Of a stretch of 64,000 bases of DNA, positions 1-64,000 are shown piece by piece (position 1 is the stretch's first letter; every line of letters starts with the position of its first letter). The notes beneath the pieces are model-generated. The model was not told the origin of the DNA. It ran no database searches and saw only the letters and a list, made by a program, of their open reading frames with translations. This DNA is from Meghimatium bilineatum (lineage: Eukaryota; Mollusca; Gastropoda; Stylommatophora; Philomycidae), in contig CM067322.1 in the NCBI GenBank assembly GCA_034231615.1, positions 99,209,087 through 99,273,086 on the forward strand, written 5' to 3'. Made by a program: the position numbers and the translations under genes.

Positions 1-240
1 GAGGACATTCGACAAAGAATTGGCACTGCCACAATCTCGGAATATATTAAGAGCCAACAGATTAACTGGTTTGCACACATTAGCAGACTACCACCAGACA
101 GTATATCACAGTAAGCTATGCTACACATATAGAAGGCAACCCTAGATGCCGACCACGAAAACTATGGATCACCGAAATAAAGGAGGAGACAAATTCCACA
201 ATATACTCAGCACACACGGTGGTCATTTAATACCTGTGTG
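1..240 (+). pseudogene. LINE reverse-transcriptase C-terminal remnant
   Basis: A decayed reading of the post-RT segment of a non-LTR element is visible (QQINWFAHISRLP, matching the family pattern QQIKWFGHIxRM seen again near 9.8 kb). It is cut by the window edge and followed by stops. No other domain remains, so the family is uncertain. Confidence 0.45.
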
Positions 241-405
241 ATAAAGACCGCATGCTCTTGCTGTCGCCACATTATGTATCGGGTGAGTTTTTTTTAAATT
301 AGCCTCCGACAGAAACAAAACCCTAGTCCTTACTGGGGATCGAATTCTAGACTTCGCTAGTGTGAGACCGACGTCCTCACACTCTCGACCATGCGCCACG
401 CTATT
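228..405 (-). repeat. tRNA-derived SINE copy
   Basis: On the minus strand the segment begins tRNA-like, with a box-A-like stretch and a box-B-like GATTCGATCC-type stretch, followed by a non-tRNA body. A second copy in the same orientation lies at 14620-14768, with matching head and body. It is a SINE, not a functional tRNA gene: the cloverleaf is not intact. Confidence 0.55.
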
Positions 406-479
406 AACTAGAATCGGAACCCCTGACGTTGAAAGGCAATAAAAGGTTTAGCGAATAGATAAAGTCGAGATTTAAGTGA

Positions 480-905
480 GTTAAGATTAACTCTTCTGTC
501 GAGTTCTTCCTTAACCGGAACCACGTTCGCGGATGAGAAAGGGTTCAGTACCCGATGGACACATGCACATAACGTCTAATTACACGAATCAAGTTTACTG
601 GCTGTGGAACACCTCGTGTGAGATAGACGTGAACGACAGTCGTCTCGGCGAAGAATCATTACGCGACCGTCGACAGATAGGCAGGCTGTCACATGCTGAA
701 GAAGCCCACTATCTGAATTAAAGGCATGACGAAAACGGATGTGCTGGACCTCGTATGCCTGAGCCACAAAGTGAGCCAACGAAGATGCAAACAACGAAGT
801 TCAACCGTGGAACTAGCAGTACAACGTACTTCACGCTCCTCATCGGAAATCACACGATTTATTCGTTATGGTTATAAAAGAGTGAACGCAGAAGAAGTAT
901 CATCA
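480..905 (+). repeat. AAAC/GAA-superfamily element, 3' part
   Basis: Collinear with the 3' half of the long elements at 9892-12717 and 29202-30164. It shares the landmarks AACTCTTCTGT, GGTTCAGTACCCGATGG, the GTGGAACACCTCGTG block and GGCTGTCACA, and ends GAACGCAGAAGAAG. The short reading frames here are open by chance; I see no protein homology. Confidence 0.6.
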
Positions 906-1162
906 AATATTAAAGGTAACAAATATCCCAAGTTTGTTGATTGTTGCGACATAAGCAGCGAAATTAAAATACAATTTGAACCATTAAATAATTTAAAATC
1001 TGAACGCTTTTTTATATTAGTTTGTGTTATTCCGATATTGATGCGTACAATTTATGATCTATCGCACGCTTCTGCCTAAGCTCTTTCGGTAACCTTTGAT
1101 TTCTGTTTCTGACGTAGTTGGCGATCGCTCGTTGAAAGACTTTTGAATACTGTACCAGTAGA

Positions 1163-1382
1163 GGTTTTTTCGGTGTCATTAAGAGACACGACGACATGGA
1201 GAGTGTGTTACTGGAGGGATGATAGAAAGCAACAGGGGCAAAGACAACCCAAGACGTCATTGGACAAAAGACATTCAAGAATACCTACGCATGTCACTAA
1301 AACTTGCTCAAGACCGCGGAGAATTCCAGAGATCCAAAGGGAAGACTACGTTCTGGAAAGAATGTGTCACCTGATGATGATG
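1163..1382 (+). mobile_element. 5'-truncated LINE-B 3' end with TSD
   Basis: Encodes the C-terminal tail of a non-LTR reverse transcriptase (EFQRSKGKTTFWKECVT then stop), matching the end of the longer copy at 10264-11736 (GKTTFWKEYVT). It is followed by a GATGATGATG tail. A 9-bp duplication ACCAGTAGA flanks it at 1154-1162 and 1383-1391, which fixes the insertion boundaries. Confidence 0.75.
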
Positions 1383-1399
1383 ACCAGTAGACACTACCA

Positions 1400-1812
1400 C
1401 ATGTTTAATTATAATTTTCCTTGACTATCTGTTGTCTTTTTCACAAATGCCGTCACGTGTCGTGTGAAATTGAAGTTTTCTGCCTTTTGCCATCTTTGTT
1501 GCGCTTGCCATAATTTCTCTCTGATTGAATCTTTTTTTATATTCTTGGTCTTCCTCTTACTTTGTAGTCGTTCTTTATGCTGTTGTACGTCTGAGTGTGA
1601 TGGTTCCATTCGCATAAGCAGTGCAGGATTTACCTACAAGCTAAAAAAGCTATAGCTTAGGGCCCCCACGTTTTCTTGTGCATTTCATCTGGCATGTTGT
1701 AATCTTTTTCAAGGGTGTTTTTAGAAGGGGCTATGTCTGGCTCTGGTAACATATGGTTGAAATAAAGATGGAGTTTGGTTATCATGTTGATCGCTGGGTT
1801 TTTAAGCAGCGG
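1400..1812. other. no recognisable gene
   Basis: AT-rich sequence with small opposing open frames lacking homology. I see no repeat shared with the rest of the window. Confidence 0.4.
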
Positions 1813-1824
1813 TAACATTTGGTA

Positions 1825-2163
1825 GAGATGTGGTTCTACAGAAGAATGCTGAGAATACCATGGACTGCCAGAAAAACTAATGTAGAGGTGTTGAATGAGT
1901 TAAATGCGAAACTGACCTTAATCAACAATATAAGAAAAAGGCAATCTTCTTTTTTTGGCCACTTCATGAGACAGGCAGGTTTAGAGAACATAATCACAAC
2001 AGGCAAGATTGAAGGCACCAGAGACAGAGGGCGACAACGTGAGAAAATATTAAAATATTAGACAGTTTGACAACCTGGCATGGCAAGGAAACAACAACGA
2101 CTTTGATACATAATACTGTGGACAGAGCGCCTACGCCACCCGGCATGGCACCTGATGATGATG
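1825..2163 (+). mobile_element. 5'-truncated LINE 3' end with TSD
   Basis: Codes for the post-RT region of a non-LTR element (EMWFYRRMLRIPW, then a KRQSSFFGHFMRQAG stretch) with later stops, then a GATGATGATG tail. An 11-bp duplication AACATTTGGTA at 1814-1824 and 2164-2174 brackets it exactly, so this is a single insertion of 339 bp. The same EMWxYRR motif is found in the antisense copy ending near 4185, so the two may be one family. Confidence 0.82.
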
Positions 2164-2174
2164 AACATTTGGTA

Positions 2175-2673
2175 TGTTACAGCGTTTACTTTTTGGCACC
2201 TGATCTCAATTTTGCCGTCTCCTGTAAAAATTCTTCCTAGATATTTAAATTCTGATGTCTATTTTTGTTTTGTGTCGTTAACATACACATTTAGCTGTTC
2301 TGTTCCATTCTCTATGTTTGTACATTACATGTTCATTCTTAAATAATTTATATATTTATTTATTTGGGGTTGTGTTAGGGTTAATTATGTACATGCATAT
2401 TTATACTATTAAATGATGAAGTTGAAATGTACAAACAGTTAAGGGAAATAATTAAATGTGGTGGTGTCTATTGGTACAATACCGACTTTAACCTGACAAC
2501 GCGACGCTATTATTTTTGTCTTGTAATATAACGCGTCACCGCTCGTAAAATGTCCGGCGGCAGTTATCACAAAAGAAAATTGCACGTGTTACGTTTTGAT
2601 GATGGTGTTCGTCCGTCGTGATCAACGATGACCAAAAACTCAACCATAATAATAATAACAATAAATAATAAAG
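2175..2673. other. AT-rich spacer
   Basis: No coding or repeat signal that I recognise; poly-AATAAT runs lie near 2650-2675. Confidence 0.4.
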
Positions 2674-3115
2674 TTAATAGTGCGTTTTTAAATGACTAGC
2701 AAGTCCAATGCGCGCACAAAATGTTCTTTTACAGAATTGACAACAATAGAAGGTATCTGTGTGAGGTTGAGATGTTTTTTCTTTTCTACGTGTCCGCTTC
2801 TGTCTTGCAGTTTCTTGTCTGAATTCTTCCGCCGCTAGTGCTCCCGTTCTAATGCTGTAACGCCATGCCGTTCTATCCTGAGCAAGGCTCTCCCAAGCGC
2901 CTACGTCAATGTTAAGATGTTTCAAGGATGACTTGAGCGTGTCTTTAAAACGCTTTTTCTGTCCACCAGCTTTTCGAAATCCTGCCTTGAGTTCTCCATA
3001 ATATATTTGTTTTGGCAAACACGAGTTCTCCATACGCACAAGATGGCCTGCCCAGCGTGCCTGCTCCTTCATAAGTATTGTGTGGATGCTTATTGAGGTT
3101 GTTTTTTCCACGACC
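2674..3115 (-). pseudogene. LINE C-terminal fragment with C2H2 zinc finger
   Basis: The minus-strand frame reads the post-RT region of a non-LTR polyprotein (RWAGHLVRMENSCLPKQIYY, then FKDTLKSSLKHL and DRTAWRYSIRTG) and ends in a C2H2 finger (CQFCKRTF ... SHLKTH) just before its stop. Such a C-terminal finger is known from some metazoan LINE polyproteins. The frame continues rightward to 3393 without homology, so only the left part is annotated. It is 5'-truncated and not autonomous. Confidence 0.7.
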
Positions 3116-3287
3116 TCGTATGAGTTTTTATAGTTCTGTTTGGAGCTTACAATTATTGACAGTAGAATCCGTTTATCCGAACCGCAATTAACCGAATCCT
3201 CAATTACCCGAATCGAATTTGGGTGAAATAATGTTAGAGCGTTAGCGCGTGCCGTTACTATGTGCTTTATTTGCAATACATAGGTCA

Positions 3288-4185
3288 TCATCATCAAGTA
3301 CCGTCTCCGCAACGAAGGTTGGCTGAAACGGATCTCCAACATCCCCTGTCTCTTGTCTTGGCGGTGCACTCTGCTAGACTGTAACCTGTCCATCGTGTGA
3401 TCTTACTCTCCCACTTGTATCTCTGCCTACCTCTTGCTCGCTTCATTTTGACTTTACCCTCAAGTAGGGTTACCATAATTGTCAGATGGAAAAAAGAGGA
3501 TACGCAAAATGTTCATTAAATATGGCCAATATTAAATGTTGCACAAATAAAATTAAAGTTAAACTACATAAAATATTGTTCTTATTTAATTATAAACTTG
3601 TATTAACTGAATATTAATTGAGTTTCGGCATTTTCTAAATCTTATTTTAAAAAATTTAAGTTCATCTTCAATTCAAAAATTTATTAATTAATAATTTTCA
3701 CTAACGAACTCGCGTTACAGTCTGCTGTGCGAAATGCTTTATGTTTACGAAAAATTGAAAATGGCTAACGGAACCAGAAGTTCTGATGGCTAATGTTAAT
3801 ATTGAGCTAAATATAGCTGGCTCGCGTGTTTATTTCATTATACATAATAGATTCTAGTAAATAGCACATAAAAGTAAGTAAGAAAGTATCGATCGATCGG
3901 GGACGGAGAAAAACCAGGACAAAAGCCATTTTTTAGGAAAGCCGCCAGGACAGGGGCATAAACAGAGTACGTGTCCGAGGAAACCCGGACGTATGGTAAC
4001 TGTACCCTCAAGTAAGGTCTTCAAAAAGGTGTGATGTCGTTTAATGTGTCCAAAATATTTTATTTGCCTGATCTTTATTTTTCTTAGTAGTTATTTCTTC
4101 ATATTAAGTGTTTTTAGGACCTCTTTATTTGTTCTCATCTCCTTCCATGGTGTTCATCCTATTCTCCTATATGCCCACATCTCAA
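3288..4185 (-). mobile_element. LINE-C 3' end, split by a DNA transposon
   Basis: On the minus strand coding runs from about 4185 (EMWAYRR, then KIRQIKYFGHIKRH, then TLLEGK) to about 4014. It resumes at 3465 in frame with [19 protein letters not shown] and TRWTGYSLAECTAKTRDR, and ends in stop plus a tail read as TCATCATCATCA at 3288 on the plus strand. The block 3466-4002 is a later insertion. A sense copy of the same 3' end lies at 32627-32766. Confidence 0.78.
3466..4002. mobile_element. non-autonomous hAT-like DNA transposon
   Basis: The ends form an imperfect inverted repeat (AGGGTTACCATA at left, TATGGTAACTGT at right) typical of hAT ends of the CAGGGTTACCATACG type. A duplicated flank TACCCTCAAGTA lies at 3455-3466 and 4003-4014; the true hAT TSD of 8 bp would sit inside it. 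The interior is AT-rich, has no transposase, and near both ends carries purine-rich stretches common in hAT MITEs. Removing it restores the minus-strand LINE frame. Confidence 0.72.
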
Positions 4186-4213
4186 AGGCAACAGAGAGTG
4201 CAAGAAACACAGC

Positions 4214-4494
4214 CACTTAAGCGTGGATGCTGAAGTCAAGGCACTAATATGCGAGAATGCCGATGATTCAGAGGTTGTGATTTACACGGACTAGTCGGTC
4301 ATCCGTCGCCAGCGATGGGCATGGGCCTTTACTGTCAGATCAAAAGGGAAAACAGTACACGAAGCCAGTGGTGCCTTTACCGCAACAACGAGCAGCCTAA
4401 CTATGGAAGTAGTCGCCGTAACGCAGGCACTTTACTGGCTGGAATAGCAAACCTATTCCCATGCATGCATACTAAGTGATGCACTGAATATGAT
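4214..4494 (+). pseudogene. RNase H domain remnant, 5' half
   Basis: Reads as RNase H of a non-LTR element: an EVVIYTD strand (the first catalytic Asp in TD, followed by a stop where Gly is expected), then TMEVVAVTQAL with the catalytic Glu, then ILSDALNMI with the second Asp. Two in-frame stops show decay. The frame continues across the LINE inserted at 4495 into 8551-9016. Confidence 0.75.
4483..4494 (+). repeat. TSD of the 4495-8550 LINE (left)
   Basis: ACTGAATATGAT, identical to 8551-8562. It defines the 5' boundary of the LINE. Confidence 0.85.
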
Positions 4495-4663
4495 CTCCAT
4501 CGAGACCAGCACCGTGCAGAGGTGATGGGGCTTAGTTCAGCCATCAGGGGCTGGAAACTAAGACTGGTCGGGCAGTCCCACTCGAGCAGGACCATAGTCC
4601 TGCCCTAGTAAGCAGAGTGCTGAAGACGGAGGCATCCAGCCAAAAGGCGCACAGATAATCAGG

Positions 4664-5581
4664 ATGCCACGCACAAAACACAATGGAAACATGTCTACAT
4701 CTATAAAAAGTTATGGTGCCTGCCCTGTGGCGGACGTTCAGGCAGGGACGGTGCCGGGCCCTATACCTCGAAAGGGCCCAACCTCAGTTACTGGAAGTCC
4801 TTCTCAATTGCCCAGAGGAGCCAGGAGGCAAGGGAATAGAGCTACTGGCCAAACAAACAAACGACCAATAAAAATAATGCACTGGAATGCTGAGGGTGTC
4901 AACAGTAAAAGAGATGGATACAGCAAAAAATTGGAACTTGAAAATGTCCTCAGTGAAGAACAAGTTAACATATGCTGTATCCAAGAAACACACCTCAGCA
5001 GCGACATAGCCTTCAAAATCAGAGGCTACCAGTGCTACCGATCTGACCGAAAGGACAGGCGAAAGGGTGGAATTCTGACACTTGTTAAAAACAATATCAG
5101 CGCATGTCAGCTTGAAGTATATATGGAAGGGGCAGAATACCAGATGCTCCACCTAAAAACAGACAGTGCAGAATTCCATCTCCTGAACTACTACTGCCCA
5201 AATGATAAACCATTGTCACTAGACACAATTCCAGACAAAGAGAGACTTATGGTGTGTGGTGACTTCAACAGCCACTCTCAGAGCTGGGGCTACGATCATA
5301 TCGACAAGAGAGGTGAGGAACTTGAGAGCTGGCAGGATGAAAATAATCTCATCCTTATTAACCAGCCAGCAGACTCACCAACCTTCTACTCGAGAGCATG
5401 GCACACCACCTCTACACCAGACCTAGCATTCCACTCACCAGGCTTGGAATGGAACATCACACGTGTTGTTGGAAAGCAGCTTGGAGGTAGTGACCACAGA
5501 CCAGTATTTCTGGAAATCCACAATGAATTTACCACGGACAGCAGCACGCTCACTAGGTGGAACTATAAAAGGGCAGACTAG
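4664..5581 (+). CDS. LINE-A polyprotein, endonuclease segment
   Basis: 305 codons. After ~70 low-complexity residues comes an exonuclease-endonuclease-phosphatase fold: HWNAEGVNSK (Asn site), CCIQETHL (catalytic Glu), KGGILTLVKN, MVCGDFNSHSQSWGYD (GDFN), and GGSDHRPVFLEI (SDH, C-terminal catalytic His). The enzyme nicks target DNA to prime reverse transcription. It ends at TAG 5579-5581 inside the usually continuous RADW context. Three bases later the same frame stays open to 8515, so the stop is most simply a TGG-to-TAG nonsense change in one ORF, not a genuine ORF boundary. Confidence 0.85.
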   Translation: MPRTKHNGNMSTSIKSYGACPVADVQAGTVPGPIPRKGPTSVTGSPSQLPRGARRQGNRATGQTNKRPIKIMHWNAEGVNSKRDGYSKKLELENVLSEEQVNICCIQETHLSSDIAFKIRGYQCYRSDRKDRRKGGILTLVKNNISACQLEVYMEGAEYQMLHLKTDSAEFHLLNYYCPNDKPLSLDTIPDKERLMVCGDFNSHSQSWGYDHIDKRGEELESWQDENNLILINQPADSPTFYSRAWHTTSTPDLAFHSPGLEWNITRVVGKQLGGSDHRPVFLEIHNEFTTDSSTLTRWNYKRAD

Positions 5582-5584
5582 AAA

Positions 5585-8515
5585 ATGTACCAGCATTTAA
5601 CCAGTGTTCTAGCTAAGGACATGAACTTGGACAAAGACATCAATAGAGCAGTGAGTGAATTTAATAGATGTATACTACATGCTGCTAGTAAAACCATACC
5701 CAGGGGGGCACGCAAAAACTACAAACCCTACTGGAATGATGAACTGGAAAAGCTGCAAAATGAGATGGAAACATCTAGACAGCAGGCTGAGAACAGACCT
5801 AGCCAAGAACATCACAACAAATATCAGCAAACAAAGGCTAAATTTCAAAGAGCCAAGTTACAAGCCAGACGGAGCAGCTGGAAAGAAAAAACAGAGTCGC
5901 TGAACCTAGAAAGAGATACTAGGAAATTATGGAAACTTGTAAAACAACTAAATGATGAAGGTACAGGGAGAAATACCAGGATCACACTTAATAAAGATAG
6001 AAACTATTTAACAGGTAAACATGCAGCTGATTACTTTGCAGATTCCTTTGCAGAAGACAATAACGTCAAAGTCAGCCCAGACAAACAACAGGAGGTTCGA
6101 GAGAACCAGCAAAACATTGGACAAGGTGAACCTATACCTGAAGTCATGGAGGCACCAATCACAATGAGAGAACTGGAGCATGCAATATCCAAATTGAAAA
6201 TGAAAAAGTCCCCTGGAGCTGATGGAGTGTCCAATGAAATGATTAGAAACCTGGGAAGTGCAGCAAGAGCAAAGCTACTGCAGATCTTTAACACAAGCTG
6301 GTCCACAGGTAATGTACCACAGGCGTGGAGAGAAGCAATAATGATACCACTCCTCAAATCAGGAAAAGATGGCAACACAGTCTCCAACTACAGGCCCATC
6401 AGCCTCACAAGCTGTCTATGTAAAACAATGGAACGCATTATCAATCTTAGGATGCAGTGGTACCTTGAAAGTGAAAACCTTCTGGTATCACAGCAAGCAG
6501 GTTTCAGACAGTGCTACTCTACTGAAGATCAGGCAACCTACCTCTCCCAAGAGATTGAGGATGCCTTCCAAGAAAAGAAACTGGTACTAGCAGCATGGAT
6601 AGACCTCAGGAAAGCATTTGATAAGGTCTGGAAAGAAGGGCTCCTAAAGAAATTGCGAAATTGCAGAGTTAGCTCAAGAATGTACAAATGGGTAAAAGCA
6701 TACCTGCATAATAGAAGAGCCAGGGTACAATTAGATGGGCGCAAGAGCAAGAAAGTTCTACTGCGTCATGGAGTCCCCCAGGGAGGAGTCCTGTCACCCA
6801 CACTTTTCTTGGTTTACATCAATGACCTAGTTGCTGAACTACCACACGGGATCAAAGTGGCAATGTATGCTGACGACCTGGTGATCTGGTGCACAGAAGA
6901 ACATGCAACAGTGGCCAGTAAACAAATACAAAGAGCTATCGATGCCCTAACCTTATGGGCTAATAGATGGTGCGTCAGCATTAACACAGATAAGTGCAGC
7001 ACTACACTCTTTACCCTCTCACCAAAACAAAAAGCTGGTCAAATCAAGATAGATGGAGAGCTCTTGAAAGAAGACAAACAACCCACATACCTCGGAGTTA
7101 CTTTTGATGATAAGCTGACATGGAAGCAGCACATAAACAAAGCAACAACAAAAGCCAGTAGGAAGCTAGCTATCCTGAGAAAACTAAGTGGAACCACATG
7201 GGGAGCCAGTGGAAATATACTCAGTAAAGTTTACCAGCAAGGCATAAGACCACACCTGGAATACGGTTCAGCTGCGTGGTGTCCTGCATCAAACACCACA
7301 TTGCAAGATCTAGATAAAGTGCAAAACCAGGCACTTAGAATAATGTTGGGAGCAATGAAATCAACACCCATAGCAGAGATGCAGAAAATGGGAAGAATGC
7401 AAACACTTGGCGAACGCAGAGACACAAAAGTACTAATTCAAGCAGAAAAGTTTCAGTGTATGCCAAGTCATCCAATGAAGGAAAGATTCCAAAATCTAGC
7501 AATGGGGCGACTGAAAAGGAGCAGCTTTATCCATCAAGCTAAACGACTCCGCAGACAACTTACAGACCTACCTGAAGTTGACAGCCCCTTAAGGTCTGTA
7601 CCAGAGCAAACCCCGTGGAGTGAAAGCCATGGAATGCCAATATACATTCAGACCCATGTGAAAGGAATACTAAGCGAGGACGAACAGAACAGTGTGCAGC
7701 GAATGACAGTCACCCTCAGTTTCCTGGATGAGGAATATCCACAAGATATATGGGTCAGAGTGTACACAGATGGGTCAGCACAGAATGCTGTGAGGAATGG
7801 AGGTGCAGGTGTATATATAGAATATCCACACAAGCCTAGAGATACAATCAGAACACCGACAGGAAAATTCTGCAATAATTATGATGCAGAAATCCAGGCA
7901 ATTAGTGTAGCAGCTAAAAAACTGCTGAACTCCAACTCTGACCTACAGCCTGTGGTATTCCTGACAGATGCAGGGTCAGTGCTTCAAGCTCTCCAGTCTG
8001 GAAAACTAACAGACTTAAAAAAACTACTTAGCGAATTGTCTTACCAGTATAGGGTAACCATGCAGTGGATACCCTCTCACTGTGGAATACCAGGAAATGA
8101 AAAAGCAGACCAACTGGCTAAGGAAGGTGCTGCCGAAGACCAACCAGATATACCAATCACCTACCATCAGAAAAAACAGATGATAAAGTCAATAAGAAAG
8201 CCACAAACACCAACACAAGATGACTATCACAATATGAACAGATCAGAACAAGTTATAATTCTACGTCTCAGAACAGGACACAACCGACTCCGCAGTCACA
8301 TGTATACAAAGTTCAAGATTGGTAACACGGCCATGTGTACATGTGGACAGGCAGCACAGAGTGCCAAACATATACTTCAAGAGTGTTCTGAGCATGAAGC
8401 GCTGAGGCAGACATATTGGCCAGAGGAAGCAACACTGGAATCAAAGCTCTATGGGACACTGTATGAACTACAAAAGACAGTGAGTTTTATTAAGGAGACA
8501 GAATTACAGATATAG
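5585..8515 (+). CDS. LINE-A polyprotein, RT and RNase H segment
   Basis: 976 codons in the same frame as the endonuclease segment. RT motifs in order: KSPGADGVSNEMIRN; NYRPISLTS; AAWIDLRKAFDKVW; HGVPQGGVLSPTLFLVYIND; MYADDLVIW (catalytic YADD, near 6866-6877); PTYLGVTFDD. RNase H follows from ~7757: VYTDGSA (Asp), YDAEIQAI (Glu), FLTDAGSVLQAL (Asp), PSHCGIPGNEKADQLA (His and Asp), so all catalytic residues are present. The C-terminus has a CTCG...H...C knuckle (CTCGQAAQSAKHILQEC). No frameshift or stop is seen inside, so only the upstream TAG disables the element, which suggests a recent insertion. The first Met at 5591 is unlikely to be a natural start. Confidence 0.88.
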   Translation: MYQHLTSVLAKDMNLDKDINRAVSEFNRCILHAASKTIPRGARKNYKPYWNDELEKLQNEMETSRQQAENRPSQEHHNKYQQTKAKFQRAKLQARRSSWKEKTESLNLERDTRKLWKLVKQLNDEGTGRNTRITLNKDRNYLTGKHAADYFADSFAEDNNVKVSPDKQQEVRENQQNIGQGEPIPEVMEAPITMRELEHAISKLKMKKSPGADGVSNEMIRNLGSAARAKLLQIFNTSWSTGNVPQAWREAIMIPLLKSGKDGNTVSNYRPISLTSCLCKTMERIINLRMQWYLESENLLVSQQAGFRQCYSTEDQATYLSQEIEDAFQEKKLVLAAWIDLRKAFDKVWKEGLLKKLRNCRVSSRMYKWVKAYLHNRRARVQLDGRKSKKVLLRHGVPQGGVLSPTLFLVYINDLVAELPHGIKVAMYADDLVIWCTEEHATVASKQIQRAIDALTLWANRWCVSINTDKCSTTLFTLSPKQKAGQIKIDGELLKEDKQPTYLGVTFDDKLTWKQHINKATTKASRKLAILRKLSGTTWGASGNILSKVYQQGIRPHLEYGSAAWCPASNTTLQDLDKVQNQALRIMLGAMKSTPIAEMQKMGRMQTLGERRDTKVLIQAEKFQCMPSHPMKERFQNLAMGRLKRSSFIHQAKRLRRQLTDLPEVDSPLRSVPEQTPWSESHGMPIYIQTHVKGILSEDEQNSVQRMTVTLSFLDEEYPQDIWVRVYTDGSAQNAVRNGGAGVYIEYPHKPRDTIRTPTGKFCNNYDAEIQAISVAAKKLLNSNSDLQPVVFLTDAGSVLQALQSGKLTDLKKLLSELSYQYRVTMQWIPSHCGIPGNEKADQLAKEGAAEDQPDIPITYHQKKQMIKSIRKPQTPTQDDYHNMNRSEQVIILRLRTGHNRLRSHMYTKFKIGNTAMCTCGQAAQSAKHILQECSEHEALRQTYWPEEATLESKLYGTLYELQKTVSFIKETELQI

Positions 8516-8550
8516 ACATGTTTCAAGTGAACGAAAGAAGAAGAAGAAGA

Positions 8551-9016
8551 ACTGAATATGATTCAGAAAGTCAAAACAGGTGATGTACGTAGGAAATGGG
8601 CGGAGTCATTGGAGAGAGCTAAAATGCGGGCATCACTACGAAAACTCACGCTTATTTTTGTCCCCGGACATGCTGGAGTGGAGGGAAAAGAACGTGCCGA
8701 CAAATTAGCTAGTCTTGTCACCACAACAGACGGTCAGCCTATGGACCGAGCAGACATACTCACTGCTCTTCGTGAGTCCTCACGATCAGAGGATTTTGAG
8801 ATGAATAAGCATGAGTCAATATCAAGAATGCAAGAATTGGGAGTGAGGATGGACGTGGCTCGAAGAGAGCCCTGAACAAAGATTTCAAAAAGAGTAGTGA
8901 AACAACATAGAACCGGAACCATCAGCCGTTATACCCTGAGAGATTTACTGAAGCGGAGATCGGAACATCTATGGACGTGTCCGGTGTGCGAAGATGATAA
9001 TCAACATATCTAATAC
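8551..9016 (+). pseudogene. RNase H domain remnant, 3' half
   Basis: Continues the 4214-4494 frame through the duplicated target (LNMIQKVKTGD): LTLIFVPGHAGVEGKERADKLA (the His and last Asp of RNase H), then ADILTALRE. After a stop near 8875 come HRTGTISRYTLRDLL and HLWTCPVCEDDNQHI, a typical LINE C-terminal Cys/His region. It belongs to an older LINE than the one that split it. Confidence 0.78.
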
Positions 9017-9524
9017 CTAATGTTCTGGACCATTCAATAAATCAAACTATTCTTTTATCAGCATGCATTTTCTATCTTGCGCAGCATAGCTTGCGTTGAG
9101 AGTCTGTGAGTGTTACTTAGTGTGTTGATGTAACAGTCATCAACCAATTAAGTGCTGCTGTAACTCCCTCTATCTCCATCCTCATGCTTCAAGTGACAGT
9201 GAAGTATGTATATGATTTCTCAATCAATTTCCTGCCGTTTCTGTAGGCAGCAAAACTCCAACGGCCTTTATTTGTATTTATGTTAAATGCGCCGTTTGTG
9301 TATATAATTATGCCTTGTGGTTTCGAGTGTAGCTGCGATTTCATGCACTGTAACCTGGGCCTTGATACCCGACCATTTTCGACATGCTTTATCTAGTTGT
9401 ATTATTACTTTAATCAATACTATCTGGCCAACATGGCGGTGATGGATGTGTAAACATTCAGGTCCTTCCCAAGATAGCTTCTGTGACTGGCTTTGCGAGC
9501 CGATAGAAGTATTTGTGCGAAAGC
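9017..9524. other. no recognisable gene
   Basis: Mixed-composition spacer. The minus-strand frame at 9283-9606 has no homology I recognise. Confidence 0.35.
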
Positions 9525-9533
9525 ATATTTCAA

Positions 9534-9634
9534 ATGCACAAGACCTGCAATCCTTTGCAACTGACAGACAAGCATGGAGAACTATGACATCCACCATATA
9601 TGCCAAACTTGGTAAAACAAGAACTGACTGACTG
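9534..9634 (+). mobile_element. LINE-D 3' end with ACTG tail and TSD
   Basis: Codes for the final residues NAQDLQSFATDRQAWRTM and AKLGKTRTD, then an ACTGACTGACTG tail. TSD ATATTTCAA at 9525-9533 and 9635-9643. The same C-terminus occurs antisense at 54648-55010. Strong 5' truncation leaves ~101 bp. Confidence 0.72.
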
Positions 9635-9669
9635 ATATTTCAAGGAGCAAGACAGTTGTCTTTTCATAA

Positions 9670-9891
9670 CATGTGAGATGAAATGCTTGAGGAAAGCCAC
9701 CGGGGTCATAAGGCTCGATAGATTACTAAATTAAGATATCAGGGAAAGATTAGGTATACAGTAATACATTGTACAAATTACATAGCAAACCAGCAGATAA
9801 AGTGGTTTGGCCACATTATGAGAATGCATCACACGTGTCCCGTACAGGCTTATAACCAAATGAGATCAGGGTACAAAGTCAGAGGAAGACC
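9670..9891 (+). pseudogene. LINE RT C-terminal remnant, left of a nested insertion
   Basis: Degenerate post-RT region (QQIKWFGHIMRMHHT, then QMRSGYKVRGRPG) with stops upstream. The frame stops at the AAAC element inserted at 9892 and resumes at 12730 (RGRPQKIRDILNRHG). A related antisense copy is at 14930-15300. Confidence 0.65.
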
Positions 9892-10263
9892 GGGGTGCAA
9901 AGGGAACGCAGTGCTCTAGGCGGACCCAGGATTATCAGATAACCAAGATCCCAAATGTACCTCCTCGCGGTGCACCCTGGAAACAGAAATACAGCAGCTC
10001 GAGCTGATTCTGGCCAAATCATTTGGGGATCGTGTCCGAGAATGTGGAGGTAGCAGGTGGAAAGAGATTTGACTGCATAAGAGACAGACAATATCTCCGA
10101 CACCACCAGCATCACCACATATAGCGACACTGTCGACACACAGTGAAGCTAACCAGTCCAGTCCGAACATTGGAGGGGCTGCCAATGTAAAATGCACGTA
10201 AAGGTAGATGCATGGCGAGATACAAATAGATTTCATACTGAGTACAAATAGATTTCATACTGA

Positions 10264-11736
10264 GGTAAAGCCCCAGGCAATGATGGCTTAACAACTGAAA
10301 TGATACACGCAGGCGGCGAGGCCGGAATTAAGATTTACCACAAACTCTGCTGCAAAATATGGGAAAGCGGTACATGGCCGGATGAATGGAAAAAATCATT
10401 ATATATACCCCTCCCAAAAAAGGCGACCTTCAGATTTGCTCTAACTACCGAACTATAGCCCTTATAAGTCAAGCAAGTAAAATAATGTTAAACATCATAA
10501 TGCAAAGAATCAAACAGAAACTAGAAATGGAGATAAACGAAACACAGGCTGGTTTCAGATCGAGGCAGAGGAACAAGAGATCACATTCTTAATATGAGAT
10601 TGATCATAGAAAAGTGTAGGGAATTTTCAACTGACCTGCACATGTGTTTCATAGATTACTCAAAAGCGTTCGACTGCGTCCAACACCAGCAACTATGGGA
10701 GATAATGAACAGCATGGGTTTCCCAAGACATCTGATTCATCTAATAGAGGAACTTTACCAAGATCAAAAGGCTGCAGTGAAGTTAGAGGACGATCTCTCA
10801 GAATGGTTTGAGGTACAGAGTGGAGTAAGGCAAGGGTGCACACTCTCCCCATACCTGTTCAACATCTACGCTGAAAGTATAATGAGGAACGTGAGAGAAG
10901 ACATACACAACACTGACTACCACGCTTTAAACATAGGTGGATTCCTAATCCCTGAACTACGCTACGCAGATGACACAGTACTTCTTTCACACGATATAAA
11001 GGGATTGGAACAACTAATCAAGAACACAAAGAAATATAGCGAAGCACAAAATTTGTATTTAAACACGCAGAAAACAAAAATCATGTCAACAGATATAACA
11101 ACACAACAACCAAAAATCAGAATAGACAATACCGAGATAGAATGTGTGGATAAATTTGAATACTTAGGAGCAAACATCAACGGTGCAGGAGACTGCATGG
11201 CAGAAATAAGGAAGAGATTGGCAATGGCATATTGCAAAATAACACGGCTGAAAAACATATGGAAAAACAACAAAATAGAAACGAAAGTGCTAATGTTACG
11301 TACGTTTATTTTTCCGGTTGCAACATACGGCTGTGAAACATGGACTCTAAGTAAAACAGCGGCAAAGAAGATCAACGCCTTCGAGCTGAAATGCTACAGA
11401 AAGATACTTAGAATATCATGGAAGGATAAAATCAGAAACTCAGATATTATAAACACACTGAATATTCCAGAGTGTTGGTTACTAAACACAATAACAAAAA
11501 GAAAACTACGCCTGTTTGGTCATATAAAGAGACATAACTGTTTAGAAAGACAAATAATGGAGGGAAGAGTACCTGGGAAGAGGAGAAGGGGCAGACCAAG
11601 AAGACGATGGACTGACGACATTAAAGATAACATGAATACATCGCTAGAAAATGCAAGCCACATCGCCCAAGACAGAGAGACGTTCAGAGAGTTCATTGGG
11701 AAGACAACGTTCTGGAAGGAATACGTCACATGACAC
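10264..11736 (+). pseudogene. LINE-B reverse transcriptase, 5'-truncated, one frameshift
   Basis: Starts in RT motif 2 (KAPGNDGLTTEMIHAGGEAG, then WPDEWKKSLYIPLPKKGD), runs through IALISQASK and QAGFR, shifts frame near 10562 (one extra base in an A/G-rich stretch), and then stays open for 379 codons to 11733. These include FIDYSKAFDCVQHQ, GVRQGCTLSPYLFNIYAE, RYADDTVLLSHD (YADD intact), KFEYLGANI, the post-RT RLFGHIKRH and GRPRRRWTDDIK, ending GKTTFWKEYVT. The endonuclease is absent. The style is RTE/Jockey-like, without RNase H. It sits inside the AAAC element: ACTGAG precedes it (10258-10263) and recurs just after it, a short probable TSD. Confidence 0.85.
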
Positions 11737-11929
11737 TGAGTACAATGAAACAATGAAAGGGCAGAACAGAGCTAGAGGGCAGCGAGAACTGCAAATAGAA
11801 AGTGAAAAGTTCATAGGAAAGGGGAACTACAAGCTCCGTCAGCTCGAGACGAGCTACTAGTTACCTGTGCTCCTTATAGACAGAGACCCAGACCCACTCA
11901 TTGGCGTTCGGAAAAGCAAGAAGTCCTAA

Positions 11930-12260
11930 CCCAACTCTAATGTCGAGCCTTCCTATACCGGAAATATGCTCATAAAGTGAAAGGGTCCCGTACCCGATGG
12001 GCTTAGGCAAGAAAGGGACAACGATGGTAGTCCTGGCCCAACTCTTCTGTCAAGCTTTCCTATACCGGAAATACACTTGCAGAGAGAAAGGGTTCCGTAC
12101 CCGATGGGCTCAGGCACAAAAGGGACAACGATTTTAGCCCTGACCCAACTCTTCTGTCAAGCTTTCCTATACCGGAAACACACTTGCAGTAAGAAAGGGT
12201 TCAGTATCAGATGGGCTCATGCGCTATTGGGACAAGGTCGCTCAGCTCGAGAACGCCTTG
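11930..12260 (+). repeat. ~110-bp direct subrepeats inside the AAAC element
   Basis: Three consecutive units, each with CCCAACTC, CTTTCCTATACCGGAAA, a GAAAGGGT...CCGATGGGCT block and GGGACAA. The 29-kb relative has a single unit, so unit number varies between copies. Confidence 0.7.
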
Positions 12261-12729
12261 CTCTCAAACGCGTGGTGTGAGACTCGAACTTGGACAAGGG
12301 GTACACGATGTCGGTGAATGACACCTCTGCTAAGAGGGCGAAAGAGCCAAGGTCCAACTCTTCCGATGAGTTCTTCCCCTTAAGGAACCAGGCTCACGGA
12401 TGAGAAACGGTTCAATACCCGATGGGCACAGTACGTCCAATTACACGAGGCAAGTTCATAGACAGTGGAACACCTCGTGCAAGACAGACGAGAGCAAAAA
12501 TCGTCTGGGCGAAGAGTCACCACATACACGCATGCCTGGAGACAGATATTGAGGCTGTCACAGGCTAGTGTAGCCCACCCGAATTGTCATGGCATGCCGA
12601 AATCGGAGGTGCTAGGCCTACAAGGCGCATAACGGTGGCACAGCGTAATCACGTTCCCGGCGGAAATCGCACGGATATCCGTGTTGGTTACAATGGAGCG
12701 AACACAAAACAAACAAACAGAGGAAGACC

Positions 12730-12870
12730 ACAGAAGATCAGGGATATCCTAAACAGACACGGTCATACGCGTAGAACAGCCGAAGCCACACATCTGGTTT
12801 TAGAACGCAAGCTCGAGCTCCAATCACCCCTACGCTTAATGACAAGAGTGGATAACAACTAATCTGGGGA
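12730..12870 (+). pseudogene. LINE RT C-terminal remnant, right of the nested insertion
   Basis: Continues the 9670-9891 LINE after the TSD: RGRPQKIRDILNRHGHT, then LELQSPLRLMTRVDNN and stop. The antisense relative at 14930-15300 ends LELKSPLRLTARVDNK. Confidence 0.65.
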
Positions 12871-12889
12871 AAGACAATAGACAATGATT

Positions 12890-13258
12890 TCTTCTCAGCT
12901 TCTACTTCCACCCACTCACTGCCCTTTCCTATTTCTTAAATTCACATACTCTTCGCAGTGTGTCTTCAGTCTCTGCCATCCATGATCTGCAACACTTGAT
13001 TCGTTTTCCCTTTGACTCATATAGTCGTTGGTGTAATGGGTGGTGGTTGTATTCTGTGACTTTAAGGTACGACTTAACTTGTGCAACTTGATGTTGCACA
13101 CTAATGTAGGGGAGATCAAGCAGAAATATCATTGCAGAGATGGGTGTATCTCTAGTACATCCCAGTACCACCCTCAATTTCTCATTTTGGACTTTTTCCA
13201 ATCTATCAAATTGTTTCTGTGATTGTGTTAGCAGGCCTAGGCCATAATCTATTACATA
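12890..13258 (-). pseudogene. LINE post-RT fragment (antisense), downstream half
   Basis: The minus strand reads DYGLGLLTQSQKQFDRLEKV, then QNEKLRVVLGCTRDTPI, typical of the thumb/post-RT region of I/Jockey-type elements. It is continuous with 13769-14200 if the block 13259-13768 is removed. Confidence 0.72.
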
Positions 13259-13768
13259 TATGGGGTGCAAAGGGAACGCATTGCTCTTGGCGGACCCAGG
13301 GTTAACAGATAACCAAGATCCCAAAACTGCCTCCTCGTGGCGCACACTGGTAACAGAAATACAGCGGCTCATGCTGGTTCTGGCTAAACCTTTTGGGGAT
13401 CGTGTCCGTGAATGTGGAGGTAACAGATGGAACCAGGCTTGAGGACGAGAAAAGGTTTAGTACCCGATGAGCACGGGCACAATATGTCTAATTACAGGAG
13501 GCAAGTTCACTGGCTGCGGAACGCCTCGTGCAGGACAGACGTGAAGGACAAACCGTCTCGGCATAGAGTCAGTACACATTCACTGTCTGGCGACAGATAG
13601 GAAGGCTGTCACAGGCTAGGGTAGCCCACCCGAATTGTCAAGGCATGCCGAAATCGGAAGTGCTAGGCCTACAAGGCGCATAACAGTGGCACAACGTAAT
13701 CACGCTCCCGACGGAAATCGCACGGATATCCGTGCTGGTTACAATGGAGCGAACGCAAAACAAACAGA
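13259..13768 (+). mobile_element. AAAC element, internally shortened copy
   Basis: 510 bp with the same 5' start (GGGGTGCAAAGGGAACGC) and the same 3' module and AAAC-type tail as 9892-12717, but without the middle subrepeats. It splits an antisense LINE; the near-identical flanks ATTACATATA (13249-13258) and ATTACAGATA (13769-13778) look like an aged TSD. Confidence 0.7.
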
Positions 13769-14200
13769 TTACAGATAACATCATCTCTTGTAGAAGCAGA
13801 AACTGTACCCATTGCTGCATGTTGAATGTGGCCATAACTTTGACAATACTGATCCCTCTTTTAGCTTTCTGAATCATATTTGTGATGTGTTTGTTGAATG
13901 AGAGACTTCTACTAAAGATTATCCCAAGATATTTAAGGTCATCTCCTCTTCCATTGAATGAACACATGCAATTGACAGCTGGCAGTGTGTCACTGACCAG
14001 ATAATTATTTAAGGAGTACCAGAATTGCAATTGATCAATTCTCAACGTATAAACATTAAACAGTATTGGGGACAGAGGAGATCTTTGTTACAGACCAGGT
14101 GCTACTGTTCTCAGACGTCCAAGGACCCACACCTCAGAGCAACTTTTGTACAGTTTAGCACATTTAGCAACTCCTTCAGAGATTGGGTCTTTGAAAGTTA
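13769..14200 (-). pseudogene. LINE RT thumb fragment (antisense), upstream half
   Basis: The minus strand reads LQFWYSLNNYLVSDT, DDLKYLGIIFSRSLSF, NKHITNMIQKAKRG and MQQWVQFLLLQEMMLSVI, which then joins DYGLG at 13258 across the insertion. The catalytic core is absent. Confidence 0.7.
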
Positions 14201-14619
14201 AATTCGTTAAACTGAAAAGTATAGCTGTTAGATTGTATAAGTATTTTTGTGCAATCTAATAGTACGCGGTACTCTATTTCATAGCATTTCTAAGCCATCA
14301 AAAAGAACACGATGGGTATAAAAAAAATACTACCAAGGTGGTTACGAGAAGAAACCCATAATTTAAAAAAACCAAAAGAAACGAGAAGAAGAAGAAACAG
14401 TGTAGATAATTTCGATACAATTCATAGACTTGTTATGAAATAATGCACTCATACAAAATATGAAGCATATACGCTCAGTAATTACGGAGAAAATAGACGA
14501 TACCGGTGGACAACTATTTATGAACACACTTTAGTTGCCGTATTAGAAAGAACTGTCAATACTGTATTTTCCCCGTTAGGGAGATGCAAGGAGTTTGCGA
14601 GTGGCTTGTGCGATTAAAA
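14201..14619. other. no recognisable gene
   Basis: AT-rich spacer with a purine-rich GAAGAAGAAG stretch near 14380-14400. No repeat boundaries found. Confidence 0.35.
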
Positions 14620-14768
14620 GCCGCATGACCTGCCTTTGCTGTCACTACGTCATGTATAGGGTGAGTATTTTAATTTAACCTTCGACAGAAAAAAACCCAG
14701 TCCTTATCGGGAGCGAATCCTGGACCTCACAGGTGTGAGGCAGGCGCCCTAGCCTCTGCACCACACAA
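14620..14768 (-). repeat. tRNA-derived SINE copy
   Basis: Antisense copy of the SINE at 228-405. The minus strand reads a box-A-like TGGTGCAGAGGCTAGGGCG stretch and box-B-like GGATTCGCTCC, then the shared body including TCTGTCGAAGG. Confidence 0.6.
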
Positions 14769-14804
14769 CGTTGCTTTATGAGATGCAAAAAAGATTCTTC
14801 TATG

Positions 14805-14925
14805 TTAAATCTCAAACTTCTGCAGATTAGCAGAATGTAGTTCAAAAAGTGGTGTTATGGTTTACAGCATAGCCACGATTCTGTGCCTTTCGGCCAGACA
14901 CTTCGACTTTCGCATGCATGTGTAA
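14805..14925 (-). repeat. SINE-2 3' part
   Basis: Contains the antisense core CTGCAGATTAGCAGAATGTAG plus a TTACAGCATAGCCACGAT stretch, as in the other SINE-2 copies. Confidence 0.55.
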
Positions 14926-14929
14926 AGAA

Positions 14930-15300
14930 CTTGGCTGTTTTTGGGGAAAATGATCTTTTCCCAGGTGGTTTGTTATCCACTCTTGCCGTTAAGCGTAAAG
15001 GTGATTTTAGCTCGAGTGTGTGTTCAAGGCCATATGTGTAGCCCCAACCGTGTTTATTCAAGATATCTCTGACGATTTATATTAATCTTTTTCGTGGTCT
15101 TCCAATGGCTTTGTACACTGATCTCATTTGGTTATATGCCTTCACTGGTAACTTGTGATGCATTCTCATAATGTGGCCAAACCACTTGATCTGCTGCTTT
15201 TCTATATTCTGTGCAAGGTGTTACCTATTCTTTCCCTGATATCTTCATTTCGTAATCTATCAAGTCTGGTGACCTCTGTAGCTTTCCTCAAGCAGTTCAG
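14930..15300 (-). pseudogene. LINE RT C-terminal remnant (antisense)
   Basis: Minus-strand homologue of 9670-9891 plus 12730-12870: a KWFGHIMRMHHKLPVKAYNQM-like reading, then GRPRK, DILNKHGWGYTYG and LELKSPLRLTARVDNK. Frames are broken. Confidence 0.62.
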
Positions 15301-15727
15301 CTAACTCTTTCTGTAATGTGAAGATGAGAGAGACCAAGTTTCGCACTGGTAATACAGTGTTGGTAGGAATATACTTCGGGAAATATCTGGTCATAATTAC
15401 GTCATTTAACGGTTTACCAGAGCATTCTGGGACGTGGTTGATTTTGGGCGCCATATCGAGGTTCTACCTTGGAAGGCTTCTACTTCAATAAAAACATTTT
15501 ATTCAGTCACGTAAGTTTAGTATTTGTCCCGTAAACATCTCTTCCTCCCATTTTGAACATTTATGCTTGCAAAATTGTTTAATACTGTATCTGAATATTG
15601 CGTAAGAATTTTCCAAGATAATAATCTTTGACAAATATGGCGCATATGATGATCATTGAATCGTGCTTCTGTCGGAACGCGTGCGGTATGCTCAGTATAG
15701 GTCCATATCCATCCACAATAAAATAAT
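15301..15727. other. no recognisable gene
   Basis: AT-rich spacer without homology that I can see. Confidence 0.35.
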
Positions 15728-15796
15728 AGGTAGATGCATGGCGAGATACAAATAGATTTCATACTGAGTACAAATAGATTTCATACTGAGGTAAAA
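15728..15796 (+). repeat. fragment of the AAAC element
   Basis: About 69 bp near-identical to 10203-10268, including the tandemly doubled GTACAAATAGATTTCATACT unit. Confidence 0.65.
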
Positions 15797-15984
15797 ATAA
15801 TAATGGGCATATTTAGATATAAATTTGTCATTGCAATATCAGGAAGATAAGAGCTTGAAGGATACAATCACTGGTATAGTATGCGGAGTGAGTGCAACTT
15901 GGACATCCGGTTTGCACGTAGGCATTTGCACAAAATTTTCAAATTGGGTTTATAGCATTATTTAGGCATTAGGACAAAATTTTC

Positions 15985-16165
15985 AAAATGGGTGTACAGC
16001 ATTTTAAATATCACAGTTAGATAGCCCTTGAAAATTGCAATCCAACGATACCTCAACCAAGTCTCTACGTCAATTCTGAAAAAAGTTACGCATTTTTTTC
16101 GTATTAATTTTTGCCTCAAGATAATTACATGGAACATATAAGGAAATATAAAATGACAGTTGTCA
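15985..16165 (+). repeat. dispersed direct repeat, copy 1
   Basis: Homologous to 18150-18330 (shared CACAGTTAGATAGCCCTTGA, CAACGATACCTCAACCA, GTTAYGCATTTTTTT and GATAATTACATG). Both copies are followed by the same ~178-bp tandem repeat, so a larger unit of ~2.2 kb has been duplicated. Confidence 0.65.
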
Positions 16166-16239
16166 AAAAGTTGCGGCCCTGCCTTAGAACCGAGCCACTA
16201 ATTTATGAATATCGTAGTTATTTGCATAAAAAAATATGA

Positions 16240-16890
16240 CAAATTATACATTTTCTTGTTCGGGAAGACAAGACGCACCTCTTGATTACATTATGCTAAT
16301 TTTCCGACGCATGCAGAGTTAATAAATAATTAACAATTGCGTCTAATTAGCATAATTGCAATTGAATGTATCATATACATTTTCCACATTTTTAAATTAT
16401 TTATGATAAAATATATAACAAACTGTATGTTTTTGTGTTTGTGAAGACAAGACGCACCTGTTGATTACATTCTGCTAAGTTTCTGATGCAGCCAGAGTTA
16501 ATAAATAATTAATAATGGCGTCTAATTTGCATAATCACATTGTCATATTTAATATATATTTATTAAATTTTTTAATTATTTAGGATAAAATATATTGCAA
16601 ACTACATTTTTGTGTTTGTGAAGACAAGACGCACCTGTTGATTACATTATGCTAATTTTCTGACGCAGCCAGAATTAATTAATAATTAAAAATGACGTCT
16701 AATTAGCATAATTGAAATTGAATGTATCATAAACATTTTTCACATTTTTTAATTATTTAGGATAAAAAAATATAACAAATTATACATTTTCTTGTTCGGT
16801 AAGACAAGACGCACCTGTTTAGTACATTGTGTTAATTTTCCGATGCAACCAGAGCCAATTAATAATTAATAATAGTGTCTAATTAGCATA
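16240..16890 (+). repeat. ~178-bp AT-rich tandem repeat, four units
   Basis: The landmark GAAGACAAGACGCACCT recurs at about 16263, 16443, 16619 and 16800 (spacing ~176-181). Each unit also has a CTAATTWGCATAATT motif and TAATAAATAATTAA. Units are diverged, so the array is old. No coding potential. Confidence 0.75.
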
Positions 16891-17739
16891 ATTAAAATCT
16901 CTTCTATGCTTCCCTTTATGGCAACATGCATGTGGCTGGCAATCTGTAACCTCAGCCCTCTTTGTATCTGAAATATAATATTTGATTATTATTATTATTG
17001 GCATTTGGTACACATGTACATAAACAATTCTATGTCAAAGGTATGAATAAATTACCAGGTAGGTATGTGCACCAAATTTTCAAAATTTCCATTTCGTTTT
17101 TCCTGATACCTAATTAGCACTATATAATTAAATACTTTATTACATTATTCAGTAGATAGGCTTATGTAGAACATTGAGCAAAATTGATAATAAACAACAA
17201 GAGACAAAGATATCAAAAAGAGTGAGAACGTTTGGAAGATGCTGCAGTTTACTTTGTCTGCATTGATGATTTGATTTATTAGGCCTACTGAAAGGAGAAA
17301 GCATGTCTCAATAAAAAGTGAATTTTACGAAATATTCATGAGAGAATTATAAGAAATTGGACTTCATAAACAATATAAATAATATATATTTAATTTGAAA
17401 TGTGTTTCTTGTAAAATTATCAACATGAAACAGACCGATGTGACTAAGAAAACACTTCAGTCGTCATGGCGACGGACGCATGATAGTACATAAGTACGCA
17501 CACTCGGCATGGTCTTGTACCAATAATTTCAATTATTTTACATATAAATCTTAGATTTTTTACTAGTAGCATTTAAAAATGAATTAAAGAAATTAAAAGA
17601 GGCAGGAATTGTAGTTGTTAAACGTCAATTTCTTTAAATAAGAGACATTTCAGAATTATCGACGCGGCAGTAAAGATTAGCGGTATTCAAGATGGCGGCT
17701 GAGGAATGCGTGACCGATCTGCAGTGCGTTTGTTTAAAA

Positions 17740-18075
17740 TTCGATAATAATTACAGGCAACTTCCAAAATTAATGAAATTTTGTATATAAAGAGAAAAAT
17801 GGTTGTTTCATTTGTTAGACATGGTTACAACATTGTATTTTATTCAAATTAATGCATATACGTATGCAAAGAGAAAAATCACTTACCTAGGCTTATTTAA
17901 TTGCTTGGTGAAAAATTTACACAGCGTATTTCCAACTTCTAGTTACGTAATTCGATGCACAAATGAATGAGAAAAATTAAACAGTTGTCTTTTATAAACA
18001 ATAAAGTTGCGTCGCGTTGTCTAAAGACAATTGCTGTGGTCAGTGTTTCACGTGATGCAAAAAATGGATTCTTGG
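17740..18075 (+). repeat. dispersed AT-rich repeat, paralogue of 20240-21640
   Basis: Matches the two pieces 20240-20299 and 21322-21640 that flank the antisense LINE: AATAATAATTACA, GTTAGACATGGTT, TTTAATTGCTTGGTG and TATCTCCAAC-type landmarks. It belongs to the same AT-rich family as the tandem array. Confidence 0.6.
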
Positions 18076-18149
18076 ACGCTACCAAAACAAGGGAAGTAAT
18101 TTAAGCCACATTGACTTTCACGTCCCCTTACGATTTCCTAATGCCTACA

Positions 18150-18330
18150 TTATTATAAACACCACAGTTAGATAGCCCTTGAAATTTTCAATTCAACGAT
18201 ACCTCAACCATGTCTGTAGGTCGATTCTGTGAAAAGTTATGCATTTTTTTGTCGAAATTTCAGGAAAAGATAATTACATGAGAGCATATAATAAAATATG
18301 AACGGATGGATGATGAAAGTTGTGACCAAG
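18150..18330 (+). repeat. dispersed direct repeat, copy 2
   Basis: Second copy of 15985-16165, again immediately upstream of ~178-bp units. Confidence 0.62.
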
Positions 18331-18394
18331 AATTGAAGCCGAACTAGAATTTTATGAAATATTTCAGTTATTTACGATAAAATATGCATAAAAC

Positions 18395-18690
18395 TATACA
18401 TTTTTGTGTTCGGGAAGGCAAGACGCACCTGTTGAATATACTGTACAAATTTTCAGACGTAATTGGGGCTAATTAATATTCAAAATGGTGGCTAATTTGC
18501 ATAATTTACTTGTAATTGAATTGTCTAATTATTAACTATTTCACTTATTTATGATAAAACACTACACAAATTATACATTTTTGTGTTCGGGAAGGCAAGA
18601 CGCATCTGTTGAATATACTGTACCAATTGCCAGGTGTAATTGGGGCCAATTGATAAGACAAAAGTCTGGAGGTAAGGTAGGACATAGCGA
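18395..18690 (+). repeat. ~178-bp tandem repeat, two diverged units
   Basis: GAAGGCAAGACGCAYCTGTTGAATATACTGTA recurs at about 18414 and 18590 (spacing ~176). It is a divergent branch of the 16240-16890 array. Confidence 0.68.
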
Positions 18691-18730
18691 ACGCCAACTG
18701 ACTAGAGTATAGGGACAGTATGGCGAATAA

Positions 18731-19600
18731 CTAAGAGGGAGGGAGGTGGTTTGGAACAGAGGATGAAAATATGCAGAGGTGGAGAATACAAGAGGAAAAA
18801 AGAAAAGAAGAAAATACGTGGTGGATAGACGAAAGCCCCGAGACGGAGATACGCCACTTCTTCGTCATATTTGCAACTGTACACTTCTTTTTCGCACAGG
18901 CATCACAGTCGTATCTCATCTTCATAGGTGATGGTGATGTAATCAATGTACTTGAAAACAGCGCTGGAATATCAGATGCACTGGAAAGGAATGGTGACTC
19001 AGTTGGAATAGAAACAGGCTGCAAATAATTGACTTCAGTCATGGGTGCCAGGGACACATCTGAAAAAGAAGGTGCTAGGGATACACCTGAACAATAAGGT
19101 GCCATATCAGATGCACCTGAAAATGAAGGTACAATATCATAAACACCTGAAGAAGAAGATGCCATGTCAGAAACATCTGCTAGAGAAGGTGCCAGAGCAG
19201 ATACATCTGGAAAAGGTGTCCTATAAATTGGTGCAGGTAGTTGCTGCAAAGCATTATCAGCAACCCTAAAAGGTATAGAATAAGGTTCTTTAGAAAGACA
19301 GATAAGATTGGACCAATATGAGTCAATATGCAAATTTTTACTTTGTGTTCTTAATTCTAGTTCAAATTTTTTTAAAGTTACTCTAAGATAATCTTCTCTA
19401 ATATATTTATCTTGTCCCTGAGCAAGCACTATAGTCTTAATCTTTCGTATCACCTCCAAAATTGTATTAGTTTTAGGCTAAGTCTTGACCGGGGTCAATA
19501 GCAGCTGCGCAATGTATCCTTTCTTGACAGGATACTCTGGTACAAAATTGGCAAGATGTCTCCTCAAATCCTCCATCGATTTCTTGACCTTATATGCCAT
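18731..19600 (-). pseudogene. unrecognised 290-codon frame with one in-frame stop
   Basis: From ATG at 19600 the minus strand reads MAYKVKKSMEDLRRHLAN, FVPEYPVKKGYIAQLLLTPV, then a TAG near 19481. The same frame then continues open to 18731: ILEVIRKIKTIVLAQGQDKY, KKFELELRTQSKNL, a Ser/Pro/Ala-rich repetitive segment with (S/P)S(F/L)(S/A)(D/G)(V/A)S-type units, CDACAKKKC, and a hydrophobic C-terminal stretch. I do not recognise the family. Charged helical residues before the repeat suggest a once-real protein, host exon or transposon-encoded, but the stop makes it a pseudogene unless the TAG is an assembly error or is spliced out. Confidence 0.4.
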
Positions 19601-20287
19601 CACTGTCACTACCAGAATTAAATAGAATAACCAATAATGCATGTACACCCTGTTAGTTCATACATTCCAAATATAATTATGGATATTGAAACTATAAGAA
19701 ACTTACATAGGTGACTTCTCAACTTTGTGAACTCACAATGACATCACAAACTAAATTACAGAATATTTGTTTCAGCACTGTCGTATTGAATATGCTTCTT
19801 ACTAAGATTTTACAATACGAATGTCATTATAAACAACAGAATTTAAAAAATAAATTATCTTTACGGTAATTCTAATTTATACCTAGACCTACTAATAATG
19901 TTTGAATAGAAGCTATCTGAGTTTGATTACAGTGACAGTGAGACACAAACACTTGTCATAGTCATGGTAACATGGGCTACAAGCATTCTGACGCGCTGAC
20001 ATGTTTTTTTATCTGTACCCTTGAATAATTTAATATAATACTGTTTGAAGACATTTAAATAAACACTAGTACATAGTGTCACATTAAATTAACTAAAGAA
20101 TGATAAGATGTTGAAATTCATTAAACTGTAACTTAAATTTTTAACATTATACACAAATATCGATAATTAACGGCGCTGCAACATTGAACAGCCGAAAACG
20201 AACTCTAATGTTATTAGCGTGGTCGGTCGATCACCATAGCATTTTTAAAATTTAATAATAATTACAAGGTACTTCTAGAAATGTTAA
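19601..20287. other. AT-rich spacer
   Basis: No coding signal. From about 20160 it belongs to the dispersed AT-rich repeat that is split at 20300. Confidence 0.4.
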
Positions 20288-20299
20288 AATTTGGTACAT

Positions 20300-21321
20300 T
20301 TCTTCTTCTGCGATCAGTTTCCTATGCTCATAAGTCTATACAGGAAGGTGGGCCGCCTCCATGAATTCAGTCGTCTGCAGGAGGTCCTCACGGTTGCCCC
20401 ACAGCTTCACCTTCAGATCTGTCTCTTGAGGCCATATTTTGGTTCTCACGACATCAAAGAGTGGACATGCCGAAATCGGATGTGCTAGGCCTACAAGGCG
20501 CATAACGGTGGCACAACGTAATCAGGCTCCCGGCGGAAATCGCACGGATATCCGTGATGGTTACAATGGAGCGAACGAAAAACAAACAAACATCAAAGAG
20601 TGGGCATGTCTGCAGAATATGTTCTGGAGTCTGGGGACCCTTTTGACATGGGCATTGGTCAGTTTGGGCAGCCTTAATTTTGTGATGTGCTTGTAGTCTG
20701 CAGTGTCCTGTGCGAAGTCTAAAAATTGTGGTTTGTTGTGACCTGTTTAGCTTTAGAATAGGGTCCTGTGGAAAGTTACTGCCTGTTCTCTGACTCCATG
20801 TATGTTTGTATTTTCCTTTGATGAGAGTTTTTGCTTGTCAGTGATATTCTGTGCTGGAATTGTTCCTTTTTTGCACCTGCTTTTGCCAGTCTGTCAGCTC
20901 CTTCATTTCCTGCTATTCCACAGTGTGCAGGGATCCACTGCAGCACAACTTTATTGTTGGCAGATAGTTGATTTAGAAGTTCTACAGTTGTTTTTGTTAG
21001 GAGATCTTTAGGTTTCTTTTGGATGGTTTGGAGTACTGACATGCAGTCACACAAGAAGACTATGTTAGCTCCTTTAAGCCTCCGTTCCTCTAGAGCCTTT
21101 GATGCTTCCAAGATTGCTTGTAGCTCTGCCCTGTAATTTGTTGATAATTTGCCAGTAGCGATTGAGAGTTCTAGTTTTGGGGTGTTTGGTATGAGTATTA
21201 GTATCCCAGCTTCTCCTTTCTTTACTGCACCCTCTGATGATCCATCTGTGAAGACATGAATCCACTGTGAGGTAGGGTATTGGGTGTCTAGGTGATCAAG
21301 TGTTTTTGCCTTAAGGGCAGT
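20300..21321 (-). mobile_element. 5'-truncated LINE-A relative (RNase H and C-terminus), TSD
   Basis: Bounded by the 12-bp TSD AATTTGGTACAT (20288-20299 and 21322-21333). The minus-strand 3' end carries the GAA tail (CTTCTTCT on the plus strand at left). Its frame reads RNase H: HVFTDGSSEGAVKKG (Asp), NYRAELQAIL (Glu), FLCDCMSVLQTI (Asp), QWIPAHCGIAGNEGADRLA (His, Asp). RT is absent through 5' truncation. It is split near its 3' end by the AAAC module at 20465-20589. Confidence 0.82.
20465..20589 (+). mobile_element. AAAC element, 5'-truncated copy with TSD
   Basis: ~125-bp 3' module (CCGAAATCGGATGTGCTAGG ... GAGCGAACG, AAAC tail) inside the antisense LINE. TSD ACATCAAAGAGTGG at 20451-20464, repeated at 20590-20603. 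Confidence 0.82.
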
Positions 21322-21640
21322 AATTTGGTACATAAAGAGAGAAATGGTTGCTGAATATGTTAGACATGGTTTCACATATAATTTAAATCAAAACTAAAAA
21401 ATATACGTGTGCAAAGAGAAAAAGCACCTACCTCGTCTTGTTTAATTGCTTGGTGTTAATTGTAGATAAGGTATCTCCAACCTTTATAATCTTAATACAC
21501 TGAACAAATGGATGATAAATAGTATACAGTTCACTTTTATATGAACTAATGCTGCGTGGCGTCACTAAATGACAATTCCATTGGATAGTGCACACGTGGT
21601 CCATGAAAAAATGAAAATGTCGGCACATGGCATTTTTATC
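21322..21640 (+). repeat. AT-rich dispersed repeat, continuation
   Basis: Right half of the repeat split by the LINE at 20300-21321; aligns with 17788-18075. Confidence 0.58.
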
Positions 21641-22776
21641 AAGGGACATTACTCTAAATATCTTTATGCGGAAATATTTCGATTAGTGCTAATGTACTGT
21701 ACAGAAGTAAATTAATTTACATATTAGTACACAATTTTCAAAATGGATTTACAGTCAGATTATAAACACAACTGCTAGATAGGCCTAGAAATGGTAAAAA
21801 TGCTGTTTCGTCCACCGTTGTGCTATAAATCTTATCGATTCAACCTCTCTTAGACGAGAATTCTTAGAGAATTAATTATTAAATCTAAACACTGATTCTA
21901 ACCCTTCTCCCCATCTATAAAAAATGGATAGACATAGGTTTATAAAAATTGAACCTCTAGACTATACAAGAAGACTATGCATTCAAAATTCATACATATT
22001 CAAACAAATGGCTTATTGACATTAAAATAAGTACTTGGTTTTTAAATGACAACGACAAAGGCATTAATTATTCAAAAATATCAGCTAATTTTAATGTAAT
22101 TCACTTACTTCAGCATGTCCGGGTCCAATAACTGGTTTTCTTTCTTATCTACGGTCACCGCACTATAAATAGCACACTGTATTTCTTCAAATCAAGTGAC
22201 GTCATGGAGTTCCTCTAGAAAATCCGGCAACCAATCAAATCCCGCGTGCGATGACGTCACACACCCAACGAACGGCAAGCAATTATGTGTGTGGCGGACA
22301 TTTAAAAAAAAAATATTTGAGCAGAGGTTTTACTAGCGGAAATCTGTAGTCGCCTAATTAAAAATGTAAACAGTGTGAAATGGGTAAAATTAAGCACTTA
22401 CCTTATTTACCGTTCCGTCGGGGAAAAACTCTCTGCAAACCATGCATTAATTATAATACAAATCTCAAGAATAACACAAACCATGAGCACCGATCTGCTT
22501 TGTTGAAATGTGCCGGCTTTTGTTGGTTTCCGATCACGCCTCGACAAGTGTTGCCCACTCATTTCATGATAAAAACACCAGATTTGAGTGCTTTCTTTCG
22601 AATATTTTTTGGTTTAAATTTTATAATTTCAAATAATAACTAGACATTCAAATGTCATGAGTGGGTAGACCCCCTTAACCGCCCTCTTTTTATGCCACCC
22701 CTCCCCTTGGGGGGAGGCCACCCCCTTTTCTGAACATTCAAATGTCATGAATACCCCCCCCCCCCTTTTTTTTCCC
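21641..22776. other. AT-rich region, possible promoter-like cluster, no confirmed gene
   Basis: No recognised coding sequence. 22162-22170 has TATAAATAG; perfect CRE palindromes TGACGTCA lie near 22198 and 22252; CCAATCAAAT sits between them. A 87-codon frame from ATG 22380 follows but lacks homology. The element ACATTCAAATGTCATGA occurs twice (near 22645 and 22733). Confidence 0.3.
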
Positions 22777-22884
22777 TTAACCTTTAGCAAGCCAGATTAA
22801 AAAATACGTCCATAGTTGTACCTTCTTTGATGGTTAATCTGCGCAGTTGTCTAATGGGCTGATGGTATAATCAAAAAATAATCT

Positions 22885-23769
22885 TTAACCTTTAGCAAGC
22901 CTGATTAAAAAATAGGAAACGTCTCCCTGCCACCGGATTCTTTTTTGAAATTTTGCGTTATTGATGGTGACTGTTTTGAAAATGTGATAATTTTTTGGTT
23001 GTTAGAGATATTTAAATAATATTTGCACATATAAATAAAGAATTGAATTATGCATATATTGGTGTAATTTATGTACGTGTGTGTGTGATACCAGACGTAT
23101 GAGAAAGTGGTAAAGACGTTTTTCACAAAAAAACATTTTATAACAAAGAGGAAAAAAATAAATAAAAAAACTTACCTTACTTATTGAATTCCTTGACAAC
23201 ACTGTAAACTAAATCACGCAAATCTGTTGTATTTATGTTCTTTCACTGCGAAATTATCAAAATATAGCCAGGGGAACTGTATAAAACATGTAGATTTGCA
23301 GTAAAATCGTTCTTTGAGCTTAGGTCTAGTCATTTTTGGTTCCACTTCAACATATTCGATAACAAACGTCTACGAGTCTCCATACCAACGCGGCATTCTG
23401 TATATTCACTGCTGTGAAACTAAATTAACTCAATAATCCATGATTCAAGCCACGATTCAATGTTATTTTATTCAAAATACGATGAAAGAAAGGTCTATAA
23501 AACCGGTCCACCATCATCGTATCGTAACGGTGTGCAGATGTGGTCAGATTAATTGCTATAAAATTTGTATCTTCTGGCTAGCCATTGTTACAACGATCAT
23601 GTCGGCGTAGGAATGAACCGGCTTCAATAGCTCATGTTCCCGAGTAACCAATCAGGCTGTGGGGCGTCTATTATAACGATATCTCATTGGATGGAGTATG
23701 TCGCCAACAGCGCTAGTCGCCATTTTGTTTTTCGGCGACCGGTGTTAATATAGGCACGGTGAAGGTTAA
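22885..23769 (-). mobile_element. piggyBac-like non-autonomous element, copy A
   Basis: Flanked by TTAA on both sides (22885-22888 and 23766-23769), with ends CCTTTAGCAAGCC and GGCACGGTGAAGG forming short inverted termini. It is a near-identical inverted copy of 31355-32257. A further partial end (TTAACCTTTAGCAAGCC) lies at 22777, and homology with copy B extends into this outer flank. No transposase frame; internal microsatellite ACACACAC. TTAA targets and CCY termini are typical of piggyBac, which is the basis of the call. Confidence 0.68.
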
Positions 23770-24279
23770 AACCACACACAACCGTAATTAACTAACTAAC
23801 CTCGGATCTCCAAAACGATGCAAATACACATAAACACTTTCCGCGTGAACCGTGATATCATAACCTCTCGCCAGCCGTGGCACATTTTCGCGAGAACAGT
23901 GGATCAGCGCAACTTCAGCTTTGGGGAATACCTCAAAACTAGGTCAAATTTCACAGTGACCGTAGATACGACGAATGCGTCCAAGAACTAGTTATAAAAA
24001 AACTACGATGTTAATCCACTCGAACAGATCAAACTGACCTCTGACGTGTCCAACAAATAAAAGTATCACTTTGTACTTCTAAGTCACGGATGCTATCATA
24101 ATTGACAATAGAAAGTGTTCATCTCTCGCGTGACAAGTTTTTCGGTTTTCAAAATGGCCGCTTCTGGAATAAATATCAAGGGAATAACAAACAATTTGCA
24201 AAATTTCAAATTATCGCTAATGCCTACTTATATGTTTCATGTAAATTATTTTGATGTCAAATTAATTTGAAAAAAAAAA

Positions 24280-24385
24280 TTGCCCGAAAGGGGAGCAAAA
24301 AATAGCAACACTTTTTACCTTCCAAGAAAATGTAAGAGGCAACTATGGAGGTTATGGGATGGAGTTGGCTGTCCCATCCAATATA
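24280..24385 (+). repeat. SINE-2 5' part
   Basis: GGGGAGCAAAAAATAGCAACAC, then GAGGCAACTATGGAGGTTATG and GGAGTTGGCTGTCCCATCC, as in the other SINE-2 copies. The 3' half is missing. Confidence 0.65.
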
Positions 24386-24529
24386 GTAGGAAAATATAGA
24401 TAAACGACCACAAAAATGTAATTAGACTTATGTAAAAAGGTTTATATAATCACTTCAATCAGACATGACAGACTAAAACTAGTGGGTAATGATGCGCACA
24501 CAAGAAAACATACAAATTACAATACACAA

Positions 24530-25140
24530 ATCCTATTCAATGTTTCAACCAAAAGGTCTTTATCAAGTTACAAACAAAACATCAAAAGATGACGAATGGA
24601 AAAATTATCACAACAAACAAACGTATTCAATGGAAATATGGAAATGAGATGCCGGAAGGTCATAAAGTACATGAAAATCGTAAATATATGTGGAAATGAA
24701 AATAACAAAAAGATGAGTACCGTAAATGACGGAACAAAAAGAATAAAGACAAAGACCACCAACCCAGTGACCTGAATATCAAAAGCACCATGATATCTCC
24801 GTTGAAGTCTGTGGCCACAGGAGTGGGTGATCTGCGATTGCTCAGTCTTAAGCCGGTTTCCCCGATGTACTGTTTGCCGCAGCGTTTACATATGATCACG
24901 TAAATGACATTACAGGACTCACATGTAAAGACCTCATTGATGGAGAAAGTGGCCTTGGGAAATGAAATAGAGCGCATCTGAACCACGTAAGAACATGTAT
25001 AGCAACGAACAGTGCCAAAATGGTCGGAAACAGAAGACTTAAAGGTGGCTATGGGCCAAGATGTCCTTCATATTTCTGTTGCGCCTATAAGCCACCAGAG
25101 GTAAGTCGTGGAAAGTCGCTTTCTGTTTAGATCTGTTTAA
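24530..25140 (-). pseudogene. Penelope-like element fragment with GIY-YIG domain
   Basis: The minus strand reads LPLVAYRRNRNMKDILAHS, then (after a frame break) SISFPKATFSINEVFTCESC and NVIYVIICKRCGKQYIGETG with LRLSNR. This CxxC...GIY-YIG-type motif and its upstream YRRxRNxxDxL segment are characteristic of the C-terminal endonuclease of Penelope-like retroelements. Downstream the frame is lost. The minus-strand end has the GATAAAGACCTTTTGGTTGA stretch typical of these elements' 3' side. Reverse transcriptase not present. Confidence 0.75.
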
Positions 25141-25199
25141 AGAATAAAGTTTAGTCAAGATAGAAATGGCAGAATTTATTGTCATTTAACTCACAGGCT

Positions 25200-25435
25200 C
25201 AAAAGGTGTTGTACTCTGGTCACCTCCATATGTATTATGTCGCTCAGCGAAGCAGCAAGCTACCTGCAGAGTAACACATATAGCACATAACTAGCTTCAA
25301 GCAGTAATCCCCAAGATTCTCCCCCGAAAATGCACTCTATAAACAGGATATCTTAATTGAGATTTGAACCCGCTTCTTGGTCACAAAGTGAACAGCTTAA
25401 CCACTACGCTAAGGAGACTCCGGCATTTTAGACTA
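25200..25435 (-). repeat. tRNA-derived SINE copy
   Basis: On the minus strand a tRNA-like head (TAGCGTAGTGGTTAAGC as box A, GGGTTCAAATCTC as box B) is followed by an unrelated body. It lies just upstream of the SRSF start exon. Anticodon arm and acceptor pairing are not convincing, so it is not a tRNA gene. Confidence 0.6.
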
Positions 25436-25512
25436 ATTGTGTAGACGACTATAGGTTAAAGTATTTTTGTCATTTCTCTTGTGATTTTATTTTGTTCTGA
25501 ACAGAGCTGAGA

Positions 25513-25635
25513 ATGGGCACAAGAGTGTACATTGGTCGCTTATCATATCATGCGAGAGAAAAAGACATTGAAAGATTCTTCAGAGGATATGGAAGAATTC
25601 GAGACATCATGCTTAAAAATGGTTATGGCTTTGTG
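25513..25635 (+). CDS. SRSF4/5/6-like: SRSF exon 1 (start codon, RRM1 first half)
   Basis: [20 protein letters not shown]... to GYGFV, 41 codons, ending in phase 0 at donor GTGAGT. An acceptor CAG at 25502-25504 leaves 8 nt of 5' UTR in this exon. The start is chosen because [10 protein letters not shown] matches the usual SR-protein N-terminus. Confidence 0.93.
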
Positions 25636-28600
25636 GTGAGTGTCTAAATTTATGAAAACTTGTTAGTAGACATGACTTTCAAATGAGTATTCCCTACTTT
25701 TTTTCTGTTAGTTCTCAAGCTCCCAGTTGATTTCTCTTGTAGAAGGACAGTGCTTATCCTACTTCTGCTCTCAATCTCTAATAACTAGCACAAAAGTTCA
25801 TTTAATTTCCTCCAGGTAGCGCGAAGTACGTTTTGCTGTCGGTTTCACAGCAAAGCTGCAATATTCTGCGCCTTCCATAGCACATCTGCTTTTGGCTATA
25901 TGGTTATCTTAAAATTCCAACATGTCCAGAGAATGGAAATGCATTGTGTCACTTTCATCTGTGTTCGTTCTCAAACTACTGCAGATTAGCAGAAAGTAGT
26001 CCAGAGAAAAGAATGTGCAGTGCCACGGTTTGCAGGGTAGCTGCGATATCTACTCATTTCCACCTGACAGATTCAACTTCAGCGTGGCTTTAGGATCACC
26101 TGACTATATGGAATGGATCAGTTAACTCAAAAGAATATCTTTTATAAAAGTAACTCCAAAAAGTTTTCTTTTTTTAAACATAATATGGAAATCGGTTATG
26201 TTTATTTGATTGCTAATTTGTAGCATAGATTTTTAGTCAGACCTACTAAAGGTACACTATTGTATTGTTGATTGGTCTGGATATATAGCAAGATCTGCAT
26301 GCACACAGAAAAGGATAACAGGTTTATGTGTCTTACACCTAATATTGTCTCGTAGGACTTGATGGCAATACCATTCTTTTCTATCTTTCATAGTGACTTT
26401 ATATCTGCAAAATTATTATGATTTTTATTTCTATTTACTATTTACCCCTTTGGAATATATGTCTTCAGCAAACATACTGCTTCCATTTCTTTCCATGTCC
26501 AATTTGAATACACACACTTCCACAATCTAGAGACTTCATGTGAGCAAGACATTTGAAGGAATAATGACATTTTATTTTAGATCAGTGTGGCAACGAGAGC
26601 CTGGACACAATAGGGTCACTGCTTTCTTTTCAGTCATGTCTTAATAGGCGCTAAGAAAAATGTAATTGAGGGATAGGCTGACACACTAAAAAAAAATCAT
26701 CACATCTTGTCTCAATTTCTTGCTTTTTTCTTTTGAATTTCACCTCATTTAGACAACTGAAAAGAACTTGTCTGAATGACAGGGCTGTCAAGAGCGATCT
26801 GCTCACAGCTAAATGGATTATTTTATGATCCATCTTTAGTTTTATGCTGCTACCTACAATGGTCTGTTTGTTATTATCACCAGCAATAAAAATTTAGTTA
26901 CTTACACAATTTAATTTTGCTAAGTAGGAGACTTTTTCTCAAAGCATTTGCAGACTGGTGTTAGTTTGGAGTCTTCTAGGTATGAAATGAAGCTCTATGT
27001 GGCACCTCTATTGCACATAGGAAGTAAGAGCTAATCACTCATAATTTCTGCGGATTGAAACAACACAATAACACAGTGTCAATGTTATTGCAGGAATTTG
27101 ATGACTACAGAGATGCTGATGATGCAGTGTATGAACTCAACGGGAAAGATCTTTGCGGTGAAAGGTACATTTTTCACCTTTAAGGTCCACTATATAGTTG
27201 GCACATGTCTGTCTTTCAGATGTTAGTATTGTTGTACTATAAAAATGCAGTTTCTTATAATGTGATTTTATATATATATATATATACATATATATACATA
27301 CTATAATGTAAAATATTGAAATTACATTTTTGACTCAAGGAGAATAGGCGATAATATGTACTCATGGCAGCAAAAATGATATCTAACTGGTGAAACTTGG
27401 AACTGGGTAATGAAGTTTTGCTAATCGTTGGAAATGAATAACACACAAGTTGATGTTTCAACCAATATGCCTTTATAAAAAACAGTATGCACAGTATGGC
27501 GAACTAGAACAGCATTATTGACGTTCACGTCAGCTAAATATAGATATAACCAGGAAGAGTAAAAACTAGAAGGCCAGAGGTGATACAACACAAACAGGAA
27601 ATAGATGAAACCTAAATATTGGTGTTACAAACACCGTCTTTCACCCCCGGCCTTCAAATTTATATCTATATTTAGCCCTGCCATGTGAACATTAACATCA
27701 ATAGTGCCATTCTTACTTGTCGTTCTCCAAGGGAAAGGTAATACCAATACATTTGGAACAAGGCCAGCTGCCGGATCAGCAGAGCTGCACTCTATTTGTT
27801 GGCCAATTGGTGCTCTCATCTTAAACCAGCTGCCAACCAAGGCCTGGTCTGCTAAGCCCCACTATTTGATTTTTGGTTACATTTCCTTATCCTAGGATAA
27901 GTATCCCACATGTGCTCCTGCACAGAATTTTTGACACAGTATGGGTTGTCAGGATAGGTAGACGTTGCCTGAGTTACAGCATTAACAGAAACAGGTTGTA
28001 CCAACTGCTATCATGGAATAGCTGCCATATCTGACATCTATCTATATTATGTATTTCTTCAGCGTTTTTCAGTCAGATATCAGGTTACAGCAGCAATAGC
28101 TTCAATGAATTGTGTGATTCGCTTCAGGTCATCCATGGAACCCATCAAGTCTGGAAGTAGTGCAGTCTCAGTGGGTCATATTGCGTAGCCTTTGGTTCAT
28201 TTGATGACTCTCCAAACATTTGAACTTTGCATACTGTGTGAGGATTTTTTCATTTCTTCTTTCTTCCATTGATGGCAAACCTGTGCATGTTTCCATTTCT
28301 GTGATTGGGGTAGTATTCATACCTCCTGTTATAATTCTGAGATTGCGGTTTTGTATCTTTGAGATCTTTTGAGTGTTACTCTTGGCTGCAGTCCCCCATG
28401 CTGACATTCCATATTCCAAATTGGTCTTATGTGACCTGTATATGCTCTACTTAAAATTTTCCTATTTGTACCCCAATCTGTTCCAGTCAATTTTTTTAGG
28501 ACTGCTGTCCTCCTTTTGTTTGGCACTTGACTATGTGCTGTTTCCATGTAAGTCTTGGATCAAAAGTGACTCAACGGTATGTGGGCATCTCGTCTTTAGG

Positions 28601-31600
28601 CAATGTTTGACCATTTATGGTTAGTAGGATTTTCTGTGGTTTGGTGGACATGCTGAAGATGGTATAGGTAGTTTTTTTGGGCATTGATAGACATGGCCCA
28701 TTGGTCTGTCCACTTGGTCAAATTGTCCATAGTTTCCTGTAACCTTATTGTTGTTGTGCCTATACTCTCTTCACTGCACCATATCGCCAAATCGTCTGCA
28801 TACATTGCAGCATTTACTTTACGTGAGAGGTATTGGTCAATGTCGTTCATGAATATAAGGAATAGAGTGGGGGGATAGAACACCTCCCTGTGATACTCCA
28901 TGCTTGAAGAGTTTCTTTCTGCTGTGCTTCATTTCAAGCTTCACTGCTGCTTTTTGGTTATGCAGGTAGTTTTTTTCCAGCAATACATGCGCCCGGTCAC
29001 TTTGTTTTGTGTTTTGTAGTAGTTTAAGGAGAAGTCCATTTTCCCATACACAATCAAAGGTATTATGTATTTGATTAACCAGATATATAGTCTACTATAT
29101 GGTGCACATATATTCAATGTGACCAGATGCTTGCATTGTTTACTATCAGATATTAACTGCTTGAATGTTGACGTGGTCGTACAGTGATATAACTTGAATG
29201 AGGGGTGCAAAGGTTACAGCACAGCTCTTGGAAAACCACTGCGCCAACATATGTAGTGGTATTTTTGACACATCAGTTCGAGCATTGGAGATGCGGCCAA
29301 TAAAATTGACACGAAAAGGTAGATGCCTGGCGAGAGATTAAAAGACAACATACTGAGTTTAATGAAAGGGCAGCGCAGCGCCAGAGGGCAAGTGCAAATA
29401 GAAAGGTTTGAATGTTCTAAGGAAATTGGTACTACAAGCTTTTTTAGCTTGAGACAAGCTTCTAGTTACCTGTGCCCCTTTCGGACAGAGACCCAGACCC
29501 AATCGTGGGTGCCGGCAAAGAAAGCAGCCCTGGCCCAACTCTAATGTCAAGCTTTCCTATACCGGAAAGATGCTCACAGAGAGAAAGGGTTCAGTACCCA
29601 ATTGGCTCAGGCACAAATGGGACAATGTCGTTAGCTCAAGAACATGCTTTGCTTCCAAATTCGTGATAAGACATTGACTTGGACGAGGGGAGGGGTTCAT
29701 GATGTCGGTGAACGCATGGCTGAGAAGGTGAAAGACCCTAGGTCCAACTCTTCTGTTGAGTGCTTCCTTAACTGGAACCAGGCTCGCGGATCAGATAAGG
29801 TTCAATACCCTATGGGCAAATGCACAGGACGCCTAATAACACGAGGCAAGTTCACTGATCGTGGAACATCTCGTGCGAAATAGACATGAATGACAATCGT
29901 CTCTGCAAAGTTATTACACACCCACGCACCCATCGACAGATAAACAGGCTATCTGTCACAGGCTAGGATAGCCCACTACATGAATTAAAGGCATAGCCAA
30001 AACGGATGTGTTGGGCCCTGGATGTCTGGGCCACAGAGTAGGCAAACTGAGGTGAGACTAACACAGTTCAGTTATGGAACTAACAATGCAACGTACTTCA
30101 CGCTCCCCGGCGCAAATCACACAATTTATTCATTGTGGTTATAAGAGCGAACGCAGAAGAAGCATGAATGAAATATAATGTGCTGTTTTGGCTGTGTGAA
30201 TATTTACACAATACACCTTGGAATGATTTATTATAAATACATGCAGCGTGGAACAGATCTGCAGAAGACCTGTTACCTTGTCGTCATGTGCAGACAAGTT
30301 TTCGTGATGAAATACTTGGTCTTCCTGTTTTTCAGAGTTGTAATTGAACTTGCTCGGGGTTCTGGCAAGCCTCCAGTTTCTAGATCTAAAGGCTCATCAG
30401 CTTGGTTAGACAAGTAAGCGAGTGTAATATTAACTGCTAATGTCGTTGATGCATTTTTCTGTTTCCCTCCAGAGTGAGTGTAGAGCACGCCCGAGGGCCG
30501 CGCAGTGATGACACATTTCGTGATCGCGGCTTCAGAGGACGTCGTGGTGGTGGTGGTGGTGGTGGTAGAAGGGACAAGTAAGCATCTTTGGTGGAGACAA
30601 ATGTTTCTACTCTCTTTGCACTGTTTCAAAAATTTTACATTTTGGTGTTTTGTTCACTTGGTTTACCTGTGTGGTGTCCACCAGTATTTAATTATAAAGA
30701 GAACATCTGGAGTGGGAGAACAGAAAAATAGCAAAAGTTTGTTTGTTTGTTATGTTGTCATAGCAGCCATTAAAAATGCACAACTTCATTTTATTATCCG
30801 CAACTCATGTTAAAATATATGAAAATACATTTCTAGTCCGTGTGTTGCCGGAACTGAAAGGTGATCAAAGAATGGATGTCATAAGAAATGACTGAAACAT
30901 TTTTAGAGGTATAGTTGGCTGCCTCATTGCTTATAGGGCAAAATTTACCCAGAAGCCACACTGAATGTGTTAGTTTGAAAGGCGCAGGTGTCGCAGTCGA
31001 GTTGTAAAACATGAGTTGTAAAACACATTGTTCTCCAGGTTACATCTTGCCAATCTGCAGGAGTTTGAGAATGAATGCGAATACTAATTTTAGATTTCCA
31101 ATTCAAATTTGTGTTGTGAGAAAATTCAGGACAAACCACTAATTAAATCAGCTTTCATCAAAGGACAGTATTTTTGTAACATTTTTATACTGTTAGACAA
31201 TTCAGGACAAACCACTAATTAAATCAGCTTCATCAAAAAATTTTATTTTTGTGTTGTGAGAAAATTCAGGACAAACCACTAATTAAATCAGCTTTTCAAA
31301 AAACATTTTTGTGTTAGACAATTCAGGACAAACCACTAATTAAATCAGTTTTCATTAACCTTCACCGAGCCTATATCAATCGCAGCCGCCGAGAAACAAA
31401 ATGGCCGTGCGCGCTTTTTGCGGTCCGGCCCACCCAACGATAATATCGTGAGATTTACACGTACCACAGTCCGTGCACATAGCTGGGGACATGCGCAATT
31501 AAAGCCGGTACATCCCCCACTTCCGACATGATCGTTTTTGAAAATGGCTAGCTATTCGTAAAAGTTTAAGAGCAATTAATCTGACCACAGATTACACCGT

Positions 31601-34600
31601 ACACCGGTACGATGCCATGATGGATCGGTTTTACAGACCTTTATTTCATTGTATTTCGAATAAAATAACATTGAATCGTGGCTTGAATCATGGATTATTA
31701 GGTTATTTAGTTTCACAGCAGTGAATATACAGAATGCCATGTTGGTTTGGGGACTTGTACGTTTGATATCGAATATTTTGAAGTGGCAGAAAAAAATAAC
31801 TCTAGGCCTAAGCTCAAAGAACGATTTCACTGCAAATCTATATGTTTTATACAGTTCCCCCGGCTATATTTTGATAATTTCGCAGTGAAAGAACATAAAT
31901 ACAACAGATTTGCGTGATTTAGTTTACAGTGTTGCCAAGGAATTCGATATGTAAGGTAAGTTATTTTTTTTTCTTATTTTTTCCCTCTTTATTTGTTATA
32001 AAATATATGTTTTTTGTGAAAAACGTCTTTACCACTTTCTCATACGTCTGGTATCACACACACACGTACATAAATTACACCAATATATGCATAATTCAAT
32101 TCTTTATTTATATGTGCAAATATTATTTAAATATCTCTAACAACCAAAAAATTATCACATTTTCAAAACAGTCACCATCAATAATGCAAATTTTCAAAAA
32201 AGAATCCGGTGGCAGGGAGACGTTTCCTATTTTTTAATCAGGCTTGCTAAAGGTTAAAGATTATTTTTTGATTATACCATCAGCCCATTAGACAACTGCG
32301 CAGATTAACCATCAAAGAAGGTACAACTATGGACCTCGACAACATGCTAGAACTACACAGAGTAGCATCACATCGCTCAAACTGGAGAGCACTGGTTTCT
32401 GCTCTCTATGAACCGTATTTGATGCTAAAGAAACATGGATTGGATTAGACAAATATTTGATTTAGACTAATGAGAATGTTCATCCAGTGAAGTCTAGGAG
32501 AGGGCTGATGTTGGGTTGTCTAGAACTCACAGTATTTGTGCTATGTTACTGAGTGTATTACAAAGTGTCAGTTGCTGTTTGGAATCGGGCACATATTTAT
32601 GTGTTATATGAGGTTGACCTGAGTTGAGGTAGACAAAGATACAAGTGGGAGAGTAACATCACAAGATGGTCAGGATACTGTCTAGCAGAGTGCACCACCA
32701 AAACAAGAGACAGGATGTTGTTCTGTTGCAGTCAACCTTCGCTGCGGAGACCGCACGTGATGATGATGACCTGAGTTGTGCCTATATGTTTGCAGTTCTC
32801 GAACTCGGAGCAAAGAATGGCGATACATGTCGAAAGAGTTAACTTGAGTGGCGGAGTTGCCTGTGCTATCTCATAGAGGGGTCAAAGTGGCCCATATGTC
32901 ATGCTGAAATTGGATATCAGGTCACTTATTGTAGCTAAGCTGTAAACTATGATACATATTCCATACTCTGGACTATATTTTACTAATCTGCAGAAGATGG
33001 AGAATGAACTCTGAAAAGACCAGATCTGGGATTATTGGTGTGCCTATTGCTAAAATTACAGGTTCATCCTCACTAGAATGGACTGGTTAAAATAAAAAGC
33101 CATACAATTTCTCCGCTTATCTTTTCACCGTAGAACTAACCACTGTTCTTATAGCAAGTCTTCTGCATTCGCTCTCTGAGAACCAACACAAAATTTCATG
33201 ATTTCTGCCGATGTGTAGTGCATTGAGCTGCTGGTTTCACAGCAGAGCGGCGTTAGTTTGCACCTTCAAGCCCAGCACATCAGTTTTTGACACAGCAAGT
33301 CTTAATTTAACAAAATGATTCATGCTAAAATTGGATGTGCTGGACCAGAAGATGCAAATAATGCATCTTTGCTGTAACCCTGCAGCACAACGTACTTCAC
33401 ACTCTGCAGCGGGCATTACAAAAAATCTTGTGTTATCAGAACGAATGCAGAACAACAAATACCAATGAAAGCAAATTGACTAATACGCTCTGTAGTTGGA
33501 GTAATTTATTTACCACGTTTCTATGTGCTGCAGCTTTTTAAGAATTTATCATTTATTTTTTTATGCACATAAGTAAATATCCCACGAAAATAATAATGCA
33601 TGGAATTATTTGCAAACATTTAGTTTGATAAATACTCGCTTGCATAAACACTTTGAATGTGAAAACACACGTGCCACTATTCTGTGTTTTTAATGACTGC
33701 TAGCATATATACACAAATATGTATATCTTGTTAAATACTCTTCAGTAGAAGTCTATAATTTGTGTTGAGAGGTGAGATAGATTAAAGTAAACTAATATTA
33801 ACTTCTTTTCATATTTTGTTTTTACTCCATAATTCTGAATGAAATATTTTTCTTATTAGCGCTGAATTTTTATTCCTAAGGTATGGTCCCCCAACCAGAA
33901 CAGATCATAGACTGATTGTTGAAAACCTGTCTTCAAGAGTCAGTTGGCAGGTATGTTTTGTTTAATGATAAGAATGTTGCGTCATGATTATCAGTTTACA
34001 CATTTGATCACATATTTTTTACAAGAATGTTTTGCTGTAAATTGTACCAGTTTAACACTTTACTGTCAAGTAATCTGGGGCGTTTGTGACAATTTAAGTC
34101 TGGTAGATTTGTACAATTTAACACAGATAAGTAATCTGGAGCGCTTGCTTGTGCAATTTTAACAATTACAAGTAATCCAGAGCACTTATGTAATTTTAAC
34201 ACTTTACTGACCAGCAATCTGAAGCGCTTGTGTCAATTGAATTCCGATGACCAGCAATCTGGAGTGTACTTATCCCCCATTACAAAAAATATAAATTTCA
34301 TGGATATAAAAAGACAGCCGCTGTGAAAAATTTATTAAAGTTAGAATATGAATCTCTTAGAAATTCACTGCCTTGAATAGTTTTTATTTTAAAAAATCAC
34401 TTTAGATTTAAAACCCTGGATTCGTTCTGTAAGCCAGAATGGTACAGTGGAATCCTATTATAACAACTTGGTCCGGACCGACACAATATGTAATAATAAA
34501 TTTACTATATATAGTACAAAGAATATACAAAAATATAATAACTCGCCTGTGATAAATTATGAATTTGTATATAATATATTGGTACAGAAAGATTGCAAAT

Positions 34601-37600
34601 GGCTATCCTCTATGTGCGAAAATTAACATACCCCTGTTGAGATATTTTAGAAAAGCTATAGTTTTTCAGCTGGATCAACCAACATGAAGAAGCTTCTTCA
34701 GTGATTAGTGTCTGCTATTATTCGATTCCTGTATGGATCATAAATAGGCTGTACACTTGCGGTCTCATTTGGTTCTTCACAGTTGGTTCTAAAGTTCGAA
34801 CCCTGCAGCTCAGATTTCCATTATAACAAAAGTGGGGTATTCTTAGGACAGTTTCGGAAACTTCTTTGTGGCCGGCCATTCAGTGTATGCATATTCATAG
34901 TCTACTATGTTGGGTTCTATTGAAATCCTTGTATTTGCTTGTCTATTTAGGCTGTCATCCACTGGCTTGTATCCATTTTTGTAAATTCCAATTTAACGTA
35001 CATTAATTTCAGTACTGTACAGCAGCAAATTGTAGGTAGACAACCTGCCTGTATAGTGAGATTTTCCTTTTGTGGATCATCTGCATTCATTCTCAAACTC
35101 CTGCAGGATGCAGTCCAGAGAAAGAGTGCGTTGTTATGGTTTATAGCATAAACAGTGATATCTGCGCCATCAGCCTAACACATCAGGCCTCAGCATGTCT
35201 TTTGGATCACTTGACACTTAGTGGGATGGGACATCCAATTCCACCTTAAAATCTCGTGACATGCATGGAAGGTAGACAGTGCTGATATTCTTACTCCCCT
35301 TTCAGGCTCCAGCAACACAAGTGGCATATTCTATATAAATGTATTTCTGCATCCTCTGTGTAGGAATCTTCTAAAAAAATTGAGCATCTTATGAAATTAG
35401 TCTTTGGAAAAAATATATACCCACAAAAATTCACAGCAGTAACCATTGTTCGTGATTTATGAGGATTTATGCTTGAAATTAGACAATTGTAAGCTGGTTT
35501 GCACAGTTGTAATCAATATTAAGGACAGACAGACTGACAAACCCCTGGAAGAAATATTGTTTGTCTTCTAAAAATCAAGTAAAGATGTAATTTTGTGCCA
35601 TCAATTTATTGTAAAATGTTTAAACAGAATTTGAAAATATTCATATCTAAAAAAATTATTATTCTCATTCCCCATAAGCATCCACTTGATGAGATGAGAT
35701 GAAGATAACAAGGGCACTCTGATGTCCAAGCTTAAAGTAACTCTCCTCCTTATGAGATGTGTCTGGCTGAAGGGATGACTCTGAAGCCTTCACTCTAAAC
35801 TGGCAGTCTGGTTGTGACCTTGCTTCTCTATTTCGCCCTCTTGCTCGTTGTTATGCCAGGTTTGGACATCAACCCATCTTTGGGTTTGGGTGTCTTGACC
35901 AGAATTACTTCGCACGAGGTTTTGGACAAGAAATGTGTTTTTTTAAAACCTATCAGCTGCAAACTTGGGGGTCTTGAGACGTTGAGATGGCACGGTTATC
36001 GATGTCTTACTGGTCATCAGTGATACTCGTCTGCAACCAGTGAAAAGCTTTTGATGATTTAAAAAAAAGACGAATTTGTAGGGTGTCAGAAAAGATGTTA
36101 GTGCTGGGGGCACAGAGGTGGCCAGAAGACGAGGGTAAAGTCCGAAGACGACCTCTGGCTGGCTTGTGACTGTAGGGCTTCTTAGACTCAACCGGATAGG
36201 GCTTCCCCACTTGAACAAAAATGTCTGAGGTAACTAATCATCAAGACTCAGTATTATTAACATGTTAGAAAGTACAATAGAACCTCTTAATGTTGACCAC
36301 CTCTGAAAGTTGACCAGATTTTCATGGGCTGCAAAATTTAATAGTAAATTACAGGTACAGTAAACCTCATTCCAATTGTTAACCATCTCTGTATGTTAAC
36401 ATGCTTGCTACAGTCCCTTGGGTGGTCAACTTATAGATGTTCTACTGTAATAGAATAATTTGTACAGTAAGATGTTAGGTGTATCAGATTAATGTCAAAT
36501 GTATTTAGTTGAAGGTACAAGAAAAACTGATGGAAGGGTACAGGATAATGACAAATACTTGTTATTGAGAAATGTAGGGAATTAGATACATGATATTATA
36601 TAAGATTGTTTTGTGGGTTGGCAGAAATTATGTTATCACCCGCTTGTGAAAGTGACCCGAAAGGGAAGCGAAGAACATCGACACTTAACTGCCAGGCATG
36701 TTGTAAGGGGATGCTACAGAAATTTGGTTGGGGGATGAAGTTGGCCAATATAGAGGGTCAGTGTGTCCCATAGGCCATTCCGAAATTGGATGTATCGAGC
36801 TGAAGGGCACTAGGTATTTCTTTAAGGTGTAAACGATAACATAATGCATTCAGTTCTCTGTGCTTCTTTCTGCTAATGTGCAGAAGTTTGAGAATGAACG
36901 CAGAAGTTACATTGTCATCACATGTAAATGATTTGCTTTATTTGAGTAAGAAGTTGTTTTCCAGATAGATAAATTATTAATGCTGGACAATAAGAAGAAA
37001 ATTGTGTTCATAGTGTTATCTTTTGTTGATTTGTATGTGAGAACTTTGTCAATATCATGTCTGTGTGTTAATGTTGATCTTATTATCAAATCTCATATTT
37101 TTCTGTTGGAAAGGATCTCAAGGATTACATGCGCCAAGCAGGAGAAGTTACATATGCTGATGCCCACAAGAAACACAGGAATGAGGGGTAGGTTTTTATT
37201 GTCTTTTCTGTAGGTGTGTAGCAGTATGGATTGACAATGGTTTTCAGACAATGGTTGGGTCGCTTGATAGGCTGGAATATTGTGAAGTCTCAATATTTGT
37301 ATCTCCTTTTTGTGCCGAAGGTGGATGTGTCGGGCCATTGGTGAAAATGAAACGGCGACAACGCAGTTCCATTCTCTGGACTACATCCTGCTGGAAATCT
37401 AGTAGGACCATGGTTCTGCAAGAGAAATTAGTGGGAATTTGAGAATAAACGCTGAAGAAGTAGTATCTCCTTCAATATACCTTCTTGGTTTTCTTCTGCC
37501 TTGTGCTGTTTGCATGCTGTAAATGGATGTGGTTAGCTTGTACTGTACAGTGTACACACTGTACTTCACACTCTCTGGCTCATATCACGCAAATATTCCA

Positions 37601-40007
37601 TTATTTGAGAGTAAACCATAAGCAAAAGAAGTAGGAATCTCTTTCCATCTTATGGATTCTCTCGCTGCTGGCCAGTAAGGGTTCATTATCATTTAGTGGC
37701 AAAACCATTTTGGTCTCCGTATTTCAATATGTTTGACTACAGACATTGTTCCAACAATTCTTATCTCTTCATTTCTCACACGATCTCTTGTGCATGTTTT
37801 TATTGTTTAGTTGTATGTCACATTCCATATATGGACACTGTGAACACAGAAGCCATGCTAAACTCAGTTGTGTCAACTTCTAGATGCAGATAAGCTGTAA
37901 ACCATGACAATGCACTCTAGATTACATCTTGCTGATCTGTAGAAGTTTCAGATCGAAAGCAGAATTATGTTGTAATATTACCCACCCATAAAGTTGGTGT
38001 AGTAGTAGAATTGATATTGAGCTGACCTCGTAAACCCAACTTGTTGGACTAGTTGGTTCAAATACAGCCATTCTCATACTAGCGATACAATTAGATGTAT
38101 TAGATGGCACCTGAAAATTCAATAGTTGAATAGCAGTTATTTGTGTAAGTCTATACAGTTTTGATGCCTCATGCAGTTCAGGTGTAATTAATTATCCTCT
38201 TATATTTTACAGTATCATAGAATTTGCAACATCATCAGACTTGAGAAATGCCATTGAAAAATTGGATGGGACTGAGATTAATGGTCGTAAAATAAGGCTC
38301 ATTGAGGACAAGCCAAGGAAACACAGGTATGTAAATTTTGTGTGCATATCCTAACCTCTTGTATAAATTAAAAATCTACCCAATCTAAATATTTTTTCGG
38401 GGATGATCCTGTTAAGCAAATAGTTATCGAGTACTATTTATTAACATTGTGATTCATGTTGGTGTTGATATACATTATGTTTGTCCATCACAACTTTCAT
38501 CCACTTTATGAAATTCTGTTAGAGGAATGACATTGTCTGAGTTTGTAGGTGGCTGATAATCCCTTGGTGACAAAAAAGGTGTTTGGGCAGGAGATGATCT
38601 CTTTTGATGATGTTTAATCTGGCGTAACACTTTGCTGACCAGCATACTTATCCGCCATTACTGAGGCCGCACGCAAACATTTCTAGATTGACATCGCCGT
38701 CTTTAGAAATGTGTATAAAATCGATCTAGCGCGAGAGAGCCTTAAAACTTTCTATGTGTTGTATTAACTGTTTGCACTTTCTGAATGAATTTGAAAGCTC
38801 CAGGGTTATTTCAAGTGCAAAATGCTACTTATCGTAATGCTAGGCCTATATTTACATTAATACTATCATAGCGCTTTTGACGATCATCGAAATTGGTCAG
38901 GAAAGTTAATCTTCTTCAGTGTTCATTCTAAAACTCCCACTGGATCTCTCTTGTAGCAGGACAATGGTCCTACTAGATTTCCAGCAGGATGTAGTCCAGA
39001 AAAAGGAAATGCGTTGTGTCAGTTTTATTTGTACCAATGGCCCATCACATCCGTCTTTGACGAATCCTTAATATTTACCATGCCAGACAAGTAATATAAA
39101 AATGACAAGACTCGCATGTTCGTGTCCAAACGCATGATTCCCAACAATTCCTCATGACACAATACATAAAAATTTCACTAAAAATGGCTTCCATTTCTAC
39201 TAGATTTGCAATGATTGTAACAAGATAACTGACACTTTGAAAAGGTTTTGAAGAAGAATTGATTAGATACCCTATGAGAAGACGAGGAGGTTGAATGTGA
39301 CAATGTTCATCTTCAGAGAATGGTAGAAATAGGAGGGACTAGATGAGGTCTGGGAGAAAGTGTTCCCTTTCTGGAAAGATCAGAACGCATAATCAGCAAG
39401 TGACTTTTAGATGGCTGAGGGAACAGTAAGCAGGGCGAATATGGGAATGCCTTCAGTGCCTTGATCCCTCATTTGGCAGTTTACTTTCATTCACACCGAT
39501 ACTTGTGTGGCCTGGTGTGAATCCAATGACAGTAAAGGGACCTTTGTGAGTTTTTATTACAAAAGCTGTTCATATTAGTGAGACACCTCCCTCCAGGGCC
39601 AGATAAATGGAACACATTATATGGAACAAAACAACAGCTCACAAACACATGCATATATCACACAATGGCATTGGGTCAAAAGGCATGGACCGCTAGATCA
39701 GCAACCAACCAACCATATATGACCCAGTTTCTTTGTAAATTTCATTTCTATACTTGTTCCCTTATTTTTTTGCAGTCATTCCCGTAGCAGATCTCGATCC
39801 CGAAGCCATCGCCGTAGCCGTTCACGTAGCGGCAGCAATTCTAGAAGCAGGAGCCATAGCAGGTCTCGCAGTGCAAGCAAAGATAAAAAGTCTAAAAGTA
39901 GATCAGCAAGTCCAAACAAGAAATCTGAATCACGTTCTCGATCTAGATCACATGACAAGGAAAATGGAGATCAAGATGCTGAAGAAGAAGTCAACAATGA
40001 TGATTAA
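25513..40007 (+). CDS. SRSF4/5/6-like: SR splicing factor, SRSF4/5/6 (B52/SRp55) group
   Basis: Eight coding exons joined by GT-AG introns: 25513-25635, 27094-27164, 30336-30413, 30473-30577, 33881-33950, 37114-37187, 38213-38326 and 39776-40007. RRM1 has RNP2 RVYIGRL and RNP1 NGYGFVEF across the exon 1/2 junction. RRM2 is the SR-type pseudo-RRM ([20 protein letters not shown], with the SWQDLKD signature). The tail is rich in RS dipeptides and ends acidic (EEEVNNDD). These nuclear RNA-binding proteins define exons and regulate alternative splicing. Using exon 4 and skipping exon 3 gives 262 aa, close to family size; exon 3 alone gives 253 aa; both give 288 aa. An acceptor at 25504 shows at least one upstream untranslated exon, not located. 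Introns hold many transposon copies. Confidence 0.93.
25815..25905 (-). repeat. SINE-3 fragment in SRSF intron 1
   Basis: Antisense GCGAAGTACGTTTTGCTGTCGG ... GGTTTCACAGCAAAGCTGCAATAT ... AGCACATC core, shared with 33155-33465. Confidence 0.5.
25940..26110 (-). repeat. SINE-2 3' part in SRSF intron 1
   Basis: Antisense GTTCGTTCTCAAACTACTGCAG, ATTAGCAGAAAGTAGTCCAG and a GTTTGCAGGGTAGCTGCGATATC core. Confidence 0.6.
27094..27164 (+). CDS. SRSF4/5/6-like: SRSF exon 2 (RRM1 second half)
   Basis: [20 protein letters not shown] then CGE plus two bases of the next codon (AG). Acceptor TTGCAG, donor [15 protein letters not shown] is the conserved last turn of RRM1 before its beta-4 strand, which is supplied by exon 3 or exon 4. 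Confidence 0.92.
27480..27720. repeat. foldback of a Penelope-like 3'-end sequence
   Basis: CAGCATTATTGACGTTCACGT...GCTAAATATAGATATAA (27513-27545) is mirrored by TTATATCTATATTTAGC...AATAGTGCCATTCTTA (27660-27715), an imperfect inverted repeat. The left flank GTTTCAACCAATATGCCTTTATAA resembles the end of the element at 24530. The element identity is an inference. Confidence 0.4.
28130..29010 (-). pseudogene. LINE-A-like RT fragment in SRSF intron 2
   Basis: The minus strand reads broken [39 protein letters not shown] (YADD kept), [17 protein letters not shown], then after frameshifts [30 protein letters not shown] and [19 protein letters not shown]. Similar to the 6.8-7.4 kb part of the intact LINE-A. 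At least three frame breaks. Confidence 0.8.
29202..30164 (+). mobile_element. AAAC-superfamily element, GAA-tailed, in SRSF intron 2
   Basis: Starts GGGGTGCAAAGG like 9892, continues with the CATTGGAGATGCGGCC, AAAGGGCAGCGC, CTATACCGGAAA, GAACCAGGCTCGCGG and GGCTGTC-type landmarks, and ends GCGAACGCAGAAGAAG. A 7-bp TSD TGAATGA (29195-29201 and 30165-30171) is likely. It ends ~165 bp before exon 3. No long ORF. Confidence 0.65.
30336..30413 (+). CDS. SRSF4/5/6-like: SRSF exon 3 (alternative beta-4 exon)
   Basis: 78 nt, phase 2 in and out. Encodes (R)[19 protein letters not shown] then SSAWLD(K). It begins like exon 4 (RV.(I/V)E.ARG) and, joined to exon 5, ends in the same DKYGPP context. Acceptor TTTCAG, donor GTAAGC. 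The intron to exon 4 is only 59 nt, so the two are probably mutually exclusive. Compared with the canonical EHARG, the ELARG version is the derived one. Confidence 0.8.
30473..30577 (+). CDS. SRSF4/5/6-like: SRSF exon 4 (canonical beta-4 and Gly linker)
   Basis: 105 nt, phase 2 in and out. Encodes (R/K)[19 protein letters not shown], then FRGRRG with a run of seven Gly (GGT repeat at 30545-30567) and RRD. EHARGPR is the conserved end of RRM1 in SRSF4/5/6. Acceptor CTCCAG, donor GTAAGC. Confidence 0.92.
31110..31354 (+). repeat. tandem repeat (~55-75 bp, four units)
   Basis: ATTCAGGACAAACCACTAAT followed by TAAATCAG recurs four times (about 31120, 31200, 31267, 31320). It directly abuts the TTAA end of the element at 31355. 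Confidence 0.65.
31355..32257 (+). mobile_element. piggyBac-like non-autonomous element, copy B
   Basis: TTAA at both ends (31355-31358 and 32254-32257), termini CCTTCACCGAGCC and GGCTTGCTAAAGG. It is the inverted, near-identical partner of 22885-23769, and homology continues to 32334 beyond the right TTAA. A third, diverged partial copy lies at 55270-55503. It lies in SRSF intron 4. Confidence 0.68.
32627..32766 (+). mobile_element. LINE-C 3' end with TSD in SRSF intron 4
   Basis: Reads [20 protein letters not shown], then CTTKTRDRM and RRPHVMMMT at a GATGATGATG tail. TSD TGACCTGAGTTG (32615-32626 and 32767-32778, 12 bp). Same 3' end as 3288-4185. Confidence 0.8.
32797..33020 (+). repeat. 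SINE-2 copy
   Basis: GGAGCAAAGAATGGCGATAC ... GGGGTCAAAGTGGCCC ... CATGCTGAAATTGGAT ... GTAGCTAAGCTGTAAAC ... CTAATCTGCAGAAG ... GAATGAACTCTGAA. Full length but diverged. Confidence 0.65.
33155..33465. repeat. head-to-head inverted pair of SINE-3 copies
   Basis: 33155-33297 is antisense and 33325-33465 sense. Shared words: GGATGTGCTGGAC, CAACGTACTTCACACTCT, GAACGAATGCAGAA. Transcribed as part of SRSF intron 4, the two arms could form a long hairpin. Confidence 0.6.
33881..33950 (+). CDS. SRSF4/5/6-like: SRSF exon 5 (RRM2 start)
   Basis: (K)[20 protein letters not shown] then SWQ, ending phase 0. YGPPTRT...RLIVENLSS is the invariant entry to RRM2. Acceptor CCTAAG, donor GTATGT. Confidence 0.93.
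34040..34290 (+). repeat. ~50-bp degenerate tandem repeat
   Basis: ARTAATCTGGRGCGYTTGTG...CAATTTWA units repeat about five times; the related words CTTTGCTGACCAGYA occur again near 38635 and 43128. Confidence 0.55.
34436..34570. repeat. MITE-1 half copy
   Basis: Begins TACAGTGGAATCCTATTATAACAACTTGG, matching the terminal sequence of the complete MITE at 47478-47820. The right terminus is not found. Confidence 0.5.
35085..35325 (-). repeat. SINE-2 copy (antisense)
   Basis: Antisense TCATTCTCAAACTCCTGCAG ... TTATAGCATAAACAGTGATATC ... TGGGATGGGACATCCA ... GACATGCATGGAAGGTA ... CTCCCCTTTCAGG. Nearly full length. Confidence 0.68.
35690..36225. other. unclassified intronic sequence
   Basis: A 69-codon plus frame from 35814 starts with a hydrophobic run then PGLDINPS, faintly like the N-terminal leader of some LINE ORFs; a minus frame covers 36007-36218. 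Neither is convincing. Confidence 0.2.
36273..36449. mobile_element. MITE-2 copy
   Basis: Inverted termini TACAATAGAACCTCTTAATG...TTGACCAC and GTGGTCAACTTATAGATG...TTCTACTGTA, TA at both outer ends. A second copy is at 53686-53852. The TA target and CAGTAGAACC termini suggest a Tc1/mariner/pogo-type source. Confidence 0.7.
36650..36905 (+). repeat. SINE-2 copy
   Basis: GACCCGAAAGGGAAGCGAAGAA through GGGTCAGTGTGTCCC, CCGAAATTGGATGTATCGAGCTGAA and CTAATGTGCAGAAGTTTGAG to GAACGCAGAAG. It ends ~210 bp before SRSF exon 6. Confidence 0.65.
37114..37187 (+). CDS. SRSF4/5/6-like: SRSF exon 6 (RRM2 middle)
   Basis: [20 protein letters not shown] then HRNE plus GG; completes the SWQDLKD signature with exon 5. 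Acceptor GGAAAG, donor GTAGGT. Confidence 0.93.
37309..37462 (+). repeat. SINE-1 copy with TSD
   Basis: GGTGGATGTGTCGGGCCATTGG ... CCATTCTCTGGACTACATCC ... CTAGTAGGACCATGGTTCTG ... GAATAAACGCTGAAGAAG. TSD GTATCTCCTT at 37299-37308 and 37463-37472. Confidence 0.78.
37510..37640 (+). repeat. SINE-3 copy, diverged
   Basis: TAAATGGATGTGG ... ACACTGTACTTCACACTCTC ... CATATCACGCAAAT ... AGCAAAAGAAG. Confidence 0.45.
37850..37960 (+). repeat. SINE-2 3' part
   Basis: ATAAGCTGTAAACCATGACAATGC, then a GATTACATCTTGCTGATCTG core. Confidence 0.5.
38213..38326 (+). CDS. SRSF4/5/6-like: SRSF exon 7 (RRM2 end)
   Basis: (G)[20 protein letters not shown] then [17 protein letters not shown] plus [20 protein letters not shown] is the conserved end of RRM2. 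Acceptor TTACAG, donor GTATGT. Confidence 0.93.
38920..39060 (-). repeat. SINE-1 copy (antisense)
   Basis: CTTCTTCAGTGTTCATTCT, AACTCCCACTGGATCTCTCT, GGTCCTACTAGATTTCCAGC, then CCAATGGCCCATCACATCCGTC. Confidence 0.75.
39585..39714 (+). mobile_element. LINE-E 3' end (AACC tail) before the last SRSF exon
   Basis: Reads [20 protein letters not shown] then ends in an AACCAACC tail. Near-identical to the 3' end of 63518-63869. The right end lies only ~61 bp before the exon 8 acceptor, so its neighbourhood overlaps the likely branch-point region. Confidence 0.75.
39776..40007 (+). CDS. SRSF4/5/6-like: SRSF exon 8 (RS domain, stop)
   Basis: (S)[20 protein letters not shown] ... [34 protein letters not shown], then an acidic [11 protein letters not shown] and TAA. 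About 30 SR/RS dipeptides, expected to be phosphorylated by SR kinases and to mediate splicing contacts. The RS tail is short, as in SRSF5-type proteins. Confidence 0.93.
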
Positions 40008-40350
40008 TCTGAAAGTTTGTGCATGACTGTATACATGATGATGTATTTGTTAAACGTTTATTGTCACAGTAACCGTTTTTGATCATAAATTGTGTACAAA
40101 CATAAACAACTTAGTGTTAGGGGACACATTACTAGTATTTCAGGCTAGTCTCCAGTTTTCTGTGTTAAATGTATCATTAATGTGTAATTTTATGACCATT
40201 CATTTCTAGTGAATCTGATCTGCGTTATAGTATTTTCTGGCTTCACATTTTAATCTTTAGTTTATATTTTTTGCACATTGTCATAAATCATTTGTACAAT
40301 ACATTTCTGGTATCTCTTCAGGTAAAAATATAAGAGTAGCATTCATTTAT

Positions 40351-40356
40351 AATAAA
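40351..40356 (+). promoter_or_regulatory. SRSF4/5/6-like: AATAAA polyadenylation signal of SRSF
   Basis: AATAAA 344 nt after the stop, in a T-rich 3' UTR, followed by a GT/T-rich stretch (TTGTTTTGCCTTGTT). No closer canonical signal. Confidence 0.65.
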
Positions 40357-40966
40357 ATGTCAACATTGTTTTGCCTTGTTCCTTAACGTGCATATTTACG
40401 TTTGTTTTGTTTATTATTTAAAACTCACTGTTTGTTGACGGTGTATGAAAGGGTAGCAAAGAACCGTGACACTGTTACATGCCATGGATGTTGTAGAAGA
40501 AATGTCATATTAATTATCCCTTTCACCACTATGTGATTTCCCTCATTGTCAATCCATCACTAAAACAAGGGGCAGACCTCCAAATTATTATGATGAGGTT
40601 AAACGCATTTTATTTCAAATTATTTTACATCACACCCAGACTTGACAGATCAATAAAAAAAAAAATACTCTTGCATGAACATATAAAGATAACGTAACAT
40701 ATATATTAAAAAACTAACTTAAACTCTGCATAATGTGGGGAAATTTTGTTGTTGAATCTTGGGTGTGCTAAGTAGTGGAGTCATATTGAGGTGAAATATT
40801 GAGATATATTCGCAAATCTCCATTTTCCCCAAACAAGTTGATATGCCCGAATGGTTGAATCCGTCATCTGTACTCCAGTACATGCCATACATAATATAAA
40901 TATTTAAAAAAAAACAATTTTATTTAAATGGCAGTTATGTCTTTTTTTCCTTGTTTGTTCTTTGCA

Positions 40967-41347
40967 TTATGTTGCATACAAATTGATAAACTCCTCGTTG
41001 ACAATGATTCTAAAGTATTCATGTGTGGCAATCTCAAGATAATGTACAGGCCTGATGTTTTCTAAATTATTCTCAACTTCTACTCGAAAAACTACATCAC
41101 TCCAGCGAATTCGCAATGTCACAAATAGTACCACAAATAACCTACTCGTTGTTGGTCTATCTAACAAGGAATGTTGCTCACTTTCCATGTTATATTCTCT
41201 AAGCAAATTACCTACATCGTGCACATATCCATCGTAACTATGGCTGTCATCATCAGTGCACATACAAACAATATCCTTAAATGCAAACAAATTGTCAAAA
41301 CTCATGCAAATCTTGAAAAATTCATCAAAAATCAGCCTGACATAATA
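40967..41347 (-). CDS. probable terminal exon of an unidentified gene
   Basis: The minus strand has a good acceptor (TATGTCAG, exon starting near 41347), then an uninterrupted frame IFDEFFKICMSFDNLFAFKD, IVCMCTDDDSHSYDGYVHDV, NLLREYNMESEQHSLLDRPT, RLFVVLFVTLRIRWSDVVF and YFRIIVNEEFINLYAT, then stop. A minus-strand AATAAA lies ~45 nt downstream (plus TTTATT near 40918), so a 3' end is plausible, convergent with SRSF. Composition (helical, balanced charge) looks like real protein, not repeat. I do not recognise the family and did not find upstream exons. Confidence 0.5.
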   Translation of the reverse strand, partial: YYVRLIFDEFFKICMSFDNLFAFKDIVCMCTDDDSHSYDGYVHDVGNLLREYNMESEQHSLLDRPTTSRLFVVLFVTLRIRWSDVVFRVEVENNLENIRPVHYLEIATHEYFRIIVNEEFINLYAT

Positions 41348-41571
41348 TTTCCATTATGTAAAAATGCAGAGAAAGCGTGAACTGTGACATATGCAAAGAT
41401 CATGGCCAGGTATTAACGCAGCGCAAACTAAAAATGTAATACTGATCACAACGAAATAAAAAAAAAAGCACCCAGCGGGATCTGGTTAATATCCACAAAA
41501 GAACCTGAATAAATGTTATTCCTGTATTTACAATTTAATAAATTTAGCCGCTAGTGTATTGCTCAAGCTCA

Positions 41572-41775
41572 ATCGGGAGCAAAGAATAGCAACCTGCAAA
41601 GCATGTCATAAGAGGCGATTAAGGAGGTTGTGGTGTGGAGTTGGCTATCTATCCCATTGGGTCGCCAGTGACCCAGAAGCCATGATGAAGTCAGATATTT
41701 TAGACCAAATTGCACAAATATTGTAGCTAAGCTGTAAACCATAACACAACACATTCCGTTCTATGGACTACATCA
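41572..41775 (+). repeat. SINE-2 copy
   Basis: GGGAGCAAAGAATAGCAACC ... GTCATAAGAGGCGATTAAGG ... GGAGTTGGCTATC ... GTAGCTAAGCTGTAAACC ... GGACTACATCATG. Confidence 0.7.
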
Positions 41776-42099
41776 TGTAGGAGAACTAACACAAGAGAAA
41801 TTTGTCCAAATAATGGCAAATGTAGCAACCCGTATACTGTTAATTGCAAAAAAAAATGTAATGTTGAAGTCAGATGAGAGGTAATTTCATAGCCAGGCTG
41901 TAAACTGCGATCTATACATGGTAAGAGTGGCAGAATAAATGCAGCAAGGAAGCATTTCTCTTCTTCGCCGTACACCTTGCGGCGGACTGTCCTGAGGACG
42001 TATGAGGGTGATCTGTGTTGTCATGTTTTGCAGTAAGCTGCGTTATCTACACCTTTCGACCTGACACATCCGTTTTCAGCTAGCATTTTTTTGGGCCGG

Positions 42100-42290
42100 G
42101 TTGGCATTTCCGTATTTTAAATCCCTAGTACTTGGCCAGGCTACAGCAGGCCCACTGCATGGAAGTGTACTGAGGGTCTTGGCCATCTGTGGTTCGCAGA
42201 CGCTGGACCAGCTATGGAGGGCAGGCCTGTGCACTCTGGTGTGCATGTCATCTCTGGGCCCAGAAGCATTTTTGAAGATCGTTCAATAGG
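42100..42290 (+). other. GC-richer island with a 62-codon open frame
   Basis: Locally GC-rich; the frame reads ATAGPLHGSVLRVLAICGSQ, TLDQLWRAGLCTLVCMSSLG. No family recognised. Could be a decayed exon or an unknown repeat. Confidence 0.25.
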
Positions 42291-42364
42291 CAACACCTGC
42301 TTGGTGTTCACAATTTATGCTAGACTTAAGCTCATGACACAAATACAAAACTGTTTGCAATACA

Positions 42365-42432
42365 GTAAAATCCCTTTATAGTGCAGATATTTTGCCTGGT
42401 CTGGACCAATTTGTTATAACGGGATTCCACTT
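42365..42432. repeat. MITE-1 short copy
   Basis: ACAGTAAAATCCCTTTATAG ... GGTCTGGACCAATTTGTTAT and AACGGGATTCCACTT: both termini with almost no interior. Confidence 0.55.
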
Positions 42433-42439
42433 TATTAGG

Positions 42440-43120
42440 ACAAACTAGAATACTTGAAATAAAGGTAGGTCCATGGCAGAACCTGCATCTCGAATGAAGT
42501 AAACTTATATGCTAAAATGTAATAGCTTAGGTTTGTGGTTAGTTCCTTTCCTTTTTTGTACCCTCCCTTATTCATGCTCCAGGTATCCAGTTACAGTTGG
42601 GTTGACTGGAGAAGCGGTATCAGGTGAGAAATGACAGATGTCTGTCCAAACAGTTTTGTACATGGCACTCTGTTACTTGGTGATAGTAAAGAAGCATACT
42701 TTAATTTCTTCTATCATTCGACTGAAATGTTATTATATTTGAAGTTTTTGTCTCTTCCATAAACTTTTCTAGACATTCCCATTGCGTGGATTGTTGTATG
42801 GCATCTTGGCCAGTTGCCTGTCTTCAGCACCTGTACTAACTAGAGCAGACTGGTCTTGCTCAATGATAGGATGACCTTGCCAGTCTTAGTTTTCAGTTGA
42901 ATTAAACCCCATAAACTTCATGGCAAGGATCTGGCTTTGATGGGGATGACTAATAACAACCAACACTGAAGAATGTAAAACATTAACTTGTTTATTTCCA
43001 GACAATTATACTGTAATACATCTCTCTACAGTTCTGAAAGATAAGTTATCAATGTTTGTATTAGCTGTGTAGACTAACATCTACATTTGACAATCACCAA
43101 ATAAGACATACACACACACA
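42440..43120. other. no recognisable gene
   Basis: AT-rich spacer without features I can support. Confidence 0.35.
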
Positions 43121-43506
43121 CTTTGCTGACCAGTAATACATAGCATACTCATCTCCCATTACCAAGGGATTTTTTTTCATGTTAGATACAAAAATAGTGT
43201 CCAAAAATGTGACTAGGTTTTTAAACACCTCACTTGAAAACCAAAACTAGATTAAATGTTGGACATTTCACAATTTCTACAAGTCATTCTTTGAGGTACT
43301 GCGATAGATCCTGAGGTGTATGCTGGAATCTAAATTTTAGAAAAACCAAATTCCTCTTGGAAACCCGTTTCACAATGGATCAGCAGCTGCTGATTTAACA
43401 GATAATGGTTTAATATTTTACATTAAGTTAAAGACCATGTAATGAATGAAGAGATTACAAAAACTGTTAGAACATCTGGAGTTATATATATATGTTATAT
43501 GTATAC

Positions 43507-43654
43507 ATATTCCGCCAAAGGCGAATGTGTTGGGCCATTGGTGCAAATAAAATGTCGACAATGCATTTCCATTCTCTGGACTACATCTCAGAAATAATAG
43601 GACCATGGTCCTGCTACAAGAGATCTCCAGTGGGAGTTTGAGAATGAAAGATGA
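43507..43654 (+). repeat. SINE-1 copy
   Basis: AAAGGCGAATGTGTTGGGCC, CCATTCTCTGGACTACATC, AGGACCATGGTCCTGCTAC, GGGAGTTTGAGAATGAA. Confidence 0.75.
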
Positions 43655-44189
43655 AGATATATATATTTGAAGATGGAGGCTAAAATGATTTCTTAGTGGA
43701 CCAGGGACAAAACCAAATAAGGAAAAACAACAAATAGGTTGTTGCTTGGTCCACTGAGTTAATGAGAATAAACCCATATTGGCCAGCAGCAAGAACATAC
43801 AACATGAGAATGGAAACATTACAAGGAAGAGAAAGCCAAGAAGAATGGAGTTGCTGACTTCCTTAGACATCACAATAACACTGCATATCAAACATGACAA
43901 CTTGAAACCCGATCATCATTTAGTCTTGTGGTATTGTACAGCAACGATAGAGAAAAGGCAATTAATAGATTAAGTTAAACATCCAAAACAGATGCATGCC
44001 GAGATTATGTTGCTAGACCTGTCACATATTACGGCATTAAAGAAAATGATGATGGAATAAGTGGCATATACATGGAGTCTGTTGATGTTTGGCAGTGGTC
44101 ATGACTATCTCATGTTGAGAATATTTAGGTGATAAGATTTTCCAGCAACACACCATTTCATATGATCATTATAGTAAACATATACAGTG

Positions 44190-44300
44190 GAATTGTTATA
44201 ACAAATTCCCCTCATTAGTTTTTTAATTACTGGTATATAGGGTTATGATATACATATATCATTGACCTGGACAAATTTGTTATAATGGGATTTCACCATG
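44190..44300. repeat. MITE-1 copy
   Basis: TACAGTGGAATTGTTATAAC at left, GGACAAATTTGTTATAATGGGATTTCAC at right. Confidence 0.55.
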
Positions 44301-44349
44301 TGTGTTTTTTGTCTAAGTGTAACAGTTTATCTTGCTATTATTATTTCTT

Positions 44350-45370
44350 TCTATCTATCCTGGAGTGTACAGAATTTGTTGTTTACCCTGGAGTGTACAG
44401 AATTTGTTGTTTACCCTGGAGTGTAAAGAATTCTTTGTTATTCACCCTGGAGTGTAAAGGACAGAGATTCTTGAATGTGTCACATTCAATCCTGGAGAGG
44501 TTCTAATATAATGAATTGGTCTTCAGCCAAAGATGGATGTGTCGGACCACTGGCGCAAATAAAACGGTGACATAAAAAATTAATTAATTAAAAAAAGGCA
44601 AATAAAATGCATTTCCATTCTCTGGACTACATCCTGCTGGAAATCTAGTAGGATCATTGTCCTGTTATAAGAGATATCCAGCAGGAGTTTGAGAATGAAT
44701 GCTGAAGAAGAAGAATTGGTCTGTCATTTCTCTCTTGAAGTAGAGATTCTCAGTTAATAGTATGCTCTGCTTTCTGTCCTGGAGCTGAATTTGTCTCTTA
44801 CATCGAAGAGTATAGAGATTCTCCGTAAGTATAGTCTTGATTTTCCACCCTAGACATGAATATACATGTATTTGTGAAGCATCCAGGATTTATAAAACAC
44901 AAGGTCAGAAGGCAACAAAAAAATGTCCTCATATAACACTTTGTTTCTACTGTATAGAGCATAAAGTTAATGCAATCAAAGTAACACATCTGGCCTTTGA
45001 ACAACTGAAAACACCCCCCCCCCCCCATATGCTTAATGGCAAGTGTGTATACTATAAACCATCATTTACCTGGGGATAGAGATAGACTGTATATGACAGA
45101 TTTCTATTACATATATATTTTGTTGGTCTGGTCCAAGTTGTTATAACGGGATTCCACTGTAGTTATATCCTGCACTGTAGAGATTCTTAGTTTATGCTTT
45201 GTTTCATCCTGGGCTATAAATTCTGAATTTATAGTCTTTTGTGCTCCAGACTATAGAGATTCTGTTTTAAATCTGTTCTACCCTGGACTGTATAGAGATT
45301 CTCAGTTTATAATCTGTTCTACCCTGGACTATATAGATTCTCAGTTTATAATCTGTTCTACCCTGGAGAA
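44350..45370 (+). repeat. degenerate tandem repeats (~30-40 bp), interrupted by SINE-1 and MITE-1
   Basis: Four units of CCCTGGAGTGTACAGAATTT-type near 44355-44465, and five of TTCTACCCTGGACTATATAG plus ATTCTCAGTTTATAATCTG near 45170-45370. The two sets share CCCTGGA and GAGATTCT words, so they look like one array broken by insertions at 44524-44711 and near 45100-45165. Confidence 0.6.
44524..44711 (+). repeat. SINE-1 copy with internal AT insertion
   Basis: Standard SINE-1 words, but TTAATTAATTAAAAAAAGG is inserted near 44575-44600 with AAATAAAA duplicated around it. Confidence 0.72.
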
Positions 45371-45392
45371 AATCTGTATATATGTATGTATA

Positions 45393-46510
45393 TACAAGGG
45401 ATGGTAAAAAAGTAATGACCCCTAATTTATAATTTAATTAATTAGGCATGAAAATAGATAAAACACATTAAAATGTAAAATCTATTTCCATAATGTATTT
45501 CTCATTGCGTTATTTGTTAGTTTTTGTCCGTCTACGCACAAGGGCATATGCCCCCCCCACGCTAAAAATGTGTCTTTTTCCTAAACCAATTGCGTATAGT
45601 GCATTTAAGGTTGTTGGTGTCATTAACCTTTTCAATCCCTTATTGACCGCTATATATTCATTTTTGAATGAGCCATTCTCGCCTAATTTGGACATTTAGA
45701 TTGATATTCTTTACGGTTTCCATGCAAATAGATATGCTAAATTTAGCCCTGACATGATTACCGGCTTTCAGTGTTGTTTTCCGATCACTTCTAAACCGCT
45801 TAAAAAATAATAAAAGGTTTATTATGACCTTGAATTTTCGTCAAAACTTGGTAAAAATTTATGATTCAGATGATATTGATGAGCAATTTTTAAAATGAAA
45901 TTTTAGAGAACGTGAATAAATCACTTTTGATGTTGGATTAGTTTTATTTAGAATTTCAAGTAACAACGATCGTCGATTTATAGTGTAGTCCATTGATAAT
46001 GTGCGCAATTTTCTTGCACAATCACTTCTGATTTGTGCTGAGTTATTCCTCTTGCCCTGGGAATGAAGCCTGAAGTTTTTCCTGATTGGACGAGTCAGAG
46101 TGATGTTTTAGTGTGAAGTCAGATGGAAGTCACAGAAAACAGATGGAAGTCACAAGATTGGGACTGTAAGGGGGATGTGGTAATACTGCCCAGCCAAGTT
46201 CTCCAATTACATCAATGGTGCATTTAATGGTATGGCATGGTATTATCCTGCTTTTAAAAGTAGTGCAGTACTCTGATCTTTTAATGGATAAAGTCACAGA
46301 AGATGACCTCTCAGCTTCCAAGAAGTTGAGAAGAATCGCATCCTTCTCATTCCAAAACACAAAGCCCATAACTTTCCCTACAAATGCTGGCGATGTGTGA
46401 TGCTATTTCATTGACTACCTCTTGGATTGTGGTTCAGAAAATGAACACAGGTCTCACTGCCTGTCACAATATTTGATAAAAACTCATCTCCTTCAGTTTT
46501 GTAATGGTGC
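45393..46510 (-). pseudogene. mariner-type transposase remnant
   Basis: The minus strand between ~46510 and 46040 reads mariner transposase in broken frames: FLSNIVTGSETCVHF, VMGFVFWNEKDAILLNFLE, then IDVIGELGWAVLPHPPYSPN (the WxxLPHPPYSPDLAP signature, with D replaced by N). The left end has ACAAGGGATGGTAAAAAAGTAATGACCCC, similar to mariner termini. The right terminus is not found; the element is dead. Confidence 0.7.
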
Positions 46511-46975
46511 TATATTAAGCGTAGGGATGGAAGCTTAAGTTGTCGCTCCAAAACTAGATTTGTTCGAAGACAATGCGGTTGCATTTAGTCCATGTTTGTT
46601 CAAAGCTATCTTGATGTTTTCTATCCACTGTTTTCTTGGTCAACCTTTGGCTGAGTGTTTTAATATTTTATTTGGGTGTTAGACCAAAAGGTGCATATAT
46701 TTCAGTCTTACTGTAAATGGACACAACAAAATAAGGTCTCTGGTTCAAATAAAGGAATTCCAAATTCTTAAATATGACAAGAGTTGGTTAAAATTCTTTT
46801 AACTTTTCGTAACAAGTGGCCAGGACTAAAATTTGACTAATTCTTTTTGGCAATCTTCCACAAATTTGTAAACAATGAATACTCCACATGTATTATACAA
46901 AAATACCATTGGAAGATGTACAATAAGGAAAACAACTGTCAAGTTCAAGAAAGATCATCCTGTATTTTTAAAATT

Positions 46976-47125
46976 CACAGAAGTCGGATGTTTCAGGTCA
47001 TTGGCGCAAATAAAACTGCGACAATGCATTTCCATTCTCTAGACTACATTCTGCTGTAAATCTAGTAGGACCATGGTACTGCTACAAGACAGATCCAATG
47101 GGAGTTTAAGAATAAACACTGATGA
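46976..47125 (+). repeat. SINE-1 copy
   Basis: GAAGTCGGATGTTTCAGG, GGCGCAAATAAAACTGCGAC, CCATTCTCTAGACTACATTC, GACCATGGTACTGCTAC, GGGAGTTTAAGAATAAAC. Confidence 0.75.
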
Positions 47126-47144
47126 AGTATTATTATAAGTGCAG

Positions 47145-47370
47145 TAGAATCCCTCTATAACACATTTTTATAACAAATTTCCCCATATAACAAAACTTTG
47201 TGTCGGTCTGGCCCAACCGAATTTAGCATGGCTTCTTGGCCACTTTGACCTTATATGAGACAGGACAGCTAACTTCACCCATAACCACCTTAGTCGCCTC
47301 TTACGACATGCATGGAAGGTAAACTTGCTATTCCTTGTTCCCCCATTCAGACCCGGCAACACACGGGAGG
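47145..47370. repeat. MITE-1 left half followed by antisense SINE-2
   Basis: 47147-47220 is the MITE-1 left terminus (CAGTAGAATCCCTCTATAAC). 47225-47370 is SINE-2 in antisense (GGCCACTTTGACC ... CCTTAGTCGCCTCTTACGAC ... CATGCATGGAAGGTAAA). Confidence 0.6.
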
Positions 47371-47477
47371 TATTCTGTAAAAGAAAATACAGTAAAACTA
47401 GATGTCAGGTATATAAGCCATACTAAAGAATGTGAATGTGTTAAAAAATCATTGCACATTTGTCCTCTCTGCAATAC

Positions 47478-47820
47478 TACAGTGGAATCCATATATGGCG
47501 CACCATTTTATAACATATTTCCCTATATAACAACACCTTTCAAAATCCCCAAATTTTCCACCGAAGACGGATGTGTCGGGCCATTGGCGCAACTAAAACT
47601 GCGGCACAACGCATTTCCATTCTCTGGACTACATCCTGCTGGAAATCTAATAGGACCATGGTCCTTCTACAAGAGAAATTCGTCGGGAGTTGAGAATGAA
47701 CGCTGAAGAAGAAATCCCCAAATATAATCTATATTATTTGTACTGTATATAGCGTGTTTCTGTTATTACATACATATTTTGTTGGTCTGGACCAAGTTGT
47801 TATAACGGGATTTCACTGTA
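47478..47820. mobile_element. MITE-1, complete, split by SINE-1
   Basis: Termini TACAGTGGAATCC and GGGATTTCACTGTA are inverted, with TA outside. Without the inserted SINE it is ~174 bp. A Tc1/mariner/pogo-type source is inferred from the TA target; no transposase is present. Confidence 0.72.
47555..47711 (+). mobile_element. SINE-1 with perfect 12-bp TSD (reference copy)
   Basis: TSD AAATCCCCAAAT at 47543-47554 and 47712-47723 defines a full unit of 157 bp: CCACCGAAGACGGATGTGTC, GGGCCATTGGCGCAACTAAA, CCATTCTCTGGACTACATCC, ATAGGACCATGGTCCTTC, GGGAGTTGAGAATGAACGC, then TGAAGAAG. No clear tRNA head is seen, so its promoter origin is unknown. Confidence 0.82.
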
Positions 47821-47829
47821 TATCAAAGT

Positions 47830-49510
47830 TGTACATGTGACATATGATTGATAAAATATATCACAGTTGGATACCTCCTACTCAGATGACAGCAGGTTCC
47901 CACAACTAAAAAAAAGTAACGCGAGTTCATGTGCCAACAGTAAGACGTCATTTTGGTGTGCTCTTAAAAATGGCACTTTGACAGAAATATATGTATTACA
48001 GCAATAATTAATTACCAACAGCTCCATCACCATTTCGAAGGCAAGAAATCTGGGTGGCAATCCAGTCTTCAAGAACAAAGGATATTGCATGACTTTTGGG
48101 AGTGTTCATAAGACCATTAAACTTCTATCATTAACCAGAAAACATGACAGATGGTGGTGCAACAATTACACATACATCACATTCTACAACTAATACAACC
48201 AAATCCTAACTTAATAAATCTACCCAACAACAACCTCACCCATGTGTCCACTAACCTAAACACTTATTAGAATTGACACTTGTGACTTAACACAAACCAC
48301 ACACACCTACTTATAAAACTAATCAAGTCCAGACAGATAAAACCCTGTTCTGTGACCTACATTATAGGATTTTCCCAAAAATGATGTCACATTGGGAAAC
48401 CCATGGTCCTTAGAGTAAGAAGGACCCAAACTAAAATATTTGACCTCCAGTCTTTTAAAAAAACCATCAAAGTTTATCAGGATTTGATTTATTAAAAAAA
48501 TTAATTAATTAAATGACAGCAAATTCTTAATATATTTGAGAATGTCGTGAAATGTTCTCAAAATGGTGAACAAAAAGATTTGATGTTAAAATGTGATTGA
48601 TACATTGTGCAACAGACAAAAAAAATTATATAAAGCAGAATGCTGTAAATAGATTTGATCCATGTTGCAGTTTGATAAAACAAAGCAGACTTGAATCAGA
48701 AACAGCCCTGCATCGTATGTTGGCAGTACAAAATATATAAAACAGCCATTAAAAGCATATATTTACAAAGATTTTGATCAGTCTCCTTTATGTGTAAATG
48801 ACCACAAAAAACAAAAATAACATTGCAGAAAAGGCTAGTGGGTTAAAAAAAATATTATACAAATGTTGACTTCACTCGCAAAACACAATTTTCATTGTTA
48901 TCTCCCTTTTGAGCTATAAACACATTTTCACAGGATACACTGTACATGGTTAGTTAAGCTGTTAATAAAAAAAAAGAGTGCTTGTTAAGATCATGAAAAG
49001 GAAATACCTGTAACTAAATTTCATGGTATAAATGAAAAAATGTTGAGTTACTAATTATAAGCATGACATACAATGAAATACAAGGAAAGATATTTCGACT
49101 AGAAAGCTTTCATTAGTATGAAAGACAGCAGAAAGCAGTTTATCTGTTTATTAGTATGTTGCGTTAATAATTTGTAAGGCTTCAACCTATTTTCCTTTGA
49201 ACTCGTATACACCTCGTGTATACTCCACATTTCCAGCGCATTGGGTTGTTTCCTGACATTGGTGATTTATTTCTAACTAAAGTTTATGCTTTGCGGGTGG
49301 GTGAATTGAGCAGAAGTACACAAACTGCTATTGTGAAAACTGTTGTATGAATAAAATGTCTTGGGTTTGTATATTCAAGGGGGTTGGGGGGTGTTTGTTG
49401 TCGAATTTATACATCAGAAACTATCTCCCCTGAGCAGAAGGCTCCATTTATAGGCATTGCACTAAGCCGAAAGCTGAAGTCTCCTGGGTATGAGAGAAAG
49501 CTCAGAAAAA
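47830..49510. other. no recognisable gene
   Basis: AT-rich, without repeats of the named families; the short open frames show no homology. Confidence 0.4.
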
Positions 49511-49513
49511 CCA

Positions 49514-49871
49514 CCCCACTACAAGAGGGAGATCCAGTGGGAGTTTGAGAATGAACGCTGAAGAAGAAAGGAAAGTAAAGAATAGCAATGCTCTGATTTG
49601 CCGTACAAGTTGCAGGAGACAATTGGTTTTTGGGGGGAAGGTGTGGTGGTCTCGTTCCATAGAAGATCAAAATGAGCTAAAAGTCATGTCAAACTAAGAT
49701 GTGTTGGGCAGAAAGGGGTAGATGTTGCAGCTAAGCTGTAAACTAATGATACAATAAAATGGTGACAACGCATTTCCATTTTCTGGACTACATCCTGCTG
49801 GAAATCTAGTTGGACCATTGTCCTGCTACAAGAGAGATCCAGTGGGAGTTTGAGAATGAACGCTGAAGAAG
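49514..49871 (+). repeat. SINE-1 3' fragment, SINE-2 fragment, SINE-1 copy
   Basis: 49514-49566 carries GATCCAGTGGGAGTTTGAGA and GAACGCTGAAGAAG. 49690-49740 carries GCAGCTAAGCTGTAAACT. 49747-49871 is SINE-1 from AATAAAATGGTGACAACGCA to GAACGCTGAAGAAG. Confidence 0.65.
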
Positions 49872-49879
49872 ATGATTTC

Positions 49880-51690
49880 ATACTCAGTAGACTACAACTC
49901 TCAGCAGTGTGCAATGCTTTGATAAGTCACCTACTCAGGGGGGTCAATTGTAAGGGTTGTTTGGCTTTTCTACCTGTTTGTAACATGCAGAGTTGGGGTC
50001 ATTGTTTTAAATTCCGCTGCCAAGAATCTCCTTCTGTCAAGTTTCCATAGCAATGCTGGACCATGGTCACAGGTGTGAGTGGAGTAGCCAGCTATGCATT
50101 CTTCAACATCCAAGGTGGCTCATAAATTATGCAGGAATAACATGTTTGCCTGAATCTGGGCTTGCTAAAAAAATGTCCATCTCTTGCAAAATTGCTTTTC
50201 ACCCCACCCCCATGTGCTACCTGTTGATAGTCGGGACACCATGTACACATTAGAAGAAAGGGCCATGTTCAAGATTAGAACTCATTTAGCTCCACCAGAG
50301 TGATGAGCAATGTTCAGTTCTTTGAATGTTACACCACAAAGGAAAAGCATCACCATATTGGCATGTTTTCTACTGAGAGTTTAATGTTGCATAACAGTTG
50401 GTCCAACAAGTCTATAGGTAGACCTTCAGCATGTGCATCAGTATGTACAAGAGTGCACAATGTACATGTAGACTGGAGTATAAGCTGGAGGTCATTTTTT
50501 GGCTTTCTCCCCAAATTTACTAAAATACAGAGATCTGAAGCATATTGTATGAAACCAATAATACATTTAAGAAAGGAAAAGTAAATAAATAACTACTCAT
50601 TTGAAGAAATTGTATGACGATACCATTTTTATCTGAAAATCTGAATTTTATGCCTGCCGTTTTAAGTGGCGTATCTTGAATTAATACTTCACAAATATGA
50701 ATATCCATGGACCGGCATAATCACAATGTTGGGAACCACTTATTATTTATTCAATGAATAGAACAACAGATCTTAAATATCACTATATCTCAAACTGATT
50801 AACACAAAACACCCCTGGGTATTCACCTTTTTTGTAGAATACCCTTAGTTCTCACATGTTCTGGTCAAGAAGCAATATACAATAAGATACGGTAAATAGG
50901 GCTGCATCATTAAGTACATATTTCATTTATAGCGCCAGGTTTCATCTTCCTGTAGTAAAAATATATATTTTTAAAAAACCATGAGTTAAATATAAGATAC
51001 AGGTCATTATGTTGAAATTGTTTTCTTCCGTATAGTGTTATCCTGGTTTGGGACTATTTTATAGACCAGGGGTTCTCAAATACCACCCACATGTAATCGT
51101 TAGTGCTCATGAGCACTTAACTCGCATGTCCGTACGAGAGCACCAGGTCGAGAATGCCTGATTAACACACTTAATACAATGAAACTCAGACAGAGACACC
51201 GTTTTATGTTTCATCATGGACATAAGCCCCAGGGAGTGCCATGATTTGTTTTCTAGTAAAATTAAAACAATATTTTAATAACCTATATACATAAATTACG
51301 TCAACAATTTGTTGAATATTTTTTACCCCCACATCTTCCAAACTGTCAAGAACTAGAAACATGACCCCCCCATGCTTAATTATGTTCGAAAAATGTACCC
51401 CCGCCCCTCCCCCAATACATTTTTGTTCAGAAAAGTACACACACACAAAATGTGATTATACAAAAATACAAAGAATTTTTAACGAATTTTACAAAAAATT
51501 AATTCTAATTCAAACAATTTAATTGCTATACACACATTTTTTGTTGACAACTTTTGTCAACCCCCTCCTGTCAAATATTTTCAGACTCTCCTCCCTGTAA
51601 TTGTTGATATAATGTATGGGCAGCCACTAAGGAATGATTTTTTAAGACTGGAAGTAAAAGCCATTTTTCTGTAGCAGCCAGCACATGTCA
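49880..51690. other. no recognisable gene
   Basis: Short open frames on both strands, none with recognisable domains or splice-supported continuity. Poly-C runs near 51365-51415. Confidence 0.35.
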
Positions 51691-51800
51691 CTAGAGGATT
51701 TTTTATCGTACCCCTGAGGAAGAAAAGCCTCAACTGTGGTTTGAACCCAAGACTCTAAGATTATGACACTGTGTTCTATTTATATGGCCAAGCTTTTCAC
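51690..51800 (-). repeat. tRNA-derived SINE head
   Basis: The minus strand has a TTGGCCATATAAATAGAAC box-A-like stretch and GGGTTCAAACC as box B. The body is short. Confidence 0.45.
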
Positions 51801-52009
51801 TTAACTGTTAAATACAATATTATAAACAGAACCAAGGTGTCATCAATAAGTGCACGTTTGAGCTTAAATAACCAGTTAACAGGACCATATTACCAGCTCC
51901 AGCACATTTACCTGGTGGATCTGGTAATAGACTGTGTGACCAACAGTCTGATCAGGCAAGAGAAGGAAAACAAATTCTGTCTAAACAAAAAAATGCAGTG
52001 TTTATTGTT

Positions 52010-52440
52010 CTCCTGCAATCAGTTTCCTATGCTTAGCAGTCTTTAATACAAGAATGCTTAGTTGCCTCCATGAATCCAGTCAACAGTTGAGTCTCCTGGA
52101 GTCCCACAGCCTCACTTCCAGATTTGTCTCTTACGTGGTAAGTTGACTGGAGGAATGGTTGTGTCAGACGAGAAATCATAACCAGGATTTTTGTTTGTTC
52201 CATGGTTTCAAACCTGGTACGATGTAACCTGGTGACAGCAAGCAATCTCTATCAACTAGGCTACAGTACTCCTGTTAGTGCCAGAATTAGTCCTCATGTC
52301 ACCAAAGAGTGGATATGCCTGCAGAATGTACTCTGTAGTCTGGAGAACCTTTTGATATGGACATTACTTAATGTGGACAGCCTTTGTGGATATGTGATTG
52401 GAGTCTACAGTAAAAATGCAGTGTGGGATATGTTGGGCTA
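52010..52440 (-). pseudogene. LINE-A-like 3' end, split by a tRNA SINE
   Basis: Antisense match to 20300-20700: ATCAGTTTCCTATGC, CTCCATGAATCCAGTC, CACAGCCTCACTTCCAGAT, then after the insert AAAGAGTGGATATGCCTGC and AGAATGTACTCTGTAGTCTG. It encodes only the C-terminal end, frames broken. Confidence 0.65.
52139..52290 (-). repeat. tRNA-derived SINE inside the LINE fragment
   Basis: The minus strand reads GTAGCCTAGTTGATAGAG (box A) and GGTTTGAAACC (box B), about 35 nt apart, followed by an unrelated body. It interrupts the LINE homology between 52139 and 52290. Confidence 0.6.
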
Positions 52441-52911
52441 AAAGGTGCAGATATCACAGTCTTGCTAAAAATTACGACAATATAATGACTATACGGGATA
52501 TTCTTCTACTTCTTTAACCAAAGTCAGAAGCTGATATCGATTTCTTCAATCAGCCGCATCACATTACTAATGGAACTTCTATAAGCTCTCTGTTTACCAT
52601 TCTGTCAGCCATTTAAGAGTATTGTTGTTATTTTGATGCCCAGAAAATACAAGCGATTTGCTATTTCCTCCAATGTGTAGTGGGGTGGTTTCTTCAGAAC
52701 TTTTTTTCATACTCAGCACACTTCAGCTTTTCGATGTAGTGCAATGCCCTGTAAGGAAGACTTCTATTTGTAAGGATTTTGTTTAAGAGTTGATAAGTTC
52801 AGTGTCCCAGTCAGTTGTTGATTGTGACTTCTGTTGATCTCTTCAGAGAGAACACACTTTCTCCCCTTGTCCTTCCTATCTCTATCATTCTTGAACATCA
52901 TCCGTGTGTTG

Positions 52912-53215
52912 CCTGGGCCAAATGGGAGCAACAGTGCTTACATTCCATGCATGTCATAAGTGATGACTAAGGAGATTATGTGGTGAAGTTGACTGGCACA
53001 CACCATATAGGGTCAAAATACCCAGAATCCATGCTGAAGTCAAATCTGTTAGGCCAAAAGCTGATACATGGCTTTTTGATCACTTTGACCCAATATGGGA
53101 TGGGACTACCAACATTTACCCCCTAACCTCCATAGTCACCTCTTACAACATGTATGGAAGGTAAACAGGTATTCTTTTTTCCCCTTTTAAGTCCGAGGAC
53201 ACACAGGTGTGCCTT
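52912..53215. repeat. head-to-head inverted pair of SINE-2
   Basis: 52912-53063 is sense (GGGAGCAACAGTGCTTAC ... GGGTCAAAATACCC) and 53065-53215 antisense (CACTTTGACCCAATATGGG ... CATGTATGGAAGGTAAAC). The arms could pair over ~140 bp. Confidence 0.65.
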
Positions 53216-53309
53216 TATGTAATGGAGGATTATGGATTCTATCGTTATGGATGACCTGAACTAGGTAGGAGACTAGACTTCGAACTTCAGCCCAAACATT
53301 CAAACAAGG

Positions 53310-53590
53310 TAACACAGCCAAAGTCTGATCATGGCACAAATAAAACAGTGACACAACACATTTCCGTTCCTGGTCCAAACCCCGCTGGAAATCTAGTAGG
53401 AAGGACCATTGATCTACTGTGTCATGCGACTTATTCTCTCCAGAACGTTGTCTTCCCAATGAACTCCCTGAACCCTTCTCTATATTGGGCCATGCAGCTT
53501 GTATTTTCCTACAACATATAATCAACTACTAGAGAGATTCAGCGGGAGCGTTGATCAACAAATGCTTAAAAAAGGTAACACTAAAAAATA
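53310..53590 (+). repeat. SINE-1 copy, split by a LINE-B fragment
   Basis: Left part to 53418 (CACAAATAAAACAGTGACAC, GGAAATCTAGTAGG), right part from 53526 (CTACTAGAGAGATTCAGCGGG). Confidence 0.65.
53419..53525 (-). mobile_element. LINE-B 3' end (antisense) inside SINE-1
   Basis: Antisense of the 11640-11735 segment: GTCATGCGACTTATTC, CCAGAACGTTGTCTTCCCAA, TGAACTCCCTGAAC. CTACT is duplicated at 53414-53418 and 53526-53530. Confidence 0.7.
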
Positions 53591-53685
53591 TCTACACTTA
53601 TATATAAGCAACACATTATCACAAGAGATCATGGAATGAGACAAAATGATGAATGTCCAGAAAATATGTCCACATGGCTAATAAA

Positions 53686-53852
53686 TACAGTAGAACCTAT
53701 ATAAGTTGAAAACTCAAGGGATTAGCAAACCTTATGTGAAACCTTAGGTCAACATACGGAGATGGTTAACATATGGAGCAAGGCTTACTGTACTAGTGTC
53801 CAGTCCATGAAAATAATTTCAGAAGTAGTTCAATTTTGGAGGTTCTACTGTA
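53686..53852. mobile_element. MITE-2 copy
   Basis: Termini TACAGTAGAACCTATATAAG and GGAGGTTCTACTGTA, inverted, like 36273-36449. Confidence 0.7.
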
Positions 53853-54057
53853 CATTAATGCATGGCACAATGTAGCTATTTATAGTATTACACATAATAA
53901 ACAGATTGGTAGGTCATAGTTCACAATCACCATAAGCCATCTCAAAGTTAACAAAACATATTAACTTGAAGGTCTTGTCTAGTGTTTTTTTTGTTACTGG
54001 ATTCATGAATATTTCCATCCTTCCAACATTTCCTTGATGCTGACATCAGCAGAAGTT

Positions 54058-54074
54058 TTATGTTGGGCACAAAA
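54058..54074 (-). CDS. fez (unc-76): FEZ last coding exon (VLCPT stop)
   Basis: Acceptor ATTTCAG; with the G left by the previous exon it reads V-L-C-P-T-TAA, identical to the conserved FEZ C-terminus. In another frame the same exon stays open for 22 codons, but that frame is not the one set by the upstream donor. Confidence 0.88.
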
Positions 54075-57000
54075 CTGAAATAAGAACACACAAAAAAACC
54101 AACTATTGAAGTTTTATAGAAATTATGTGAAGGAATAACATATTATTTAGAAAACTACTATTGCTCTCTCATTCTCCCTTACTTTCACTTTTCTAAATCA
54201 AAGATGATGAACTCTGGGCACCCATAGGTGATCAGTTTCTTTCAGCAAATGATAAAGAGTATGCATGCTGATGGTTCCTGTAGCTCGCTGGTTACACACA
54301 CACCATAGTCACCCTTTTAATTGTCCTGTTCTGCTCACCTCGTGGATAATTCCAAATTCTTTAACCTTCGGAGCAAGTCTCTCGCAAAATGAATAAATTT
54401 TTAGAGGTTTTATTGGCAACTGTTCATGCACAATTGCGCTTCACGATGTCTCTCTATTAAACAACTTTTTAACCAAAATTTAACGTCATATGACAATGGA
54501 TGCCTGCAATCTCTTCTAGAAAAATGCCCCTTTCACCCTGAAAAAGCTGTGTGCTGTGTTCAAGGAGAATGGTGGACACAAAAAATGTCAAAATCGAGAA
54601 ACATTCAGTTCAGATTCCATCGGGTCACAATAGTCATCAATATGTATGTCAGTCAGTTCCTCTTTTGCCAAGTTTGGCACATATGACGGATGTTACAGTT
54701 CTCCATGCCTGTCGGTCAGTTGCTAGGGATTGCAGGGCTTGGGCATTTATGCCTGTTGATTTTAATTCATTCATAAATGTTCTTCTGAGCGTTGTTTTTG
54801 GTCTTCCCTGTTTTCTTTTTCCATCTGGCGTCCACATGAAGGCGTGTTGTGGAATTCTGTCTTCCTTCATTCTAAGTACGTGGCAGATGTATGTCCAGCA
54901 GCGTTTTCTGATGATGTTCGTCACGTATTCTTGTTTTGTCTCCTCTCTTAGTATATCGTTTGATTTGAAGTCTTTCCAATTTGTATTTCACATATATTTT
55001 ACATATTTTGTCAATATGTATACTTGATGTAAAATCATTATGTATACTTGATGTAAAATCATTATGTATACTTGATGTAAAATCATTATGTATGCTTGAT
55101 GTAAAATCATTATTGATTGTGATAGTAAGGAATTCTTGGGAATAATTTTATTACCACGTAGATATAGAAACAAGTTGATTTTGTCATATGGCATTGAACA
55201 CGTGTGGAACAAATGTAGTGACAGATATTTATCTATATTAGGTCTACGATTCTATAACCATTTTTAGACAAGGTTAAGTTATTATGTTTTATTTATTCAT
55301 TCCTCTCATATGATACAATAAGAAAAAAATACAAAATAAGACACATATTTGCAATATGCATATCTTTAAATGTGCAAACATTATTTTAATATCTATAATA
55401 ACAAAAATGTATTTTATTTTCAAAACACCCACCAAAAATTTTCAAGAAAGAATCCAGCGGCAAGGCAAAGATTTTGTAATTTTACATGGGTACTAAAGGT
55501 TAAGTCGCAATATAATATATCCTTCCAGTTTGGTGTCCTCATTTATAAAATATTCATGTAAAGATCTTATGTCATTCTTGTCCATGATTAATTTCCCTAC
55601 TATTGACATTTGTGAAGCCAATGTGTCACCTCTTTCATTGCTGTAGACTCCTGCATGTCTACAACAATAAATGCAGAGAATTCTCAGATCAGAATATGCA
55701 GTTTACATCATCTATACATACTTGAGCCATTCATTCAGGATCTTTCTTTGCAGGATCTTTCATTGCATGGACTGAAAATCTGTGATTATTACAACTCAGA
55801 ATTTTTTTGGTTTCTTCTTCTTCTTCTTCAGCTTTCATTCTCAAACTCCCACTGGATCTCTCTTGTAGCAGAACAATTGTTCTATTAGATTTCCAGCAGG
55901 ATGTATTCCAGAGAATAGAAATATGTTGAAAACAAATAGAATTGTTTTCCTTCTACATTCACTCTCTGATAATAACCAACATGAGAGTTTGTGATTTCTG
56001 CCGGGAATTTCTTTCTGTAGCCAGTTGGTCTTTATTGTCTTCTTATGTGTGTGTATGCACACACCAGCTCACTTCAGAGTAGGAGGCATCTACAATTTGC
56101 ATACTGTTGAGGTTGGTTGGTTGCTAATGCTATTTTGTGATATAAACATGTGCTGAACTGTTGTTTTGTTCCACATATGGTGTTCCATTTTTCTGGCTTG
56201 GAGGAAGAAGCATATAACTTTTCTTCTGATTAAGTGTTCATTCTCAAACTCCCACTGGATACTTTCTCTTTTGTGATAGGACAATGATCCTACTCAATTT
56301 CCAGCAGGATATAGCCTAGAGAATGGAAATACATCTTGTTGCCAATTTTATGCACAATGGCCCAATACATTCATCTTCTGTGGATAATATCATCCAACAT
56401 TGAACATTTAGAAAGGTTAAGGTCAACACTTTCATAGTGATGAGTACAACATAATGCTGAAACATAGGGATGAGTACAACATAATGCTGAAATGTGTCTG
56501 GCTGAAAGGTGCAAATTTGTAAACCACGACACAACACATTCTTTGGTTTACATCCTGCTAATCAGCAGGAGTTTGAGAGTGAACGCTGAAGAAGAAGACA
56601 TAGAAACAGTGTACTTACCTTTGAGTATATAATCAGTCAAAAGTGTGGGCACACTGGAACTATCTTCATTGATGGCTTGTAGAACTGTAAGTATAGATAC
56701 AGACAATAACAATCTTGTGTTATTTGTTATTCTCGGTGTAACTTGAAGTGGCATGGTTTACAGACATATCTTGGTGTTATAAAAGATACTCCCCCCACCA
56801 GATAGAACAACCATCTACAGGTGACAATAAAGGTGACAATAAATCAGTGACAATGACTTTTTCACAGATGACTGATTGTTACTTTTTTTAGTGACCTCCA
56901 ATGACATGCCCGGAAAGAAGACAGTGGTCCTAAACTGTACACTCTGATCTACAAATACAGGCCTCCACCGAAGACGAATGTCTCTGGCTATTGGCGGAAA

Positions 57001-60000
57001 TAAAATGGTGACACTACGTATTTCCATTCTCTGGACTACATCCTGCTGAAAATCTAATAGGACCATGGTCCTGCTACAAGAGAAATTCAGCGGGAGTTTG
57101 AGAATGTATGCTGAAGAAGAAGTACATGCCTCAATTTTTACATGGGGGTGAACATATGAGCCTAACACAGCTGTCAACTTTCAGAAGGCTCATTCTTCAT
57201 TTCATCAAAAAATGCAACTAAAATTATGAATGAAATCCCAATTTTGTGTCCATATTCTGTACAAGGAGTATTTCACTAAAAATTAGAGATTAAAAAAAAA
57301 AGAAATATTTCAGCATTCATTCTCAAACTCCTACAGATTAGTAGGATGTAGTCCGGAAAACAGAATGTGTGTGTCATGATTACAGCTTGCTTGCAATATA
57401 TGTGTCTTTTGGCCTGGCATATCCGAATTCAGCATTGATTCTGCGTTACTTTGAGCCTCTAAAGAAAGGGACAATCAATCCCACCCCATGTCGAAATCGG
57501 ATGTGCTAGGCCTACAAGGCGCATAATGGTGGCACAACATAATCACGCTCCCGGCGGAAATCGCACGGATATCCGTGATGGTTACAATGGAGCGAACGCA
57601 AAACAAAACAAACAAAATCCCACCCCAAAATGTTCTTAGTCACCTTTTATGACATGCATGGTTAAAATGTTGCTAATTGTTTGCTCCACTTTTGAACCTT
57701 GGCAACATAAATTGGTACAATGAACTATTGGACTTACTTTTAATGTAAATCTGGAGCTGTTCAGAAGTAGGTGGCCCTTGACACGGATAGTAGGGAATAG
57801 CAGTGGTCAGAAACTGTCAACAGAATAAATAATATGTATTATATTGTACATTAATACACTGTAATAAGGTTCACAACTCATTATGAACATAAGAGGTGCC
57901 AGACTAGAGACATAAGAGGTGCCAGACTAGAGACATAAGGGGTGCCAGACTGGAAACATAAGAGGTGCCAGACTAGAGACATAAGAGGTGCCAGACTAGA
58001 GACATAAGAGGTGCCAGACTGGAGACATAAGAGGTGCCAGACTAGAGACATAAGAGGTGCCAGACTGGAGACATAAGAGGTGCCAGACTGGAGACATAAG
58101 AGGTGCCAGACTAGAGACATAAGAGGGTACCAGACTGGAGAAATTCTTCTTCTTCAGTGTTCATTCTCAAACTCCAACTGAATCTCTCTTGTAGCAGGAC
58201 CATTGTCCTACTAGATTTCCAGCAGGATGTAGTCCAGAGAATGAAAATGCGTTGTGTCACCATTTTATTTGCGCAAATGGCCAGACACATCCATCTTCGG
58301 CAGAACTGGAGACATAAGAGGTGCCATCTGGAGCCTTCTGGTGCACACTGCTTAGAGTTGGAGCCTTCTGGTGCACAACGCTGAGAGTTGGAGCCTTTTG
58401 TGCACACCGTTGAGAGTTCGAGCCTTCTGGTGCACACCACTTAGAGTTGGTGTCTTCTGGTGCACACCAGTTAGAGTTGGTATTTTCTGGTGCAGCGCTG
58501 AGAGTTGGAGCCTTATGGGTATGAAATAAAACATTGGAGAAAAACCCTCCCATCTCAGTTGCATAAAAGTTAGCCTAAGACGAATATGTTGAACCACTGG
58601 CACAGATAAACGTCAATACAGCGCATTTCTATTCCCTGGACTACATCCTACTGAAAATCTAGTAGGACCATTGTCCTACTACAGGAGAGATCCAGCGGGA
58701 GTTTGAGAATGAATGCAGAAGAAGAAAGTTTGGAATGATAGGTTATAAGATATCTTGTTGATAACTCCTGGGAAATAGATAAATAAATCTGCAGTAAACT
58801 AGCATGTCCACAAAAATGTATGAAAAGCAAGCGATGCTGTCTAGCCTTCTGCATTAGAGGCTAAATTTTTGTTTAAATGACGGTCGTGTATGGCTATGCC
58901 AATAAAGATGAAAAAGACCATCAGTATTACAGAGCAAATGTATTTCATATTCCACTTTCCATTGTATCTTCTTCTTCTGCATTCAACATCTGCGATCATT
59001 TTATATTGTCAGGCCCACTTTAAACTTGTACAAAATAGATCTACATGGTGTTCTACAATCAAAAAGAGCGCATCATCTTGTGAAAAGAGGAGAAATGCAG
59101 CAGCTCAACAGTGGAGAGTAGTTAGAAAGTCATGGATAAACCAAGATCCGTCTACAGTGGTCATTCCATGCCATGCCCGAACTGTCCAAGGACATTTCCA
59201 GCTCGAATAGGCTCATTAGCCATCTATGAACTCATAATCAAGGACATAATTCTAATTGAATTTTCAAAAGTGGATGTAACAAAGTGTCATCATCATTTGT
59301 GATGAACTAACAACACACATTGTCAGGCCTGTCGTTAGAGCGAAGCCCACTGTCTTCTCCAGGTCAGAGCAACTGCCCCATAGCTTTGCCTCAAATCTGT
59401 ATTCTCTGGCCAGGTCTGATGTCTCTGCTTTTTGTATATTGGGTAATCCAAAAGTATGTGTTTAGAAGTCTGGGTTCCAGATTCAGTTGGATATTCATCT
59501 GTGTATGAGATCCTAAATCGGTAAAGGTGACACAACAGTCTGTAATCAACATATCTAATACCTAATAAATGCATATAAATGTTACAGATGTCTGTCACCA
59601 GAGTATTGTCAGTGCCTGAAAGGGGAGCAAAGAATAGCAACACTGTTTATCTTCCATGAATGTCATAAGAGATGGATAAAGAGGTTATGGTGTTGGCTGT
59701 CCCATCCCATATAGGGTTAAAGTCATCTAGAAGTTATTGCTGAAATAGGATGTGTCAGGCTGAAAGCACAGAAAATCTGTAAACCATGACACAATATATT
59801 CAGTTCTCCACACTATATTCTGATATTTTGCAGGAGTTTGAGATGAATACAGAAGAGGTTGAAGATAATCACTTTAACAACATTGAAAATTCACTTACAT
59901 TTCCATTTTTATTCTCAGTTGGACTGGCAACAGTAGCTGCACCCTTTGACTTCTTTTTTCTACGATCACTGTTGCAATCCCGACGTTTCTTCTGGATAGT

Positions 60001-62157
60001 AAGCAGCAAGGAAATGAACTGGTTCTTCAGTTCTTTATCAAACTCCAGTTCATCTCTGAGGGCTAGTTCTGAGACCAGCATTTCAGACAACATCTTTGTA
60101 GTAGCATCATATTCAGCTACAAGTTCATGCAGTGCAACATTGGACATTTCTTTCACTTCTGAAAATAAACAAATCAGGAACCAGTAAAGACAAGATGAAA
60201 TTTTTATAAATGACATTTTTTTCTTCATATACCATGATTTCACTTGTGTGTTGCCAGTGGAGCGCGTGGCCATACGGCTAGAACGCCGGCCTCAGAATCC
60301 ACGGTTGGGACAAGGATTTTTATCTTTCGGAGGTGCAATAAAAATTTCTTCCTGTACACGTCGCGGCGACAGCCTTGGCAAAGCGTCCTTTATTTCCACA
60401 GCCTCCCTGCACTCCTTAACAGGAAAACATGCAGTAATGAAAGTTGAAAGTTGCCAGGACTCGAAGGGGAGTAAAGAATAGTGACACTGTTACATGCCGG
60501 CAGGTCACAAGAGGTGCTAAGGTGGTTTGGGAATTGGGATTGGCTGTCCCAAAACCATAGAGGTTTAAAGTGACCTAGGCCATAAGGCACAGATATTGCA
60601 ACTAAGCTGTAAACTATGACTCAATGCATTCTGCTTTCTGTACTACATTCTGCTAATCTGCAGAAGTTTGAGAATGAGAAGAGCAGATATATCGTTTAAT
60701 TATATGGATAAGAGTCTGGTTCTGTGGTGACCGGGTACAGAGCATGGCCAAGGTACTGGTTTCAAATCCTGCTGCAGGCAATTCTGTGCCTTCAGACCAT
60801 TCAGAAAGCAATGGCAAACTACTTTATTTATATTATTTAGAAAATCACTGAAGGAAAAAATCTTACAGAGCATATAAATATATTTGTGTGTTTTCATTTA
60901 GTATTGTCACGTGATTATAGACAACATCCTTCACTCATTTGCTATGATATGTACTTAATCAAGACTTTTTTGATGAAAAAGTTGGTTGTGTGTATTTTCC
61001 GGTGCTTAAAGTGTCTCATAAAACTGTATTATATTTTGTTTTCAATTTTAACTTGTCAGATCATAGTTTTGTTTCAGTTCTATCTTATTACGAAATTCTC
61101 CCCATGGAAGCCTGCTCCTTGGTGAGGAGATGGGCTTAGTCCAGTCAGCAGAGGCTGGAAACTAAGACTGGCCGAGCCCTCCCACATTTGGGGAGGCACA
61201 GCCAACCTCAACCAAAAACCTCCTTAGTTGCCTCTTACGACATGAGATAAAAGTAGTGTTGCTATTTTTTTTGCTCCCCATTTGGTCCTCAACAATACAT
61301 GAGCAAGTCTTTCATCTAAAAATTGTTGAAAGTTTCATCTGTAATGTAAATGTTATATCTACAAATATGACTGAAAGAGTTACATCTGCAATGTAAATGT
61401 TACATCTACAAATATTTCTGAATGAATTACATCTACAAATATGACTGAAAGAGTTACATCTGTAATGTAAATGTTACATCTACAAATATGACTGAAAGAG
61501 TTACATCTGTAATGTAAATGTTACATCTACAAATATGACTGAAAGAGTTATATTACAAGGAAATTGTATACAGATCACATTCTTCTACTTCTTCTTCAGC
61601 GTTCATTCTCAAACTCCCGCTGGATCTTCCTTGTAGCAGGACCATGGTCCTACTAGATTTCCAGCAGGATGTAGTCCAGAGAATGAAAATGCGTTGTGTC
61701 GCTGTTTTATTTGCACCAAAACGCCAGACACATCCGTTTTTAGCTGAAGATCACATTCAAAATCCCAGACTAAATTTACATTTCAATAAATTAAACATAA
61801 CATACATCTCATCTCTATTTAAGTGTTGAAGTCTGACATATCACCAGAACAAATAAAACAGCAACACTACACATTCTGTTTGCTGTTTTCTGCTGGAAAT
61901 CTAGTGAAACCATCCTGCTGCAAGAGAGATCCAGTGGGAATTTGAGAATTATAATAAAATCTCTATTGTCATCAACAAAGAATACCAGACACATTGATAT
62001 TTTTTTCGATGGAACAAGAGAACATGGAGAATATCAACAAACTGTTACCGTTGATACTGTAAGCTGACAATGTGGCCAGGGTCTGTTTCACCTTGATATA
62101 CGATTCATCTTCTGGAGTTTCTTGCATGGCGTTATAGTAATCTTCTGGTGATGGTTC
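54058..62157 (-). CDS. fez (unc-76): FEZ / UNC-76 family protein, C-terminal exons (partial)
   Basis: Five minus-strand exons join in frame: 62157-62049, 60158-59899, 57813-57738, 56684-56619 and 54074-54058 (175 codons plus stop). They encode EPSPEDYYNAMQETPEDESY; VSELALRDELEFDKELKNQF; FLTTAIPYYPCQGPPTSEQL; INEDSSSVPTLLTDYILK; and the terminus VLCPT. The LALRDELEFxKExKNxFISLL coiled coil, the GPP...LQI motif and the LLTDYILKVLCPT end are hallmarks of fasciculation and elongation protein zeta, a kinesin-1 adaptor for axonal cargo. About half to two thirds of the usual length (near 390 residues in vertebrate FEZ1) is missing; no further exon is seen before 64000. All junctions are GT-AG. Confidence 0.92.
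54337..54420 (-). other. possible alternative exon within the last FEZ intron
   Basis: The minus strand has a plausible acceptor (ATGAACAG near 54423) and donor (GTGAGC before 54337). Joined to the preceding FEZ exon it would read VANKTSKNLFILRETCSEG then stop. No homology, so it may be chance. Confidence 0.2.
54648..55010 (-). mobile_element. LINE-D 3' end (antisense) with TSD
   Basis: Minus-strand frame: KRCWTYICHVLRMKEDRIPQ, GKRKQGRPKTTLRRTF, NAQALQSLATDRQAWRTV, AKLGKRGTD, then a CTGACTGAC tail. TSD TCAATATGTAT at 54637-54647 and 55011-55021. Same family as 9534-9634. Confidence 0.82.
55015..55115 (+). repeat. 24-bp tandem repeat, four units
   Basis: TATGTATACTTGATGTAAAA plus TCAT repeated at 24-bp spacing; the last unit has GCTTG in place of ACTTG. 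It begins inside the LINE-D target duplication. Confidence 0.75.
55270..55503 (+). repeat. piggyBac-like element, diverged partial copy
   Basis: Aligns with the right part of 31355-32257: ATGTGCAAACATTATTTTAAT, AATATCTATAATAACAAAAA, AAGAATCCAGCGGCAAGG, ending ACTAAAGG-TTAA at 55503. The left end is eroded. Confidence 0.6.
55816..55930 (-). repeat. SINE-1 copy (antisense)
   Basis: CTTCTTCTTCTTCAGCTTTCATTCTC, AACTCCCACTGGATCTCTCT, GATTTCCAGCAGGATGTATTCC. Confidence 0.72.
56230..56390 (-). repeat. SINE-1 copy (antisense)
   Basis: GTTCATTCTCAAACTCCCAC, GGACAATGATCCTACTCAAT, TAGCCTAGAGAATGGAAAT, ACAATGGCCCAATACATTC. Confidence 0.7.
56489..56597 (+). repeat. SINE-2 3' part
   Basis: GAAATGTGTCTGGCTGAAAGG, GTAAACCACGACACAACAC, CATCCTGCTAATCAGCAGG, GTGAACGCTGAAGAAGAAG. 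It abuts FEZ exon 56619-56684. Confidence 0.65.
56619..56684 (-). CDS. fez (unc-76): FEZ exon (LLTDYILK)
   Basis: (I)LQAINEDSSSVPTLLTDYIL then K plus G; matches the FEZ stretch IL.A..EDS..VPSLLTDYILK. Acceptor TTACAG, donor GTAAGT. Confidence 0.92.
56961..57121 (+). repeat. SINE-1 copy
   Basis: CCGAAGACGAATGTCTCTGGC, CCATTCTCTGGACTACATCC, TAGGACCATGGTCCTGCTAC, CAGCGGGAGTTTGAGAATG, GCTGAAGAAGAAG. FEZ intron, opposite to the gene. Confidence 0.78.
57310..57725 (-). repeat. SINE-2 (antisense), split by an AAAC module
   Basis: Left part 57310-57488 (GCATTCATTCTCAAACTCCT, ATTAGTAGGATGTAGTCCGG, TTTTGGCCTGGCATATCCG); right part 57616-57725 (GTCACCTTTTATGACATGCA). The insert is 57489-57615. Confidence 0.7.
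57489..57615 (+). mobile_element. AAAC element, 5'-truncated copy with TSD
   Basis: 127 bp: CGAAATCGGATGTGCTAGGC, CTACAAGGCGCATAATGGTG, GCTCCCGGCGGAAATCGCAC, GGATATCCGTGATGG, GAGCGAACGC, AAAC tail. TSD AATCCCACCCCA at 57477-57488 and 57616-57627. Confidence 0.85.
57738..57813 (-). CDS. fez (unc-76): FEZ exon (FLTTAIPYY...GPP)
   Basis: FLTTAIPYYPCQGPPTSEQL then QIYIK plus A; corresponds to the FEZ YLTTVIPY...GPPSVEDLQILTKI stretch. Phase 0 in, phase 1 out. Acceptor GACAG, donor GTAAGT. Confidence 0.92.
57886..58141 (+). repeat. 23-bp minisatellite, about eleven units
   Basis: ATAAGAGGTGCCAGACTRGA plus GAC, highly homogeneous, in a FEZ intron. The array resumes briefly after the SINE-1 inserted at 58142-58304. 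Confidence 0.85.
58142..58304 (-). mobile_element. SINE-1 (antisense) inside the minisatellite
   Basis: CTTCTTCTTCAGTGTTCATTC to CCAGACACATCCATCTTCGG. ACTGGAGA is duplicated at 58134-58141 and 58305-58312; because the host is a repeat, part of this match may be the array itself. Confidence 0.75.
58325..58515 (+). repeat. ~30-bp minisatellite, six units
   Basis: GTTGGAGCCTTCTGGTGCAC followed by ACCGCTGAGA, six units of 28-30 bp, in a FEZ intron. The minus-strand frames across it are repeat artefacts. Confidence 0.82.
58565..58730 (+). repeat. SINE-1 copy
   Basis: AAGACGAATATGTTGAACCAC, CCCTGGACTACATCCTACTG, AGTAGGACCATTGTCCTAC, CAGCGGGAGTTTGAGAATG, GCAGAAGAAG. Confidence 0.75.
59320..59570 (-). 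pseudogene. LINE C-terminal remnant (antisense)
   Basis: The minus strand reads CHLYRFRISYTDEYPTESGT, QTSKHILLDYPIYKKQRHQT, WPENTDLRQSYGAVA: the Cys/His C-terminal region after RNase H. Its trailing end matches the word ATCAACATATCTAATACCTAAT also found after the RNase H remnant near 9000. Confidence 0.65.
59620..59850 (+). repeat. SINE-2 copy
   Basis: GGGGAGCAAAGAATAGCAAC, CATAAGAGATGGATAAAGAG, GGTGTTGGCTGTCCCATCCC, TAGGATGTGTCAGGCTGAAAG, TGATATTTTGCAGGAGTTTGAG. Confidence 0.7.
59899..60158 (-). CDS. fez (unc-76): FEZ exon (coiled coil)
   Basis: 260 nt: (E)VKEMSNVALHELVAEYDATT, KMLSEMLVSELALRDELEFD, KELKNQFISLLLTIQKKRRD, then a basic RRKKKSKG stretch and TENKNGN. LALRDELEF.KE.KN.FISLL is the most conserved FEZ segment. 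Acceptor TTTCAG, donor GTAAGT, phase 2 in and 0 out. Confidence 0.93.
60253..60360 (+). repeat. tRNA-like SINE head
   Basis: GAGCGCGTGGCCATACGGCTAGA resembles box A of a Leu/Ser-type tRNA, but the box-B region (CCACGGTTGGGACAAGG) is degraded. Confidence 0.4.
60455..60680 (+). repeat. SINE-2 copy
   Basis: AGGGGAGTAAAGAATAGTGAC, GATTGGCTGTCCCAAAACC, AACTAAGCTGTAAACTATGAC, CTGCTAATCTGCAGAAGTTTG. Confidence 0.7.
60712..60850 (+). repeat. tRNA-derived SINE copy
   Basis: A GTGACCGGGTACAGAGCATGGCC stretch and box-B-like GGTTTCAAATCC, about 35 nt apart, then an unrelated body (CAGAAAGCAATGGCAAACTA). Confidence 0.5.
61123..61310. repeat. LINE-A leader-like segment joined to antisense SINE-2
   Basis: 61123-61170 (GATGGGCTTAGTCCAGTCAG, GGCTGGAAACTAAGACTGG) resembles the 5' leader of the LINE at 4520-4570. 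61180-61310 is SINE-2 antisense (ACAGCCAACCTCAACC, CCTCCTTAGTTGCCTCTTAC). Confidence 0.55.
61370..61555 (+). repeat. ~47-bp tandem repeat, four units
   Basis: GAAAGAGTTACATCTGTAATG then TAAATGTTACATCTACAAATATGACT, four near-identical units. Confidence 0.78.
61578..61746 (-). repeat. SINE-1 copy (antisense)
   Basis: CTTCTTCTTCAGCGTTCATTCTC, CTCCCGCTGGATCTTCC, GGACCATGGTCCTACTAG, GCCAGACACATCCGTTTTTAGC. Confidence 0.78.
61840..61950 (+). repeat. SINE-1 copy, truncated
   Basis: AACAAATAAAACAGCAACAC, CTGCTGGAAATCTAGTGAAAC, GAGATCCAGTGGGAATTTGAG. Confidence 0.6.
62049..62157 (-). CDS. fez (unc-76): FEZ exon, most upstream one found
   Basis: EPSPEDYYNAMQETPEDESY, IKVKQTLATLSAYSIN plus G; 109 nt, phase 0 in, phase 1 out. 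Acidic segment just before the FEZ coiled coil. Acceptor CTGTAG, donor GTAACA. Less conserved than the other exons, but frame and splice sites fit exactly. Confidence 0.82.
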
Positions 62158-62211
62158 CTACAGAATATAAGAAAAATAAATTGTTTGTAGATTTTGATAA
62201 CTTATGCACAA

Positions 62212-62632
62212 TGGAATCCCTCTATAGAGTTCATCCTTTTTTAACACATTTTCATATTTAACAACATTTTTCAAAACCCCCAATTATATTTATTCTTTGT
62301 ACTGTAGGGTCTATATAGTTAAATTCTGTGAGTACATGATGTTGTTCCTCCTTCACAAGCAAAGATGAGCATGGCATTAAGCAGGGTCAAGTTTGATTTG
62401 ATTGTTTGTCAGTCCTCAGATTTGCTGACGAGTCTAATCCTGGCTCTGAAAGATCTGCTGCAATGTGAGCAGGAATGTAGTAGGTCTTGAGATGAAGGAA
62501 AACAGTCTGATCTCTACTTTTGTTTTTGTCTTATGTGAATGGCCTGCAATATTCTACCCTGTTCATAACTTTCATCATAGCAAATTTGGTCAGTCCGGAC
62601 CAAATTGTTATAATGGGATTTGGCTAATTCTT
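62212..62632. repeat. MITE-1, split or diverged
   Basis: Left terminus-like AATGGAATCCCTCTATAGAG at 62212 and right terminus-like GGACCAAATTGTTATAATGGGATTTGGC at 62598-62625; the interior ~250 bp is unexplained and may be an insertion. Confidence 0.45.
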
Positions 62633-62915
62633 CTGGTCATTATTGCAAGTCATACAAGTTTATTGCTGCATTCCTCTCCATCTGTGCTTCTATTCTTTGT
62701 TCTACAAGTTCTCATCCCTAGTTCTTGTAGGTATCCTTTATGCTATCAGTCCAACTCCATCTTGATCTTCCTTTTACCATATTTACATCAGACATTACCA
62801 GCAACCAGTATGTTTACTCCATACCAGTATAGTTGCTACCAGCAACCATACCTTTCATTACTAATTTTTCCATGTTATATCTCTTTATATGGCCACAAAA
62901 TCTCAGCTTTCTGAT

Positions 62916-63963
62916 CTTCTTCTTCTCATTCACAGTTTGACATGTCCAGCAAGTCCTGTTTTCTTAATAAATGCTGCTGTATTTGAAAGCTCCTCAGTGC
63001 TCCCATACATCTTTCTATGGATATCCATCTCTGTGGGCTAGTGTTCTTCCCTTAACTGGTTTAGTGTACTGTAGTCTTGCAGGATATGCTCAGCTGTCTG
63101 TGCTGCCTACCCACAAGGGCACAGAGGTGATGGGACCAGTCTTAGTCTATTTAAGTGGCTGTTTAATCTGTTGTGTCCTGTTCTGAAGCGGAAGATAATA
63201 ACCTGCTCTGCTCTGTCGAGATAGTGGTAATTGTCTTTTCGGTGGTCGACTTTTCTGATGGTTTTGATGAGGTTCATTTTTTCTTGGTAGGTGATTTCTT
63301 GGTCTTTTTGTTCCTGTGTTGCTCCATCTTTTGCCAGCCTATCTGCCGCTTCATTTCCTGGTATGCCACAGTGGGATGGTATCCACTGTAGTATTACCCT
63401 TCTTTGGATGCTCACTTCTCGTATGGCTTCCTTCAAGTCTGGCAGTGTATCGCTCTTAAAGGCTTGTAGGACAGACATAGCATCAGTAAGAAATACCATC
63501 TGTTGACATTGGCGTGTGCCCACATCCTAAAGACAATATCAACCTCCTGGAAAGAAAAGACCAGAGTATCATGTTCCGACTGCGCACACAACATGTACAG
63601 CTTAACAATCACCTGAACAGAATACAACCACAACACACTCCAGGGTGCCGGCTGTGCACTCATCCATATGAAACTGTTGACCACCACCTTTTTGAATGTC
63701 CAGCGCTGGATGACATCAGGAAAATGCTTCTCCCTCCAGGGCCAGATAAATGGAACACATTATATGGAACAAAACAACAACTCACAAACACATGCATATA
63801 TCACACAATGGCATTGGGTCAAAGGGCATGAGCCCATGGACCGCTGGATCAGCAACCAACCAACCAACCGACATTGGCGTGTTGTGTTTTTAATTATTTC
63901 TGCAAGAAAGTTTAAAGCCTGTACTTCTGCAGAGTAGTTGGAGCAGAATATTCCAGATTATAC
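62916..63963 (-). mobile_element. 5'-truncated LINE-A (antisense) with TSD, split
   Basis: TSD CAGCTTTCTGAT at 62904-62915 and 63964-63975. The GAA tail is at the left (CTTCTTCTTCT). The minus strand from 63963 reads YSAEVQALNFLAEIIKN (RNase H Glu); it is interrupted by 63518-63869 and continues QMVFLTDAMSVLQAFKSDTL, LQWIPSHCGIPGNEAADRLA, then RTGHNRLNSHLNRL and the Cys/His end. Only RNase H and the C-terminus are left. Confidence 0.85.
63518..63869 (+). mobile_element. 5'-truncated LINE-E (AACC tail) with TSD, inside LINE-A
   Basis: TSD GACATTGGCGTGT at 63505-63517 and 63870-63882. Sense frame: LLERKDQSIMFRLRTQHVQL, NNHLNRIQPQHTPGCRLCTH (Cys knuckle), [40 protein letters not shown]; tail AACCAACCAACC. 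Near-identical 3' end at 39585-39714. Confidence 0.87.
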
Positions 63964-64000
63964 CAGCTTTCTGATTATAATGTTATTTAAGTACCAACCT

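Follow-up and report, generated by a model that had tools for sequence, protein, structure and literature searches.

Our analysis of a 64,000-nt stretch of the Meghimatium bilineatum genome (hereafter the window; C25:99209087-99273086 in a genome of 1.61 Gb and 32 contigs) suggests that exons 3 and 4 of an SRSF5-like SR protein gene are probably alternative versions of a single exon and would be used one at a time. Judged from the sequence, this arrangement is best read as a mutually exclusive pair. In the predicted protein, either exon, when joined in frame, completes the last beta strand (beta-4) of RRM1 and reaches RRM2 through the residues DKYGPP.

Results

The SR protein gene occupies positions 25513-40007 on the + strand of the window and has eight coding exons, which together specify two RRMs and an RS domain. 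The coding part of exon 1 (25513..25635) runs from the start codon to ...KNGYGFV and supplies the first part of RRM1; it matches the SRSF6 RRM1 and is conserved in a paralogue on contig C16 (L039:1372-1494). Exon 2 (27094..27164) carries RRM1 up to beta-4. Downstream of exons 3 and 4, RRM2 starts in exon 5 (33881..33950) and ends in exon 7 (38213..38326), with exon 6 (37114..37187) between them, while exon 8 (39776..40007) encodes the RS domain and the stop codon. Pfam recognizes two RRM_1 stretches in the protein, and its best PDB matches are SRSF6 chains. The second RRM contains the motif SWQDLKD, which we take to be a mark of the SRSF4/5/6 subfamily. With this motif, its two RRMs and its RS domain, the predicted product identifies the locus as an SRSF4/5/6-type SR protein gene. 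Its exon borders are, by our assumption, those of human SRSF5. The ancestral animal member of the group is inferred, in the part of the published study consulted, to have had the SRSF5 exon structure (PMC4379411); for this reason SRSF5-like may perhaps be the better gene name. Scanning the window for Rfam families and tRNAs gave no matches.

Several other features of the window and genome were recorded. Long open frames at window positions 4598-8512 and 10537-11730 resemble, by eye, a non-LTR endonuclease/reverse transcriptase, and a tandem array at 57887-58141 consists of 11 copies of a 23-nt unit with 94% matches. Repeat pieces of about 100 nt occur in both orientations within introns of both gene copies (window 25953-26060, 30962-31078 and 36828-36904; L039 8989-9109). 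Many contigs also hold RRM_1 matches limited to profile positions ~1-57 or 1-61 and lying in long open frames, often of 600-1300 codons, some of them in tandem (e.g. C23:72501954 onward, with a spacing of 4871). These long frames with a partial RRM_1 are presumably retroelement ORFs with an RRM.

Exon 3, the alternative form (30336..30413, 78 nt, + strand), encodes RVVIELARG, corresponding to beta-4, and a Ser/Lys linker ending in DK. Exon 4, the conserved form (30473..30577, 105 nt, + strand), encodes RVSVEHARG and a Gly-rich linker that likewise ends in DK, and it is conserved on C16 (L039:3947-4057). Both are open; each takes one base that completes the last codon of exon 2 and leaves two bases for exon 5, so that DK is joined to YGPP in either case. 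The 11-nt donor context GACAAGTAAGC is identical at the two exons (GACAA followed by GTAAGC). Pyrimidines make up 14 of 17 acceptor positions at exon 3 and 15 at exon 4, compared with 12 at exon 5 and nine at exon 2. The first-pass annotation, made from the letters of the window, had described a duplicated, probably mutually exclusive exon pair in an SR splicing factor gene, and its coordinates, exon and intron sizes, common phase and DKYGPP join were all exact. That the two exons can stand in for each other also held, as each completes beta-4 plus a linker and raises the score against the SRSF6 RRM1 chain 9r53_A. The word "duplicated" was borne out in part: the beginnings of beta-4 and the exon borders are alike, but between the linker halves no alignment is apparent. 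The two exons are adjacent, in the same phase and intact in frame, with homology confined to the beta-4 start and the borders.

The predicted contribution of exon 3 to RRM1 was assessed by protein comparison. Pfam RRM_1 gives all three chains nearly the same score (115.9 and 115.8 for the two exon forms, 116.0 with neither), and the SRSF6 RRM1 chain was used instead for this reason. Against 9r53_A, the first 73 residues scored 121.8 bits with exon 3, 125.1 bits with exon 4 and 111.1 bits with neither, corresponding to gains of 10.7 and 14.0 bits, respectively. Within the interval between exons 2 and 5, 92 acceptor candidates open a phase-compatible exon; when these were scored for similarity to the beta-4 start, exon 4 reached 40, exon 3 reached 22 and the third-best candidate 11. 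A score of 22 was reached in 3 of 1000 Markov-1 resampled introns, a frequency that depends on a reference picked once exon 3 was known and consisting of exon 4 and the C16 copy of that exon, and that takes no account of the pyrimidine tracts, the donor context common to both exons or the join of DK to YGPP. At the nucleotide level, exons 3 and 4 are identical at 12 of 24 positions over eight codons, and synonymous positions over these codons are saturated. This saturation hints at age, although eight codons are few. The case for duplication is carried by about nine residues at the beta-4 start and by the boundary sequences, and only by these. A repeat origin of exon 3 was considered and rejected: when the genome was searched at the DNA level for matches to window 30250-30640 (very common words skipped), the locus itself and exon 4 on C16 were found and no further copies. 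In bacterial/archaeal and viral collections, one scan each for relatives gave 56 and 11 pattern matches, none of which was confirmed.

The intron between exons 3 and 4 (30414..30472, + strand, GT..AG) is only 59 nt long. The 11 other introns measured in the gene and its C16 paralogue range from 762 to 3303 nt (the limits of the last C16 intron were left undefined), and 59 nt is an unusual length within this small set of 12. Published intron sizes were found for a single gastropod gene, the hemocyanin of Lymnaea stagnalis, with a minimum of 118 bp in the part of the report consulted (PMC7931591). A search for short introns in 31 of 47 loci, compared with each other, returned mostly repeats and yielded no set of introns fit for comparison. 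Three branch-like A's lie in the 59-nt intron at 30433, 30440 and 30449, at distances of 19, 26 and 35 nt to the donor, and belong to the YTNAY-fitting sites TTAAC, CTAAT and TTGAT, respectively. The branch-like CTAAT that had been noted about 25 nt from the donor is indeed present, its A lying 26 nt from the donor G. From this spacing it had been argued that steric exclusion makes joint splicing of the two exons unlikely, a view that can be kept in weakened form. Distances of 19-35 nt fall short of a proposed donor-branch threshold of ~50 nt, and in human OGDH, according to the part of the study consulted, branch points at donor distances of 25-41 nt prevent exons 4a and 4b from being used together (PMC7969005). 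However, splicing does remove human introns as short as 43-65 nt, including a 56-nt intron with a donor-branch distance of 27 nt, according to the sections consulted of another report (PMC8363638), and the steric argument is therefore weaker than first stated. Given the length of the intron and the position of its branch-like A's, joint inclusion of exons 3 and 4 would still be unlikely.

The reading frame stays open whether exon 3, exon 4, both or neither is included; it therefore does not enforce exclusivity, nor does it penalise joint use or skipping. When the 59-nt intron is retained, a TAA stop follows immediately after DK, and the composite of exon 3, intron and exon 4 measures 242 nt, which is not a multiple of three, and stops after residue 91. 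Competing RNA structure was considered as an exclusion mechanism and rejected: the predicted fold of the 331-nt region is no better than that of shuffled sequences (z +1.18; 89 of 100 shuffles folded equally well or better), and its inverted repeats amount to two 10-nt pairs. No processed copy of either spliced form was present among the genome candidates scored (69 + 3).

The second copy of the gene, on C16, has exons 1, 2, 4, 5, 6 and 7 in locus L039, while locus L040 supplies an open RS frame corresponding to exon 8. Between the copies on C25 and C16, Ks is 1.25 and Ka 0.040 (185 codons, with exons 3 and 8 left out), and both copies must therefore have been constrained and long separated. 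From these values, the gene flanking exon 3 is under strong purifying selection. Exon 3 was not found in the C16 paralogue by blastn or tblastn on L039, nor by genome-wide DNA and protein searches; the sole weak tblastn match near C16 exon 4 is exon 4 itself. With respect to conservation in related genes, exon 3 was thus not found in the one paralogue compared. Because that paralogue keeps exon 4 and yielded no exon 3, exon 3 is, on this comparison, an additional and divergent exon that one of the two gene copies carries. It is therefore dispensable in one copy and draws no support from a second sequence. Presumably the difference arose through loss from C16 or through gain in C25. The C16 paralogue has, at L039:4398-4457 in the interval from exon 4 to exon 5, a broken second copy of exon 5, with YGPP and TRTDHRFIVENFS in different frames. 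Apparent close partners on another contig were also seen for other RRM genes, namely L026 and L028 (C21/C8) and L003 and L004 (C18/C19), the best blocks of these partners showing 96% and 89% protein identity; the pattern is as after whole-genome doubling.

The intron that follows exon 5, which by its exon borders we take to correspond to intron 5 of human SRSF5, contains a predicted poison cassette exon (35679..35859, + strand, 181 nt) with an in-frame TGA after seven codons and a weak donor, GTTTGG. The surrounding stretch (window 35654-35870) aligns with L039 5926-6138, at the same place in both copies, with 77% identity over 226 columns (E 1e-34). Its C16 counterpart can be read as an exon of 178 nt (L039 5951-6128), again with early stops and a weak donor (GTCTGG). 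Among the window and 47 loci, the conserved stretch matches only these two places, while a control, the intron repeat at 25953-26060, gave 44 matches, partly overlapping, in the same set. An element common to both copies was detectable by the very comparison in which exon 3 was not. In the ancestral SRSF5 form, an alternative exon in human intron 5 brings early stops, according to the sections of the source consulted (PMC4379411). The conserved intronic stretch is a candidate for, and would probably be, the ancient SRSF5 poison exon. Short complementary segments are visible by eye within it.

Discussion

Under the reading that we prefer, single use of exons 3 and 4 would arise at the 59-nt intron, where U1 and U2 bound on its two sides would interfere with each other. 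Once either exon was defined, splicing would proceed from exon 2 to that exon and on to exon 5, and the choice between two similarly strong sites would be set by SR/hnRNP levels, possibly including the gene's own protein. The exon 4 form, with EHARG and a Gly/Arg linker, would be the ancestral and general one; EHARG is common to exon 4, the C16 paralogue and the SRSF6 chain. The exon 3 form, with ELARG and a shorter Ser/Lys linker, would change beta-4, the distance between the RRMs and their charge, and perhaps the RNA targets. If both exons were defined and the small intron was retained, the TAA right after DK would lead to degradation of the mRNA, and this decay would make a failure of the choice unproductive, not harmful. 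A wider version of this reading is possible but doubtful. After doubling of the gene, one copy would have retained or acquired a further beta-4 exon, and its locus would make two SR proteins with differing RRM1 binding faces and inter-RRM linkers, the choice between them being made by a 59-nt intron that is hard to splice and possibly by the gene's own protein.

Other explanations were weighed against this one. Exon 3 could be a decaying or unused duplicate, a rather unlikely account that gains from its having no match on C16 and from the broken exon 5 copy at L039:4398-4457, which indicates that exon duplications in this gene pair do decay. Exon 3 is nevertheless open and in phase, with strong sites and a plausible beta-4. 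In a toy simulation of neutral change at Ks/2, its frame and splice sites survived with p ~0.012 to 0.035, provided that exon 3 predates the C25/C16 split; the argument is void if it is younger. Alternatively, exon 4 would always be kept and exon 3 would be an in-frame cassette, with the 59-nt intron spliced as a tolerated ultrashort intron and a second beta-4-like segment placed in the linker. Joint inclusion is in frame and ultrashort introns are spliced in human, at least in the examples consulted (PMC8363638), but the intron is an outlier among the 12 measured, a second copy of the beta-4 strand within the linker would serve no evident purpose and exon 3 carries its own terminal DK fitting exon 5. 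We regard this account as unlikely.

It is quite improbable that exons 3 and 4 serve, together with the small intron, as one 242-nt exon that switches the gene to unproductive splicing, the TAA after DK committing the mRNA to decay. The composite does have a length that is not a multiple of three and a stop after residue 91, and SR genes repeatedly evolve such events, with new ones replacing old ones in paralogues, according to the part of the study consulted (PMC4379411). Against it, exon 3 codes for a good beta-4 and joins compatibly, neither of which a poison element would require, and the gene already seems to have a poison exon after exon 5. As for a chance open stretch between an AG and a GT, the short length of exon 3 is all that speaks for it. 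The start motif by itself occurred in 3 of 1000 resampled introns, and the shared 11-nt donor context and the DK to YGPP join come on top of it; we consider chance highly implausible.

If single use of exons 3 and 4 is correct, a coding exon switch would be added to a family whose switches known so far work through stop codons and reduce protein amounts. SR proteins influence exon use of other genes, and a choice of beta-4 and linker would retune one of them directly. The C16 paralogue without exon 3 offers a natural comparison. A full-text literature search that covered few subscription journals found no report of such an exon pair in SRSF4/5/6 genes; one may well be present in the annotated genomes of relatives.

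Comparison with known systems

Mutual exclusivity of alpha-tropomyosin exons reportedly depends on branch points that lie a short distance from the upstream donor. Similar to exons 4a and 4b of OGDH, the pair described here has branch-like A's near the upstream donor, although these are candidate branch sites, and the OGDH intron measures 118-131 nt in the birds and mammals covered by the part of the report consulted (PMC7969005), as opposed to 59 nt here. Intron 7 of HNRNPH1 (56 nt) comes nearest in the other direction: its size and donor-branch distance are almost equal to those of the 59-nt intron, yet it is spliced, and with a truncated pyrimidine tract, as described in the sections consulted (PMC8363638), while the tract in the 59-nt intron looks longer by eye. 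Unproductive splicing of SRSF4, SRSF5 and SRSF6 concerns the same family; however, the events described in the consulted part of that work insert stop codons and do not swap a coding exon (PMC4379411). In U2AF1, exons 3 and Ab (giving U2AF35a and U2AF35b) are tandem, either-or exons of a splicing factor, as far as described in the portions consulted (PMC5224494, PMC6821156). As in U2AF1, tandem exons of a splicing factor would here swap a piece of the protein, with exclusivity deduced in our case from sequence. According to the same portions, the U2AF1 products differ by seven residues and inclusion of both exons leads to NMD, whereas in the window gene the linkers are unlike in sequence and inclusion of both exons keeps the frame. 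With these differences in mind, the exon 3/4 pair would resemble U2AF1 exons 3 and Ab in kind.
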